A DNA stretch of 64,000 nucleotides from Siphonodentalium dalli (Eukaryota > Mollusca > Scaphopoda > Gadilida > Siphonodentaliidae): positions 46,844,911-46,908,910 of the forward strand of contig CP136066.1 of NCBI GenBank assembly GCA_032622095.1, given 5' to 3'. The notes below the pieces were generated by a model. It did no database searches. It was not told the origin of the DNA and saw only the letters and a program-made list of their open reading frames with translations. Each line of letters begins with the position of its first letter. Positions within the stretch are counted from its first letter, which is position 1. Position numbers and translations under genes: made by a program. Below are positions 1 through 64,000 of this stretch, piece by piece.

Positions 1-358
1 TGGGAGACTCGAATATATAAGAGAATACACTGGCCTAACGACATTTACCTTGACTTTGTAAGTCAGTTCATTACCTCCCCCTGAGAGACTCGAATATATA
101 AGAGAATACACTGGCCTAACGACATTTACCTTGACTTTGTAAGTCAGTTCATTACCTCCCCCTGGGAGACTCGAATATATAAGAGAATACACTGGCCTAA
201 CGACATTTACCTTGACTTTGTATGTCAGTTCATTACCTCCCCCTGGGAGACTCGAATATATAAGAGAATACACTGGCCTAACGACATTTACCTTGACTTT
301 GTAAGTCAGTTCATTACCTCCCCCTGGGAGACTCGAATATATAAGAGAATACACTGGC
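1..358. repeat. 81-bp tandem repeat, about 4.4 copies
   Basis: Copies begin with TGGGAGACTCG or TGAGAGACTCG at 1, 82, 163, 244 and 325, so the period is exactly 81 bp. The units are nearly identical (single changes at about 84 and 223), which indicates recent expansion or ongoing homogenisation. The array is cut by the window edge, so its true length is unknown. Each unit contains AATATATAAG and a CCCCC run. No coding potential is visible. 81 is a multiple of 3, but no long open frame results. Confidence 0.95.
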
Positions 359-431
359 ACAGAATCGTTCATGCTGCACCAGCGAAGCTCCCGTTATGAA
401 AGGGTTAAACATGTCTGGTATGTAAATGACA

Positions 432-718
432 GCTATAGCTATAATGGTTATATGTACATTTAACTATAGCTATTCTGGTTATAGGTACATTTAACTATAG
501 CTATACTGGTTATAGGTACATTTAACTAAAGCTATGATTGTTATTGGTACATTTAACTATAGCTATAATGGTTATAGGTACATTTAACTATATCTATTAT
601 TGTTATAGGTACATGTAACAATTGCTATAATGGTTATAGGTACATTTAAATATGGCTATAATGGTTATATGTACATTTATCTATAGCTATAATGGTTATA
701 GGTACATTTAACTATTGC
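432..718. repeat. 31-bp tandem repeat, about 9 copies
   Basis: The unit is built from CTATAGCTATAATGGTTATA followed by GGTACATTTAA. The TGGTTA landmark recurs every 31 bp (446, 477 and onward). Copies differ at one to five positions, so the array is older than the 81-bp array before it. It is AT-rich and non-coding. Confidence 0.9.
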
Positions 719-1302
719 TAATGTGTGAATCTGTTTGAAGAGAGATTATTTCAGGAATTAATAATGTTAAAGGTGTTAGAACTTGGATTACAACTGTTAT
801 TAAAGTGATGTGAAACACCCCGGTAGGGTGATCAAATAGAAATTGAGAATAATCTTGCTCAAATTAGTTATTTTTTACGAATTATTACTATTATTATTTA
901 TTAATCCAAATTTAAAATACACTCGATCATTCTTGTATATTAATTAAATGCAATGTCTCTCGATTGCGAAATAATTTGTGATATTTAATCGCCGATAGTT
1001 GCTTCCCGAATCGAGATGTAAATATTTACAATTGAGCGTAATTCAGACGGAGTGGTATGCTCGATTACTTTGACATTTTCGGCGATGTTAGTATAATGCT
1101 ACTTTCCCCAGGTTAACATAGTGTCAGGGTACAAACATATCAATTTCTCACACCGAACAAATCCATAATGTTTTTAAGTGAGTATAGTTTGCTATTTCCG
1201 TGTACAATTAACATAATATTCCAAAGCTGTCACTGGTTTAACAATTATTTTAAGGTGTATCAAGATATTACAGCTCAGCTCAGTTGTTGTTGCAACGGTT
1301 AT
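719..1302. other. AT-rich stretch without recognised features
   Basis: No repeat, RNA gene or exon was recognised. The short open frames do not resemble any family. Confidence 0.4.
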
Positions 1303-2285
1303 CAGAGACGTGGCGACAGGGGGAGGTGTCTCACCCCCCAACAGTTGGAAATTTCATACATGCCAAAACATTAGTTGGAAATTTCACACTAACAATAGGT
1401 CGAAAATGTTCTTGTAATTTGATTTTTAAACAATTTATTGGGGGAATTAATTGTTTTGGACCAATATTTGCATATTTTCTTTTTTTAGACTGAAACTTAG
1501 GGGGGTGACAGGTTGGAAATTTCCAACACTTATCATGTGCCTTGACCCCTCCCCCGTGTCCATTCAAAACTGCTAGTAAATTTACAAAAAAAATATTGTC
1601 ATACATTTGGTCAACATTGTCTTGGAATTGTCATCAGTTGGAAATTTTCCAACCTAAGTGGGAGTGTCAGGTTTGAAATTCCAACTCTAGGAAGGCTTGA
1701 GGCTAGTCTAGATGCTAGGATTTAGCGATTTTCTTGATCAGATTTCAAATTGTTCGCACACCGGGCCGAACCATGGTCCGCCCGGTGTGTCATTGTCCCT
1801 CCCCGTTGCCAATACAAAACTGCTAATTAGTTTAACAAAACACTATTTTACTACATTTGGTCAAACTTGTGGACTGAAATGGTTACCAGTTGGAGAATTT
1901 TCCATCCTGAGGGGGAGTATGAGGTTTGAAATTTCCAACACTAGGAAAGCAGTTGAGGCCAGTCCAGATACTAGAATTTGCGATTTTGCGAACAACCATG
2001 GTCATGCAGCCCGGTGTTTCCTGCTCTCTTGTCCATAGTTGTGTGCATTTGTCTGGAGTTAGAAACCACCAGATGTTAGGATTTATGCAATTTTTCAGGT
2101 TAAAATATCTGAATGTTCTCAATACCGGGAATATAGAACCATGGTTTATGAATATATAGGATATTAGGCCTGAGCAGTGAGTCCAAGGGGTGCATTTGGT
2201 TTGAATCTGATTCAAGGGGGTGCGGTTGGAATTTCCCAAAGGTGGACACCCCCAACCCAACGGAGACCATATAGTCACGTCCCTG
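1303..2285. mobile_element. TIR element with GTTGGAAATTTCCAAC cores, copy 1
   Basis: The left end reads CAGAGACGTGGCGACAGGGG. The right end read on the other strand is CAGGGACGTGACTATA, so the termini are inverted repeats starting CAGRGACGTGRC. Inside, the near-palindrome GTTGGAAATTTCCAAC or halves of it recur many times. Flanking 8-mers are ACGGTTAT (1295-1302) and ACAGTGAT (2286-2293), matching at 6 of 8 positions, which could be a decayed 8-bp target duplication of hAT type. No transposase is present, so this is non-autonomous. The hAT assignment is inference from TIR style and duplication length. Confidence 0.6.
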
Positions 2286-2393
2286 ACAGTGATGCTTACA
2301 GTACTGCAAATTGATGAAATAGTATTTTAGTATAGTCATGTAGCTAAACTAGATATATATAAATATTATAGCTATAACTGGCATTTCCCAGAC

Positions 2394-2483
2394 CTGGTAA
2401 AATTAATCAGTTATTAACAAGCTATGTGATATGGGTCTGGTAAAATTAATCAGTTATTAACAAGCTATATGATATGGGTCTGC
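2394..2483. repeat. 44-bp tandem duplication
   Basis: CTGGTAAAATTAATCAGTTA begins at 2394 and again at 2438, with one visible difference between copies (ATGTGATA versus ATATGATA). Confidence 0.85.
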
Positions 2484-4499
2484 TTGTTCAATCACGACGA
2501 GGATTGGTCTCAAAATTGGTAAAAAGTAAATATCGTTTCTGTCACTTCTGTGCTAAATTTAAAGCAGCTGAACTCGACCAGCCTTGATATGGTAAACAAT
2601 CCGTGATCTTTATAAAACTTGGATCGACCCAAATCATATAAAACAGGTTAAAATTATTATCAATGCTGAATAAGATCGGTAATTAATGGAAATAATGTTT
2701 TCGTATTTATATTTGCAGCTTTACTTGTTTATGTTATATATGTTCCATGTGTTATTTAATGTTGTATATTTGTTCATTTCAATGTGACATATGAGCATGT
2801 GTGATTTTTGGAATGATTAAGATGGGAGACGCACGTTTTGCATAAATCCAGCCAAAAAATGGCAAGAGATTTTCAACAAAGAATGTCTTGGGATCTGTCT
2901 GGCAAAAAATGTTGAGTTTATCATATCATCATCTTCATTGTATATATAATCTGAGCAATGATTGAGAAACAACACAAACAAATAGACTTTTTACATTTGA
3001 GAGGTTGATAATATTATTTTATGTTTTGTCCCTTTTGTACCAAGAACTCCTAGAATAATAAATAATTTCACACGCAACTCCAAGCACCAAATGGCTTATT
3101 GTCTTGGCTCTATATGCGAGGAGGCTTAAGTTGTATGCATAACGTTGGGATAGGTTTGTAATTGCGTAATATAGCAGCATACCAACATATATCACAATGA
3201 AGAACAAAGCAGCCACACATGCATATTCCAGCCCAATGAATACACATGTTCATATGCAGTGTGGTCCACTAAAGCAGGGGGCAATCAACTGAAATTATGC
3301 CGCAGTGTTAAGACATATGGTTGTCTGCTTTAACTTTGTTATGAACCCATGACCCACAACTCATCTCAGGCCAATGGTTCATTGATCAACATGAGGCATG
3401 ACATGAACATTCTCAAATATAGAACATTATTTATAGGTAGTTGCCTTTTAAATGAAAAGAATAATTAGATATCACGAATCAAGAATCATTAAGTCTCCTC
3501 TCGTGATCTTGAAATATGATATCATGGATATATGGACTGCACATTTGAAAACAACATTTTTTTTCAGAACTTCTTGGTACCTGAAAACAGTGACATTTTA
3601 AATATTTGTCATGCCATAACAGTTAAGTAAATGAGGTTATAATATACAATGGGTCGATGGTTCTTAAATAATGTGTCACACTAATCGCTCGTACCAAATT
3701 TCACAAAGAAATTACTGCAGTGAGAAAATCCTTTTTGAAATATCAGGAAATTTTGGCAAAAACGTGCGTCTGACCCTTAACATTCCCAGTTTATTGTGAA
3801 CACTTGATGTGTAAATATTGTAAGAACATTTAATGTGTAAATATTGTATATAGTTATCACATTTATCATGTTCTCTTAACCGTCCTAGCTTATTGTGAAC
3901 ACTTAATGTGTAAATATTGTCTATATTATCCCAAGGGCATGTCGTTAAAACGAGTAAAATATATCAATTTAAACCGAGCGAGCCACTTTTAAAAAACGCA
4001 TCGCTATATATACCATACATTACAAGGGAGGTCCAATAATCGAATAAATTTTAACTTCTAACAGCCATTATTCACAAACGTCAGAACCGATTCTTGAAAT
4101 TCCAACGTCGCAATTGATCGAGTAAGAGCAATATTTACACAATTCTAGGATAAACTGTTCAAAAACAGGCGCTGATTAAAACCGTTATGGACAGTACCGG
4201 AACCTGTACACTTTACTATACAGGAGAAAATATACCGTACATTTGAAACTAAATATTTATCGATAAAAAAACCCCACCTTTTGTTGACAAATTCATGATT
4301 CGACATATCTACTGTTAATCTGCGCAAATCAATCTGTAGTTGTGGCAATGCATGAGTCGATTTCAACTTTATGTGTAATAGAATCCAAGTCGCCACTCAT
4401 TTCCAATAATCGAGCAATTTTATATGTTCAAACTTATTTTCTTGCTAAACTAGCCTTGACACAAACCACGGAAATCGCCGAATTCGGCTCGGTAAAACT
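2484..4499. other. Low-feature AT-rich region
   Basis: No exon, RNA gene or named transposon was recognised. TGTGTAAATATTGT recurs at about 3810, 3835 and 3908 as a short irregular repeat. A 65-codon minus-strand frame at 3019-3216 encodes a hydrophobic peptide with no family signature and is treated as chance. Confidence 0.4.
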
Positions 4500-4816
4500 C
4501 GAAATACCGAACCAATTGGTAACTGCCCCCTGATAATAAAGTCATTAATACGGATGAACTCGAGATACAGAACCAATATGTGACGTCACCCCCTGATAAT
4601 AATGTCATTAATACGGATGAACTCGAGATACCGAACCAATATGTGACGTCACCCTCTGATAATAAAGTCATTAATACAGATGAACTCGAGATACAGAACC
4701 AATATGTGACGTCACCCCCTGATAATAATGTCATTAATACGGATGAACTCGAGATACAGAACCAATATGTGACGTCACCCTCTGATAATAAAGTCATTAA
4801 TACAGATGAACTCGAA
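4500..4816. repeat. 63-bp tandem repeat with TGACGTCA in most units
   Basis: GAACTCGAG recurs at 4556, 4619, 4682, 4745 and (as GAACTCGAA) 4808, exactly 63 bp apart. Four junctions contain TGTGACGTCACC, a perfect CRE/ATF palindrome. The first unit has TTGGTAACTGCC instead. Because 63 is 21 codons, both strands stay open across the array: the plus frame gives a 21-residue peptide repeat containing VINTDELEIQNQYVTSP, the minus frame a serine/leucine-rich one. Coding use is not supported by anything outside the array. CRE function is inference from the motif. Confidence 0.9.
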
Positions 4817-5124
4817 TTATTTTATAGCTCATATAATAACGTCGTCGTTAATTACCGATCAACCGATTTCCATATTATAGTTCTATGTGAAGTTTAATGT
4901 TCCTTCAGCGTCAAACATCGCTCGTGTATTTGTCAGAATCATTCACTTGCATCTTATATTTATAATGTCCATGCGTTGATGCAGTTCTTCGATGCGTATA
5001 TACATAGTGGCACCTAATTAGCTGCCAATCCGCACTCAATCGCGTCTTTTTCAAGTTAATGTTAACAGTTCTCGGGAATCAAATTCCGAATACGTTTTGG
5101 AGAACACTCGAAACTTCAGCTGTA

Positions 5125-5558
5125 CAGGTACGTGGCGACAGGGGGTGGGTGGTTTGGGTGTCTCATGTAAGTTTTCAACAGTTGGAAATTTCATGACACA
5201 ACAATAGTTGGAAATTTTACACCAGAAAATAGGTTTGAATTATTCTCATCGTTTGATTTTCCAACCTGTAATTTCTGGGGGAATTTCTTGTTTTTAGACC
5301 AACAGTGGCATATTTTTTTACTTCTGATCAAAATGTTGCTATGAAATGATCATTCGTTGGTAATTTTCCAACATGATGGGGTGTCACGTTGGATATTTCC
5401 AACAGTTGGAAAGTACCAGTTGATAAATTCCAACCCAAGGGGGTTGCTAATTGAAGTCTGCGAACCTGAATGTTTGCTGTCTGGTCCAATTATGGGTGGG
5501 GTGTAGTTGGAAATTTGAAGGTAGATACCCGTTCACCCCATCTCTAGCCACGTCCCTG
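5125..5558. mobile_element. TIR element with GTTGGAAATTTCCAAC cores, copy 2
   Basis: The left end is CAGGTACGTGGCGACAGGGG and the right end, reversed, is CAGGGACGTGGCTAGAGATG. The inverted termini match copy 1 at 1303-2285. GTTGGAAATTTC and GTTGGAAATTTT blocks recur inside. It is about half the length of copy 1, consistent with an internal deletion derivative. No convincing 8-bp duplication is seen at the flanks. Confidence 0.6.
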
Positions 5559-6168
5559 GGAGATGCAGCTCCATGTATTGTTACACCAATCCGTTATTAT
5601 CCATCTAATGCACAATATTGCATGCGTTTAGGCACAAAAGAGACTGCTGTGCATATAAACGAAACAAAACATATTATATTTGGAATTCTTATAAGACTAG
5701 ACAGTACATACCTGTATCTGATTTTCCATAGATATAATATTATCCTACTATTTGTTTTAATAAAAAAGGAAGATATAATTACGAACAAATCAGAAGATAC
5801 ATTCAGGTTCATGTGAATTCAGTCAATGATGGCAGCTATACGATGACGTTACTCGCCGAGTTTCGTTGATAAGTGGAAATTGTGAAATGAACATGATGAA
5901 ATTGACAAGCTTCGCCATCTACAGTGTCTGAAGCGAAGTGCTCCCCTATCAATAATGGCTAATATCCGTAAAATTCTTCCCATTTACACTCGGCAGCACA
6001 AATGTTTCTTCGTATTTTAAATACTTTGATATGGATCGTTTACATTTTATAATAATTTGTGTTCAACGGACGGATTCTTATGTTTTATTCGGTTTTTAAA
6101 CTGCGAGGGTGGGGAGATCTCGGTTTGTTTACATTATGATTGTTGGATTCCGATTACGATTGACCTCA
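5559..6168. other. No recognised feature
   Basis: Both strands have short open frames only. No repeat structure stands out. Confidence 0.35.
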
Positions 6169-6487
6169 TTAAAGATACTCAATCCGATCAGATGCCCTAA
6201 ATTACTATTTATTTGGCTTCGGGACTAAACAATATTTCGATGATTCGAGTCGAGGCACCCACCCGTCAAAGCTCAGAGTGTTCAGATATCGATTTTTGAA
6301 GCTTGTTGTTTCTCGAGATCTGCAGTAATAATGGGCCCAGAAACACGTGGTCAAACTGGCGGTCTTGTGGATGAAGGTGGATAACTCTTAAGATCAAGTG
6401 GTTATTATTTCCACTTGATTTTAGAGTTATCGATATCTGATCATTCTGACCTTTAACTGGTGGGTTCCTCGACTCGAATCAAATATT
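6169..6487. mobile_element. TTAAAG(G/A)TRCTCAATC family, rearranged copy
   Basis: It begins TTAAAGATACTCAATCCGAT, followed by ATTTGGCTTCGGG, GATTCGAGTCGAGG and CAAAGCTCAGAGTG blocks shared with copies at 18254, 27666, 45389 and 61090. From about 6385 the family sequence continues in the opposite orientation (GATTTTAGAGTTATC, then GGTTCCTCGACTCGAATC), so this copy is folded back on itself and lacks the normal far terminus. Confidence 0.7.
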
Positions 6488-7023
6488 GTTTATAACAAAT
6501 ACTGATACATTTTATGATTCTGAAATATATAATGCAGATGGAAGAAAGTTAAAATTATTTATCCAAGTTTTAGATGCTCAGTGTCAAGGTTGTTCAAAAT
6601 TAGGTAGTTTATATTGTTCAGTAAAAGTCCAAATTATCGTTAGTTTAATTGCTAATATCATATATTTTTACTCATTTATATAAGCCTCCATCTATTCGAA
6701 ACGGCCAATGTGGGTTTTGTAAAATTTCCTTGATAAAAAATAGTTTTTGATTTGTAGTTTTTGCATGCTATTATTTGTTATGCCGGTCATCAAACATAAT
6801 TCCATTAATTTTTGCCCTGGCCTGTCCAGTGTAATTTACCCATTCCACACTAGCGTAATGAATGGAATCAGCCCCCACGTACACTACATGTAAGAAAGAT
6901 GCGCTATTAATATCGATTAACACTTTTCCCCTTTCAATAGAATTTGACATGTACATAGTCACACCCGTTAAAAGTGACATAAACAGAAAGAATATTTAAA
7001 AAGACATATTTTATTCTCATAAT

Positions 7024-7162
7024 TACCGTGTAAATAGTATGTTTTTGTCAAGTTTGTACACGTTGTTATGTAAACACAAGCCAGGTTCTGCAACATTCTA
7101 GGCTTGCGTTTACATAACAAAGAGTATGACATGACAATAACATACTATTTACGCGATAGGTA
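7024..7162. repeat. Two-tier inverted repeat (foldback)
   Basis: Outer arms: TACCGTGTAAATAGTATGTT (7024) pairs with AACATACTATTTACGCGATA (7139). Inner arms: GTTATGTAAACACAAGCC (7065-7082) pairs with GGCTTGCGTTTACATAAC (7101-7118) with one mismatch. The loop is about 18 nt. It is probably a small foldback MITE. No coding. Confidence 0.8.
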
Positions 7163-7486
7163 TGATTGGTATAAGAACAACATCTGTGTATATTTGAATA
7201 TGTGTTCTGTTTATGGCGGTTTTAACGGAAGTGACTATTTTAACAGCAATACGCACCGCGGAGACCACCCGTGGCTTTAAAATGGTATGAAGTTTAATCA
7301 TCCCATGATTTAATCATTTATTCTGGTATAGTAATGAAACGGAAAAATTGTTACTTTTTCCGGTTTCTGTTTAATTCTCCGTACCGAACAATTCTCAGTT
7401 CTCATGGTAAACCAACAGAGACCAGGAGAGGTATATCCTTCATGTGAGAATACACGAAACCACGCACCGCTCTCCATTTCCATATG

Positions 7487-7817
7487 GGTTAGAGTTAGGG
7501 TTAGATATAGGGTTAGAGTTAGAGTTAGGATTAGGGTTAGGGCTAGGGTTAGGGTTATGGCTAGGGTTAGAGTTATGGTTAGAGTTAGGGTTAGGGCTAG
7601 GGTTGGTTTTACGGTTAGGTTTACGGTTAGGGCTAGGGTTAGAGTTATAGTTAGGTTTAGGGCTAGGGTTAGGGTTAGGTTTAGGGCTAGGTTTATTGTT
7701 AGGGGTAGGGCTATGGTTAGAGTTAGGACTAGGGTTTTTTAGGGTTAGGGCTAGGGATAGGGCTAGGGTTATGTTTAGGGTTAGGTTTACGATTAGGACT
7801 AGGGTTAGGGTTATTGT
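7487..7817 (+). repeat. Degenerate interstitial telomere-like repeat (TTAGGG variants)
   Basis: About 330 bp of six-base units reading GTTAGG, GCTAGG, GTTAGA, GTTATG or GTTTAC, with perfect TTAGGG runs scattered through. TTAGGG is the ancestral animal telomere motif. The divergence and internal position point to an old interstitial block rather than a chromosome end. The register stays nearly constant, so an arginine/valine-rich frame stays open, but this is a by-product. Confidence 0.9.
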
Positions 7818-7920
7818 ATTCTTACATGAAAGAGAGAATTCCGGATAAAGTGTTCGTCGATACTAACAATGCGATAATTTAAGAAAGACGATATGTATAA
7901 TCTAGTTTGAAATTATTTAA

Positions 7921-8110
7921 TCTATACTAATACAAATAAATTGTGTTTGTTTGTTTGTTTATTTATTTGTTTGAATGTTTGACTGTCGGGCTATGGGCGA
8001 CAAAACGGCCGGACCATCGGAGCTGAAAATGTGTACACAGGGGTAAATTGACCTGCGGCATGTCATTGGATCGGTGCCTTTGACATCAGATGTCTTAGAA
8101 TGGTACTTAT
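7921..8110 (+). mobile_element. Possible Helitron-like 5' end plus one ~130-bp repeat unit
   Basis: After ATTTAA the sequence runs TCTATACTAATAC, then GTTTGTTTGTTTGTTTATTT. This is the TC start plus tetranucleotide tract seen at 5' ends of many invertebrate Helitrons. It is followed by GGGCGACAAAACGGCCGGAC and AGGGGTAAATTGACCTG blocks that recur at 10060-10670 and 63250-63370. No matching 3' end was found nearby, so the class is tentative. Confidence 0.35.
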
Positions 8111-10009
8111 AATTAAATGAAATAAACAGTTAATTATATTCCAAAAAATTGACCAAACGGCTGGACAATGAGAGCTGGGTAATTAAATGGGTACAATGCC
8201 CTGATATTCCTGTAAGACACATAGGGCCTACTATTATCATATGATATTATGCTCTGTCTTGGTGAATATACACACATGCGAGCCAACTAGCATGAACCAT
8301 CATCTCAACACATATATCTGAGAAGAGAGGTGTGTATTATGCTCTATCACGCTATCATGGACTGAACATATATCACCAGATGCCAACAAATATGGCGTAC
8401 CATACACACATTATCTGACATTATTCACTATATATCAATGCATATGATCGATGTTTCAAAACATCTAAAAACAAAACCATTGAACTGTCGGGCATATTCC
8501 CACAACTTACAAACTAAAACCATTAAAACTTCGCCAAAATTTCGAAATCTCCGCAATATATTCTCACAAAGGACAGAGGCCACACCTCGAATTATTCACA
8601 CAGCACAGTGGAAGATTATGCAATGTAAACATAATTGCAAGCAAATCATTTAGAGTAATTAATCACCAACTCCAACAGAGTAAGAGTATCAAATCTCCAT
8701 CATTAAAGCCACACAGGACACCATGTCCGCCACATGTGTGAATCTATCATGTAACAATTTGGACCAGATTTATATGGTTCTCTCCAGATTACAGGGTGCA
8801 CTCAGTGTATATAGCCTGTAACAAAACTTATATAATTCACACTTAATGTGTCTACATTTGAAGGTGCTGTCCCCGACAGGTCATGCCTTCAAAATTGCAT
8901 ATAATATGCAAATACAAAATAATTCCGCAAATAAAATTCACAATACTATGCTTGTTCAAACTATGACTGATACAATTGCTCTAATAAATTAGCAGCACAA
9001 GTCACCCGATCTAAATTGATGGAATCTATAAGTTCCGGGCTCAGAATAATAATTAAAGTGGCATGTAATATGCTGTATTATAAAATTGGCACAAATCGTG
9101 CACGACCATGGAAATGGTGCTACTGGCCTCGACGAATCGGGCCATTCACATTTAAAATAGGCATATATTATGCCCATCTATTTATGACGCCGTTCCGTGA
9201 CGAAATTCCGCGTTATCACTATTATACTATAGTAGAAAAGTGAATCGAAACATATGCTCAATCTATATTATGGCTATCCGAGCGATGTAGTATAGCCCTA
9301 TGTCTATTACATTCCCAGCTAGCAGTCTACATATAGACTATAAGACTTAAGGCCATATATTTAACTTTACTATTGAAAGTTGCAGGTGGGCTGGTTGGGG
9401 TGCAGAATAAGAAAGGTTGTATACATTACAATGTTCTCTTCTCTCTCAAAATAACACACTGCACGATGCAATACATCGATGATGATGAATCACATGCGAC
9501 ATGTAATATATGATAACGTCTATGGATCCGAAGAATATCATGTTGAATAACCTACATGTGAAGTCTGGAAACTACTAGACCCAATTCGGAATGATTTGAG
9601 TCTGGATGAATATTTATATCCTTTATGATATAACTTTAAGAAGCTTTTACATTGTTTATATATATTAAGTATTTATTTATTTAAGTTTAAGTTGGAGATA
9701 ACCCAACCGCTCCATTGTGTTTATATGAGAAAACTAACTATAGCAATGGCGGCAAACGTGAGTGAGAAGTACTCACGGTGGGATTGGGCTAAAGTTAAAA
9801 GAGGTAAGGCAGCATATAGAAATTAAGAGGGAGAGGGTCGCAAAGATTTGCGTGCAGTGTAGAGTAACAAATGATGGTTTAGTAATTATTGTTAAAAAGG
9901 TTGTTAATAATAAATATTCCTAATAATTCTGATCTAATAAAATATTGATAATATTACATATTTTACCACCGCCACAGTAGGAACATAGAACACGGACCAC
10001 TAATCTGTT
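8111..10009. other. Low-feature region
   Basis: Mostly AT-rich unique-looking DNA. Short open frames at 8438-8653 and 9016-9243 carry no recognisable domain or splice context. No RNA gene was recognised. Confidence 0.35.
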
Positions 10010-10670
10010 GTTTGATTGTCGGGTATATTTCACAATACAAAAATTCGAACATGTACACAAGGGTCAGTTGACACGGGATTGTCGTGGGATAGGTGCCGGT
10101 CACACCAGACGTCTTAAAGAGGCACTGATAATTAATTTAACATATACCCAAAACGGTTGGAATCTGGTCGTTGAAATTTGCTTCACAGGGGTAAATTGAC
10201 CCGAGTTGTGTCATTCGATAGGTGCCGTTGACATCTCACAAATTAATGGGGCACTATTAAACAATTTTAATTAAATAATTTATCATATACCCGAAATGGT
10301 TGCTGAAAAATTGGAATGTATGTGCAAATTGACCTGGGATTACAATTGGATATGTGTCGTTGACCAAAGAGGGGAACTTAGCATTATATTATCACATGTG
10401 AGCAATAAATAGTGTTTCTTATCAGCTTAGATGACATGTATGGAAATTTGTACACAGGGGTGACATCGTGTGATATGCGCCTTCGACCTCAATTGACTAA
10501 AAGGGGGACAAATACATTATATTAACCTAAATGATCAATTTAAAGCGTTTAACAGCTCAGAAAAAGATGGGTAATTGATTAACGTGGGTAAATTTCGCCG
10601 AGGATTGTCATGAGATATGTGCCGCTGACCTCAAATTACTTTCAAGATGTACTAATAATTAAAAATAAAG
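10010..10670 (+). repeat. Diverged ~130-bp tandem array, five units
   Basis: A block of the form GGTAAATTGACC...TTGTCATTGGATAGGTGCC...GTTGACMTC recurs at about 10062, 10189, 10321, 10455 and 10585 (spacing 127-134). Units are heavily diverged, so the array is old. Related single units occur at 8041 and 63300. It may be internal repeats of a Helitron-like element whose start resembles 7921. Confidence 0.7.
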
Positions 10671-10929
10671 AGCGTCTATTATCAAATCCTAAAGATAGAT
10701 GTAACTTTATCCGGAGAGAATCTGATGGTTATTTGGTGCAATTGTGATTTAGGAGATAGGATTTGCGTTTCTTGAATTAAGCTTTTCAATAATTTCCATA
10801 TACAGACATAGATACCATGAAACTCATAATTATGTATATACAATGTATTTCCAGTTCTATACTAAATACTCATTGATGAGTTGTACCTCGTTAAATGTTC
10901 AAATAATGAGTTCATCAAACGTTGTAGGG

Positions 10930-12650
10930 GGGATGGCGTCTAATGCGGAGGGGCGTCTAATGGGGAGGGGCTTCTTATGAGCCATGGATGCATATCAATC
11001 ACATTCGTATGGGGATGGGCGGCTAATGAGCCATGGATGTATATCAATTACATTCGTGTGGGAGAGGGGCGTCTAATGAGTCATGGATGCATATCAATCA
11101 CATTCGTGTGGGAGAGGGGCATCTAATGAGTCATGGATGCATATCAATCACATTCGTGTGGGGGGATGGGGCGTCTAATGCGGAGGGGCGTCTAATGGGG
11201 AGGAGCTACTTATGAGCCATGGGTGCATATCAATCACATTCGTATGGGGATGGGCGGCTAATGAGCCATGGATGTATATCAATTACATTCGTGTGTTGGG
11301 GGGGGGGGGGGGCTAATGAGCCATTGATGCATATCAATTACATTCGTGTGGGAGAGGGGCGGCTAATGAGCCATGGATGCATATCAAACACATTCATGTG
11401 GGAGAGGGGCGTCTAATGAGTCATGGATGCATATCAATCACATTCGTAAGGGGAGGGGCGTCTAATGCGCCATGGATGCATATCAATCACATTCGGTGGG
11501 GGGGGGGGGGCGGCTAATGAGTCATGTATGTATATCAAGCACATGTGTGTGGGGGATGGGCGTCTAATGAGTCATGGGTGTATATCAATCACATTCGTGT
11601 GAAGGGATGGGGCGTCTGCTGAGTCATGGATGTATATCATTCACATTCGTGTGGGGAGAGGGGCGTCTAACGAGTCATGGATGCATATCAATCACATTCG
11701 TGTGAGGGGATGGGGCGTCTAATGAGCCATGGATGCATATCAATCACAGTCGTGTGGGGGGTGGGCGGCTAATGAGTCATGGATGTATATAAATCACATT
11801 TGTGTGGGAGAGGGGCGTCTAACGAGTCATGGATGCATATCAATCACATTCGTGTGGGGGATGGGGCGTCTAATGAGCCATGGATGCATATCAATCACAT
11901 TCGTATGGGGGGTGGGCGGGTAATGAGTCATGGATGTATATCAATCACATTCGTGTGGGGGTGGAGCGGATAATGAGTCATGGGTGTATATCAATCACAT
12001 TCGTGTGGGGAGAGGGGCGGCTAATGAGTCATGGATGTATATCAATCACAATCACATTCGTGTGAGGGGATGGGCGTCTAATGAGTCATGGATGTATATC
12101 AATCACAATCGTGTGGGGGGATGGGGCGTCTAATACGCTATGGATGCATATCAATCACATTCGTGTGATGTGAGGGGCGCTAATGAGTCATGGATGTATA
12201 TCAATCACATTCGTCTGGGGGGATGGGGCTACTAATGAGCCATGGATGGATATCAATCACATTCGTGTGGGGGATGGGCGAATCATTGATGTATATCAAT
12301 CACATTTGTGTAGGAGAGGGGCGTCTAACGAGTCATGGATGCATATCAATCACATTCGTGTGAGGGGATGGGGCGTCTAATGAGTCATGGATGTATATCA
12401 ATCACATTCGTGTGGGGGTGGGGCGGATAATGAGTCATGGATGTATATCAATCACATTCATTTGGGGAGAGGGGCGTCTAATGAGCCATGGATGCATATC
12501 AATCACATTCGTGTGGGGGTGGGGCGGATAATGAGTCATGAATGTATATCAATCACATTCGTGTGGGGAGAGGGGCGGATAATGAGCCATGGATGTATAT
12601 CAATCACCTTCGTGTGAGGGGAGGGGTGTTAATGAGTCATGGATGCATAT
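10930..12650. repeat. ~50-bp minisatellite, about 34 copies, G-rich
   Basis: The unit reads roughly GAGYCATGGATGYATATCAA followed by TCACATTCGTGTGGGGGATG and GGGCGTCTAAT, and varies from 49 to 51 bp through the length of its G-run (3 to 14 Gs). The G-tracts give the plus strand possible quadruplex-forming capacity. Open frames with NESWM, MDAYQSHS and NHIRVG strings are produced by the repeat in three registers and are not genes. The length variation breaks any single frame. Confidence 0.95.
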
Positions 12651-13029
12651 CTCGATCACCCAACATCACAATTCTGATAACACAACGTGTAACCGTTCAA
12701 TCTTTTAGAGAAATGGATAATCGCTGACAAGCAGTTACTTGATTTAAGATTCAGGTAAAGTTGTTTTCTCTACTGAATATTGCTGACAATGTGGCTCCAA
12801 ATAATATCCATGAGGGTGTTGAGTATAACCCCGTTTGATTATTTAAAGAACAACAAGATGGCGTCCATCTCGGCTGCCGTTTTTAGAATAGCCATGCACT
12901 ATGTCAGTTTGATAATATTCCTATGATTACAGCATTACGTCACATTTTAAAAGTTGAATTGATACAACCCTATCGACATGGCTGCCAAAATTATTAGTAA
13001 AATTGGAAATAACTATCGCTCTTTATCGC
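12651..13029. other. Short spacer with two ATGGC-containing words
   Basis: AAGATGGCGTCC (about 12857) and ACATGGCTGCC (about 12977) each open only 21-22 codons. They probably reflect the CAAGATGGC-type repeat found elsewhere in the window rather than gene starts. Confidence 0.3.
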
Positions 13030-13378
13030 CCGTGCTTGAATGAACAGCAGTTGGAAATTTCGGAATGAAACGATGGTTGAATGTTTCTGTTATTGTAAAT
13101 AAGTAACCAATACCTATTGAAAAGTGGATTGACTAGTTTCATATTTTCAATAAACAAAATTATAGTAATTCATCCTCAGTCAGAAGATTTCCAATCCTAG
13201 GGGATGTTTTGGTTGGAATTTAGTAAGTGGGAAGGTTTCAGGTACATGTATCAGGTGAAAAATATATTTCAATAACGATTTGAGTGCAAACGAAAATTAG
13301 TCGAGTTGCGAAAACGGATTGGTTCACGTGGGTGGTCGAAATACCCCTTACCCAACGAATGTCCGGGTCACGTCCCTG
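13030..13378. mobile_element. TIR element with GTTGGAAATTTC cores, truncated copy 3
   Basis: It starts within AGCAGTTGGAAATTTC and ends GGGTCACGTCCCTG, the same right terminus as the copies at 1303 and 5125. The left terminus is missing. A CAGGTAC word at about 13240 suggests internal rearrangement. Confidence 0.5.
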
Positions 13379-13854
13379 AAATATGTCTCATCCTTTCTCA
13401 GACTATAGATGTTACATCCGGTTTGACACCAAACGACACAGACACAGCACACAAAACGTTCTTTAAAATACACCGTACCAATGGGAAATGAAACAACAAA
13501 GGTTCTTGGATACAGCCGACCAAAAGTTAAACCTGGTGATAATCCATTTCATAAACTCCCAAAACGACAAATTGATTATTATTATTTTCCAAGTTATTTT
13601 TCAATTAACAGAAACGTGCCACTTGTTCTTGTAAAGGTCTGTACAATTTTATTATATTGTATATATTCGTCTCGTCGTGAGATTTCTGATATTTGTGACA
13701 TAAATTCAGTTGACTTTTTAAAGGGTGTTGAGAAGGCAGTGAACAATTGGTTGTTTGAGGCGATGGGTAACATAACTACATACTGTTCTCAGTGGTATCC
13801 TTGGGTTGAAACGAACCTTCGCGCGTACATAGCACGACCGTCTAACCCGTAACT
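13379..13854 (+). other. Unassigned 123-codon open frame in a spacer
   Basis: An ATG at 13481 opens 123 codons to 13852. Its start MGNETTKVLGYSRPKVKPGD is not low-complexity, and composition (W, Y, P, K spread) is more protein-like than its neighbours. No domain, signal peptide or splice arrangement was recognised, and no homologue comes to mind. It could be a chance frame, a decayed exon or a fast-evolving gene. The first is most likely. Confidence 0.15.
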
Positions 13855-14790
13855 ATATAGATACCAGTAGGTAATTAACGGGTGGCCCCATGGTCAAATG
13901 GGCAGTATAATATGGTGTATTATGGTAGTAGAATATATACACAGCATAGGTTGTGAACATTTACTTGCTGTGTCATCCGCCGGTGGGTTTATTAACCCCC
14001 TGAATTCCGATATTGACTAAAGAACCCGGGAGAGCCCGGGCAGACCCAGAGACCAGATCACGCTATATATCGACGACTAACTGTATCCATACACTTATTA
14101 AACGTAAACGTCGAAGATTGACTCGCGTCTCGTTCATGGCCTGGTTAATTAACCCCTTAAATGACGATATGGGCCAGAAGAGCACATGTGAGCCAGAGTA
14201 AGTCCGGGCAGGCCCGGGCGGCCCAATGGACCGATGGGCACTATACTATGATGCCTCATGGTAGTAAGATACATACAAAGCATAGGTGGTAAACGATTAC
14301 TTGCTGTTTCACCCACTGCCGGTTTTATTAACCATTTAAATGCCGATATTGGCTAAAAGAACTCGAGAGAGGCCGGGCAGACCCAGAAACTCGATCATAT
14401 ACTATAGATTGATGAATAATTGTAGATTGACTTGGTGTGTCATCCATCGGCGGTTTTATTAACAATTTGAATGCCGAAATTGACTAAAGGAATCAGGGAG
14501 AGCCCGGTCACACCAGACACCGCATCACACTATATATCGACGGCTAATGGTAGCGAGTCACTTACTAAACGTAAACTGTGAAGATTGACTCGTCATCTCG
14601 TTTACGAACTTTTCACAGCCTATGCATCCTACTACCATAAGGCATCATGTTATACTGTCCACATGTACATGGGGCCGCCCGCGCTTGTCCGAGATATCTC
14701 GTGATCTTCTAACCTATATCGCCATTTAAGGGGTTAATGAACCCGCGCACGAACGAGATGGCGAGTCAATCTTCACCGTTTGAATTTTGC
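13855..14790. repeat. Composite folded repeat with GGGTTTATTAACCCC blocks
   Basis: A unit containing CTTGCTGTGTCATCC, GGTTTTATTAACC, TGCCGATATTG and GAGAGCCCGGGCAGACCCAG recurs at about 13970, 14305 and 14440. The stretch 14105-14291 (GAAGATTGACTCG...AGCATAGG) is repeated in inverse orientation at 14597-14787. The result is a ~190-bp arm inverted repeat around a ~300-bp spacer that itself holds a further unit. No transposase was seen. Confidence 0.7.
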
Positions 14791-14799
14791 AAGTGCATC

Positions 14800-15095
14800 A
14801 CTACCATTGTCATCTTACCCATGACCTTACAGTCACTACATATATACATAATCAATACATAGATGGCCATGTAGCTATAAACCGGTACAAGATACACACA
14901 ACCATACACCATACAGTCACTCCATGCATACCGATTCACCCCACACCTGACCATGACCTCTCCCTGTATACCTATACATCTCACTATGGATAACACACTC
15001 ATAACCATACAGTCACTCATTGTATACATATTCACATCATCCAAGACATACACTAACACCGTGCATACCTATTCACCTCAAATATGATCATAGAG
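14800..15095. repeat. Irregular low-complexity repeat (ACCATACAGTCACTC words)
   Basis: ACAGTCACT recurs at about 14829, 14910 and 15009, and CATACCTATTCACC-like words alternate with it. The spacing is uneven, so this is a decayed short tandem repeat. Confidence 0.5.
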
Positions 15096-15173
15096 TGACT
15101 CCCTGGTTACCATCTTGGCATCCATTCTGTATCCAGTTGATATTGGTTTATCATAATGGAACAGAAGGGCCAC

Positions 15174-15524
15174 ATACCTGATGGACAAAACAAGCGTCTA
15201 CTTAACCGAGGTGTGGTTAGCGTTGCCACCGCGGCCGAAACTACAGTTGGGCCGCGGTGTATCTTCCATTCAGCCAGGGTGTAGTTGCCACGGTGTACGT
15301 TCATTAAACTGAAAACAGACGATACAAACCAGAAATCTAACCACGGTGTGCATGCCATTCGGCCGCGTTGTAGTTGCCTTTCGGCCAAGGTGTACTTGCC
15401 GTTTGGCCGCAGTGTACATGCCGTTCGGCCGCGGTGCTCAACTGCAGTTACAAATTCTGACACCGCGACTGAACGGCAAATACACCGCGGTGCCACTGGA
15501 CACTTGTTTTGTCCAGAAGGGTAT
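15174..15524. mobile_element. MITE with GGACAAAACAAGTGTCC termini, copy 1
   Basis: Left terminus ATACCTGATGGACAAAACAA, right terminus reversed ATACCCTTCTGGACAAAACA. The interior carries repeated GCCGTTYGGCCGCGGTGTAC units and a central GTTCATTAAACTGAAAACAG block. A second copy with the same order of blocks lies at 27278-27655. Length about 350 bp, no coding capacity; the frames over it are repeat shadows. Confidence 0.8.
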
Positions 15525-15779
15525 TATGGTTCATCTCAGTTCCGTCTCAAAGTTCTGCCCTTTTCCTTTCAATAATATGGTCAGAATCACAAAAGAGGTT
15601 CTCCGTAAAATTCCATACTTTAAAATAAATTTGTCATGCCCCATACGGAACTGGGACAACCATAATAAAACATTTAGTTGTCAGTTAATTAACTAACACG
15701 TATAATAATCAAGTGAGTCACAATTTGCTACATTTTCGGATAACTCAGAGACTAAGGTTATATATATAATGTTATAATG

Positions 15780-16600
15780 ATATATGTAAAAAAAATAACT
15801 TATTACCAATTTGGTTGCCATTTTGGAATCCATCTTGAGCAATTTGTTCTATAAACACCGTAGTGTGACACATTTAAGATAGACCAATACAATAAACACC
15901 TTTAAATCCAAATATAATTACATATTACTAGAAAAATGGTCCAAACCTGAAAAGTACATTTTTGCCGATATTTATGTCAGGTTTTTGAGAGAAACGTCCA
16001 ATAGTTTTGGTGATGTCAGTGGTGGCAACAGTAACAATCAACCATGGTGCAGCAGACATGTTAGTATTCAATGTATAGAAGGCATAATAGCCAATTTTGT
16101 ACATCAACCTCAACGTGTAAGCGATTGCAGGACACCCTAGGGCGATATTTACCATTTTCCATATTTTGGCGGCCATTTTGGCAGCGATTTTGAGCAAAAG
16201 TAAGCTGGAATATTCATAGGTAATGGTATGCCTCACTTAATTGCAACCTTCTGTTCATTTCTTGTTGAAATATGACTAGAATCCCAGTTGTGATTTTTTT
16301 GTGAAATTTTATAACGCGTTCTGTAAAATCGAATTTTTGAGGGATCACAAGTGGATGTGACCCCAATAATTGCATATTTAATTGCTTCAATGAGCAGTTA
16401 ATATATAAAATACAAAATAAAGTCATTTTACTGAACCAGTTCCAAACAGCATGAACTGGTCTAGAAGATATTTGTGAAAAAATGTCATATTTTCAACTTC
16501 CGGCGGCCATTTTGGTGGCCATCTTGGATGGTGAGTTTCAATTTTGGCCCAAACTAGTGTCATTATGTCTTAGCTTCATGAAAATATATACATTTTACTA
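15780..16600. repeat. Diverged ~340-bp repeat with GGCGGCCATTTTGG words
   Basis: TTGCCATTTTGGAATCCATC (about 15816), GGCGGCCATTTTGGCAGC (about 16168) and GGCGGCCATTTTGGTGGCC (about 16502) sit in similar contexts 335-350 bp apart. The motif is the reverse complement of the CAAGATGGCTGCC family at 31000-32600. Confidence 0.5.
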
Positions 16601-17471
16601 GATTAGTCATGTGAATTTGCAACAAATTGGGGGGGGGGGGGTAATACTGTTTAGGGCGCTATAAAAAAATTGCTCAAGGCTGACAGATGGCCAGGCGATA
16701 AAATCTTGATGTCGGATACCTGAATTTACAAAATCCGCAGAGAAAAAAACTTTATACGCGAAAACACGCATTCGTGAATTCCGGGGGTTTGGCGACCGGA
16801 CTAAAAATACTTAATCGGGGTTCACGATTAGATATCTATTTATATTTAATCGCAGTGGATATACATATACTTATACATGTATATATGTATATGCGTACGT
16901 GTACGTTGCTAATACATTGTAGCTTATGTCAGCTTCCGGTGGGCAATGTACGTTACCTCTTGTCGTGAATTTAAGTGTCATTGGGCTTCGGACCGTGGGC
17001 TAGCGTCACCAAATAATCATACGTGGAGTTCATTCTTCATGGATTCATCTGCTATGGGAGAGCTAGACTCTGATTTAAGTTCCCAGATGGTGAATATTGT
17101 GATGTGCACCAATTGAGCACCTCGAGTATGTAATGTGTCGTCTATCAATTTGGGGATATAGAGAAATTAAAAACTCAAAAAGAAAGTATTTGTGAAGAAT
17201 TTTTAATGAAATTAAAGAACATTGATAATAAAGATACTTCCCAGCGAAGATGAGTCAGAAGCAGAATGAGATCAACAGAGTGTGAATTTAGTTATGCTAG
17301 CCCGTTCGGTAGTATCACTAAATTCGCCCTTTGAGGACCTCATTCTGCAGATATCCGGATCATATTCCCAGGACTGTCCACAAAATATGTGGGTCGTACA
17401 AAACGATACCGAGCAAAAACACTTATTTTTTAACAAGTAGCAACTCTACAGCGATTTACAACTATTTCGGT
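16601..17471. other. Spacer with a G12 run
   Basis: A G-tract lies at about 16629-16640. No exon or transposon terminus was recognised in the rest. Confidence 0.35.
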
Positions 17472-18253
17472 CAGTCCACTATGGAGGATATGCTCCTCGA
17501 AATCTCATTCCGCCCGAGCAAGATTCCGATTCCGAGCGGTATAAGTTCCGATTCCGCGAACGTTTTGCTCGATTTTCTACGACAATGTTTACTAATTGGT
17601 GTATATGGAGGGAGCAACTCATGGGATGACACATAAAATGTTAGGATTTGTTTCTAAGGTATTCTACTCTTCACTTACTTTTTCTTTAGTCCCATATATA
17701 GTACGCTGAACTAAATTACAAGGGTTGCCCACTCAAATCCACACACACACAGACGAAAAGTATGGTGTACAAATGTGAATTTCGAAGCGAAAAAGATAAT
17801 GTTTTGTAGAACAAATTGCTTACGTGTATCCGCAAACAACCCATCGTTACTTTAAAAAATACAGTTGATCACAATACGCGATTTTAGCTTGACATGTTGC
17901 CTTAAAAGTATCACTACCATACGTTCCGATTCTGTTTTCGGAGTGTTCCGATTCGCGACACGCACATTTTCAATGTTCCGATTCCTGACATGGATAAATG
18001 TTTACTGTAATCCAATTAATTGTTTAATTTTGCTGGCTCCACGACGGTTCTACATGACTGTAAATTGTCCTATAATGATTAACTAAGTACAACGAATTAG
18101 TAACTTATACTACAACATATCTACAACGTCACTGGTGATTTTGATGCGATGTTTTTGTTTATTTTCCCATAATATCTTGAGGTACTTTATTAAAAAGACC
18201 AAACATACATGTATACTTATGGGAAGTCAAATTGACATTTATACATAATTGAG

Positions 18254-18705
18254 CTTAAATGTACTGAATCCGACTCGATGGTCCTCAGATCATCATATTC
18301 CAACAACAACAATGTTTTTTTTAAATGCTGCTCCAGTTATCAGAATCGATTAATTGCCCTAAAATAAACCAGTCAACTATAGTACCAAATTGCTCAAAAC
18401 CTCTAATTTATCAACATTGTGTTCAATGAAATTTTGCCGGTTTGTCAATTATTTGACACTAAAAGCCGCATGATTTTAGAGTTATCCATGTTGATCCGCA
18501 ACTTGGTCCGATACCGTCTTCTCGTCGACCTTTTACTGGGCCACTAAAAATTATCAGTGGTACAAAATAATAGATTTCAAAAATCAATATTTGATCACTC
18601 TGAACTTTGATGAGTGGGTTCCTCGACTCGAATCAAATATTTTTGACCACCGAAGCCTAGAAAATAGTAATTTTGCGATCGTTAATGGCGACTATGCACC
18701 TTTAA
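18254..18705 (-). mobile_element. TTAAAGGTRC family MITE, full-length, inverted
   Basis: It runs from TTAAATGTACTGAATCCG to GACTATGCACCTTTAA with the family blocks ATTTTAGAGTTATCCAT, CTGGGCCACTA and GGGTTCCTCGACTCGAATC between. The length of about 450 bp matches the copies at 44900-45375, 45389-45841 and 61090-61532. TTAA at both outer edges is compatible with a TTAA target duplication, but a TA duplication cannot be excluded. Confidence 0.75.
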
Positions 18706-19250
18706 TCACAATAAGGAATATCTAATTGCGCTTAAGCACAATAAGGACAGATCTAAATGCGCTTAAGTGAATATTTTATTGGGTTTAACAAAAAGGAACC
18801 TCCAATATCACTTTAAAAGCGCAATAAGGAATATTATTATTGCGCTTAAGTGCAATAAGAGCTAATTGGGCTTAAGTGGAAATCAAATTCTTCCTTAATA
18901 TGCTTAAGCACAATAACCCACATTACATAAACACTAATTCAAATGGTGTAGTCCATAGGACAATGGTTGGAGTTTATTTGTGACCGGTGACTGTCCACGC
19001 ATAGGCCTATTCGGATTCTACTATTTGCACAGAGGGGTGATCTCATGATGGAGATATTAATTGCGCGATGTAATTGCGCTTAGGTGCAATGAGAAATGTC
19101 TTATTTTTGCTTAAGCGCAATAAAGACAATTCGAATTGAGCTTAAGCACAATAAGAGAATATCTTATTGCGCTCATAAGATCAATAAGGAATCTCTAATT
19201 TCGTTTAAGTGCAATAAGGAATATTCTTATTGCACTTAAGTGCAATTCCG
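18706..19250. repeat. Array of TTGCGCTTAAGCRCAATAAG units, interrupted
   Basis: Around fifteen variants of GCTTAAGYGCAATAAGGAAT occur at 20-45 bp spacing from 18715 to 18920 and again from 19065 to 19250. The core TTGCGCTTAAGCGCAA is a palindrome. About 140 bp of unrelated sequence separates the two halves. Confidence 0.8.
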
Positions 19251-20095
19251 TCTACAGTTAATTAGCCAAAACAATCGCCTGACAGCAATAATTGTATTGA
19301 AATCACGAAACCGCATATAATAAAAAAGAAACCTACTGGTTTTGAATGAAGATATTATATCATTCGTGGGTAGGTGTACACGCATATCGATTTTCCAATT
19401 GGTATTTGCTTGTACCCGTTCGTGATAATTCTCGTTTTCAGTCAAAAACCATAGTTATTCTCTCGTATCATCGTTGATTATTTACCCTGCTAATCGATAT
19501 ATCGATCGATCAGCACAATTTCAAAGTAAAATGTGCGACTTCCGGCGCGAACCTGACGTAGGCAAATTTTCAACGATGAATACTGTTTATATCAGGAAAA
19601 TGAAGATATTGATAACATTTGATAACATTATCCGAAAATGTACTGCATATAAAGAGTCTGAATGTATGCCCCTTTAATACTTTCGTCATCATTTTTAAGA
19701 CAACAGCTAAGGGCCGTCCCAATGGGACGTTTATTGCTAGAAAACTGGACGTTTCTAGACGAAATCTAAAGAGCGTTGCTCGGGCGACAATTGAACTTAC
19801 TCGGGCGACAACGGAACATACAGGGCGGGAATCGGAGCGAAAACATAAATCACCGATTACAGCATTTTGCTGGCTTTTTGGGCAACAAACGTATAGGAGA
19901 ACATGTCCCGGTTGAAGCTAGAGGTAAACATTAACATAATATGTTATTAAACTTGCATTATATCTGTGTTTTTAAGTTTTTCGGCTGGTAAATTTGAAAT
20001 TTGCTCGGTCGACAAGCGGAAAAACTCACAACGGAATCGGTATTTGCTCGGGCGGAATGAGATTTCGAGGAGCAGATCCTCCACAGTGGTTCAGT

Positions 20096-21464
20096 CTTTG
20101 CCTAAGATTGGGTAATTGCATGCCACGGCGGTGGGTCAATCTCATGTGGATATGTTGTGTTGTGGCATAAAGAAGTGAAGGTCACGTGATGAATCGGGAG
20201 GGGGGTCATAAGTTGACACATACTCCGTACGAGTTGGCGTATCCAGAGTATACGAGCTCATGGACTTACTTTAGCGATGGTGGTCGCAAACATCAACACT
20301 ACATGAACTGGGTCATGCCATGAATCTCTACTCTCTGGCTAACGCGCGTAGAGATCATATTCCACCAGTGCAAAACCTTGGAACGTTTTGAAATTTTGAC
20401 AGGGAACCTTAAAAAGTCGAACAAATAACGCGGGGAACATATTTCTTAGTTCCTTACTAATGTACTTTGTACCAAGACAACCCCAGGGAATTAACATTCA
20501 ACCCAGGAAAGCAGACAATCTTTAGTTCATGGGGGCTGCACGATTCACAATACTTATCGGCACCCCTGTTGACTATATCGAGATACGATGTACGAAACAT
20601 AAACATCAGCTTAGACCACCCGAGGTAGAAAGCTAACGCAGCATGAATATTTAGAAGCACACAGCACAATTACGGATAAGCGCGAGTCGCTATCACCGAG
20701 AAGACGATCATTGGAGTCTAATGCAGCACGCTATACGACAAGAGAAACATAAGGAAGACACTGAAGAAGACCGTTCGCCTGATCACCCGAGGTACGCCTA
20801 TACATGTACGTGATGTGCCGTGAAATACGCCCGGGGCTAACCTAATCCCCTCTGTGTATATAGTAACAGGCAAATTGACATGCGATACCTAGTTCCCAAA
20901 CGAGCTACCAGAAGTTGCCAATGACTCACGATTCTCATGGCGCTGAGAAGACAGCTGGGATCTCCAGCCGGAAACATGGATAGGAATACAAGGTAAACAT
21001 TACAATATTGTATTTCTAACAACGCTACCCCGATGGACAAGCGAAGCGGACGACAGGCCGACGAACTCAACCGGATATCAACAACGCAGATGACGAGCGG
21101 ATACGCCCAACTTATGAGGACGCGCGAAGACCCCAACCAGAACAGACGACAGGAAGACGAACACTAGGAGAAACCAGATGGAGACGATTGAATGCCATCG
21201 ACTTTGTTGTAATTAAATAATCAAATCGTGTTGATTGTCCTTGCGTTATATGCACCCCGTATTGGCACAACTTCGCTGTACGCTTTCTCTGACTTAATTG
21301 AGCTGATATCACAATAACCATCTAATTAATCACCCAGGAGAAATTCCATAATTATAATCGACGCAAAGCAAAATCGCTCACAAATTTACTTAAATCGTTA
21401 AATTTCGAGCTAGGACCTTCGCCTACAATGAAGTGCATTATTATGGAACCTATTATTAACCTAC
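20096..21464. other. Likely intron 1 of the SDR gene, otherwise featureless
   Basis: This lies immediately 3' (minus strand) of the SDR exon donor and is presumed intronic. The glycine-rich NAD-fold segment that should follow (an NNAG-type motif) was looked for on the minus strand and not found here. Confidence 0.35.
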
Positions 21465-21596
21465 CTCTATTGTTGTAATATTCCGGCTACATGCTACCAC
21501 ATTCACCCCTTCACACGTCAGTCTTCTGGCGATGGCGGCTCCGATACCCGCCGAGGCACCTGTCACGAGAGCCACTCTTCCAGACCAACGTTCCAT
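21465..21596 (-). CDS. First coding exon of a DHRS11-like short-chain dehydrogenase/reductase
   Basis: The minus-strand ATG at 21596 opens 44 codons starting [19 protein letters not shown] and ending SRNITTIE. Seen directly: T12-G13-x-x-x-G17-I18-G19 is the classical SDR TGxxxGxG cofactor loop after the first beta strand (VALVTG), followed by an alpha helix and a second strand VNVVACSR, whose final basic residue is typical of NADP preference. The exon ends GAG and is followed by GTAGGT, a good splice donor, in phase 0. Family knowledge: vertebrate DHRS11 begins with the same MERW...LALVTGAS pattern; it is a cytosolic NADP-dependent 17-beta/3-beta hydroxysteroid and carbonyl reductase. Only this exon is visible. 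Later exons (NNAG, catalytic YxxxK) were not found in the window, so they lie beyond long introns outside it or the gene is broken. Substrate is unknown. Confidence 0.85.
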
Positions 21597-21953
21597 AATC
21601 TGGCCCTCTGTGTGCAGTATGGGTCGGCAGAACTTTTACCGGACAGGTAGACTACGGTGATATGGTATGTTCGTTGAGAAAAGAACTGCGACACTGTCAC
21701 AATAGCAGCAAGCCACTGAAACAGATCACAATTTCGTATGCAGTGTATGGCCGCATGCACGCAACAGCTATATTATACCACATGCAAACAGTAGGCAAAC
21801 GTATTGGCATTGTTACAGCACTGTCATACACAGAGATTCATAACAAAGATGAACACATTGATAGTTGGGATAGAACCAAAAAACGGACCCCGTTGGTTCA
21901 GAGTACCCGACCAAAGATAATTAACCGAGTGTGTTTATCACAGCACGCATGCA
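21597..21953 (-). promoter_or_regulatory. Presumed 5' UTR and promoter region of the SDR gene
   Basis: This is assigned only by position upstream of the minus-strand ATG. No clear TATA box or initiator was recognised. Open frames here are not convincing. Confidence 0.3.
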
Positions 21954-22038
21954 CTAACTGCATCACCTTTCCCATCGCCTGGTGCCGGAGTACGCGCTAA
22001 CTGCATCACCTTTCCCATCGCCTGGTACCGGAGTACGC
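21954..22038. repeat. 43-bp tandem duplication upstream of the SDR exon
   Basis: CTAACTGCATCACCTTTCCC starts at 21954 and again at 21997. The copies differ at GGTGCCGG versus GGTACCGG. Near-identity implies a recent duplication in the presumed promoter-proximal region. Confidence 0.9.
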
Positions 22039-22045
22039 AATGTAG

Positions 22046-22123
22046 CAGTCTCTTTGAAAAGCAGATGAAATTCCTAAACGATGAACATCTGTTAGGAATA
22101 TCGTTGGCTTTTCAAATAGACTG
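22046..22123. ncRNA. miRNA-precursor-sized hairpin, function unknown
   Basis: AGTCTCTTTGAAAAGC (22047-22062) pairs with GCTTTTCAAATAGACT (22107-22122) with one mismatch. After an internal loop, ATTCCTAA pairs with TTAGGAAT. The total is about 78 nt with a loop of about 12 nt, the size of an animal pre-miRNA. A tiny MITE would look the same. No known miRNA seed was recognised. Confidence 0.3.
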
Positions 22124-22279
22124 GCTATTTGGCCATGCGTTTGTCACAACAGACCTGTTTTATTGATAGTAATGATGACAAGAGTAACGACGTGTAATAT
22201 GATGATACGTAAACGTAATTTGCGCCCGCTTGTTAATCTTTCGTAGGATTTGATGATTATTTAACCATAATTACAAAAA

Positions 22280-22540
22280 TCATACCGGTATATGTAAATG
22301 ATCATACATTCAAAAAAATTTCATTGTAATATTACGACAGAAACTGTTGGCAGGAATTGGACCATCAGTAACTCGTAAAATTACGAGATCAGCGTAATCT
22401 GACATTTACAAATTTGATCGTATATTTACAAAATGATCGTAATATTATGACAGAAAAACTATCGTAAAATTACAACATCATCGTAATGTGAATTTACGGT
22501 TTAATCGTAAAATTACATGGCCAACGTAATCTGAAGCTGA
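22280..22540. repeat. Irregular ATCGTAAAATTACGA repeats
   Basis: CGTAAAATTAC-type words recur at about 22374, 22470 and 22505, with partial forms between. CTCGTAA and TTACGAG flank a short AAA/ATT centre at about 22372. It is probably a decayed foldback or tandem element. Confidence 0.5.
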
Positions 22541-23500
22541 GAACCTGGTGTGAATTGAACTGTGGTGGGGTCTCAAGCGATCTACCCCTACACATTATAA
22601 ACAAATGCCAGTAAATGACATAAGTAGCTTGAGGATGGATGTGATCCATCGAACCACAGAAAAATTCAACCAGGTCCACAGGTGCTAAATGTCTGCACTA
22701 TACATCTACAATTATAGATAAAAATCAATGTCCAACACCTAATTGTCATGAAATCGACATTTGTCGTACAACAAAATTTTGGAACAAAGTTACATACCGG
22801 TACCTTGAATAATTAGCCTAACTAATGTAGGTACCAACCTGTGCTTTCACCACGACAAAAGATAACAAACTCTGATAATCAACACCCGAGTTACAAGGTG
22901 ATATGCTCGGACAGACAGAGCGCTTGACTACCTGTACTGGTAAATGCCCTCCGGGGGGGGGGTGGGTCAGAAAACATTTTCAGGCACGTATGCTGATTTT
23001 TTACTTTCGACCCTTGTTGGGACCCCCCACCCACCATGCGTCCAAATTTTTCCGACCATTTTTGGACACCCACCCCCTTTTAACACTAAAGCAGATTTGT
23101 GGGGGGAATTCACTGTAAACAGCTGAATATGAATTTCTGTGCATACTATTTGTCATGGATGTTAACATTGGTATGTAAATAGGAACGGGTCATTTTGGGG
23201 CCATTCGGCCAAAAAAACATGGCTGCCAGCGGCCATCTTGGATTTCAAAATTTGCAACAAAATACAACACAATAACTGCCTGCAGTCAGTTTAGCAGTTA
23301 GAATTACATTATTTCTCTTATTCTAAGGTGTTTTAAGCCAAATTCATTGAAAAAAACAGTCAAAAAACTTGCAGGAAAAAAAGTTCTGAGTTGCCGAAAA
23401 AATTGTTTGTTAGTCCCATCGACCAAACCACCCATCCAGTGACCCACCCCCCGCATAAGTGCCCGTAAAAAATACCCCCCCCCTGCCCGACCCCCATAGG
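22541..23500. other. Spacer with G- and C-runs and one CCATCTTGG repeat word
   Basis: G10 at about 22953 and C-runs near 23026 and 23475 occur. AACATGGCTGCCAGCGGCCA at about 23217 is a short piece of the 163-bp family at 31000-32600, here adjoining ATCTTGGATTTC. No exon was recognised. Confidence 0.35.
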
Positions 23501-23504
23501 CATA

Positions 23505-23661
23505 ATATGATAATAACATGGGAGGAACAGAGGGAACATGGACTACCGGTGTACCTTCATCTAATGATAATAACATGGGAAGGACAGGAAACACCGGCTA
23601 CCTTCATCTAATTACTAGTATAATAACATGGGAATATTAACAGAGGAAACATGGGCTACCT
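23505..23661. repeat. 53-57-bp tandem repeat, three copies
   Basis: AATAACATGGGA recurs at 23512, 23569 and 23622, each followed by GGAAACA and GGCTACCTTCATCTAAT-like blocks. Confidence 0.8.
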
Positions 23662-23989
23662 TCACAGTGGTCAGTGATTTGTAACATGAGAGCAGATGGT
23701 GCATAAATCACTTAATTTTTTTTTAAGTACTGAATTGTACACAACTAAGTGTAGCACACATGTTTTCCTCTACCAACAATTAATCTGCCTTAGCTGTGAT
23801 ATCGCTTAATTGTAGGAAGCCACGTAAAACCACAAATATAAAATAAATAAATGAAAGGCAGTATCAACATTGAGTATATTTTTTGGGGTTTTGTTGCTTT
23901 CCACAACTGAGGCGATATAACAATGAGGCCAGATCATTTGTTGTTGATGGAAACTATGTGATCTATGGTTAGTCACCTACAATAGGTAG

Positions 23990-24165
23990 TCACGATGCAC
24001 CGTCTGCACATATCATATGTACTCCGCCGATCGGAAAGTTTTCTTCAGGCAAGAAGTTGGACAGAGGTCGCCACATAGGAATCGAACCCATGTCAGTCAC
24101 TAGCTCAGGTCCTACAGCTTGGTGACCGGTACCGAGCTCATTGGACAACTGACCAACCCAGACAC
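23990..24165 (-). mobile_element. tRNA-derived SINE with A and B boxes
   Basis: Read on the minus strand, TGGTCAGTTGTCC (24155-24143) fits a tRNA/RNA polymerase III A box, and GGTTCGATTCC (24088-24078) is a perfect B box. About 55 nt separate them, a little longer than in a tRNA but normal for a SINE head. Downstream on the same strand follow CCTGAAGAAAACTTTCCGAT and an ATATGATATGTGC tail. No cloverleaf can be formed with confidence, so a functional tRNA is unlikely. Confidence 0.65.
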
Positions 24166-24199
24166 CACCCCCCCCAATAATAAACAACAATGTACATAT

Positions 24200-24600
24200 A
24201 GTATACACTGATACAACTACTATTTAAACATGAAATACATAGACGTGTGTCTCCTTAATTATGCAGCCATTGTTATTGACCCAGAAACTCAAACCCAACG
24301 AAGCGCTCCCAAAGTTCCATTGGTTTAATTTGGAAATCCTGAAAATGAAGTAACAATATTATACACGGTACTAACTACTATGGACAAAAAAGCAGCTCAG
24401 CATTTGCGCCAAGATTTTTGAGTGTTACTGTCAGCTAATGTATTGACATCCTGTTCAAACACCGCTGTTTTTTTGTTTTAATAATTTTTCGACTTTCCCA
24501 AATTTTAAATCAAACTAACAACATAGGGACTTGAATACCAGCACCGAAGCCGACCCACCCAAACTCAGTTGCGGCAGTTTCTGACAAAAAATTTGCTTTA
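24200..24600. other. No recognised feature
   Basis: AT-rich spacer with no repeat structure, exon or RNA gene recognised. Confidence 0.35.
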
Positions 24601-24633
24601 GTATATCTGGGATAAATCGCAACCATCTTTCAT

Positions 24634-24954
24634 ACTTTGCGATAATTACTTTGCGATATCTTTGACTGATGATAAATCACAAACAAATTTAGATTCAAGT
24701 TTTGAAAACCCTCCTGTCACTTTCCAAATATCTATTTAAAAATACATGTTGATAAATCGCAAAACTTTGCGATAAATTGCAAACATCTTTACTTCGCAAT
24801 TTTATATAACAGAATAGCAATCATCTTTGCGATAAAAACTGTTAATTACTTTGCAAACAAATTAACATACCTTTGCAATGGCAAAGGTAAGTGTCGCAAA
24901 TTTGTTTGTGATTTATCAGTCAAAGATAATATCGCAAAGTAATTATCGGAAAGT
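24634..24954. repeat. Inverted repeat with TTTGCGATAAT words
   Basis: The arm 24634-24690 (ACTTTGCGATAATTACTTTG onward to ACAAACAAATTT) is repeated in inverse at 24898-24954 with few mismatches. The ~200-bp interior holds further short GATAAATCGCAAA and TTTGCGATAAA words, so this is a foldback MITE with internal subrepeats. Confidence 0.8.
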
Positions 24955-25496
24955 AATTTTTGATGGGGTAATCTCTCATTTAGATGTCACTATGGTGAAT
25001 CCATATTATGTTTGGTGACGATCGGATGAGAGATGTTGCCTGTTGCTGTTAGCAGCCATGTACAGGTATTTTTACCAGAAAATTGAAAACAAAAGTTTGG
25101 CTAAATCTTGTGCTATGAGCCGGGGCATATTTTACCCACAAGTTTTGAATTCTCATTCCAAATGACTTTCTGTCACAATTTCAGTACCGGTTCTCATAAT
25201 TTGCTACAGTAATCGGGCATGCTGAAGCAAACTGGGCCAAGACAAAGGGTTGCAGTAGCACATTGCCAAAGCCAAACAACGTAAATTAAGAGGGCTGCAA
25301 TTTATGCTACAGAATAACTGTTCACATTTACAATGAAAATGAACTGAAAAGAAATTGCCAATTGCCCCCATACATTCTGGAACACAGTTGAAGTAACTGC
25401 GTCGCAACCGATAGCAAACCCTGTGTACCCATTAGCACATTTTTAAAAACATATACATAGGCCTACCCTTCACTTAACCCTGACGTTCTGAACATT
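24955..25496. other. No recognised feature
   Basis: A minus-strand frame at 25204-25407 is cysteine-rich but irregular and has no domain pattern. Confidence 0.3.
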
Positions 25497-25826
25497 AAAT
25501 GACCCCCGACCGGGTTACGTAGCGTTTTTCCGAAGACCATTAACTCCGAAGGTCCGATTCTCCGAAGGTCAGATTCTCCGACGCCCCGATTCTCCGAAAG
25601 CCCATAACTCCGAAGTCTCGATTCTCCGAAATCCCATAACTCCGAAGACCCATAACTCCGAAAGCCCATAACTCCGAAGGCCTATAACTCCGAAAGCCCA
25701 TAACTCCGAAGGCCTATAACTCCGAACGCCCATAACTCCGAAGGTCTATAACTCCGAAGGGCCGATTCTCCGAAGGTCCGATTCTCCGAAGATCATGTTT
25801 TATCGCTTATTAAATAGTGTACAGTC

Positions 25827-26100
25827 CAGTGGCGGGGTCAATGGGGGCCTAGGGAAGACCGCCCCCCACAAAAACATGTCAAGTGTCATGTAAACGTCCG
25901 TATTGTATATAGGCATTCAAATATTCAGTGTTCCTGCACAGGGGAGCCCCCGGACCAACGATTGGGGGCGACCCCTCCCATGCATGCGCTCCCCAAATCA
26001 GGCCTTCGCGATATGCTTTCGGCATATCATATGCATGATATATCCCCCACATATGCTAATTAATGTGCACCCCTAAATGGGAAATCTGGCGCCGCCACTG
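25827..26100 (-). mobile_element. hAT-type MITE, CAGTGGCG termini
   Basis: It opens CAGTGGCGGGGTCAATGGGG and closes GGGAAATCTGGCGCCGCCACTG. CAGTGGCGGMGCCAG is a TIR style typical of hAT elements. An 8-bp target duplication is not evident (GTACAGTC versus GTGTGCAC). It is a relative of the element at 26564-26757. Confidence 0.65.
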
Positions 26101-26563
26101 GTGTGCACCGGGTATATCATAACGAAACGCTGCAAGAATGTCAGAGTAGCCTAACATGCACAGGGGCGAACGGGGCCAAAGGGGCAGAACTCGCCCTTTT
26201 TCTGGCGACTGAAAATTATACTTCCGGCGTACGAAAAGGGGGGAAAGGGCCCTCATATATTGGAAACGTTAACTATATATGTATTATAATAAGGTGATAT
26301 CTACACCATCAGTAGTGTGCGACAAGCCTTAATTTTCCACAGAATGCTTAAATTTATGAAAGAAATACAATTATTTTGCCACAATGTACGTCTTAATACA
26401 ATTAACATGATTAAACTGTGCACATCTGACTGCATTGGGGTGATTTGATGCAATCAGGTTCATTTTATATATGAAAAAGTACAAGTTCTTCCCCGTTCAC
26501 CCCTGTACATTTTACTCTGGCATCTCATGGGCCAACGTAATGTTATAGTATATGGTGTATAGT

Positions 26564-26757
26564 CAGTGGCGGGCCAGGATTCCCATTTAGGTGGGGGGGG
26601 GGGTAGGAAAATTTTGTATATTTTGATGCCCCATGAACGATTTCCGGGCGTTTACATGACATTGGACATGTTTTGGTAGGGGCCCATATTGTCTGAAATA
26701 GCAAGTAGAGGTTTAATAGGGGCAGTAGAAATTTGGGACCCCTTGGCTTCGCCACTG
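26564..26757 (+). mobile_element. hAT-type MITE, shorter relative
   Basis: It opens CAGTGGCGGGCCAGGATTCC and closes CCCCTTGGCTTCGCCACTG, with a G11 run near its left end and ACATGACATTGGACATGTTT inside, which matches the inverse of the 25827 element (AACATGTCAAGTGTCATGTA). It is 194 bp and non-coding. Confidence 0.65.
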
Positions 26758-27049
26758 GACTGTACACTATTTAGTAAACGATAATCCCCCGATAAAACAA
26801 AATCTTCGGAGAATCGGACCTTCGGAGAATCGGATCTTCGGAGTTATGGGCCGTCGGAGAATCGGATCTTCGGAGTTATGGGCCGTCGGAGAATCGGATC
26901 TTCGGAGTTATGGGCCGTCGGAGAATCGGAACTTCGGAGTTATGGGCCGTCGGAGAATCGGGTCTTCGGAGTTGTGGGCCTTCGTAGTAATAGGTCTTCG
27001 GAAAATCGGTCTGACACCCCCGACCGAGGCACCTGGTGTTATATAGTGT

Positions 27050-27240
27050 TTTGACGACATAACCCATACTCTTGGGCTCCAAATAAACATGCATGCACCT
27101 TTATTATTTTTGTGGGAAATTTCCCCCACACACAGTGCTTATTTGGGTCTGCACAATCATTAATTTTGAGGCTATGAAAATTGAAAAGAGCACAAAGTCA
27201 AGATTTCTATATGATTCTGATATCAAAATGATGAGCTTAT
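27050..27240. repeat. CTTGGGCTCCAAATAAAYATGCATGC family, copy 1
   Basis: CTCTTGGGCTCCAAATAAAC, AATTTCCCCCAC, GTGCTTATTTGGGTCTGCAC and AAGATTTCTATATGATTC occur in the same order as at 49965-50165. A shorter related pair lies at 50790-50915. Interspersed repeat of unknown class. Confidence 0.7.
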
Positions 27241-27277
27241 AACTTTATGCATGTACATATTCTAGTATATGGCATAC

Positions 27278-27655
27278 ATACCCTGCTTGACAAAACAAGT
27301 GTCCACCTAACCGCTGTGCAGTTAGCGTTGCCACCGCGGCTGAAATGCAACTACACCGCAGCTCCATCGGCTAACTACAGTTGGGCCGCGGTGTACATGT
27401 ACTTGCCGTTCAGCCATGTTGTAGTTGCCGCGGTGTACACTGTACGTTCATTAAACTGAAAAAAGACGATACAAACCGGAAATCTAACCATGGTGCACAG
27501 TGTAGTTGCCTTTCGGCCGCAGGGTACTTGTTGTTGGGCCACAGTGTACTTGCCGTTCGGCCGCGGTACTAAACTGCAGTTACAAACTCTGACACCGCAG
27601 CCGAACGGCAAATACACCGCGGTGCCAATGGACACTTGTTTTGTCCAGCGGGTAT
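27278..27655. mobile_element. MITE with GGACAAAACAAGTGTCC termini, copy 2
   Basis: Left ATACCCTGCTTGACAAAACA, right reversed ATACCCGCTGGACAAAACAA. It has the same internal order as 15174-15524, with GGCCGCGGTGTAC subrepeats and the GTTCATTAAACTGAAAAAAG block, plus about 25 bp of extra subrepeat, so copy number of the internal unit varies. Confidence 0.8.
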
Positions 27656-27665
27656 GGACAGTTAA

Positions 27666-27925
27666 TTAAAGGTACTCAATCCGATCAGGCCCTCATCAAT
27701 TACTATTTCTTTGGCTTCGGGGATAAAAATAATCGATTCGATCATTCGAGTCGAGGAACCAACCTATCAACGCTCAGAGTGATCACGATCAGATATCAAT
27801 TTTTGAAGTTATGTTATTTCTATACCCGGTATGTTCTGGCCCAGAAACACGCCGTCAAAAGGATGGTCTCAGTCAAAATTGCAATATTAATACACTTGAT
27901 TTTAGAGTTATCCATCTTTGTCTGT
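27666..27925 (+). mobile_element. TTAAAGGTAC family MITE, 3'-truncated
   Basis: It begins TTAAAGGTACTCAATCCGAT directly after the GGACAAAACA MITE and continues through ATTCGAGTCGAGG and GATTTTAGAGTTATCCATC, then loses similarity. The distal terminus is absent. Confidence 0.7.
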
Positions 27926-27929
27926 TTGA

Positions 27930-28325
27930 ATAAGTTTTTCTGGGAAATTATTAGTACACATCTCGAGTGCAATTAGGGCTCTACAAATTGGCAATTTACC
28001 ACAAAAAATCGGGCTGCCTATGTCAACATGAATAGCAACCAGTCAGTCCAGATTTTATTATTATACTGCCTCGGGAAATTTCAGTGTACCATACACGTAC
28101 TATTGTAGGCCTAATTTGTTGGCAGAAAATAGCATCACATCTGCAATTCTCCTTATCCTGTTGTTTTAGTTATATATACATTTCAATTCAGTTTTATTAA
28201 CTCAAGTAAAATTTTTCTAAGTATATATATGTGTATGCGCAAAAATAGTTAATACTATTACTAGTATCAAGTTTGCAGTTACAGATTATCATTTCCAGCA
28301 ATAATCACTTAAAATAATTAAGTCA
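27930..28325. other. No recognised feature
   Basis: AT-rich spacer between two mobile elements. Nothing recognised. Confidence 0.35.
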
Positions 28326-29377
28326 AGTACAGCTATGCTCTAATTAATCGACCCATTTAACGAGGTTATGGGCCGGTCATGACCGCGGTCATACCGCCAC
28401 TACACCGCGGTCATGCGGTAGTACACCGCGGCCATGCGGTAGTACACCGCGGTCATACGGTAGTACACCGCGGCCATGCGGTAGTACACCGCGGTCATGC
28501 GGTAGTACACCGCGGTAATACGGTAATACACTGCAATGCACGATGACATGCGGTATCTGACCGCGGTCATGTCCACCGCGGTAATCTAGACCGTTACCGG
28601 CGTACACCGCGGTAGTATTTTCCGCGAGCGGTCATTCCCGGTGTCAACCGCGTTCGAATAATCTGCCGATAAAAATCTGCTTTTTCTTTTGGAAGACTCA
28701 AGGTAAGAATTTCGATCTGTCTTGTTCAGGTTGGCCTATAATTTGCGTCAATATATTAAGAAACTGACCTTACATTCATTCCTCGCGCCAAACTTATTTA
28801 TTTTAGAGTACTGATGTCTTCAATGGTTGATGTCCCCACGTAATTCCTTGAGCCAAATGATTTTTGTGTCGGTGAAATGTGCACATGGCGATCGCATAAT
28901 TATCTTGCTCGAACCGAAAAGCCATTTTAATTCTTAATCGCGCACGCCTTATCCATATACCATATCACGAATAAACAGACGCTCTTTATTTGGCACGCTT
29001 AAGGAAATCGGGGACTGTGGTAAATTAGAACCGATTTATTTTCAATTTCAGATTAATATTTTCCATGCGCAATATGTCAGTCTATTGTCAGATAATTTAC
29101 AATGCTCAGTTGCGATATTGACGCTAGGTTTTACTGTGGTTTAAACTTACACAGTGGTAGTGGCACCAAAAACTCAACCGCGACCACGCGGTTGCCCGCG
29201 TTTTCAATACCGCGGCTGACCACGTTATTACACCGCGGTCAGGCGTTATTACACCGCGGTCAGGCGGTATTACACCGCAGTCAGGCGGTATTACACCGCC
29301 CGACCGCGGTATTACACCGTGGTCATACCGCATGTCAACCTCGTTAAGGAGGGTCGATTAATTAGAGCATAGCTGTA
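28326..29377. mobile_element. TIR element with CCGCGG minisatellite arms
   Basis: The left end AGTACAGCTATGCTCTAATT (28326) and the reverse of the right end (29377 inward) match for about 42 bp through AATCGACCC and AACGAGGTT. Next to each TIR lies a tandem array: 28385-28620 has ACACCGCGGTCATGCGGTAGT units, 29195-29335 has GGCGGTATTACACCGCGGTCA units in the other orientation. The ~570-bp core is unique-looking. The same TIR start occurs at 46981 and 48646, defining a family. Confidence 0.75.
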
Positions 29378-29521
29378 CTTCATATAATGAAAGTGTCAAT
29401 GACACTGTACCTCAACTTGGAAAGGGAATAATTTAATGTGGAGCGATTAGGGGTGCGGAAAGTTGAAATGTCTAAGTAATACTAGATTATCAACATGAAG
29501 AGATACATATACCGGTACATG

Positions 29522-30984
29522 TATACCGATCAACTTCCCCCCCCGGGGGGGGGGGAGAAGTTGACCTAGGTTATCTCCCCCCCCGCCCTGATCATCTTCC
29601 CCCCCCCGCCTGAATTTTACATACCTTAACATCTATTGGCGTGATAGTCTCATTTTATCATTCACTATGACTATGTGACGTAGAAAAACTATCATTGGTG
29701 GCAAGGAAGCATGTCTTTTCTTCGGCAGGGACATTATTGTTCAGATTTTTTTTTTATTGAAAATCACCCCCCAAAAAAAATCTGAACAATAATGTCTCTG
29801 CCGAAGAAAAGACATGCTTCCTTGCCACCAATGATAGTTTTTCTAAGTCACATAGTCATAGTGAATGATTAAATGAGACTATCTCGCCAATAGATGTTAA
29901 GGTATGGAAAATCCAGGCAGGGGGGGGGGGGAGATAAACAGGTAAATTCCAATGAAAATTCTCCGAACTATAATTATTGTCTCTTTTACAGAAAAATCAT
30001 GCTTCCTTGTCACCTGTGATAGTTTTTCTTAGTCACATAGTGATAGTGAACGATAAAATGAGACTAACTCGCCAATAGATGTTAAGGTATGGAAAATCCA
30101 GGCGGGGGGGGAAGATCAACTAGGTAAATTCCAATGAAAATTCTCCGAACTATAATTATTGTCTCTTTTACAGAAAAATCATGCTTCCTTGTCACCTGTG
30201 ATAGTTTTTCTTAGTCACATAGTGATAGTGAACGATACAATGAGACTATCTCGCCAATAGATGTTAAGGTATGGAAAATTCAGGCGGGGGGGGGGGGGGA
30301 GATAAACTGGGTGATTTTCAATAAAAAAAAATCTGAACAATAATGTCTCTGCCGAAGAAAAGACATGCTTCCTTGCCACCAATGATAGTTTTTCTACGTC
30401 ACATAGTCATAGTGAATGATAAAATGAGACTATCTCGCCAATAGATGTTAAGGTATGGAAAATCCAGGCGGTGGGGGGGGAGATAAACTAGGTAAATTCC
30501 AGTGAAAATTCTCCAAACTATAATTATTGTCTCTTTTACAGAAAAATCATGCTTCCTTGTCACCTGTGATAGTTTTTCTTAGTCACATAGTGATAGTGAA
30601 CGATAAAATGAGACTAACTCGCCAATAGATGTTAAGGTATGGAAAATTCAGGCGGGGGGGAGATAAACTGGGTGATTTTCAATAAAAAAAAATCTGAACA
30701 ATAATGTCTCTGCCGAAGAAAAGACATGCTTCCTTGCCACCAATGATAGTTTTTCTAAGTCACATAGTCATAGTGAATGATAAAATGAGACTATCACGCC
30801 AATAGATGTTAAGGAATGGAAAATTCAGGCGGGGGGGGGGGGAGATGATCAGGGCGGGGGGAGATAACATAGGTCATCTCCCCCCCCGGGGGGGGGAAGA
30901 TAAACTAGGTAAAACCAGTTTATCTTCCCCCCCCCCCGGGGGGAAGATGCGCAGGGGGGGAAGTTGATTTGTCACACCGGTATA
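29522..30984. mobile_element. G-tract-bounded element of alternating ~183-bp units
   Basis: Outer ends are inverted: TATACCGATCAACTTCCCCC on the left and GGGGAAGTTGATTTGTCACACCGG TATA on the right. The interior has one inverted and six direct units; ATGCTTCCTTG lies at 29814, 29999, 30181, 30365, 30549 and 30726 (spacing 177-185). Two unit types alternate irregularly: type A has TCTGAACAATAATGTCTCTG, type B has CTCCGAACTATAATTATTG. Each unit ends in a run of 7-14 Gs. The first inverted and first direct units form a palindrome with arms of about 147 bp (29608-29754 and 29773-29918). Confidence 0.8.
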
Positions 30985-30999
30985 TAAAAAAGTAAAATC

Positions 31000-32650
31000 C
31001 AAGATGGTTACAGATGTAAAATCCAGGTGGCTATGTTTTCCAATAAAATTTAAAAACATTTCATAGCTTCCATCTAGTAAGATCAATATCAAGATTAATA
31101 TGAAGTCTGGAGATGATCGGATGAGGGAAGTGGACTGTAGGGTGTGCCAAAGGATTTTGTCATGCAAAGAGTAAAATCCAAGATGGCTGCCAGTGGACAC
31201 ATTTAAGACCAAATGAACCTAAAATGACTTGTTATCTACATGCCTGTGTCAACAGCCATGACAAATTTCATGATGATCCGATTAAAGGTACGACCTGTAG
31301 CCCATGCCAAAGGATTTAGTCATGCAAAGAGTAAAATCCAAGATGGCTGCTGGCGGCCATGATTTTGGCCGAATAACCTAAAAATTACTCGATCTCATCT
31401 ACATGTAAATGTCAACATCCATGACAAATTTCACAATGATCTGACAAAAGGTGCGTTCTGTAGCACGTGCCAAAGGATTTAGTCATGCAAAGTGTAAAAT
31501 CCAAGATGGCTGCTGGCGGCCATGTTTTTTGGTCGAATGACTGGACAATGACTCGTTCCCATCTACATGTCATATTTAACAACCATGACAAATTTCATGA
31601 TGATCTGACCAAAGGTTAGACTTGTGGCCTGTGTGAAAGGATTTAGTCATGCAAAGAGTAAACTCCAAGATGGCTGCCAGCGGCCATGTTTTTTGGCCGA
31701 ACGACCCCAAAATTACTCGTTCCCATCTACATGTCAATATTAACACCCATGACAAATTTAATGATGACCAGACTCAAAGTAGCCTGTGCTAATGGATTGA
31801 ATTTTGAAATCAAAGATGGCCGCGGGCAGCCATGTTTTTTTGTCCGAATGACCCCAAAATGACTCATTCCCATCTACATTCCAATTTAAACAGCCATGAC
31901 AAATTTCATGATGATCAGACTAAAGCTACGATTTGTAGCCCGTGCTAAAGGATTTAGTCATCCAAAGAGTAAAATCCAAGATGGCTGCTGGCGGCCATGT
32001 TTTTTGGCCAAATGACCCCAAAATGACTCGTTCCCATCTACATGTCATTGTCAACATTCATGACAAATTTTATGATGATCTGACCAAAGGTACGACCTGT
32101 AGCCCGTGCCAAAGGATTTAGTCACGCAAAGAGTAAAATCCAAGATAGCCAGTTGAGATAGCTGCCAGCGGCCATGTTTTTTGGCCGAATGACCCCAAAA
32201 GTACTCGTTTCCCATCTACATGTAAATATTAACATCCATGACAAATTTCATGATGATCCGACCAAAGGTACAACCTGTATGGCGTGCCAAAGAATTTAGT
32301 CATGCAAAAAGTAAAATCCAAGATGGCTGTCGACGGCCATGTTTTTTGGTCGAATGACCCCAAAATTACTCGTTCCCATCTACATGTCAATATTAACATC
32401 CATGACAAATTTCTTGATGATCAGACGAACAGTACGACCTGTAGACCGTTCTAATGGATTGAATATTGAAATCCAAGATGGCCACTGGTGGCCATGTTTT
32501 TTTATCCAAATGAATCGTTCCGGTCTAAATGTTGATGTCAACAGCTTTGTGAAATTTCATAATGATCTGACCAAAGGTACGACCTGTAGCCTGTATTGTT
32601 GACGAATTACGCACGCACGCATACATGTACACACAGACGACAAAGCCATG
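31000..32650 (+). repeat. ~163-bp tandem array with CCAAGATGGCTGC, about nine units
   Basis: AGATGG in CCAAGATGGCTGC falls at 31181, 31341, 31504, 31668, 31814, 31979, 32143 (AGATAG), 32321 and 32476. Each unit also has CATGTTTTTTGGCCGAATGA, TGACAAATTTCATGATGATC and AGCCCGTGCCAAAGGATTTA. The array ends in ACGCACGCACGC, then CAGACGACAAAGCCATGGCA, a run resembling 3' tails of invertebrate LINE/SINE-type repeats. One unit carries a 15-bp insertion. An inverted partial unit closes the window at 63890. Confidence 0.9.
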
Positions 32651-32796
32651 GCAATAGCTCAAACTTTACAAAGTAATATAGGGTGGGTCATTCATAATTT
32701 CTGCAGCATATCATAACATGCACCATAAATGTAAACTAATTACTACAAGTATACATGTATAGGGAGAGTCGGGCCACTTAGATCACATTTCAGCTG

Positions 32797-32842
32797 TCAA
32801 ATGAGGTTGCTTATGTGACTAGCCACATAAGCAATCATTTGA
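32797..32842. repeat. Short hairpin
   Basis: TCAAATGAGGTTGCTTATGTG (32797-32817) pairs with CACATAAGCAATCATTTGA (32824-32842) around a 6-nt loop, with a small bulge. Confidence 0.75.
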
Positions 32843-32929
32843 GTCCAAATGGTATTTGAGTGGCTTCGAAGACACATAAGTGGCATTTTGTGGGAACGGA
32901 CCCCATTTCTATAGTCCCACGAAAATTAA

Positions 32930-34345
32930 ATTTTTTCGGGGGACAATAATAAACAAGTCCAATAACTCTGCTGAAAATATCCAGCTGGACCTTGTTTGCG
33001 AACTCGTTCTAGATACTGATCATGTGAACTCATACATGTATACTGACAATCTTTGAAATCCGTTGACATTTGTGGAAATGAGCCCTTTGATGCACTAAAA
33101 ATAATAATAAAAAGTCCAATAACTCTGCTGAAAATATCCGGCAGGCTGGACCTGGTTTCAACCGTTAGCGAACTCGTTCTAGATACTGGTCATGTGAACT
33201 CATGTCACAAAAATCATTGAAATCCGTTGACACATTTGTGCAAATGAGTATGGATGCCACGATTAATCATATAATCGATGAAACGTTGATAAAGCCGATA
33301 ATCGATTACCATTTCCGTCATCGATTAATCTCCGTTATTTATTTTGGACGTCGGAAAATGATGAGTATTTAATCTACAACCAAAGGTTTAACAACATTTG
33401 ATCATGCATCAGAGAGATTCTGACAACATGAGTATACTTAGATGTTACTAGTACAGGCTATCACTTATCGTATGGTGACTGCTGAATGAAATTCACTTAC
33501 TATCACAATTACTTAACTTGTTCTGAGTCCTGAAATTTCTGGGTGGGGGGGGGGGCACCTTTGTGATTGTTATCCACACTCTGGAAGATTGCTGAAAGTT
33601 ATAGTTTCTGTAACATTAGATTCCTTTTTTAGGAACTGCCGGCAGTCGTCATGCATTCCTATTTTGATATTGTTTGTATGTTTGGCTATTCATAACACTG
33701 AAATTAATGGCTACATGTATGTTCGTTCTAATAAACTCACAATTATTATAACCTTGACATCGTTGAGAAATGCGCTGGTATTTAATACATTGTACCCGTT
33801 ACCATTACCAGTGGTTTATGGTGCACATTATTAACGTAAAAATTACATCAGCCGAGTTTTTTTAAACCAACACACAGCCAATAGGCCATATTTACGGAAT
33901 ACTTCCACTGTTATTGATATTAGGTACGATTAATAGATTATTATCGATTATTGACGACCGACTATCAAAATCAATAATCGTGGCACCTCTAGAAATGAGC
34001 CCTGATGTCATCTATTTGCTATATGGTAAATTCGAAAAAAAACAAACAAAGTCCAGTAACTCCGGTAAAAATATCCGGCTGGACCTGGCTTGAAAATCAT
34101 TCTAGGTAATGGTTAGGTGAACTCATACCAAATATCTTTGAAATTCATTGAGATTAGTGGAAATGATCCCTGTGAGGTCTATTTGCTACTGTATTGGGTA
34201 AATTCGACAAACATAATAAACAAAGTACAGGTGAACTCATATACCACAAATCTTTGAAATCTCTTGACATTTGTTCAAGTTATGACTCTTACAGATTTGG
34301 TTAGGACGGACGGACAGACGGAGCCCATTCCTATATCCCCCGGAA
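32930..34345 (+). repeat. Diverged ~160-bp array with AGTCCAATAACTCTGCTGAA, split by an insertion
   Basis: AGTCCARTAACTC...AAATATCCRGCTGGACCT recurs at about 32957, 33113 and 34052, with CTTTGAAATYCRTTGACATT and GAAATGAGCCC blocks. The array is interrupted from about 33245 to 33990 by another element and ends in GGACGGACGGACAGACGGAG, then TATATCCCCCGGAAATTTTC, the kind of 3' tail seen on LINE-derived repeats. No reverse transcriptase sequence is present. Confidence 0.75.
33248..33992. mobile_element. TIR element ATGCCACGATTAATC / GATTATTGACG...CGTGGCA
   Basis: The left end GATGCCACGATTAATCATAT and the right end AATCAATAATCGTGGCACC are inverted. Subterminal ATAATCGATTA words repeat on both sides. 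It splits the surrounding array cleanly, resuming with GAAATGAGCCC. TGCMACGATTA-type ends are a widespread animal hAT-MITE style. The 81-codon frame at 33589 has no transposase features. Confidence 0.6.
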
Positions 34346-34900
34346 ATTTTCAAATTGGCGACATTGGCGGGAGATAAAAATTGTTGCGAAATGTAAATCG
34401 CCTGTATGGTAAACTTCAGTTTTCTATGGAAACACTTGGGTTTCCGTGCTATTGAGAAAAACGGTGTTAGGAATGTCGACAACACCAAAACAATATGCAA
34501 AGCAGACAAAAGTTGTAAACTGGTCCAATTTTCAGTCTGGAAAGTATCGTGATACGTATTGTATACATGTAGTTGCAAAAATCATAATGAATATCGAAAC
34601 GTGGGCATATCGTTGCAGCCCTACATGTATAGTGTAAATTAAAACTCACCTTTATCAACAAGTGTTGGTCTCAATGATATGATAAGCACAGCATCTTAGT
34701 AAATAACACTGAAAGAAAGGAAAAGCATTTATCAATAAAAGAAAGTGATTTTTTGGGTATTCCGAAGGTTTGCTATTCTGAATGTTTTCTATTTTCTTAT
34801 AATATATGGGTGTATTTGTTCAGAAATGTACATACAAATTTACATCCACCACCCCCCCCCCCCCCCCTTGCGATGCAATTAGCGCTATAATGACAACCAA
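34346..34900. other. Spacer with one GCAGCCCT terminus and a C15 run
   Basis: ATATCGTTGCAGCCCTACAT at about 34606 resembles one end of the GGGCTGCAACGAT family seen at 37227, without a visible partner. A C-tract lies at about 34852-34866. Confidence 0.4.
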
Positions 34901-34909
34901 TTTAATATA

Positions 34910-35290
34910 AAATAAAAGGCCATCCAGCCACAGTGTGCCCAGAAAAAGTAGCTTCATTTGGGGCCAATTTGGGGGCGTCAGCTTTTCTAAAAAAAATTAA
35001 CAAGGACCCTAAAATCCGATACTAAATTTCAGAACAATCCAACCAGTGCCCCCTGAAATGGTGGATAAACTATCATACAAAAATTTACAGGATTCTAAGT
35101 CGAAAAAGGGCCATAACTCTCGCGAAAATGGGTGGTGCAAACCCATATTTGAACTTGACCTGTACATGTACGGTATGCTTTTGATCTATTGACCGAAATG
35201 AAAGTTAAATATCATCATGAAACCATTTGCGGATGCACGGACGGACACTGGCTATTTTAATAGACTCCTGAAAAAAAAAATTGGGGGACA
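34910..35290 (+). repeat. GATTCTAAGTCGAAAAAGGG family, copy 1
   Basis: CAGAACAATCCAACCAGTG, TGAAATGGTGGATAA and GGGCCATAACTCTCGC occur in the same order at 44190-44525. It ends at GGACGGACACTGGCTATTTT and an A10 tract, consistent with a retroposed 3' tail. LINE or SINE origin is inference. Confidence 0.65.
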
Positions 35291-37051
35291 AAAAACATGT
35301 ATTGGTCGGGGGGGGGGGGGGGGGTCAGCTGTATATGAATTGCATACGTGCCAGAATTTTTTGTTCACACCCCCCCCTGTATTGGTAAGGAATGCTATAC
35401 AAAATCTATCCACTAACCGAATGGGCGCAGAATAAAACTTTCTCCATGTCCTCATGGAGAAAGTCAAGCCCCAACAAGCCAAGACTGCAAAATGCTATAA
35501 AAATTTAAAACATGAAATCGAAGCCTGGCCACTAGCGGAATTGAAATATAATGTGCTGGATAAAATATAGTCCCTAAATAGCATCGCTATTAATCTTTAA
35601 TATCGTTAAAAATTAAAAGACAAAAAAATTGCCACCTCGAATAGTAATAGATATAGAGTTAGTAATAGTATATGGGTGTCTAGCTCTGTTTGATTAGTTG
35701 GGTCCACCAGGGCAATTCCACGACGGAGAATGAAATTTGTGAAAAAATTAAATCTTGAATATTGACTAAGCAGTTTGAAAATCTGATAGTTATGGGATTC
35801 AAGTTATTGAAAACAGTTTTTCTCTCTCTCATATTCATCATTTTAGTGCTGAAAGCTTATGCCATTGTTAACCCACATGTGCTACTAATTTTTTTGCAAA
35901 AAGTGGCTTGTAAGTAATTGAGCAAATAGTAACAATTATTTAAGATTGGCCTGTAGTATTTAAGTATTTAAATAGGTCGATGCACGCTATACCACATCTT
36001 GGGTTTATATTTCTGTGACTGATGTCCGTTTGGGGAAAAATATTTATCAGAAATCTACATACTATATGTAATGTCAGTCACGAAAATACTACCTTTGTTG
36101 GTATAAAACAATATTGCATGACAATATAACAACCATATCTTAGAGACGCTCAATATACCTGAGCCTCAATGTCTGTGTTCAAAATAAGCACCATTCTATG
36201 TCTAAGTTGACCGCTAGCAAGAGTTGAAATATGTAATGTCAGTCACGCGTAATGTCTGTCACGTTTTGCAATTTGTTCCTATTCTGATAGATGACATAAA
36301 AATAGTGTAAGAAAACATACTAAATGTTTCAATTGGATTTGTAAACATATGTAGTTCCATATAAGTGCATCTACTACTAGTAATTTTGAATATTGTTCTC
36401 ATGATGTACATGTACCGGTATGTGAGCATTGAATGTACGGTATGTGTAGCGGTATTTAATATAATAAGAAATGTTTCAGAACATAGATGGCAAGTGAGTA
36501 AGTCAAACATGTCGTACATTATCTCCTGAGATGTGTTTTTGCGATTTTAACATATGAAGTTTCTGTTATGGTCAGTGCTGGGACGTTCTGGAAGTGGCCT
36601 TCACATGAAGACAAGCTTATATATCAACGGGAAGACATATGCAAGAAACTGAATGGCCCAGTTGTTGTTAATTCACGTCGGAATTTTGATTTCCCAGCAA
36701 ATAGTTAAATGCATGGTATAGATGATGACACAGTGCAGTTCTTTGTTCAATATTATTTAGTGCGAATGGATGTACTGTGATATTACAGAGCTCTGATTCT
36801 TAATTGGCAGTACTATATATTCAGTGATTGGTTTAATGTTCTTATCTCCAAATAAACAAACTGTCGTGATCATTGGTACACAATTGTGAATATAATTCAC
36901 CATTGGTCTATTCTAAAAAGAAGTATACAAAGTCTGAGCTGTTAACCGGTATATATTTGGTGTCAATAGGCAACCGTGTGTCTTTTAACGCCCCAATATC
37001 TATCACAGTAACTACATATACTAACTTCTTATCACTATAAGGATGTTTATT

Positions 37052-37159
37052 GAGAAACTTCTAACTTCTCCCTTCAAGCATTGATAAACTTAAATTAGCT
37101 ATGGATGTGGTGGAAAATATGCAACAAATTGTTTGACGTGTAAAGTTAGAAGTTTTTCA
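37052..37159. repeat. Small inverted repeat GAAACTTCTAACTT
   Basis: GAGAAACTTCTAACTT (37052) pairs with AAGTTAGAAGTTTTTC (37144) around a ~75-nt spacer. Confidence 0.55.
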
Positions 37160-37226
37160 ATCTAAACTTCCCTAATATTTCCAGTAAAATCCTGCTGTGT
37201 GCATGAAAAAAAAACTTCTACAAATG

Positions 37227-37651
37227 GGGCTGCAACGATTCATCATGATTTCAATGCATCGCAATTTAGTCAATACCTCACATCATAAATGTCTAAAGAG
37301 ATACATCACGATTTATGAAAGGCACACTTTTGAATAAAAACTCATCAAATGCTTTCTAACAACACTCAAGAATTCAGTTTCTCAACATTTATTTCCAAGA
37401 GTGACATCAATTTCATCAATGAGAAAGAGAAAGTTAGTAGGCAATTTACTCTTTCTAATTGCATGAATCAGATTGGTTACCATTTGGGCAATGAGCAACT
37501 TGATCCCTACAATGAGCCTGAACAAGGCTGAATTAATTCATAGATATACATGTAGTGACAACTAGCAATTGTGCATCGTGGTTCACACCCCATCGAAGCA
37601 TAAACATTGAGATGTGCATTGCAACGTGAACTTCCGCATTGTTACAGCCCT
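37227..37651. mobile_element. MITE with GGGCTGCAACGATTC / GCATTGTTACAGCCCT ends
   Basis: The termini are inverted (GGGGCTGCAACGATTC and, reversed, AGGGCTGTAACAATGC). The length is about 425 bp. AGGGCTGCAACGAT ends are common on animal hAT-type MITEs. The 60-codon frame inside is not a transposase. Confidence 0.6.
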
Positions 37652-39059
37652 AACTACCGGTACAAGTGGGCTGAGAATTATCAGCTAGGTTATATATTCA
37701 GAAATTCATGTTCCGAGGTATAATAAACAGTGTGCTCAAGACTTTTGTTGTGGTAATGACTTGTTCAACTTCTACGAGAAAGTCCCAGTATTATGTTATC
37801 ATATTTCTCGGGAGGCTGCCATACAATGACGATTCTTATCCATTTATTTATTTATCCAACTTGTATAAAAACAAAATATATCTCACTAAATACTGGTAAA
37901 CAAACTGTACATGTACCAGGGAAATTTCAACATATATTTGATGTGAAATATCCAACTGAAATGTCATATGCATGAAATATTTGTTGAAAATGTTTGCCAA
38001 AGTATAAGACAACTACGCAAATCACCTCCCATTTTCCCGGTCTCCGAACGCTATTGTCTGAAAAACTTGTGCAAAAGGTAATTGAGAATTTGTTCATACT
38101 GTAGGCTATAATGTTTTGCACAAATTTAATCAAATAATATCAGTCACAGACATTAGTTTTTTGAAATTCCAACTATAATAATTGAAAAAGGTGTTCATAT
38201 TAAATTATTTGAATGTAAAACAACTTAAATTTGAAATCCAGTTACGATGTATCTTGGATAATTTTGTGTAATGTCAGTCACGCTTACATTAGCCAATGTC
38301 ATGTTCATGTGTTGTATATGGTAATAAAATATATTAAATGCATTTAAACCCCATAAAATATGATTTTAGGGCACTAATTACTCATTTGGATCAGAAACTG
38401 TTGGAAATACTTGATATATTTCATAGCGTAATGTCAGTCACGCATAATTTGGACAACAAAAAATATTTTATTATAGTTCTAAGCTTAAATTTTGCTTTTA
38501 CATTATCTTGAAATATCTGCCATGAAAAATTAACAAAGAAAAACATTTGAGTTTCTGTAAATTTAAGACAAATTTAATTTGAAAACAAGTTGGCAATGTG
38601 CCTTGATATTTTCATGTAATGTCAGTCACGCTAACATTGAACGATGCCATTTTATCATCGCTTGACTAAATTCGGAATAATGCACATTTTGGGTGCACCC
38701 TGGCACAAGCCAACATCACACATAGAAATAAGATTATATATTTATAATTGTTGCTGGTATCACCACAATGAATCTGGAAAAAGTTCTTTGAATGTAATGT
38801 CAGTCACGTGGAATTGGTCAACTAATCGAGAGCGTCTACCGGTAGCTCTGTTAATATATTACATGTAGTTGGGTCCACGAACTATAAGGGGTGATGTGTG
38901 ATTTCTGAAAGTACATGTATTCAGGGCGAATGTACTGACTGCCAAATTTCGACATAAGGCTAAGTGACGCCGCTGGTTTGTTTATACATCATTACATGTA
39001 CATGTATATATTATAATTTATATAGCAACGAGCAAGTAACGGAAGTCAGTAGACAGTAC

Positions 39060-39125
39060 GCAGGGTTTCCGCCAGGCCGGCTGCGGGTCTGTCCCACGGA
39101 CCCATTCCCCCCGTTGTTTGTTGCA
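39060..39125 (+). mobile_element. Possible solitary TE terminus CAGGGTTTCCGCC
   Basis: GCAGGGTTTCCGCCAGGCCG, then GGGTCTGTCCC, has the CAGGGTTYCCGCC form common at animal hAT termini. No inverted partner was found within the window. Confidence 0.35.
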
Positions 39126-39536
39126 TGAAATCCCGCTCACACACAAATAAATGACGCTATTAAAAACTTTTTCAATCTTGTCTGTGTCGACAGGCTATAT
39201 ATCTAACTTATTTTTATTAATATTGACAAAATGAAATCGACACAGTCCATCTCCCGAAAAAAACAATAAGAAAGAGCGTGTCAAATAGCGACATTATTGA
39301 GAACACCATTCATTTGAGCCATCTTACATGCATGGAGGATAAACACGAACACATACCCCCCCTCCAATATGGAGATAATTTTCAAATTCAAGGTACGGTC
39401 AATAATAGTTTAGTTGTCCCCAAGCACAATAATCAACAACGCACATGTTCACATATGATTTCGAGGTAGGCATTGAAATTTGAACTGAAGAGACAGACAT
39501 AAATCCCATTACAAATTTAGCTCAATTTAGCTAAAT

Positions 39537-39627
39537 TTGTCAGGTCGGGCACAGGTGCCAAATGAGCTAAATAGCTCATTTGAAATGAGCTATTTAGCTC
39601 ATTTGGCACCTGTGCCCGACCTGACAA
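39537..39627. repeat. Perfect 91-bp palindrome, one-base loop
   Basis: The arm 39537-39581 (beginning TTGTCAGGTCGGGCACAGGT) is exactly the reverse complement of 39583-39627, with a single G at 39582 between them: 45 paired bases with no mismatch. AATTTAGCTCAATTTAGC just upstream echoes the TAGCTCATTT core. No family member was seen elsewhere in the window. Confidence 0.97.
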
Positions 39628-39639
39628 GTATATAATACT

Positions 39640-40280
39640 ATATTCGCATAGATGATAGAGTCTGATAGTGATAGACTGTCACTATGCGCATTACAATTTA
39701 CAGTGATTACTTATAATATTATTAATTAAATATTATTATTAATATAATAATAAAATAAATTCAACGCAACGTCAAATATATCATAATGAAAATATGCTGT
39801 GAAACTTGATGTCAGCCTCAAAATTCAATTTGGATTCGGAAATTAATATTCGCTGGGTCACTTTTCCTAATTTCGATGGCAGCATGAACACTGATGAATC
39901 AGCCATGATGTCGATGATGATGAAGCGATATTGATGATCTGCTCATAAGATAAGTCATATCCATTAGAAAATTGGTTCCAATCCATAGTTGCAATAATTA
40001 GAATTAAGATTGTGGTACCAGCCATCGCATATGATATACATTAGGCCACCAATTCAATCATTGTCTTGAAGTTGTAAAGACGAGTGACTCATGAGTCCAT
40101 CGTCAAAGTCAAAGACTCGGAGGTCAGTGATTCGAGTGAGTGAGTTGCGAAAGCGGGTGTACCGTGTTTCACTGTTCGTGGGAATACTGCGAAAACTTCG
40201 AATTATCTAATTTTTGGAAACTCATAATTACATAATTTGATAAGATTTTGCTGTAAAAGATACTCACAAACTTCGATTGG
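39640..40280. other. No recognised feature
   Basis: AT-rich spacer with a TAATATTATTATTAATATAA low-complexity patch near 39720. No gene. Confidence 0.35.
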
Positions 40281-40287
40281 AATAAAC

Positions 40288-40336
40288 AGATAGATAGATA
40301 GATAGTTGTTGTTGTTTGATAGATAGATAGATAGTT
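40288..40336. repeat. GATA microsatellite split by GTTGTTGTT
   Basis: CAGATAGATAGATAGATAG, then TTGTTGTTGTTTGATAGATA with two more units. Confidence 0.95.
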
Positions 40337-40469
40337 TGGCTCTGGGGGCCTCGTCGAACTCGAAGGAATTAGCCGACGAAACTACGTGACGTAACACGTC
40401 AACGCACGAGAGATTCCACTTATGGTCATAGCGTATGCCCATATATGGCGCATTCATTCATGAATTTTT

Positions 40470-40950
40470 ATTTTCTGTTCGGACCTTTTTATTTATGCGC
40501 AGTGATCTAAAATTCAAAATTTGAACCTTATTCGCTTGCTGTAAATAGAAATGCAGGATATGCAAAGAAATTACATCCATTGCCGATAATTATAAACATA
40601 TAATTATTTTGTTTTATGCAAATAGTGAATCTAATGACCCAAATACCTACAATACTGGTTACTACATTTTCCTATCCAATGTGACGAGCAGGTGCCGTTC
40701 GTTGATTCTGTTTTCTGTCTTATTTGTGCGTACTGATCTAAAATTCAAAATTTGAACCTCATTCGCTCATTGTAAATAGAAATGTAGAAAATGCAAATAA
40801 ATTACATCCATTTTAAATTATTATAATCATATAACTGTTTGGTCTTATGAAACTAGTGAATCTAATGACCCAAAAATACATAGATTACTGGAACTATATT
40901 TGCCTCCCACATGTTACGAGCCGGTACCTTTCGTTCGTTCCATTTTCTGC
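40470..40950. repeat. 231-bp tandem duplication
   Basis: GATCTAAAATTCAAAATTTG begins at 40504 and 40735. The shared blocks ATTACATCCATT, GTGAATCTAATGACCCAAA and GTTCGTTSRTTCYRTTTTCTG follow in both copies. Divergence of several percent indicates moderate age. Confidence 0.9.
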
Positions 40951-41561
40951 AATATTATTTATTCTGATTTAAAAATCGAGATAATAGGTTCGGTTTGTTG
41001 GCTTTTAACTTTGGGAATGTTCCATCAAACTTTTAGGAGAGAATACCGTTAGAAAATCGAAGTCAAACTCTAAATGTTAATTTGGATATAGAGAAATGGC
41101 TTTGGGGCCAAATATTTTTAATAATTTTATAAAAAATGTAAACAATTTTTTTTATGCAATTCTACGTTTTTTGTATAATGGTTTCGTTTTATTTACAATC
41201 GTAATTTTTTTGGCCTTTGAAGCATGGTATGCCTATATAATTGAGTATAATTGACATACGCCGAAAAAATATATTTATATTTGCAATTGTATTTGCACTT
41301 GGGCACTTGATCAATCACACTAATTGTCGCTGTAGCGAGGTGGAACTAATCGATACAAAATGGCGGCCGTCGCCAAAAATAATTTTGTGAACCCCGCTGA
41401 CCCTTCAGTTATGAATAAATTATCCTATTATAAGTAATTTGATCTATGTTTAGATTGGCCGAAAAAGTCGATTAGTATATCTCATATTCGCATACGTATA
41501 CCCTGGTCGCTTCGCTTCCGCGGCTTCGCCGCGGGAGAGCGGGCGCTATTAATCTATTAAT

Positions 41562-41909
41562 CTATATCTATATTTGCGAATGTCTGTCTGTCTGTCTGTC
41601 TGTGTTCTATAGATATTCACAGGGGACCATCTAGATGATACCAAAAGGGTATACTATGGGTAACTTTTAACGATAAAGAAAATGGTGGGGGTTAGAATTT
41701 TCTGAAGTGACGCCGTTGTTGTCAGGGGAAGAAAAGGGGGTGGGCAGAATTGTTTATGTCGCAAATTGCCACGAAACGTACACATAATCATCCCCATGAT
41801 ATGAAGAATCTAAATATGTCAAAAGTGGTGTCGTTCGAGCCAGGGATGCACGGAAAGGGAGTGGGGCACCAACATTGATAAAACTAATTTCAGCGCCGAT
41901 TTCCACCAA
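41562..41909 (+). repeat. Start of the dimeric A/B repeat element (left part)
   Basis: After a GC-rich hairpin (CCGCGGCTTCGCCGCGG, about 41518) the element opens TCTATATCTATATTTGCGAA, then a TCTG tract, a pattern seen at 5' ends of Helitron-like elements. It continues with AAATATGTCAAAAGTGGTGT and GCGCCGATTTCCACCAA, the A and B blocks seen at 56635-58880. It is interrupted after position 41909 by the inserted Helitron. Confidence 0.65.
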
Positions 41910-42119
41910 TCTCATATATATTTTGAAGACCTCTGTTTGTATGTATGTTTGTCTGTCTGTCATTGATACAAATCTACGATTCTCGACCGATCGGGACGAA
42001 ACTTGGTACGTGTGTGTAGTTTGACCAGGCGGTGGACGTTGTCGTATTGGCGAGCCCGTGCGGCGCCCGCTTCGCGCATGCGCAGACGAGATCTCGGAAA
42101 CGGGTGGAGCTCCCATATA

Positions 42120-42965
42120 AAAATGTACCTGGGTAAATCCACCCAGGTTTTTTGGGCCGAAACCCAGGTAAAAATCTATCTACCAAGACATCCACCAACC
42201 ATTAAGACCCCGCGAAACCTGGGTTTTACCATGATTTACCCACCTGAAACTGGATAAAAACCCTGGTATGGGTAAACCTGGGTGTAATTACCCAGGTGAC
42301 CACACCCAGGTGTACCCTACCTGGGTGTTTCCCACCCAGGTCTACCCTGGTGTTTCCTACATGGGTGTTTCCCCACCCAGGTGTACCATGGTGTTATTTA
42401 CCCAGGTGTACCCTGGTGTTTCCTACCTGGGTGCTTCCCATCCAGGTTACCTTGGTGTTATTCACCCAGGTGTACCCTGGTGTTTCCTACCTGGGTGTTT
42501 CCCACCCAGGTGTACCTTGGTGTTATTCACCCAGGTGTACCCTGGTGTTTCCTACCTGGGTGTTTCCCACCCAGGTGTACCTTGGTGTTATTCACCCAGG
42601 TGTACCCTGGTGTTTCCTACCTGGGTGTTCCCCACCCAGGTGTACCTTGATGTTTCCAACCCAGGTATACCTTGGTGTTTTTTTTACGCCGGTGTACCTT
42701 GGTGTTTTCTTACCCAGGTGGATTTCCCATTGAGATGCACCTGGGTTAGAAAACCCCAAGGTACACCCAGGTAAGGAAACACCAAGGTACACCTGGGCAG
42801 GAAAACACCAAGGTACACCTGGGTAAGAAAACACCAAGGTACACCTGGGTAAGAAAACACCAAGGTACACCTGGGTAAGAAAACACCAAGGTACACCTGG
42901 GTAGGAAACACCAAGGAACACCTGGGTGAATAACACCAAGGTACACCTGGGTGGGGATACCAAAG
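42120..42965. repeat. CCTGGGT foldback minisatellite (left subterminal array)
   Basis: To about 42735 units read ACCCAGGTGTACCYTGGTGT plus TTCCTACCTGGGTG (period about 60). From 42740 to 42960 the inverse occurs with period about 30 (AAACACCAAGGTACACCTGG). The array can therefore fold on itself. Long frames in several registers (VPWCFLPRCT-like peptides) are repeat by-products. Confidence 0.9.
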
Positions 42966-42969
42966 TGAA

Positions 42970-44185
42970 ATGATGAGGATGGCAATGAAGTAGATTTTGA
43001 TGGGATGCAGGGGTATTGTTATCAATGGAGTTGTTTTAGTATACTAGAACATTAAGGAAACTGATTGTGCAGCAATACAAGTTTATTCAAGGACAACAAA
43101 CTAACTAAAGATAAAATACATGTATAGAAACACATGTAATATATAAATATATAAACTCATTAAACTGCATGGGTTAAAACTTACTGACAACAAGAGTTGG
43201 GTTAAAATTTTGATTAAAAAACACTTGCAAAGTCCCTCTTCATACACGGATATGGTATGTTAGGCAAGTTACATGTACATGTAGTTGCAATGTATACTAG
43301 TACCGGTACATGACATACCGGTGGACACAAAAATCATTATTTTAGTTCCAATGTCATTTACCAGAATACATGTACATGTTGTACCTTGCAACTACATCTA
43401 CAGTGAGGTAGTTTTGTCTCATTTAAACTTTCTAAATGGGTTTCTCCCTTTGAATGACATAAACTAATGTGAGTATACACATGAGCTGTGGTGTGAAATA
43501 CACACCAAAAAATTATTTCTTAGTCTGAGGACATGTTTCCTGTCATTATCTTACTGCTTACAAATATAGATTTGTAATAATGTGCTGTAATGCTCCAGAA
43601 ATAGTCATATTTTGTCCTGGTTCATAAGAACATATTATTTCTTAGTGTTAGAAGGACATGTTGTCTGATATTATTTGACTCATAAACCCCCAAATGTACA
43701 TGTAAACAGAACATTCGGGAAAGAGACACACCATCTTTATCCTGTTTTATATCAGTACTAAGTAGCAATATTGATCAGATAGCAAAATATGCTATAAATA
43801 GATTTCAGATGGTAGAGATTAAACAATCACATTAATTGCACCAACTCGAAACAGTTAACATACCCTGTAGAATACAGACTATGATCAAGGAGGGTGTCAC
43901 ACACACCCCCACCCGCTTTGGTATGTGATATTCAAGCCATTTTCAGGTGGTATGCTATATACATGTACATACCCAATGTTATCTGGTACTAGGATTTCAC
44001 ACGGCAATATAACCGGCATTCACGATTCAGCAAAAAGGCTAGTATGCAGATATAATAGCAGAAAATTATACAAATTTTGAGTATTTTCCAGCTTAAACAG
44101 ACCCAAGTGATATATTTTTATCTAATTCAGTCTAATGGCTCTTGATATGTTGATGTTTTGGATACTATTTCAGCAAATGTGAGAA
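42970..44185. other. Unique-looking AT-rich DNA with ACATGTAC/ACCGGTAC words
   Basis: Several ACATGTACATGT and TACCGGTA words occur. An AATAAA on the minus strand at about 43083 could be a poly(A) signal, but no minus-strand coding exon was recognised upstream of it. Confidence 0.35.
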
Positions 44186-44189
44186 AAGG

Positions 44190-44530
44190 TGGCTTCTTTG
44201 GGGCATCAGCTTGTCTGAAAAATATATCAAGGTCCCCTAAATCCGATACTACATTTCAGAACAATCCAACCAGTGTCCCATGAAATGGTGGATAATAAAC
44301 TATCATACCAAATTTGATTCAGATTTGATCACACAAACTAAAATTATGATGCGGAAACCAGAAATTAACACGATTCTAAGTCGAAAAAGGGCCATAACTC
44401 TCGCAAAAATGAGCGGAGCACACCTATATTCGAACTTGACCTGTATTTTGGTCTGATAAACTTACATACCACATTTGGTTCAGATATGATCACACAAACT
44501 GAAGTTATCATCCGGAAACCTACAATTTTC
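44190..44530 (+). repeat. GATTCTAAGTCGAAAAAGGG family, copy 2
   Basis: It shares CAGAACAATCCAACCAGTG, TGAAATGGTGGATAA and GGGCCATAACTCTCGC with 34910-35290, and adds a duplicated GATCACACAAACT block (44328 and 44489). Confidence 0.65.
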
Positions 44531-44549
44531 AAAGTTTAAATGTCTATTA

Positions 44550-44873
44550 GGCGACACCAATTTTTAAGTCTGTTTTACGAACATGTGGGCTGATGTGGGG
44601 AGAAAAAAAGTAGATGCAGGAGGGGAAAAAAATAAAAATTAAAAAAATTGTCCCCCCCCCCCAATTTATATCAAGTAAATCTTGAAATTTTACATAAATT
44701 TTACAAAAATTGTGAAAAAAAAACTTTTCGAATGAAATTCTGAACCAAACAAGACATTTCTTGTCATGAAATACATGAAAATATGCAAACAAGTGAAAAA
44801 AAAATTTCATGAAATGGAAAAAAAGTTGTAGGAGGTGTTCGTAAACCGGACTTAAAAATTGGTGTCGCCTTAT
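44550..44873 (+). mobile_element. GGCGACACCAATTTTTAAGTC MITE (Harbinger-like), copy 1
   Basis: The left end is GGCGACACCAATTTTTAAGT and the right end its inverse. Both flanks are TTA (TATTA-GGCGACACC ... GGTGTCGCC-TTATG), a 3-bp TWA duplication as made by PIF/Harbinger elements. It has A- and C-rich low-complexity interior blocks and no transposase. The second copy is at 51838-52210. Confidence 0.7.
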
Positions 44874-44899
44874 GTGTATATAACTCATATAGCTAACTA

Positions 44900-45375
44900 T
44901 TAAAGGTGCTCAATCAGATTCGATGGTCCCCATATAATTAGATTCCAACAACAACATTTTTTTTAGAAATGCTGCTTCAGTAATATCAGAATCGATTAAT
45001 TGCCCAAAAATAATGCTAACCACTGTCAACTACATGTATAGTATAAAATCGACTGATACGTTATATTTATCAACATGCTGTTCGACGAAGTTTGACCTTA
45101 TTATCAACACAAAGCCTCTTCATTTTAGAGTTATCCATCTTCATCCGCAATTTGGTCTGAGACCGTCGGCTCGTCAAATTTTTCTGGGCCACTATTAAGT
45201 ATCGATGGTGATAAATATTAAAATTTCAAAAATTGATATCTAATAACTCTGAGCTTTGATACATGTAGGTGGGTCCCTCGACTTGATTAAAATATTTTTA
45301 CCCCCCCCCCGATTCCATATACATGTATATGTAAATAGCAAATGAGGGGCACTTAATCGGATTATGCATCTTTAA
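44900..45375 (-). mobile_element. TTAAAGGTGC family MITE, full-length
   Basis: TTAAAGGTGCTCAATCAGAT at one end and, reversed, TTAAAGATGCATAATCCGAT at the other. The interior matches the reverse of 45389-45841. Confidence 0.85.
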
Positions 45376-45388
45376 ACTGTATTTGAAT

Positions 45389-45841
45389 TTAAAGATGCAT
45401 AATCTGATGAAGGGCCCCCTGAATTAATGCTCGCACATTACTCTTTATTTGGACTTGGGGGGGTAAAAGATATTTGGTACGAGTCGAGGAACCCACCACC
45501 TATCAAAGCTCAGAGTTATTAGATATCAATTTTTGAAATATACTATTTTTCACGATCAAGAATTAATAGTGGCCCACAGTCTCGGACCAAATTTCAGATG
45601 AAGATGGATAACTCTAAAATCAAGAGGCTTTCTGTTGATAATAAGGCAAAATTTTGTAGAACAACATGTTGATAAATAACATATGTCAGGCAATTGTATA
45701 CTTTAGTTGACAGTGGTTAGCATTATTTTAGGGCAATTAATCAATTCTGATAACGTAACTGAAGCAGCCTTTCTAAATACAAATGTATGATGTTGGAATC
45801 TGATTATATGGGTATCATCGAACCGGATTGAGTACCTTTAA
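45389..45841 (+). mobile_element. TTAAAGATGC family MITE, full-length
   Basis: It opens TTAAAGATGCATAATCTGAT and closes GGATTGAGTACCTTTAA. It lies 13 bp from an inverted sister copy, so the two together form a ~940-bp inverted repeat with arms of about 450 bp. Confidence 0.85.
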
Positions 45842-45874
45842 AATGAACTGTATCCAGTATAAACATGTTAAACC

Positions 45875-46227
45875 TGATAATTAATTAGAGCATGCAGTCC
45901 CTGTTGACATGCGGTATCCGCTGGTAATCTTACCACAGTAATATGTGTTAACTGTGATAACCAAGTTAATTGTTTTTACCACAAAAATTCTGAATTCTAT
46001 CTAGACATTTTGAAAAAATAAAAAAAAATTCTGGTGTGATTACAATGTCAACTTTAAAACAAAATTCATATAAACATCGCATGAAAAATACAGCCTAACT
46101 GCAAATGTGAGGTGGACCACATTCTGCGGCGGTATAACTGACTGCGGTTGATCGCATGAACACGCCTGAATACTGCAGTAATACCCGAGTAATATAAGGC
46201 GAGTTGATTAATTAAAGCATAGCTGTA
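45875..46227. mobile_element. Fragments of the AATTAATTAGAGCAT family
   Basis: AATTAATTAGAGCATGCAG (45879) and GATTAATTAAAGCATAGCTG (46206) both resemble the right terminus of 28326-29377, in the same orientation. GACATGCGGTATCCGCTGGT matches its CCGCGG arm. This is a rearranged relative rather than an intact copy. Confidence 0.5.
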
Positions 46228-46446
46228 ATTTTACATGTATGTTCTATAGACATTGTTGGGAAAGAGAATATAGCTGTGCGACAATGTTAATCCTGATGAG
46301 CTAAGTTAGAAATTTTTCAATCGAAACCTCATAAAAAAAAATATAAATTCAGTTCTCAATTTTCGAACACTTCTAGGAAATTGTTCAAAAATATTGTTAA
46401 AAGATGCCCATTCGATTTGACACTGTAAATATACCCTGTTCAAGTG

Positions 46447-46559
46447 TTCCTGCTAATGTGCTATGATGCGGTTGGGTCCTGCTTAATTGCTATGAATTGC
46501 ACTACCCGCATCATAGCAATTCAGCAGGACCACCAGCATCATAGCATATTAGCAGGACC
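46447..46559. repeat. Nested double hairpin with CTGCTAATNTGCTATGA
   Basis: The outer pair TTCCTGCTAATGTGCTATGATGC (46448) with GCATCATAGCATATTAGCAGGACC encloses the inner pair GGTCCTGCTTAATTGCTATGA (46475) with TCATAGCAATTCAGCAGGACC. The four arms are related to each other, so the structure is a palindrome of a tandem duplication. Confidence 0.85.
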
Positions 46560-46561
46560 AC

Positions 46562-46980
46562 TTGGCCAGTGGTAAAATAGTTTGTTTTCCATACGGATAT
46601 GTGTTTTCAAATAATCATGTAATGATATCTAACATACATGTATATGATCCCATTTATAGATTTTATTCATCACGGCCAGATAAACTTTGTATACAGACAG
46701 TTTTACCAAACTTAGAATTTTTATTAGGTGCTTTCATTGTAGCTGTAATTACTAGTATTAAAAGAGTGCTCAATAAAGTTTGTTTTATCATTTATGCTCA
46801 TTTGGAATTTGGATGCTATTTAATTCTGTTTATCTATATAATTGGCTGCACTGCTAAATTTTGACTCATTTCAGTCATTTGATGTCAGTACATGTAGTTG
46901 TCCATCGAAATGGCGAACACAACCAAAGACAAATTACAAGAGGAAAGACAACAAATACATTTGATGTGCACTAAAACAGA
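46562..46980. other. Spacer with a 100-codon hydrophobic frame
   Basis: The frame 46562-46864 encodes a C-terminal hydrophobic stretch (LLGAFIVAVITSI, CYLILFIYIIG) but has no family signature and sits between MITEs. Probably chance AT-rich translation. Confidence 0.2.
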
Positions 46981-47149
46981 TACAGTAGTGCCCTAAGAAA
47001 TCGACCCCTTAACCACAGCAGAATTATGTGTAACTTTCAGGATTTAGTCGGATATATGGCTTGTTGCCATTCATCGGAAAGCTCTCCCCGAGTTTAATAC
47101 CCGTAATTCTGCTGTGGTTAAGGAGTCGATTAATTAGAGCATTACTGTA
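46981..47149. mobile_element. Foldback MITE of the TACAGTARTGCYCTAA family, copy A
   Basis: TACAGTAGTGCCCTAAGAAA at the left and the inverse of GATTAATTAGAGCATTACTGTA at the right. The arms continue through CACAGCAGAATTAYG and pair over most of the element. 169 bp. Confidence 0.8.
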
Positions 47150-48645
47150 GTTACAAATGTATGTCTAGCCTCCTGTTGTGTCACTAATAAGATCTTTAAT
47201 TCACATACGGTACACATGTACATGTACATGTACTATATACCTGTTCAAGCGTTTACAAGTGTCAGTCATCGAGAAACTGACCAAAAGTTTTGGTAGTATA
47301 TAATATAGGCTAGCACTGCACTTGGGCTACATGTACATGTTCTGTAAGTGATTATAATGTACTATTTTTATATTCTGCTGTGAAAGTGTTGCTGAATGAA
47401 ATTTAAGTTTACCCCGATATTCTAAGTCCGCTCGACTAAGATGGGTTTTTTTCTCGAAAACTGATATCTGAATATACATGACTTTTTGTACGTCTTCCAC
47501 TGGTTGGTATTCCCTCTAAAATGACTAATTTTAACTGATTAGATTAGCCCTGGTATGGAAAACTCTAACTGTTATAGCCCGATGAGCGGTTTACTGCCAA
47601 CAGCGGTGATGATATGATGACCAGCGTTGTGCATGGCATATGTTGATCCAGGTAAGAATGCTACCATACATTCCAAACATTCATTAAATATCTTATTAAT
47701 AGTAACCCAAACTACACAAGAGACTAGTATTACTAAGATTGGGCTCGATTAATGATGTGACACTTTCAGTACTTCATTTACTAGTAGCCTGGTACTGGTG
47801 GGCCTGGCTACAGATACTTGTTTGGCGTGTTTGAGGCCTGTGGCACAAGGGCAGCAGAATCAATTAAAATTTCTCTTATTGTAGTGTAGTACATGTACAT
47901 GAATAGTACCGGTAGTACAGCACACAAAGAGGTATATAGTACCGGCACATGTACATGTACTCTCTCTGTTTTCACACATGTTTTTTTTCAATTTAACAAC
48001 ATGAGTCTTTTATGACACATACATGTACTAAAGTGAAAGTAGGCCTACATGTATATAATGTGCACCCAGTATACCGGTACATGTACTGATATATTACATT
48101 GCAATACAGTCCGAGTACAATGATATAGCAAAATTATGCATAGTAGAGTAACAACCTTTTGTACAAACAGTCCTGACAATGATATACCGGGATATCATGG
48201 TGATAGTTCATACATTTGGAATTACCGAATACCTGAGTTTGTGGATAGACCGCTTCATGCGATGTTTATGTGAATTTTTATTTTTAAGTCGGCATTGCAT
48301 ACGGTAGTCCTATAAACCACACCAGAGAATAGCAATTGTCGGTCAGTGACCAACTTCTTATGTTTATGCAATCGATACAATCCGGTTCTGCTTTTGATGT
48401 CCAGTTCGATATTTGTGGTGTGTTCTTGTGCAAAAATATAATTCTAACTAATGCGCCAAAAATCAGGTTTATAAATTTATCCATTCTTGAGCAAGAGCAA
48501 CTCGTAAAACTTGTATGGTATAACATTCCAAACTGAGTATTTCTGCTATCAAACCATATGATAATAATGTTGAACCGGACATCGAAATCTGAACCGCATT
48601 TATGGATTGCAGCACGTGATGTTGAATAAACAGTTATAGAGGATA
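47150..48645. other. Unique-looking region rich in ACATGTAC and ACCGGTAC
   Basis: Multiple ACATGTACATGT words (47215, 47328, 47890, 47947, 48024). No exon or RNA gene was recognised. Confidence 0.35.
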
Positions 48646-48867
48646 TACAGTAATGCTCTAATTAATCGACTCCTTAACTACAGCAGAATTATGGGTAACT
48701 TTTCAGGATTTAGTCGGAAATATGGGTTGATGCCATTCATCGGAAACGTTCTCGGTGAGAGCTTTCCGATGAATGGCAACAAGCCATATTTCGGACTAAA
48801 TCCTGAAAAGTTACCCATAATTCTGCTGTAGTTAAGGAGTCGATTAATTAGCTCTAGAATTACTGTA
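48646..48867. mobile_element. Foldback MITE of the TACAGTAATGCTCTAA family, copy B
   Basis: TACAGTAATGCTCTAATTAA at the left, inverse at the right. The arms of about 105 bp are nearly perfect through CTACAGCAGAATTATGGGTA, CAGGATTTAGTCGGA and CCATTCATCGGAAA, with a loop of about 12 nt. The same ends cap the larger element at 28326-29377. Confidence 0.9.
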
Positions 48868-49964
48868 ACATGGTTTATAATATACAAATGTATACTGTAT
48901 GGGAAACATCAGAGGTTTACAAAGTAATAAAAACAGTTGATTTGTTCTTTATTCTTGTGGTTATATACACGTACATACATGTATTCTAAAAATAAATGTC
49001 CTTTACAACGTGGATCAATGAAATGCGGTTGTTGCATTTAAAATGCATTGAGGTTGCATTGTGTCTCGCCACTTTGTAAATGCCTTAATGACAGCATTTA
49101 AATTAAATGCACTGCATTGGGAATAATCGCAGTCGCATTGAAATTACCGATCATTGCGCCAAAAAAGTATACTAGTATGAACACCCAAATAACGATACGA
49201 TAGTGTATTTTGCAATTTTAGTTATAATTTTGTTTAATTTAAATTCACATCTGAATAATTCTGTGTTATTTTCCCACTCCTGGTGTACATGTATATGTTC
49301 GGAATCGGACATTCATGATGTAGTTTTCCATTCAAAATGGAATAAACATAAATAAACACTGTTGACATTAATTGTTTTATAATCAGAATCTGAGAATCAT
49401 GATTCTCATTTTGATTCTAGTAAAAAGTCTTGATTCCCTGTAGAAAGTGAAACACTAACATTTTGATTATTGCCAAAAATCTGATGGATTTTAAGGCCTG
49501 CATCAAGACATTTGTTTGTGAATAAATCAAGGTAAATGTGTTAAAATATGAACGCATTTACAAATGTGTTGCTCCAAAATCGCAAAGTAGATTCGAACAT
49601 GTGGTCGCTTTTCTAAGAAATTTGTGAGTGGTCTGTACATGTACATACATGTAAGTTACTTGACCAATTACACAAGGAGTCGAGGGACACAATCAATGAG
49701 GACGTTTGTACTAAAAAATATTTTTTTACGCAAGGAACGAACACAAGGCCACTTTCTTAATTTATATTATGAGACAACAAGACAGATCGTAAATCGCTGT
49801 TATATGACAATATATGTGGCCATCATAATGGTCGACAGGCATGACGCCAACAAAAACCAATCTGTCAGGCTAATATAAAGAAGTCGCGACTTATTGCTGG
49901 TGGAACCTATTAAAGGCATCGTTCCATTTCGTTAATAACAACTTACATGTAACATTCACCTCCA
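48868..49964. other. Low-feature region with one perfect 16-bp palindrome
   Basis: GAGAATCATGATTCTC at about 49391 is a perfect palindrome. TGCATTTAAAATGCATTGAG-type words cluster at 49030-49145. No gene was recognised. Confidence 0.4.
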
Positions 49965-50165
49965 CCTCTTTACTCTTGGGCTCCAAATAAATATGCATGC
50001 ACCAGCTGCATCCACGTTTATTATTTTTCTTGGGAAATCCCCCCCCCCCCTGCACAGTGCTTATTTGGGTCTGCACGTTTATTAATATTTTGAAGCTATG
50101 AAAATTTAAATCAGCACAAATTCAAGATTTCTATATGATTCAGATGTAAAAATGATCAACACGTC
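49965..50165. repeat. CTTGGGCTCCAAATAAAYATGCATGC family, copy 2
   Basis: Same block order as 27050-27240, with a C11 run replacing the shorter C-run of copy 1. Confidence 0.75.
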
Positions 50166-50400
50166 TACATTAGTTCCTAGCTAAACAAGACATTTTGTCA
50201 TATGTTTATACTTTACTGTGAAATTGCGTTTCTTCCGTTCTCCATGAACGGATTCTCAAAATGTTTGGTTTTCCAAAAAACAAGGATTCGAACTGTCTGA
50301 ACTGAACTCCATGCGTTTGTTTAAATAGATGAATAAATAATGGGAAAGACATACAATCCTAGTTCATAATGAATTTAAGTATATAAATATAAATAATAAA

Positions 50401-50523
50401 CGGCGGATTCAACGTGGTCATGGGTTTTGACCGCGTTAAAAAAATCAGCAAACTCTGCATGAACCCCGAAGTTTGCTGATTTTTTCTCGCGGTCAAAACC
50501 CCATGACCGCATTGAAACCGCCG
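50401..50523. repeat. Hairpin MITE with CGGCGGTTTCAATGCGGTCA arms
   Basis: The arm 50401-50454 pairs with 50470-50523 around a 15-nt loop, with about six mismatches in 54. The arms contain GGTTTTGACCGCG and AAAAATCAGCAAACT. Confidence 0.85.
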
Positions 50524-50789
50524 TTCATTTCTTATATGAATAACACAATTTAAGATTGGTGAATTATTTCTTTTGGTTAATTTAATAAACGTACAGGACC
50601 AAATAACGATCGTACAGGTGGGAATTTTACCTCGATTTTAATAATCGTACATTAGGCACTCAAGAGTACATATTCAAGTATGTGGCAAACCAAAAAAACA
50701 CCACACGATACATACATGTACCTGTACTACATGTTGACTCGTATACCTGAACCTGCTATAAAAATTATTTGGTTAACCACAGTTGATGT

Positions 50790-50915
50790 TTTGCTCAGAG
50801 TTCCCCCTGCACTATTATTTGGGTCTGTACTTTTATTAACTTTCAATGGAATTTCCCCCCCCCGCACTATTATTTGGGCCTGCACTTTTATTTGGAGCCT
50901 GAGAGTAAGTTGCAT
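50790..50915. repeat. CACTATTATTTGGGYCTGCAC tandem pair
   Basis: GCACTATTATTTGGGTCTGT (50808) and GCACTATTATTTGGGCCTGC (50864) flank a C9 run. Related to the CTTATTTGGGTCTGCAC block of the 27050 and 49965 repeats. Confidence 0.65.
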
Positions 50916-50946
50916 TGACATTTATTTTCACGAATTACCATGCTAA

Positions 50947-51650
50947 AGGCCAAAGAAAAAAGATTGTATGTTTCCGGTAAAAAAAAATTTAGGGTACTAG
51001 TAGGTAGGTAGGGAATTTTTTTTATTTTATTTTATTTTGATATTTTTGATCCAGCTGCAGAAATATTGAACTACCTCGACCAAAGTGACATAAAATGCCA
51101 ACCCGTGCCATGGGGAAAGTATTACTTGATCAACACAGTGGAAATATACATTAAGATTGATAAAAAATCAAACTTACTTCATGCTTACGTGTGTTTTTTA
51201 TTATATCTAATACCACATTTTCATAAATTTGGCTATAAACTTGGTACAAAATTGATGTCACTAACTTTTTATAAGAATTTTACCAATAATACCGCCATTA
51301 TACCGTACATGTATTGTGACGATTACATCCCATTGTCTGGGGGTAGCCAGTACACCCACCGAGCATGCCTGGTTTTTGGAAACAGTAGCTACTAGTACAT
51401 GTATACCCCTAATATATGCAGTGATAACCTCTTTACATGTATATATACAGATACACACCCACCATGTCTGTTGATAGAGTTCCATAAGTCCCAAACAAGA
51501 CATAAAGCAGGCAGGAGATCCACTCTCAGGAAATTAAAATTGCGAAAATTTTGACTTTTTCTCAAAATATCAATAAAAAGTTTAGGGTCGGCGGGTTATT
51601 TTTAGGGTCGGTCGATGTACGGAAACATAGTATCTTTTTTCTTTGGCCTA
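50947..51650. mobile_element. TIR element GGCCAAAGAAAAAAGAT...ATGTTTCCGGTA
   Basis: The left end AGGCCAAAGAAAAAAGATTG and the right end TATCTTTTTTCTTTGGCCT are inverted and continue into TATGTTTCCGGTA / TACGGAAACATA and TTTAGGGT words. The length is about 700 bp. The 109-codon frame 51066-51395 inside has no transposase features. TAA/TTA-like flanks suggest Harbinger but are not exact. Confidence 0.6.
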
Positions 51651-51837
51651 AGGAACATTGCAACTGGTTTGAAGTAACATGGCCGCGTTGCGTCAACACT
51701 GGAACTGCATTGATGGTAAGTTTCAACATGGTCTCACTGAGGTTCTATTAAATATAAATACTAGTATGGTTGAGGCCAACTTGAGGGAGACAATTATTTT
51801 GAGAATATGTGATCCTGTGTTAACATGAGCCTAAGGC

Positions 51838-52210
51838 GACACCAATTTTTAAGTCTGGTTTACGAACACCTCCTACAACTTTGTTTCCATTTCATGAAAA
51901 AAAAATTAACTTTTTTTGTCCCAAAATATTTTACACGCGTACTGATTTTCATGTGCTGTCGCATCCGGTTCTGCTTATGATCATTTACAGATCCATATTT
52001 TCATGTATTTCATGACAAGATATGTCTTGTTTGGTTTGAACCGAATTTCATTCAAAAACATTTTTTCACAATTTTTGTAAAATTTATGTAAAATTCCACG
52101 ATTTACTTGATATAAATTGGGGGGACAATCTTTTTTATTTTAATTTTTTTCCCTCCTGCATCTACTTTTTTTCTCCCCACATCGTAAACCAGACTTAAAA
52201 ATTGGTGTCG
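51838..52210 (-). mobile_element. GGCGACACCAATTTTTAAGTC MITE (Harbinger-like), copy 2
   Basis: It is inverted relative to 44550-44873 with the same termini. Flanks are TAA on the left and TTA on the right. It holds an extra internal block (CACGCGTACTGATTTTCATG onward, about 80 bp) absent from copy 1. Confidence 0.7.
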
Positions 52211-52520
52211 CTTAAATATCATCTGATGGAGTCAAAATCATTGAACCGTCACTTATGCATGCACATGTTGTCTTGATGTTGAGTCTGGCTTTCATCATTT
52301 TCATTAGTTTTACTGTTAATATCCACCAAAGGTTGAGGTGTTATGGAACAACTGTATGGCATCGTATACTGTTATCTTCCGAGTAAATATGGAGTCTCTA
52401 ATTCTTTTATCAGTCACGCATCTACTCATCAAATAGTATAATCCTTAAATATTTGTAGTCCAGGTGATCTCGACTGCACAGTACATGTATAAACATTCAT
52501 CTGTGCACAGTGTGTTTTAA
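52211..52520. other. No recognised feature
   Basis: Short spacer between a MITE and a tandem duplication. Nothing recognised. Confidence 0.35.
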
Positions 52521-52735
52521 ATTTCTTTGCCGTGTAACAACTGTTGTCCCAAGTTTCAATGCCTTGTCCTCCTGGTATGTAGGGATTACCAATTTACCAT
52601 TGCCGTGTTTTAATTTGCAATTTTGATGATGACGCTCACTAAGCTTGTTGATAATTTTCTTTGTCGTGTAACAACTGTTGTACCAAGTTTCTACGCCGCG
52701 TCCTCCTGGTATTTAGGGATTACCGGTGCCTTTAA
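52521..52735. repeat. 135-bp tandem duplication
   Basis: TTTCTTTGYCGTGTAACAAC, GTTGTMCCAAGTTTC and GTCCTCCTGGTATKTAGGGA recur at about 52522 and 52657. It lies 3' of the LINE remnant on the minus strand and may be its 3' UTR. Confidence 0.7.
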
Positions 52736-52977
52736 TAGCGTCAGATGCATCATTGCCAGTTAATGTACATTAGAGTGGAACTGAATTAACAATGTCACAT
52801 TGACACAGTACTCAGTTAAGACCAGTAAAACAGCAAAAGTAGTATTATTGTACAGCAGGCTTATCACTATCAGTACTTACTACATGTACTGACCCCTTAC
52901 TATCGTGGATCAATCTGAATCTGAATGGTTACGCTGCAGATCCCAATTATGGTAATTTCGCAGCGGGCGAGAGAGTC

Positions 52978-53489
52978 TCAGATCTTTTCCTTCAGCGCAC
53001 TCTTGAAGGAATCCACAGGCTGTTGTTGTAGGATTAAGGATTCCTCCAGCTGATTCCAGTCGCATATAGTTCGAACAAATGTGGAATTAGTGAACTGAGC
53101 TGACACGTATGGTATAGCCTCGTAGCACTGACTGTTGTTCCTTTAAATTAGGTGCCGAGGAATTTGGCTGGTGACGTAGCCTGTCAGAACTTTGCTCTGC
53201 GATATAAGACGCCTTGTTTCGGGTGTAAAGTATTGATTAGGTGGTATAGCCGGGACCAATCCACCCACCACCTTACTCATGAATCCCAGCCGATTTATTT
53301 TCCGCCGTTTCTGCAATGTTGGTAAATCTAGCTCGTAGAGGATCTTGGTCATATATCCATCTTCTTTGCTCTTATAGTCTCTTTTAATGAAACGGGCTGC
53401 TCTACGCTGGATTCTTTCCAGCTTGTCGATGTGATTTTGTTGGTAGGGGTCCCAGATGGTGTCTGCGTAGTCATGTCATGATCTTCAAA
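52978..53489 (-). pseudogene. C-terminal fragment of a LINE (CR1/L2/jockey-type) ORF2
   Basis: On the minus strand from about 53483 the frame reads YADTIWDPYQQ, then IDKLERIQRRAARFIKRDY, LPTLQKRRKINRL, and after an in-frame TAA (at RHLI, about 53143) continues to FVRTICDWNQLEESL and FKSALKEKI before the terminal stop at 52978. The WDPY...LE.IQRRAARF and P.RTI.DWN.L patterns are characteristic of the region downstream of the reverse transcriptase in jockey/CR1/L2-group LINEs. The RT core and the endonuclease are missing, so this is a 5'-truncated, stop-containing, inactive remnant. The exact clade cannot be fixed from this piece. Confidence 0.8.
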
Positions 53490-54216
53490 CTTCTCAATTC
53501 TTCTTCTTCTGGACAGGTGCATTATGAGCAGGCCACTGGCACTACATCATGATTGTACCGGTACCACAAATTCAATTTTGAGAAAATATTCTGGTTATGG
53601 CCAGGTAGCTGAGGTACTGTTCAATACTATAGTTGATCCGTTTCGTTATCGTAGCTTAATTCTTACTGTTCCGGGAATTGAAATATTTTTTGTCACATGA
53701 AATTCAGTCTTTTTCGATATTTGCGCACATACATGGGGAGAAATCGGCGAATCTTATATATAAGTCCACAGTTTATCCGTTTGTAGCCAATACACCATTT
53801 CCTTCTGTCAATCCGCGTTGATTCGCGACAAAATTAACTCAAAATACCACAAGAAATTATCCGCGCTTCATTTTGAAGAACGATAACTAAAAGTTAAGAT
53901 TGTAATTTGGCTGCAGAAACGAAACGAAACGAATTTTGAAACACAATAATTGTATTCACTAATATTTTCCTGTTGGTATATTGTCTACTATAGTATATGC
54001 AATCATTTATTTGAAATAATAAGTATCACTTAGAGAATAATTCTTACTGATAATTAGAAATCTCTTTATTTTGTATCCCTTTAATATTAAATAATGGCCC
54101 TGAAAATTGTCTGTTTGTCAGTTTAATGTTCACTAATTATAGCTAGGCTGTTAGATAAAGTATGATATTGCTTCATTTGTCCGGGGTAGTGTATTGTCAT
54201 ACTGTCATAATAAACT
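53490..54216. other. No recognised feature
   Basis: Spacer between the LINE remnant and the 45-bp minisatellite. Nothing recognised. Confidence 0.35.
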
Positions 54217-55965
54217 TCAAGTAATAAGGTAACTACTCGTCAATGATGCTTGAATACATAAATGATTAATAAGGTAACAACTACCCGTCAATGATCGACG
54301 TCTTAATATAGAAAGGTTTTATAAGGTAACTAACTACACGGCAATGATACTTATTATAGAAGGTTAATAATTTAACTTCTTGTCAATGATGCTTTAATAT
54401 AGAAAGGGTTAATAAGGTAACTACCCGTCAATAATGCTTTAGTGTAGAAATTGTTACTAAGGTAACTACATGTCAATGATGCTTTAATAAAGAAAGGGTT
54501 AATAAGATAAAGTTCTACACGTCAATGATGCTTAAATATAGAAAGGGCTAATAGGGTAACTACACGTCAATGATGTTTTAATATAGAAAGGGTTAATATG
54601 GTAATTACACGCCAATGGTGCTTTAATATAGAAAGGGTTAATATGGTAACTACCGTCCATGATGCTTTAATATATAACTGGCTACTATGATAACTACATG
54701 TCAATGATGCTTTATTGTAGAAAGGGTTAATAATGTAACTAATCACCAATGATACTCATTATAAAAAGGGTTAATAAGGTAACTGCCTGTCAATTATTGC
54801 TTCAACGTAGAAAGGGTTAATAAGGTAATTACACGCCAATGGTGCTTTAATATAGAAAGGGTTAATATGGTAACTATCAGTCAATGATGCTTTAATATAG
54901 AAAGTGTTATAATATGGTAACTGCACGTCAATGATGCTTTGATACAAAAATGGTTAATAAGGTAATTACCCGTCAATGGCGCTTTAATATAGAAATGGTT
55001 TATAATGTAACTACTCACCAATGATACTTAGTATAGAAAGGGTTGTTTAATGTAACTACCCGTCAATTAATGCTTTAATATAGAAAAGGTTAATAAGGTA
55101 ACTACACGCCAATGATACTTAGTATAGAAAGGGTTGGTAAGGTAACTACACGACAATGATACTTTAGTATATAGAGGGTTAATTAGGCAACTACCCGTCA
55201 ACGATGCTTTAATATAGAAAGGGTTAACATGGTAACTACACGTCAATGATATTTTAATAAAGAAAGGGCTAATAAGGTAACTACATGTCAATGCTGCTTT
55301 AATACAGAAATGGTTAATAAGGTAACTTCACGTCAATGATGCTTTAATATAGAAAGGGTTAATACTGTAACTACTCACCAATGATACTTAGTATAGAACG
55401 GGTTAATAAGATAACTACCCAGCAATAATGATGCTTTAATATAGAGAGGGTTATACTAAGGTAACTACACGTCAATGATGCTTTAATACATAAATGGTTA
55501 ATAAGGTAACTACCCGCCAATGGCGCTTTAATATAGAAAGGGTTAATAATGCAACTACTCACCAATGATACTTAGTATAGAAAGTGTTAATAAGGTAACT
55601 ACCTGTCAATTAATGCTTTAATATAGAAAGGGTTAATAAGGTAACTACACGCCAACGGTACTTAGTATAGAAAGGGTTAATAAGGTAACTATATACGACA
55701 ATGATACTTTGATATATACAGAGTTAAGGAGCCAACTACCCGTCAATGATGCTATACTATAGAAAGGGTTAACATTGTAACTACACATCAATGATATTTT
55801 AATATAGAAAGGGTTAATAAGGTAACTACGCGTCAATGATGCTTTAATAAAGAAAGGGTTAATAAGGTAACTACCTGTCAATTAATGATTTAATATAGAA
55901 TGGTTAATAAGGTAACTACACGCCAATGGTGCTGTAATATAGAAAGGGTTAATAAGGTGACTTCA
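54217..55965. repeat. 45-bp minisatellite, about 39 copies
   Basis: The unit reads AAGGTAACTACACGTCAATG followed by ATGCTTTAATATAGAAAGGG and TTAAT. Substitutions and small indels are frequent. 45 bp is 15 codons, so minus-strand frames with INPFYIKASLTCSYL-like 15-residue repeats stay open for several units, but they break repeatedly and are not a gene. Confidence 0.95.
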
Positions 55966-55997
55966 ATGCAGATTATACAGTTTAACAAATTACCACA

Positions 55998-56286
55998 GGT
56001 GTATATATCCGGGTGAACACTGTAGTAAATACCTGGGCGAAACCCTGGTGTAAATACCTGGGTGTAAATACCTGGTGTAAATACCTGGGTGTAAATCCGT
56101 AAAAACCCGGGTAAACTGGGGTTTATACCTAACATATATAGAAAACACCTGGGTAAATCTATATAAATCCCTGATTTACCTGGGTGTAACCTGGGTGTGA
56201 CCTGGGTGGAACCAGGGTAAAACCTATATGTACCGGTGTATACCTAGGTAAACACCAAGATTTACCCAGGTACATTTTTATATGGG
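55998..56286. repeat. CCTGGGT right subterminal array
   Basis: TACCTGGGTGTAAA and GACCTGGGTG words recur about a dozen times. The array ends in TTTACCCAGGTACATTTTTA, the inverse of the left terminus at 42112. Confidence 0.85.
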
Positions 56287-56634
56287 CTATCGGCTTGAAA
56301 TTTGGTATGTGAATGTATCTTGCCCGGATACGAATTTTATCGGGTCGCCGAGCCCGTGCGACGCCAGCTTCGCGCATGCGCAGACGAGATATCGGAAACG
56401 GGTGGAGCTATCGACTTGAAATTTGGTATGTGAATGTATCTTGCCCCGGATACGAATTTTATCGGGTCGCCGAGCCCGTGCGACGCCAGCTTCGCGCATG
56501 CGCAGACCAGATCTCGGAAACGGGTAGAGCTATCGACTTGAAATTTGGTTTTTGAATAGCCCGGACAACGTCGGGCTCATCGACTTGAAATTTGGTTTTT
56601 GAATAGCCCGGACAACGTCGGGCTCATCGGCTAG
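56287..56634 (+). repeat. Helitron right part: 121-bp and 48-bp tandem units
   Basis: ATCGRCTTGAAATTTGGTAT starts at 56289 and 56410 (period 121). Each unit contains TTCGCGCATGCGCAGA, with GCGCATGCGC matching the NRF1 consensus. The following shorter units (about 56531 and 56579, period 48) each carry the AGCCCGGACAACGTCGGGCT hairpin. Confidence 0.8.
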
Positions 56635-58880
56635 TTGATTTATATTCTTCTTCGTGATACAAGGAATTTAATTGTGCTATTTAACAACCCCAAATTGTAG
56701 TCGTTTGGATGAGATATTTGGGGGGGGGGGGGGGGCACTCAATTTGATAAGAATGGGTTTAGTCGCCGATTTACACCACACTTATACAAAATCATCGCCA
56801 TGGTATGAGGAGTCTAATGGTGTGGCTTAACTCTGTCAAATGTGGCCTCATTCGAGTCAGGGGTGCACTTAAATGGAGAGGGGCACCAAAATTGATACAC
56901 AATATTGTTAGCGCCAATTTCCACACGTTCTTATCCATGATACGAGGAATCTAATCGTGTGATTTAAAGACCCCATATTGGTGCTGCTTGGGTGAGAGAT
57001 GGGAAGGGGATGGGTGGGCACCAAATTTGATAAACAAAATGTTTAGTCGCCGATTAGCACCAAACTTATAAATAATCATCTCCATGATACCAGGAGTGTA
57101 TTTGTGTGGTTTAAGGATGTCACAAGTGGGGCCATTCGAGTCAGTGGTGTATAGAGGTGAGAGTGACACACACAAATTATAACAATATGTTTAGCGCCGA
57201 TTTCCACCAGATTGATACATATTCTTCTCCGTGATACGAGGAATCTTATCGTGTGGTTTAGATACACCAAATTGGTGCCCTCTGGGTGTGAAATATGGGG
57301 ACCTTAAATTTGATACGAATTTGTATCAAAATACAATTTTCACCAATTTTATATGAGGATTAACTGTCATGTGGACTGTTTTATGGAGATGTAACCGTGA
57401 GGTAAGTGGACATAACTTGTGTAAAAACCCGAAGGGTTTTACATACAAGTTATGACCACTTACCTCATGGTTACATCTCCATAAAAATAGTCCACATGAC
57501 AGTTAATGCTTATATTTATATACATTTAGCGAAAAAGCCACTTTTGTAAATGTATTTAAATCCAAAAGTGTATCGTGACAAAAACAGCCCAAAATACCCA
57601 ATAGCACCCGTGGCAAAAGTTAATTGGAACAATTTCTCTTCATATTGAAACCCGATGATGTATTAAGTCAATCCTGCGCGAGTCCAAATGCGCCCAAAAC
57701 ATTACGCGTTCGTCTATCCAAACCCAATGACGTATCGATGGTGTTATGAGCTTGGTGTTATGAGCCGTTGCGCATTCACCGATAAATAACTGCAACTAGC
57801 CACGTGGGCGCCGACCAATCAGAATGCTGGATTTAGTGATGACAACACTTAGTATGTAAATATATATAGGCACCTCTAATCTCTAATGCGTCTAAGTGTG
57901 CGGTTTATCGGTGACAAAAGTGGCGCCGCTTGAGTCCGAAATATGGACGGGAGGGTCACCAAAAACTGATTTTTAGTATCAATTACCATCAAATTCTAAC
58001 ACGTTCTTCTCAAATGATACGATAAATCAAATCGTGCTGTCTGTCGTTCTGTCTGTCTGAATGCGTTCTATATATAACTTCACGGGATACAATCGAGATG
58101 GCACCAAGGCGTTCTAAGAGGGGTAACTTTTTACGAGAAAGATAATGGTGTGGGTTAAAATTTTCTAAAGTGACGCTGTTGGTGTCAGGGGAAGAAAAGG
58201 TGGGAGGTCGGCAAAATTTAAAAAATATGGTGAAATAGTTTTGTCGCCGATTTCCACCAAATGCATACATAATCACCTCCGCGATATGGCGCTGTTCGAG
58301 TCAGCGTTGCAGGGGCATCAGCAATTGATTTAATAAACTATTTTTAGCGCAGATTTCCACCAAATTGATATATTATTCTTCTCTATGATACGAGGAATAT
58401 AATTGTGTGATTTAAAGACGCCAAATTGCTGCCGTTTTGGGTGAGAGATGGGGGGTCATAACTAATCTAAGTACTTGTTTAGTTGCTGATTACCACCAAA
58501 CCTATATATAATCATCTAATGTCTAATGTACATGTTTAAATATGTCAAAAGTGGAGCCGTTAAAGTAATGCATGATGATGGCAGTTGCACCAAAGCTGAT
58601 ACAAATATATTTAGCACTAATTTTCACCAAATTCATACACGTTTTTCTCTAATGATACGATGAATTAAATCACATTTGGTGTCGTTTGGGTCACGAATGG
58701 CGAGAGGATATGCACAATCATTGATAATATTGCTATTCGCCGGTATCCACCTATAAGTTATATATAGTCACCCAGGCCATCTCCATATCATTTTAAGGAG
58801 TTTTGGGCGTTCAAATTTCACAATCTCGACAAATGGTGACCCAATTAAGTCACTTGAACAATTAAATCTTCCCAACTGTC
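56635..58880 (+). repeat. Dimeric A/B tandem repeat, about 284-bp period
   Basis: A units (TTTAGTCGCCGATTWSCACC, ATCATCTCCATGATA, GTCAAAAGTGG) start near 56764, 57048, 58244 and 58480. B units (AGCGCCGATTTCCACCA, TTCTTCTCCRTGATACGAGG, GGTGAGAGATGGGG) start near 56912, 57195, 58350 and 58614. Spacing alternates 148/136. A TCTGTCTG-bearing piece at 58020-58260 matches 41580-41760. A foldback insertion lies at 57359-57507. Frames over the array are shadows. Confidence 0.8.
57359..57507. repeat. 149-bp near-perfect foldback
   Basis: ATTAACTGTCATGTGGACTG at the left pairs with its inverse ending at 57507. The arms are about 72 nt with a few mismatches, and the loop is GAA. It sits inside the A/B array and was probably inserted there as a hairpin MITE. 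Confidence 0.9.
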
Positions 58881-60944
58881 ATATGTATATGGGGATGGCA
58901 ATCAGGGCATTCACACAATGAGCTAGCAAAAAAGAGATACATGGAAGAAGCATTAAATGTATATTTATCATTATATTTAAAGCCACATGGCGGTTTGCGC
59001 CCCAAAATACACAAAATAATATTCGCTTTTAAAATTTCCCCGGTATCAAAATAGGTAGATAAATACCAAAACTACATTTCTACGACCAATATATGTCCAA
59101 TAAAGACGCATTCAAGTCATGAAAATTACAATAAAATAGCAATATTCGGGTCCCGAATTTTTTTTCCAACATAGCTGCCATTTTTGGATGATGCAATCAC
59201 CAACAACAGCCGAGGTTTTCCGGGTGTAATTGTAAATAAGCTTCCCCAGCGTCTTATAATTTCCGGCACGCGATACAGGGGTTTCAATTTGATCGTATGT
59301 GTCCCTGTGAGAAAAATGGTCTCTGTTGACAAGAATTTAATGATAGGACGGTCATCCTGAATTTATCGGAGACATGGCGATGGTGCGATTGGGGAGGGGG
59401 TTCAGAAATGAACATATTATTACTTATACATGTATAATAAGTAATTATGTTGAGATGCATTTGTATTTAAATTTCAATCCAACATCATTATCGTAGTAAA
59501 TTGCATGATTTGCAGTATATGCTGAATATCTTTCTTACAGAATATAGGAATGGGTCGCCAAGTATTAGAAAATGTCATGCATTTATACTCCGGCTACCGT
59601 AGAGGTCGTATTCAACCAGTTAAAAATATGGGAACGTTTTAATGTTCTGACGGAGAACTTTATAGCTTTGGAAAAAACAACTCAGTGACTATATATATTT
59701 ATTTATTACTTGTTCCTTAATAATATATTTCACAAAATGGGGTGTGACACTCCAGATTGCATGATTTGTCTGTGACTTTTGTGAGTCGACATCGAAATAA
59801 ACATTGAATTGATTACCCGTGAGAAATTTAATTATTGTAATGGATGCTAATCAAACTCGACTCAACAAAGTGACATATTTCATGCAACATCGAGCTGGGA
59901 TCTTCGTGAACTACGTACACAGTGTAATACACTATTTACTGAGGAACGATATTAACTAAGAATATATTAGCTGCATTCACTGTTTTTTTAAAATGTTTAT
60001 AAACTTCCCTATATATCTGAACATGACTTGAACTGGTGTAGAATTATCTCTACAGGCGTAGCCAGTGTAGAGATTCGTGATATGATCTAGCTAAGTATGT
60101 ATGCATATAGTTTTTCACAATTTACGTATATCGATCGTCCATTGCATGTTTATATGTTGAAATCAACTGTAAAAAAGATAGACAGGCGGGGAGAGTGTAT
60201 ACACACGCAAGTATAGCATTGTAACTGTGTTAATTATCTACTTGGATTAACTGTTTTGAATATATCTTTTTAACACACGGAAAAATTAGATATCATATGA
60301 AAGTAGTAGATGTGATCCTTGTGTTCCGCACTGCTGTATATAATTTGAAATTTGTGTCCTGGGAACGGCGTGTAAACAATGTAGACACATTTTGAGGAAA
60401 AATAAATTAAAATAAATTTAATCCTTTTCTACTACTGAAACCGATGGTGAAGACGCTGTTTTTTTCATTCTATTCCAATATCAAATGGGGTAACAGGTGT
60501 GATATGGCCATGTTGGGACAGACATTCTCGTAATTATATGGTTTACGATTAAGCATTGTTTGTGTATATTTCATTTTATTGCTAACTTGGCGATAGTTGG
60601 TGCATCTTAAGCCACGTATCACAGACAATCAGCATTTTTCATTACCAATTGTCATCATGGATGCCATTTTGATTAGAACATTATGCTCTAAGCGGATTTA
60701 TCGGATTTTGAACATGGTGTACCGGTAGAGGATATGTTTATTATTCCTCTTCAAAATGGAATAAAAACCAACTAAGTCCAAATATTTTCAAGGTCAAACT
60801 TTTATCGACAAGACTATTTTGTCTTTTTCAGCATTTAGCCATGACACGGAGGTCTTACATGTTTGCCCTTTTCCCACATTTCGTCTTGTGACTCAGAGGC
60901 AGGTGGTTTTAATTAAACTGATGGTGAAATAAAATAAACGAATT
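58881..60944. other. Low-feature region
   Basis: No exon was identified. The minus-strand frame at 59126-59332 has a mixed, protein-like composition but no motif. Confidence 0.3.
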
Positions 60945-61080
60945 TTAAGTGCTCCAAGCAACCGATATTCCCAAATTAGTGTTTATCTGGCTTCGGGGGT
61001 TAACACAATTTTAGACGTGAGTCGAGGACCCATCAAAGCTCAGAGTTATCAGATATCGATTTTTGATATCTTTTATTTTT
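60945..61080 (+). mobile_element. TTAAAG family MITE fragment
   Basis: TTAAGTGCTCCAAGCAACCG, then TTATCTGGCTTCGGGGGTTA and CAAAGCTCAGAGTTATCAGA, truncated at about 61080 directly against the next copy. Confidence 0.65.
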
Positions 61081-61089
61081 CACCAACTG

Positions 61090-61532
61090 GGTGGGTACTC
61101 AATCCGATCAGACGCTCCTAAGTTACTATTTATTTGGTTCCGGCGGTAACATATATTTGACTCGAGCTCAGAGTGATCAGATATCGATTGTCGAAGTTTG
61201 TTATTTCTCAAGATGTGTAATAATATGTGGCCAGGAACACGTGGTCAAACGGATGGTCTCGGACAAAATTGCGGATGAAGATGGATAACTCAAAAGTCAA
61301 GTGGTAATACGGTCAAATGTTGTGATACCTTAGTGATAATACGGCCATATTTTGTTGAACAAAATTTTTTTAAACAATAAGTTTTGGGAAATTTGATACC
61401 ATAGTTAACAGTGATTAGCATTACATTGTTGCAATATATCGATTCTGTTCACTAAAGCGTATTTTGAAGAAATGTTGTTGCTGTTGTATCTTGATGGTAT
61501 GGGGACCGCCTGATCGATTGAGTACCTTTAAA
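61090..61532 (+). mobile_element. TTAAAG family MITE, nearly full-length
   Basis: GGTACTCAATCCGATCAGAC at the start and GATCGATTGAGTACCTTTAA at the end. It has the family interior with a CAAGATGTGTAATAATATGTGG variant block. Its leading TTAAA is replaced by a junction with the preceding fragment. Confidence 0.75.
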
Positions 61533-62935
61533 AAGAACTACGGAATTGAACTCACTGCAGTTCATCGACACACTCAGCCGAAAATTATTGCCTACAAAAT
61601 TGCGATTAGAGTATATTTGAGAAAAATCAATGTGTTCCAAGGATCAATGTAAATGACTAAACTTCATGTTGACATTGCGTAACAAACTGGAAAACCGTTC
61701 TATCGTCACATCCTTGTCAACAGAGGTTATTATTCTCGCATGGACAAATAGGATCCAACAGAAACATATTATCGCGTACCGAAAATGATAGAGACGCTGG
61801 GGAAACTTGGAAAATATTACGTCACAAACATGGCGGTGTCGAGAATGCACTCATTTCCGAAAACACACGAGCGCTGCCGGCATCACTCGGAAGATCGGCA
61901 GATTAGAAAAAATTAACCGGAACAGCGAAACGATATCAAATTTACGCAAAAATATAACTAACAAAACGCGTTTTTTAGCGCTATATCGACGAATTAGCTC
62001 TGGAATAGTTTGCATATGGATGTTTTGATACCCCTTTTCTCGAATTACGTACACATAAATTGTAGGGTTCGAATGAGCCATGTCCGTTTAAGAGATACAT
62101 ATATTCTTGCAAACTGAGAGACCTCGAATCGTCAGAGGATTGCATATATATTATAACACAATTAAGTCTGTTCCATTCAATACAGTTTCCACACAAAAGT
62201 TACAATTTGTCAAGAGATATGGAAATGTATCGAAATCCTGTTCAAAAATAGTGGTCACAGTGTGCAGTCAAATATATGTTCTTCTGATATAAAAGAAAAC
62301 GCAGTCAGTAGCACATGACTTTTCAGGATTCTCCAATACTGACCTCTGACAGGGGTATATCTGGCCGATACAGCGAAAATTTTAGAACAGACTCATCGAC
62401 TGACATAAACAACTCAAAATATCGCTTTGTCTGGCACGTGTAGCTGATATACTTGCGCAGCAACATTTCTTTTAAATTGAGAATATGTTTTCCAATATAT
62501 AGCACCATGAACAGAGGATCACCTTCAAATTTCTTTAAAACATCTGTATCTTCATGGAGATATGATAGTCATGCAGGTGTCCACACTTAGTCCAACCCAC
62601 TAGATTGGTTGATACATCTCTATATGTAAAAACCCAATTGTCGTCTTTTATTTTTGCGAACTAATTTGTTTATGATGTTCATGTATCATAGTATAATGTC
62701 TGAATTATACGCAGTTGTAAATAAATAAATACCTCATTATTCCTGGAACGGATTAATCGCGATAAACAAAATACAATCGACAAGGTGAGCCACTACTTAT
62801 ATTCCATGACTGTGTACTAATCATGTTTTGTGATGCTATTTGAATATACAATTTATGAGAATACGTCTAACACATTGAGCAAGAGTATTCTTTATTCCCA
62901 CCAAATATCCACAGCATGCAGATAGTTTCACATCA
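61533..62935. other. Low-feature region with a CRE/YY1-like cluster at 61818-61838
   Basis: TATTACGTCACAAACATGGC combines a CRE-like TTACGTCA with AACATGGCGG, a YY1/initiator-type sequence found at many animal promoters. The ATG there opens only about 28 codons. No downstream exon was recognised. Confidence 0.3.
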
Positions 62936-62964
62936 CTATAACTAGGGCAACGCCGGGTAACCCT
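62936..62964 (+). mobile_element. Helitron-like 3' end
   Basis: ACTAGGGCAACGCCGGGTAA, then CCCTGCTAG followed by TTGAAT. A GC-rich stem region just upstream of CTAG with a following T is the usual Helitron 3' terminus. A matching 5' end was not identified. Confidence 0.4.
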
Positions 62965-63244
62965 GCTAGTTGAATAATAAAAATGAAGTTAGTTTACGTG
63001 GAAATCAGAATGGACTTTACTTTATCTACGGACTGTTCTTTCTTGAAAGTGCAGCCCACTCGAATAGTAAAACTCGGAATTATGCTTGATTCATATCAAG
63101 GCGACGTCCAGTCGCGGGATGTTGGCAGTTTGTTGTGCTCAGGCCAGGGGCATACAATAGCGATGGTGTGGTTGTTGACGGGGGTGTCACGCAAATAGTG
63201 ACATTAGCATTAACCTTTACTAATAACAATACATTGATTTCGTG

Positions 63245-63370
63245 TGTTTGCCTGTCCGGCTATAGGCGACAAAACGACTGAACCTCTCCGAAAATGTGTA
63301 CATGGGGTCATATCATGTAACCCGGGGATTAAGGGCGCTAATAATTAATGTTTATAACTTTGGCTATAGG
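63245..63370 (+). repeat. Piece of the GGCGACAAAACGGC repeat
   Basis: CTATAGGCGACAAAACGACT and AAAATGTGTACATGGGGTCA match the block at 7990-8045. CTATAGGCGATCAAACGGAC repeats it at 63365. Confidence 0.6.
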
Positions 63371-63889
63371 CGATCAAACGGACGGGCAGATCGGCAGATT
63401 TAAAAAAAAAAGATCATTTTTTTAAATTTGGGAATAGATTTTCAAAACCGTTTTTGCTTTATCATATTTTATGGATGTTAGTGTTGAAAACTAATATTGA
63501 AGGAAGGGTCAGTGCTGTCAACACATTTGTTTTTTTTTTAAATAGTGATTTTGAATCCATTTTCAGCAAGCTTGATGTTATTTCTTAAACATGGGGGATG
63601 TGACCCTAAAAATAATATAATAATAAAAACAATTTCCCGGACCCCTGTGTCTTATATATAGGTACTGTAGGTATTACGACCAATTTTGTGTCAGGGGCCG
63701 GTGATTGTATTATCCATGTGTGTTTCTGTATACGTTGTTCAAATAAATAGGATTATCATTGTGTGTGGCTGAGACATGAGATACTTCATAATTTTATATG
63801 TAAGACGCTATTTCAAAATGCATTTTAGCTCAAGCTGCTGAGCATGAAAATTCAAGTTGAGATATTGCCAATTTGCCATGGGTTGGTAT
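63371..63889. other. Spacer with T- and A-runs
   Basis: No recognised feature apart from homopolymer tracts at about 63403 and 63530. Confidence 0.35.
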
Positions 63890-64000
63890 CCATCGCCAGT
63901 GGTGTCCGAACATTAGTAAGTCCGTCAACAATTTCCATTGGCATAGGCTACAGGTTGTAACGTTGGTCGGATCATTATGAAATTTGACTGTTGACATGTG
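63890..64000 (-). repeat. Inverted partial unit of the 163-bp family
   Basis: Read on the minus strand, GACAGTCAAATTTCATAATGATCC, then ACAACCTGTAGCCTATGCCA, matches the TGACAAATTTCATGATGATC and CCTGTAGCCCGTGCC blocks at 31000-32600. It runs off the window. Confidence 0.8.

Follow-up and report, generated by a model that had tools for sequence, protein, structure and literature searches.

The window analysed here is a stretch of 64,000 nucleotides of the Siphonodentalium dalli genome, in which three mobile sequences lie one inside the other. We consider it highly likely that this nest consists of a 14,175-bp element with terminal inverted repeats (TIRs), located within a non-autonomous Helitron, which in turn is located within an older A/B repeat. 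Its features are the following:

41561..41909, forward strand: outer A/B repeat, left part; TC start after A41560, like a Helitron 5' end and identical in paralog L102
41910..42111, forward strand: Helitron left half, with 5' TC end, TCTGTCTG stretch and first 122-bp unit
42110..42111, forward strand: target duplication CT, left copy, of the 2-bp length found in 20/20 other fetched pairs
42112..56286, forward strand: non-coding TIR element of 14,175 bp, probably a non-autonomous TRC-type CACTA/EnSpm element, with exact TIRs, near-identical full-length relatives and no Pfam match
42112..42139, forward strand: left TIR, CCCATATAAAAATGTACCTGGGTAAATC, 28 bp
42140..42960, forward strand: left subterminal ACCTGGG/CCCAGGT arrays, from motif counts
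44550..44869, forward strand: MITE-like insert with GGCGACACC ends and TTA on each side, read by eye; common to family members
51835..52212, reverse strand: inverted second copy of the MITE-like insert, ends read by eye
54222..55962, forward strand: 45-bp tandem array inside the 14-kb element, present in relatives too
55990..56258, forward strand: right subterminal CCTGGGT region, from motif counts
56259..56286, reverse strand: right TIR, exact inverse of CCCATATAAAAATGTACCTGGGTAAATC, 28 bp
56287..56288, forward strand: target duplication CT, right copy, flanking the right TIR
56289..56634, forward strand: Helitron right half, with the remaining 122-bp units, two 47-bp hairpin units and 3' CTAG
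56635..58950, forward strand: outer A/B repeat, right part; approximate end, read by eye

The original prediction placed such a nest at 41562..58880. The nest itself is confirmed by the TIRs with their CT/CT duplication, by empty sites for both joins and by relatives of each layer in the source genome. Its edges required correction: the outer repeat starts at 41561, after A41560, and ends at about 58950, a position obtained by following the likeness to a paralog by eye past 58900, where the aligned query stops.

The innermost layer, predicted as a 14.2-kb TIR element splitting the Helitron, occupies 42112-56286 between identical 28-bp TIRs. The boundaries and the target duplication can be read directly from the DNA. 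The TIRs take the form CCCATATAAAAATGTACCTGGG, and their 22-base core, with up to three mismatches allowed, occurs nowhere else in the window (mean 0.00 over 100 shuffles). Inside the TIRs the element carries short repeated motifs, as CACTA elements do: ACCTGGG/CCCAGGT occurs 40 times (mean of 0.5 and maximum of 3 in mononucleotide shuffles), with 32 occurrences within the first kb and 8 beyond 13 kb, towards the right end. The appearance of CCTGGGT arrays 14 kb apart is thereby explained as predicted, both being subterminal parts of one 14.2-kb element. A Pfam search of all six frames of the element gave no match to a transposase or any other domain, while a control recovered a known domain in one frame. 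No frame longer than 200 aa was found in the element or the examined relatives, apart from a 607-aa Crypton-like frame. This frame lies within a later insert of one family copy.

Removal of the 14-kb element together with one CT restores the inner join, GGGTGGAGCTATCGGCTTG. The corresponding unbroken sequence is GGGTGGAGCTATCG, and the uninterrupted sibling expected within the window is present near 56400. Seventeen alignments to the source genome that start at the Helitron 5' end run through the join without a break; because L003 and L004 share genomic sequence, the alignments correspond to 13 distinct places. Many genomic matches to the left half of the Helitron stop exactly at 42111. A better fit of the two halves to two separate Helitrons had been named as grounds for refutation. 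In the two cases tested, both halves instead align to one full-length Helitron, with 196/202 identical bases on the left and 285/299 on the right for the intact 518-bp Helitron L075, and 198/202 and 288/299 for L076 (gaps uncounted). End to end, the rejoined Helitron is identical to single intact Helitrons at 481/501 and 486/501 positions, and its best left-arm identity is 99.4%.

The Helitron measures 548 bp (41910-42111 plus 56289-56634), too short to encode Rep/helicase, and the GC-rich GCGCATGCGC units are part of its 122-bp repeats. As predicted, it is located between A41909 and T56635, starting with TC at 41910 and ending with CTAG at 56634, and displays no target duplication. For 20 other Helitron 5' ends, taken from matches whose flanks do not match, the preceding base is A in 16, and the other 4 directly follow the CTAG of another Helitron. 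A hairpin with a 6-bp stem lies 6 nt before the CTAG (-6.4 kcal/mol); its fold is modest when taken alone, with 9 of 200 shuffles folding as well. The 26-mer of the 5' end matches the genome exactly 7,658 + 8,105 times, and the Helitron often occurs in head-to-tail arrays. These features resemble non-autonomous Helitrons with internal satellite-like repeats, in the placement between A and T with TC and CTAG ends, the 3' hairpin, the internal units (122 bp here) and the head-to-tail tandems. Tandem whole Helitron elements are mentioned in PMC7492417. The oyster Cg_HINE, described there as a Helentron-type element preferring TT sites, differs from the Helitron of the window with its A-T site and CTAG end.

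At the outer level, the join reads CCACCAA followed by TTGATTTATATTC. The window contains an uninterrupted sibling, the rejoined outer sequence being collinear with 58042-58770 through the join, where one base is gapped. The empty site sought in the source genome is unbroken at 40/40 scored places, the best 40 of 4,109 first-look candidates, with 86-90% identity; six weaker partial matches of 70-77% were listed beside them. A locus without the 14-kb element was found as well: paralog L102, on another contig, consists of repeat and Helitron only. It begins at the same A-TC as the repeat in the window, with different upstream sequence, and the outer repeat itself opens in Helitron manner.

Helitrons occupy this same A/B position in several other copies. 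The repeat may accordingly have brought the Helitron with it, with no separate Helitron insertion at this locus. The A/B repeat and the Helitron would then have spread together as a composite, and only the 14-kb element would have inserted here. This possibility is suggested by the same combination at the same position in L102 and by similar junctions in L002/L071 (one place), L008 and L075, but the divergence of the individual layers makes it doubtful. Compared with paralog L074 (the same place as L102), the flanks of the window are 84.4% identical on the left (366 aligned columns) and 90.2% on the right (215), yet identity reaches 95.8% between the Helitron 5' parts. The Helitron of the window is nearer still (99.4%) to that of L005, which sits in unrelated sequence. 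Conversely, L072 has a related flank (86%), and its Helitron is 93% identical over the first 44 bases but only 57% over the compared 5' part. Such discordance between flank and Helitron points to separate insertions at one position, barring homogenisation of the Helitrons by gene conversion.

An insertion hotspot was also considered. We found 17 junctions of the CCACCAAN-TC type (5 exact; of the 12 with a single mismatch, 10 lie in a cluster on C7) versus 15,763 exact Helitron 5' ends, and claim no strong preference; the comparison is a rough one, with differing search stringencies and with the junction of the window, one base shorter, outside the 17. A separate scan of individual loci covered one strand; L076 and L078-L081, whose match is on the minus strand, gave nothing there but appear in the flank comparison.

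Several hundred copies make up the large family to which the 14-kb element belongs. The 28-mer TIR of the element has 863 exact matches in the genome (435 on the forward and 428 on the reverse strand), and a control with the reversed TIR gave none. All 20 fetched TIR pairs display 2-bp duplications, 18 of them with distinct flanks and only 2 reaching 3 bp. The duplicated dinucleotides vary, with TA in 3/20 pairs and AT, TT, AA, CC, TG, AG and TC in others. Four of five further copies also have a 2-bp duplication (CG and AT among them), the fifth having no right end in the fetched stretch. By TIR spacing, family elements are mostly 14 kb or longer, with sizes ranging from 8.7 to 20 kb. Seven copies of the same type are 99.2-99.6% identical, some of them having been picked for closeness (five relatives had left ends matching the window at 99-100%); C1:86578790 (8.7 kb, different middle) as well as C7:65609082 and C1:105442655 (right end outside the fetched stretch) were left out of this matrix. 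As a possible autonomous form, the 20-kb copy C1:105442655 was searched with Pfam over bases 3400-8360 of L060, without a match, the remainder being scanned for long frames; in 6 kb of another 20-kb copy, no frame exceeds 143 aa.

Since the termini begin with CCC and the duplications are 2 bp long, the element is best placed, probably, in the CCC/2-bp branch (TRC) of CACTA/EnSpm. Both features are signs of animal TRC elements in the descriptions of PMC1636069 and PMC4298943. Among the examples given in these two sources, SmTRC1 and Spongebob_HMa have TIRs starting with CCC, the 27-bp TIR of a Tribolium element is comparable to the 28 bp found here, and SmTRC1 shares the 2-bp target duplication (7/14 copies) and internal tandem repeats. 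Size sets the element apart, as those examples measure ~5.2, 5.8 and 9.2 kb, or 0.4-0.5 kb when non-autonomous, compared with 14.2 kb here without Transposase_21. A non-autonomous copy need not carry this gene, and our claim is therefore limited to a TRC-like, non-autonomous element. The source genome contains 78 Transposase_21 matches, against none in 14 control genomes. No Transposase_21 gene could be tied to these TIRs, which counts against the assignment. Contig C1 has 9 of the matches, and the listed exact TIR closest to any of them is 82 kb away; one Transposase_21 domain is preceded, at a distance of 0.6 kb, by a 2.6-kb stretch lacking similarity to the 14-kb element. We infer that a TRC-type CACTA/EnSpm transposase (Transposase_21) would most likely have moved the element in trans.

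Tc1/mariner was rejected, with TA duplicated in only 3/20 pairs and CT in the window. Other groups that make 2-bp duplications, such as PHIS/ISL2EU or Plavaka-like elements, are an unlikely source. Further lineages do produce duplications of this length (PMC12730594) and no transposase is tied to this TIR, but the CCC..GGG termini with varied 2-bp duplications fit TRC, PlavakaA termini are given as TGT in PMC12730594, and the genome has Transposase_21 matches in long open frames.

The nest very probably formed in three steps. The A/B repeat, with its Helitron-like A-TC start, would be the oldest layer. The non-autonomous Helitron would have entered it by rolling-circle transposition between A41909 and T56635, leaving no target duplication, and the 14,175-bp cut-and-paste element would then have entered the Helitron at the boundary of two 122-bp units, duplicating CT. 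Identity to relatives climbs inward, from 86-90% for the outer repeat through 96-97% for the full-length Helitron to 99.2-99.4% for the 14-kb element (six same-type relatives), although such closeness does not directly date an insertion. The predicted relative chronology of three mobile systems is supported; nesting depth is not simply age, because the MITE-like inserts of the 14-kb element are also found in its relatives. It is highly improbable that the arms are two different Helitrons joined by recombination between tandem units, with the 14-kb block not a single insertion, although the 122-bp units and frequent head-to-tail arrays would permit misalignment. The CT is duplicated exactly where a clean TIR begins, and this reading is already largely refuted by the 2-bp duplications in 20/20 family pairs and the match of a single intact Helitron to both arms. 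A search of a phage collection with 41562-42150 gave no match, and Rfam over 41562-57000 yielded nothing reaching the gathering score.

Nested transposons of this kind are ordinary structures, except for how large and widespread the innermost element is, and this nest is an ordinary one that is unusually well proven by empty sites for both joins and relatives of all layers. Its useful by-product, a family of TIR elements that appear gene-free and mostly reach 14 kb or more, with ~99% identity among the seven compared copies of one type, is more interesting than the nest itself. We tentatively propose, at somewhat less than even confidence, that a very large (8.7-20 kb) gene-free TIR lineage kept its length while multiplying to hundreds of copies, moved wholly in trans. 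If so, a TRC-type transposase would accept a 14-kb non-coding body, or even require it in cis, and the elements would not have shrunk to MITEs. Non-autonomous cut-and-paste elements would then not need to become small, and the family would offer a natural test of end recognition by the TRC transposase.

The window holds a three-level nest, in which a Helitron interrupts a dimeric A/B repeat and is itself interrupted by a 14.2-kb TIR element. The original prediction, made with two rejoined sequences as evidence, proved correct, as judged from the TIR and CT boundaries and from empty sites at both joins. The features, on the forward strand of the window (contig 6 from 46,844,911, in a source genome of 2.23 Gb and nine contigs), are as follows:

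41560/41561, start of the outer repeat (A, then TC), from comparison with a paralog on contig 8
41909, A preceding the Helitron
41910-42111, Helitron 5' part, beginning with TC
42110-42111, CT flanking the inner element on the left
42112-56286, 14,175-bp TIR element
42112-42139, left TIR
56259-56286, right TIR
56287-56288, CT flanking the inner element on the right
56289-56634, Helitron 3' part, ending with CTAG at 56634
56635, T with which the outer repeat resumes

The two TIRs agree at 28 of 28 bases, and their 22-base core occurs within the window at these two places only (mean of 0.00 in 100 shuffles). At its 3' end, the Helitron carries a hairpin with a 6-bp stem, 6 nt upstream of CTAG, the hairpin unit being a 47-bp repeat present in two copies. 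Because 9 of 200 shuffles folded equally well, the hairpin fold by itself constitutes modest evidence.

Across the inner join, 17 alignments starting at the 5' end revealed unbroken Helitrons at 13 distinct places in the same genome (loci L002-L008), the numbers differing because L003 and L004 overlap. There, the uninterrupted site reads GGGTGGAGCTATCG or a variant differing by one base. The nest would be at odds with Helitron halves that fit two separate elements better; instead, both arms matched the same intact element, with 481/501 identical bases for the single Helitron of locus L075 and 486/501 for that of L076 (gaps not counted). The larger differences from these are that the window Helitron is without a 16-base microsatellite stretch and has one additional 47-bp hairpin unit. 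In L003, L006, L008 and others, Helitrons lie head to tail, CTAG being followed directly by the next TC, with a variable number of 122-bp units.

At the outer join, the rejoined flanks are collinear with the adjacent A/B repeat at 58042-58770, the join itself showing a single gapped base. A 234-base query with the join after base 150 matched through it at all 40 genomic places scored (40 of 4,109 first-look candidates, whole genome) with 86-90% identity; the search also gave six weaker partial matches of 70-77%. The contig 8 paralog (L102) has the same outer repeat with a Helitron in the same position, without the 14-kb element, and its junctions read ...CCACCAAA|TCTC on the left and CTAG|TTGAGATATATTTTCC on the right. 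By eye, its likeness to the window extends to about 58950 (the aligned query stopped at 58900). Window positions ~57315-57863 have no counterpart in it and are probably another insertion within the outer repeat; a 165-bp palindrome (57351-57515) lies in this part. Elsewhere in the window, a degenerate GGGTTA array (7486-7813, 55 units, 71% matches) forms an interstitial telomere-like repeat.

Between window and paralog (L074, the same place as L102), left flanks are 84.4% and right flanks 90.2% identical, against 95.8% for the Helitron 5' parts. Compared with the Helitron of L005, which lies in unrelated sequence, the window Helitron shows 99.4% identity (microsatellite columns excluded). At locus L072, the flank is related (86%), and the Helitron at the same place is 93% alike over its first 44 bases and 57% otherwise. 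Such sequence comparisons favour separate Helitron insertions into repeats that would already have diverged; gene conversion may be an alternative explanation for the likeness of the Helitrons. Few members of the family occupy this position, given 17 junctions of this kind in the genome, with a cluster of ten on a single contig, against 15,763 exact Helitron 5' ends. One stretch of contig C7 (18.86-24.4 Mb) contains ten one-mismatch Helitron junctions and twelve matches to Transposase_21, the transposase domain of TRC, the animal branch of CACTA/EnSpm. For nine of these ten junctions, a Transposase_21 match is found at a distance of 28-34 kb, which suggests a large unit repeated along the stretch.

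Identity to relatives climbs inward, from 86-90% for the outer repeat through 96-97% for the Helitron to 99.2-99.4% for the 14-kb element, in agreement with the nesting order, likeness to relatives not being an insertion date and the relatives being partly selected for closeness. MITE-like inserts within the 14-kb element are common to its relatives; hence they entered its ancestor and predate its arrival at this locus, so that depth in the nest does not always equal age.

Exact copies of the TIR number 435 on one strand of the genome and 428 on the other, with 0 matches for a reversed control pattern. The 97 places listed on contig 1 comprise 37 inward pairs and 23 single TIRs. Pair spacing is 8.7-20.3 kb (16 at 13.8-14.35 kb, 19 longer, 2 shorter). 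All 20 pairs with fetched ends, selected by a spacing of ~13.9-14.9 kb, show a 2-bp duplication of varied sequence, with agreement reaching 3 bp in two. These represent 18 distinct sites, as the flanks of two pairs duplicate those of two others; the same-flank pairs (C1:244441342 with 244457282; C1:270684602 with 270974441) are segmental duplicates.

Eleven relatives were studied at greater length, five selected for left ends 99-100% like the window and six by spacing. The window type accounts for seven of them and a second type for two; the remaining two, of 8.7 and 20 kb, are more different. The identity matrix omits three: C1:86578790 (8.7 kb, different middle), and C7:65609082 and C1:105442655 (right end outside the fetched stretch). 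Pairwise identity among seven copies, the window's own among them, is 99.2-99.6%, and the two second-type copies are about 97% identical to window-type copies (gaps ignored). When gaps are counted, the long alignments between first-type copies show about 95 to 99.6% identity, and divergence among these copies is uniform along the element. The 20-kb C1:105442655 (from a fetched stretch that stops short of its right end) and the 8.7-kb relative share the element's ends and have different middles, which suggests internal loss from a longer ancestor.

The longest frame in the window's element (179 aa) lies in the CCTGGGT array, and a Pfam search in all six frames gave no match at E up to 1; the same procedure detected DUF3504 (E 3.9e-15) in an insert of a relative. 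Sampled stretches of longer relatives appear non-coding as well. The relative with DUF3504 is the C6:23635277 copy, whose later insert (~9384-11204 of the joined stretch) has a 607-aa Crypton-like frame.

Within the CACTA superfamily, CCC termini together with 2-bp duplications have been described for TRC elements of animals: SmTRC1 (2-bp repeats in 7 of 14 copies), a Tribolium element with a 27-bp TIR and one from Aedes (all PMC1636069), and Spongebob_HMa (PMC4298943). Subterminal repeats, reported as typical of CACTA elements (PMC8978399), are likewise found in the 14-kb element. Transposase_21 has 78 matches in the source genome, ten of which share one score and a 909-aa open frame, and none in 14 control genomes. 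Among the nine contig 1 matches, the smallest distance to a listed exact TIR is 82 kb, and 2.6 kb of sequence that stops 0.6 kb short of one of these domains has neither likeness to the 14-kb element nor its subterminal motif. From its CCC termini and 2-bp duplications, the element is a putative TRC member. The nested structure itself is ordinary; the large TRC-like family, apparently gene-free, is the part that deserves specialist attention.
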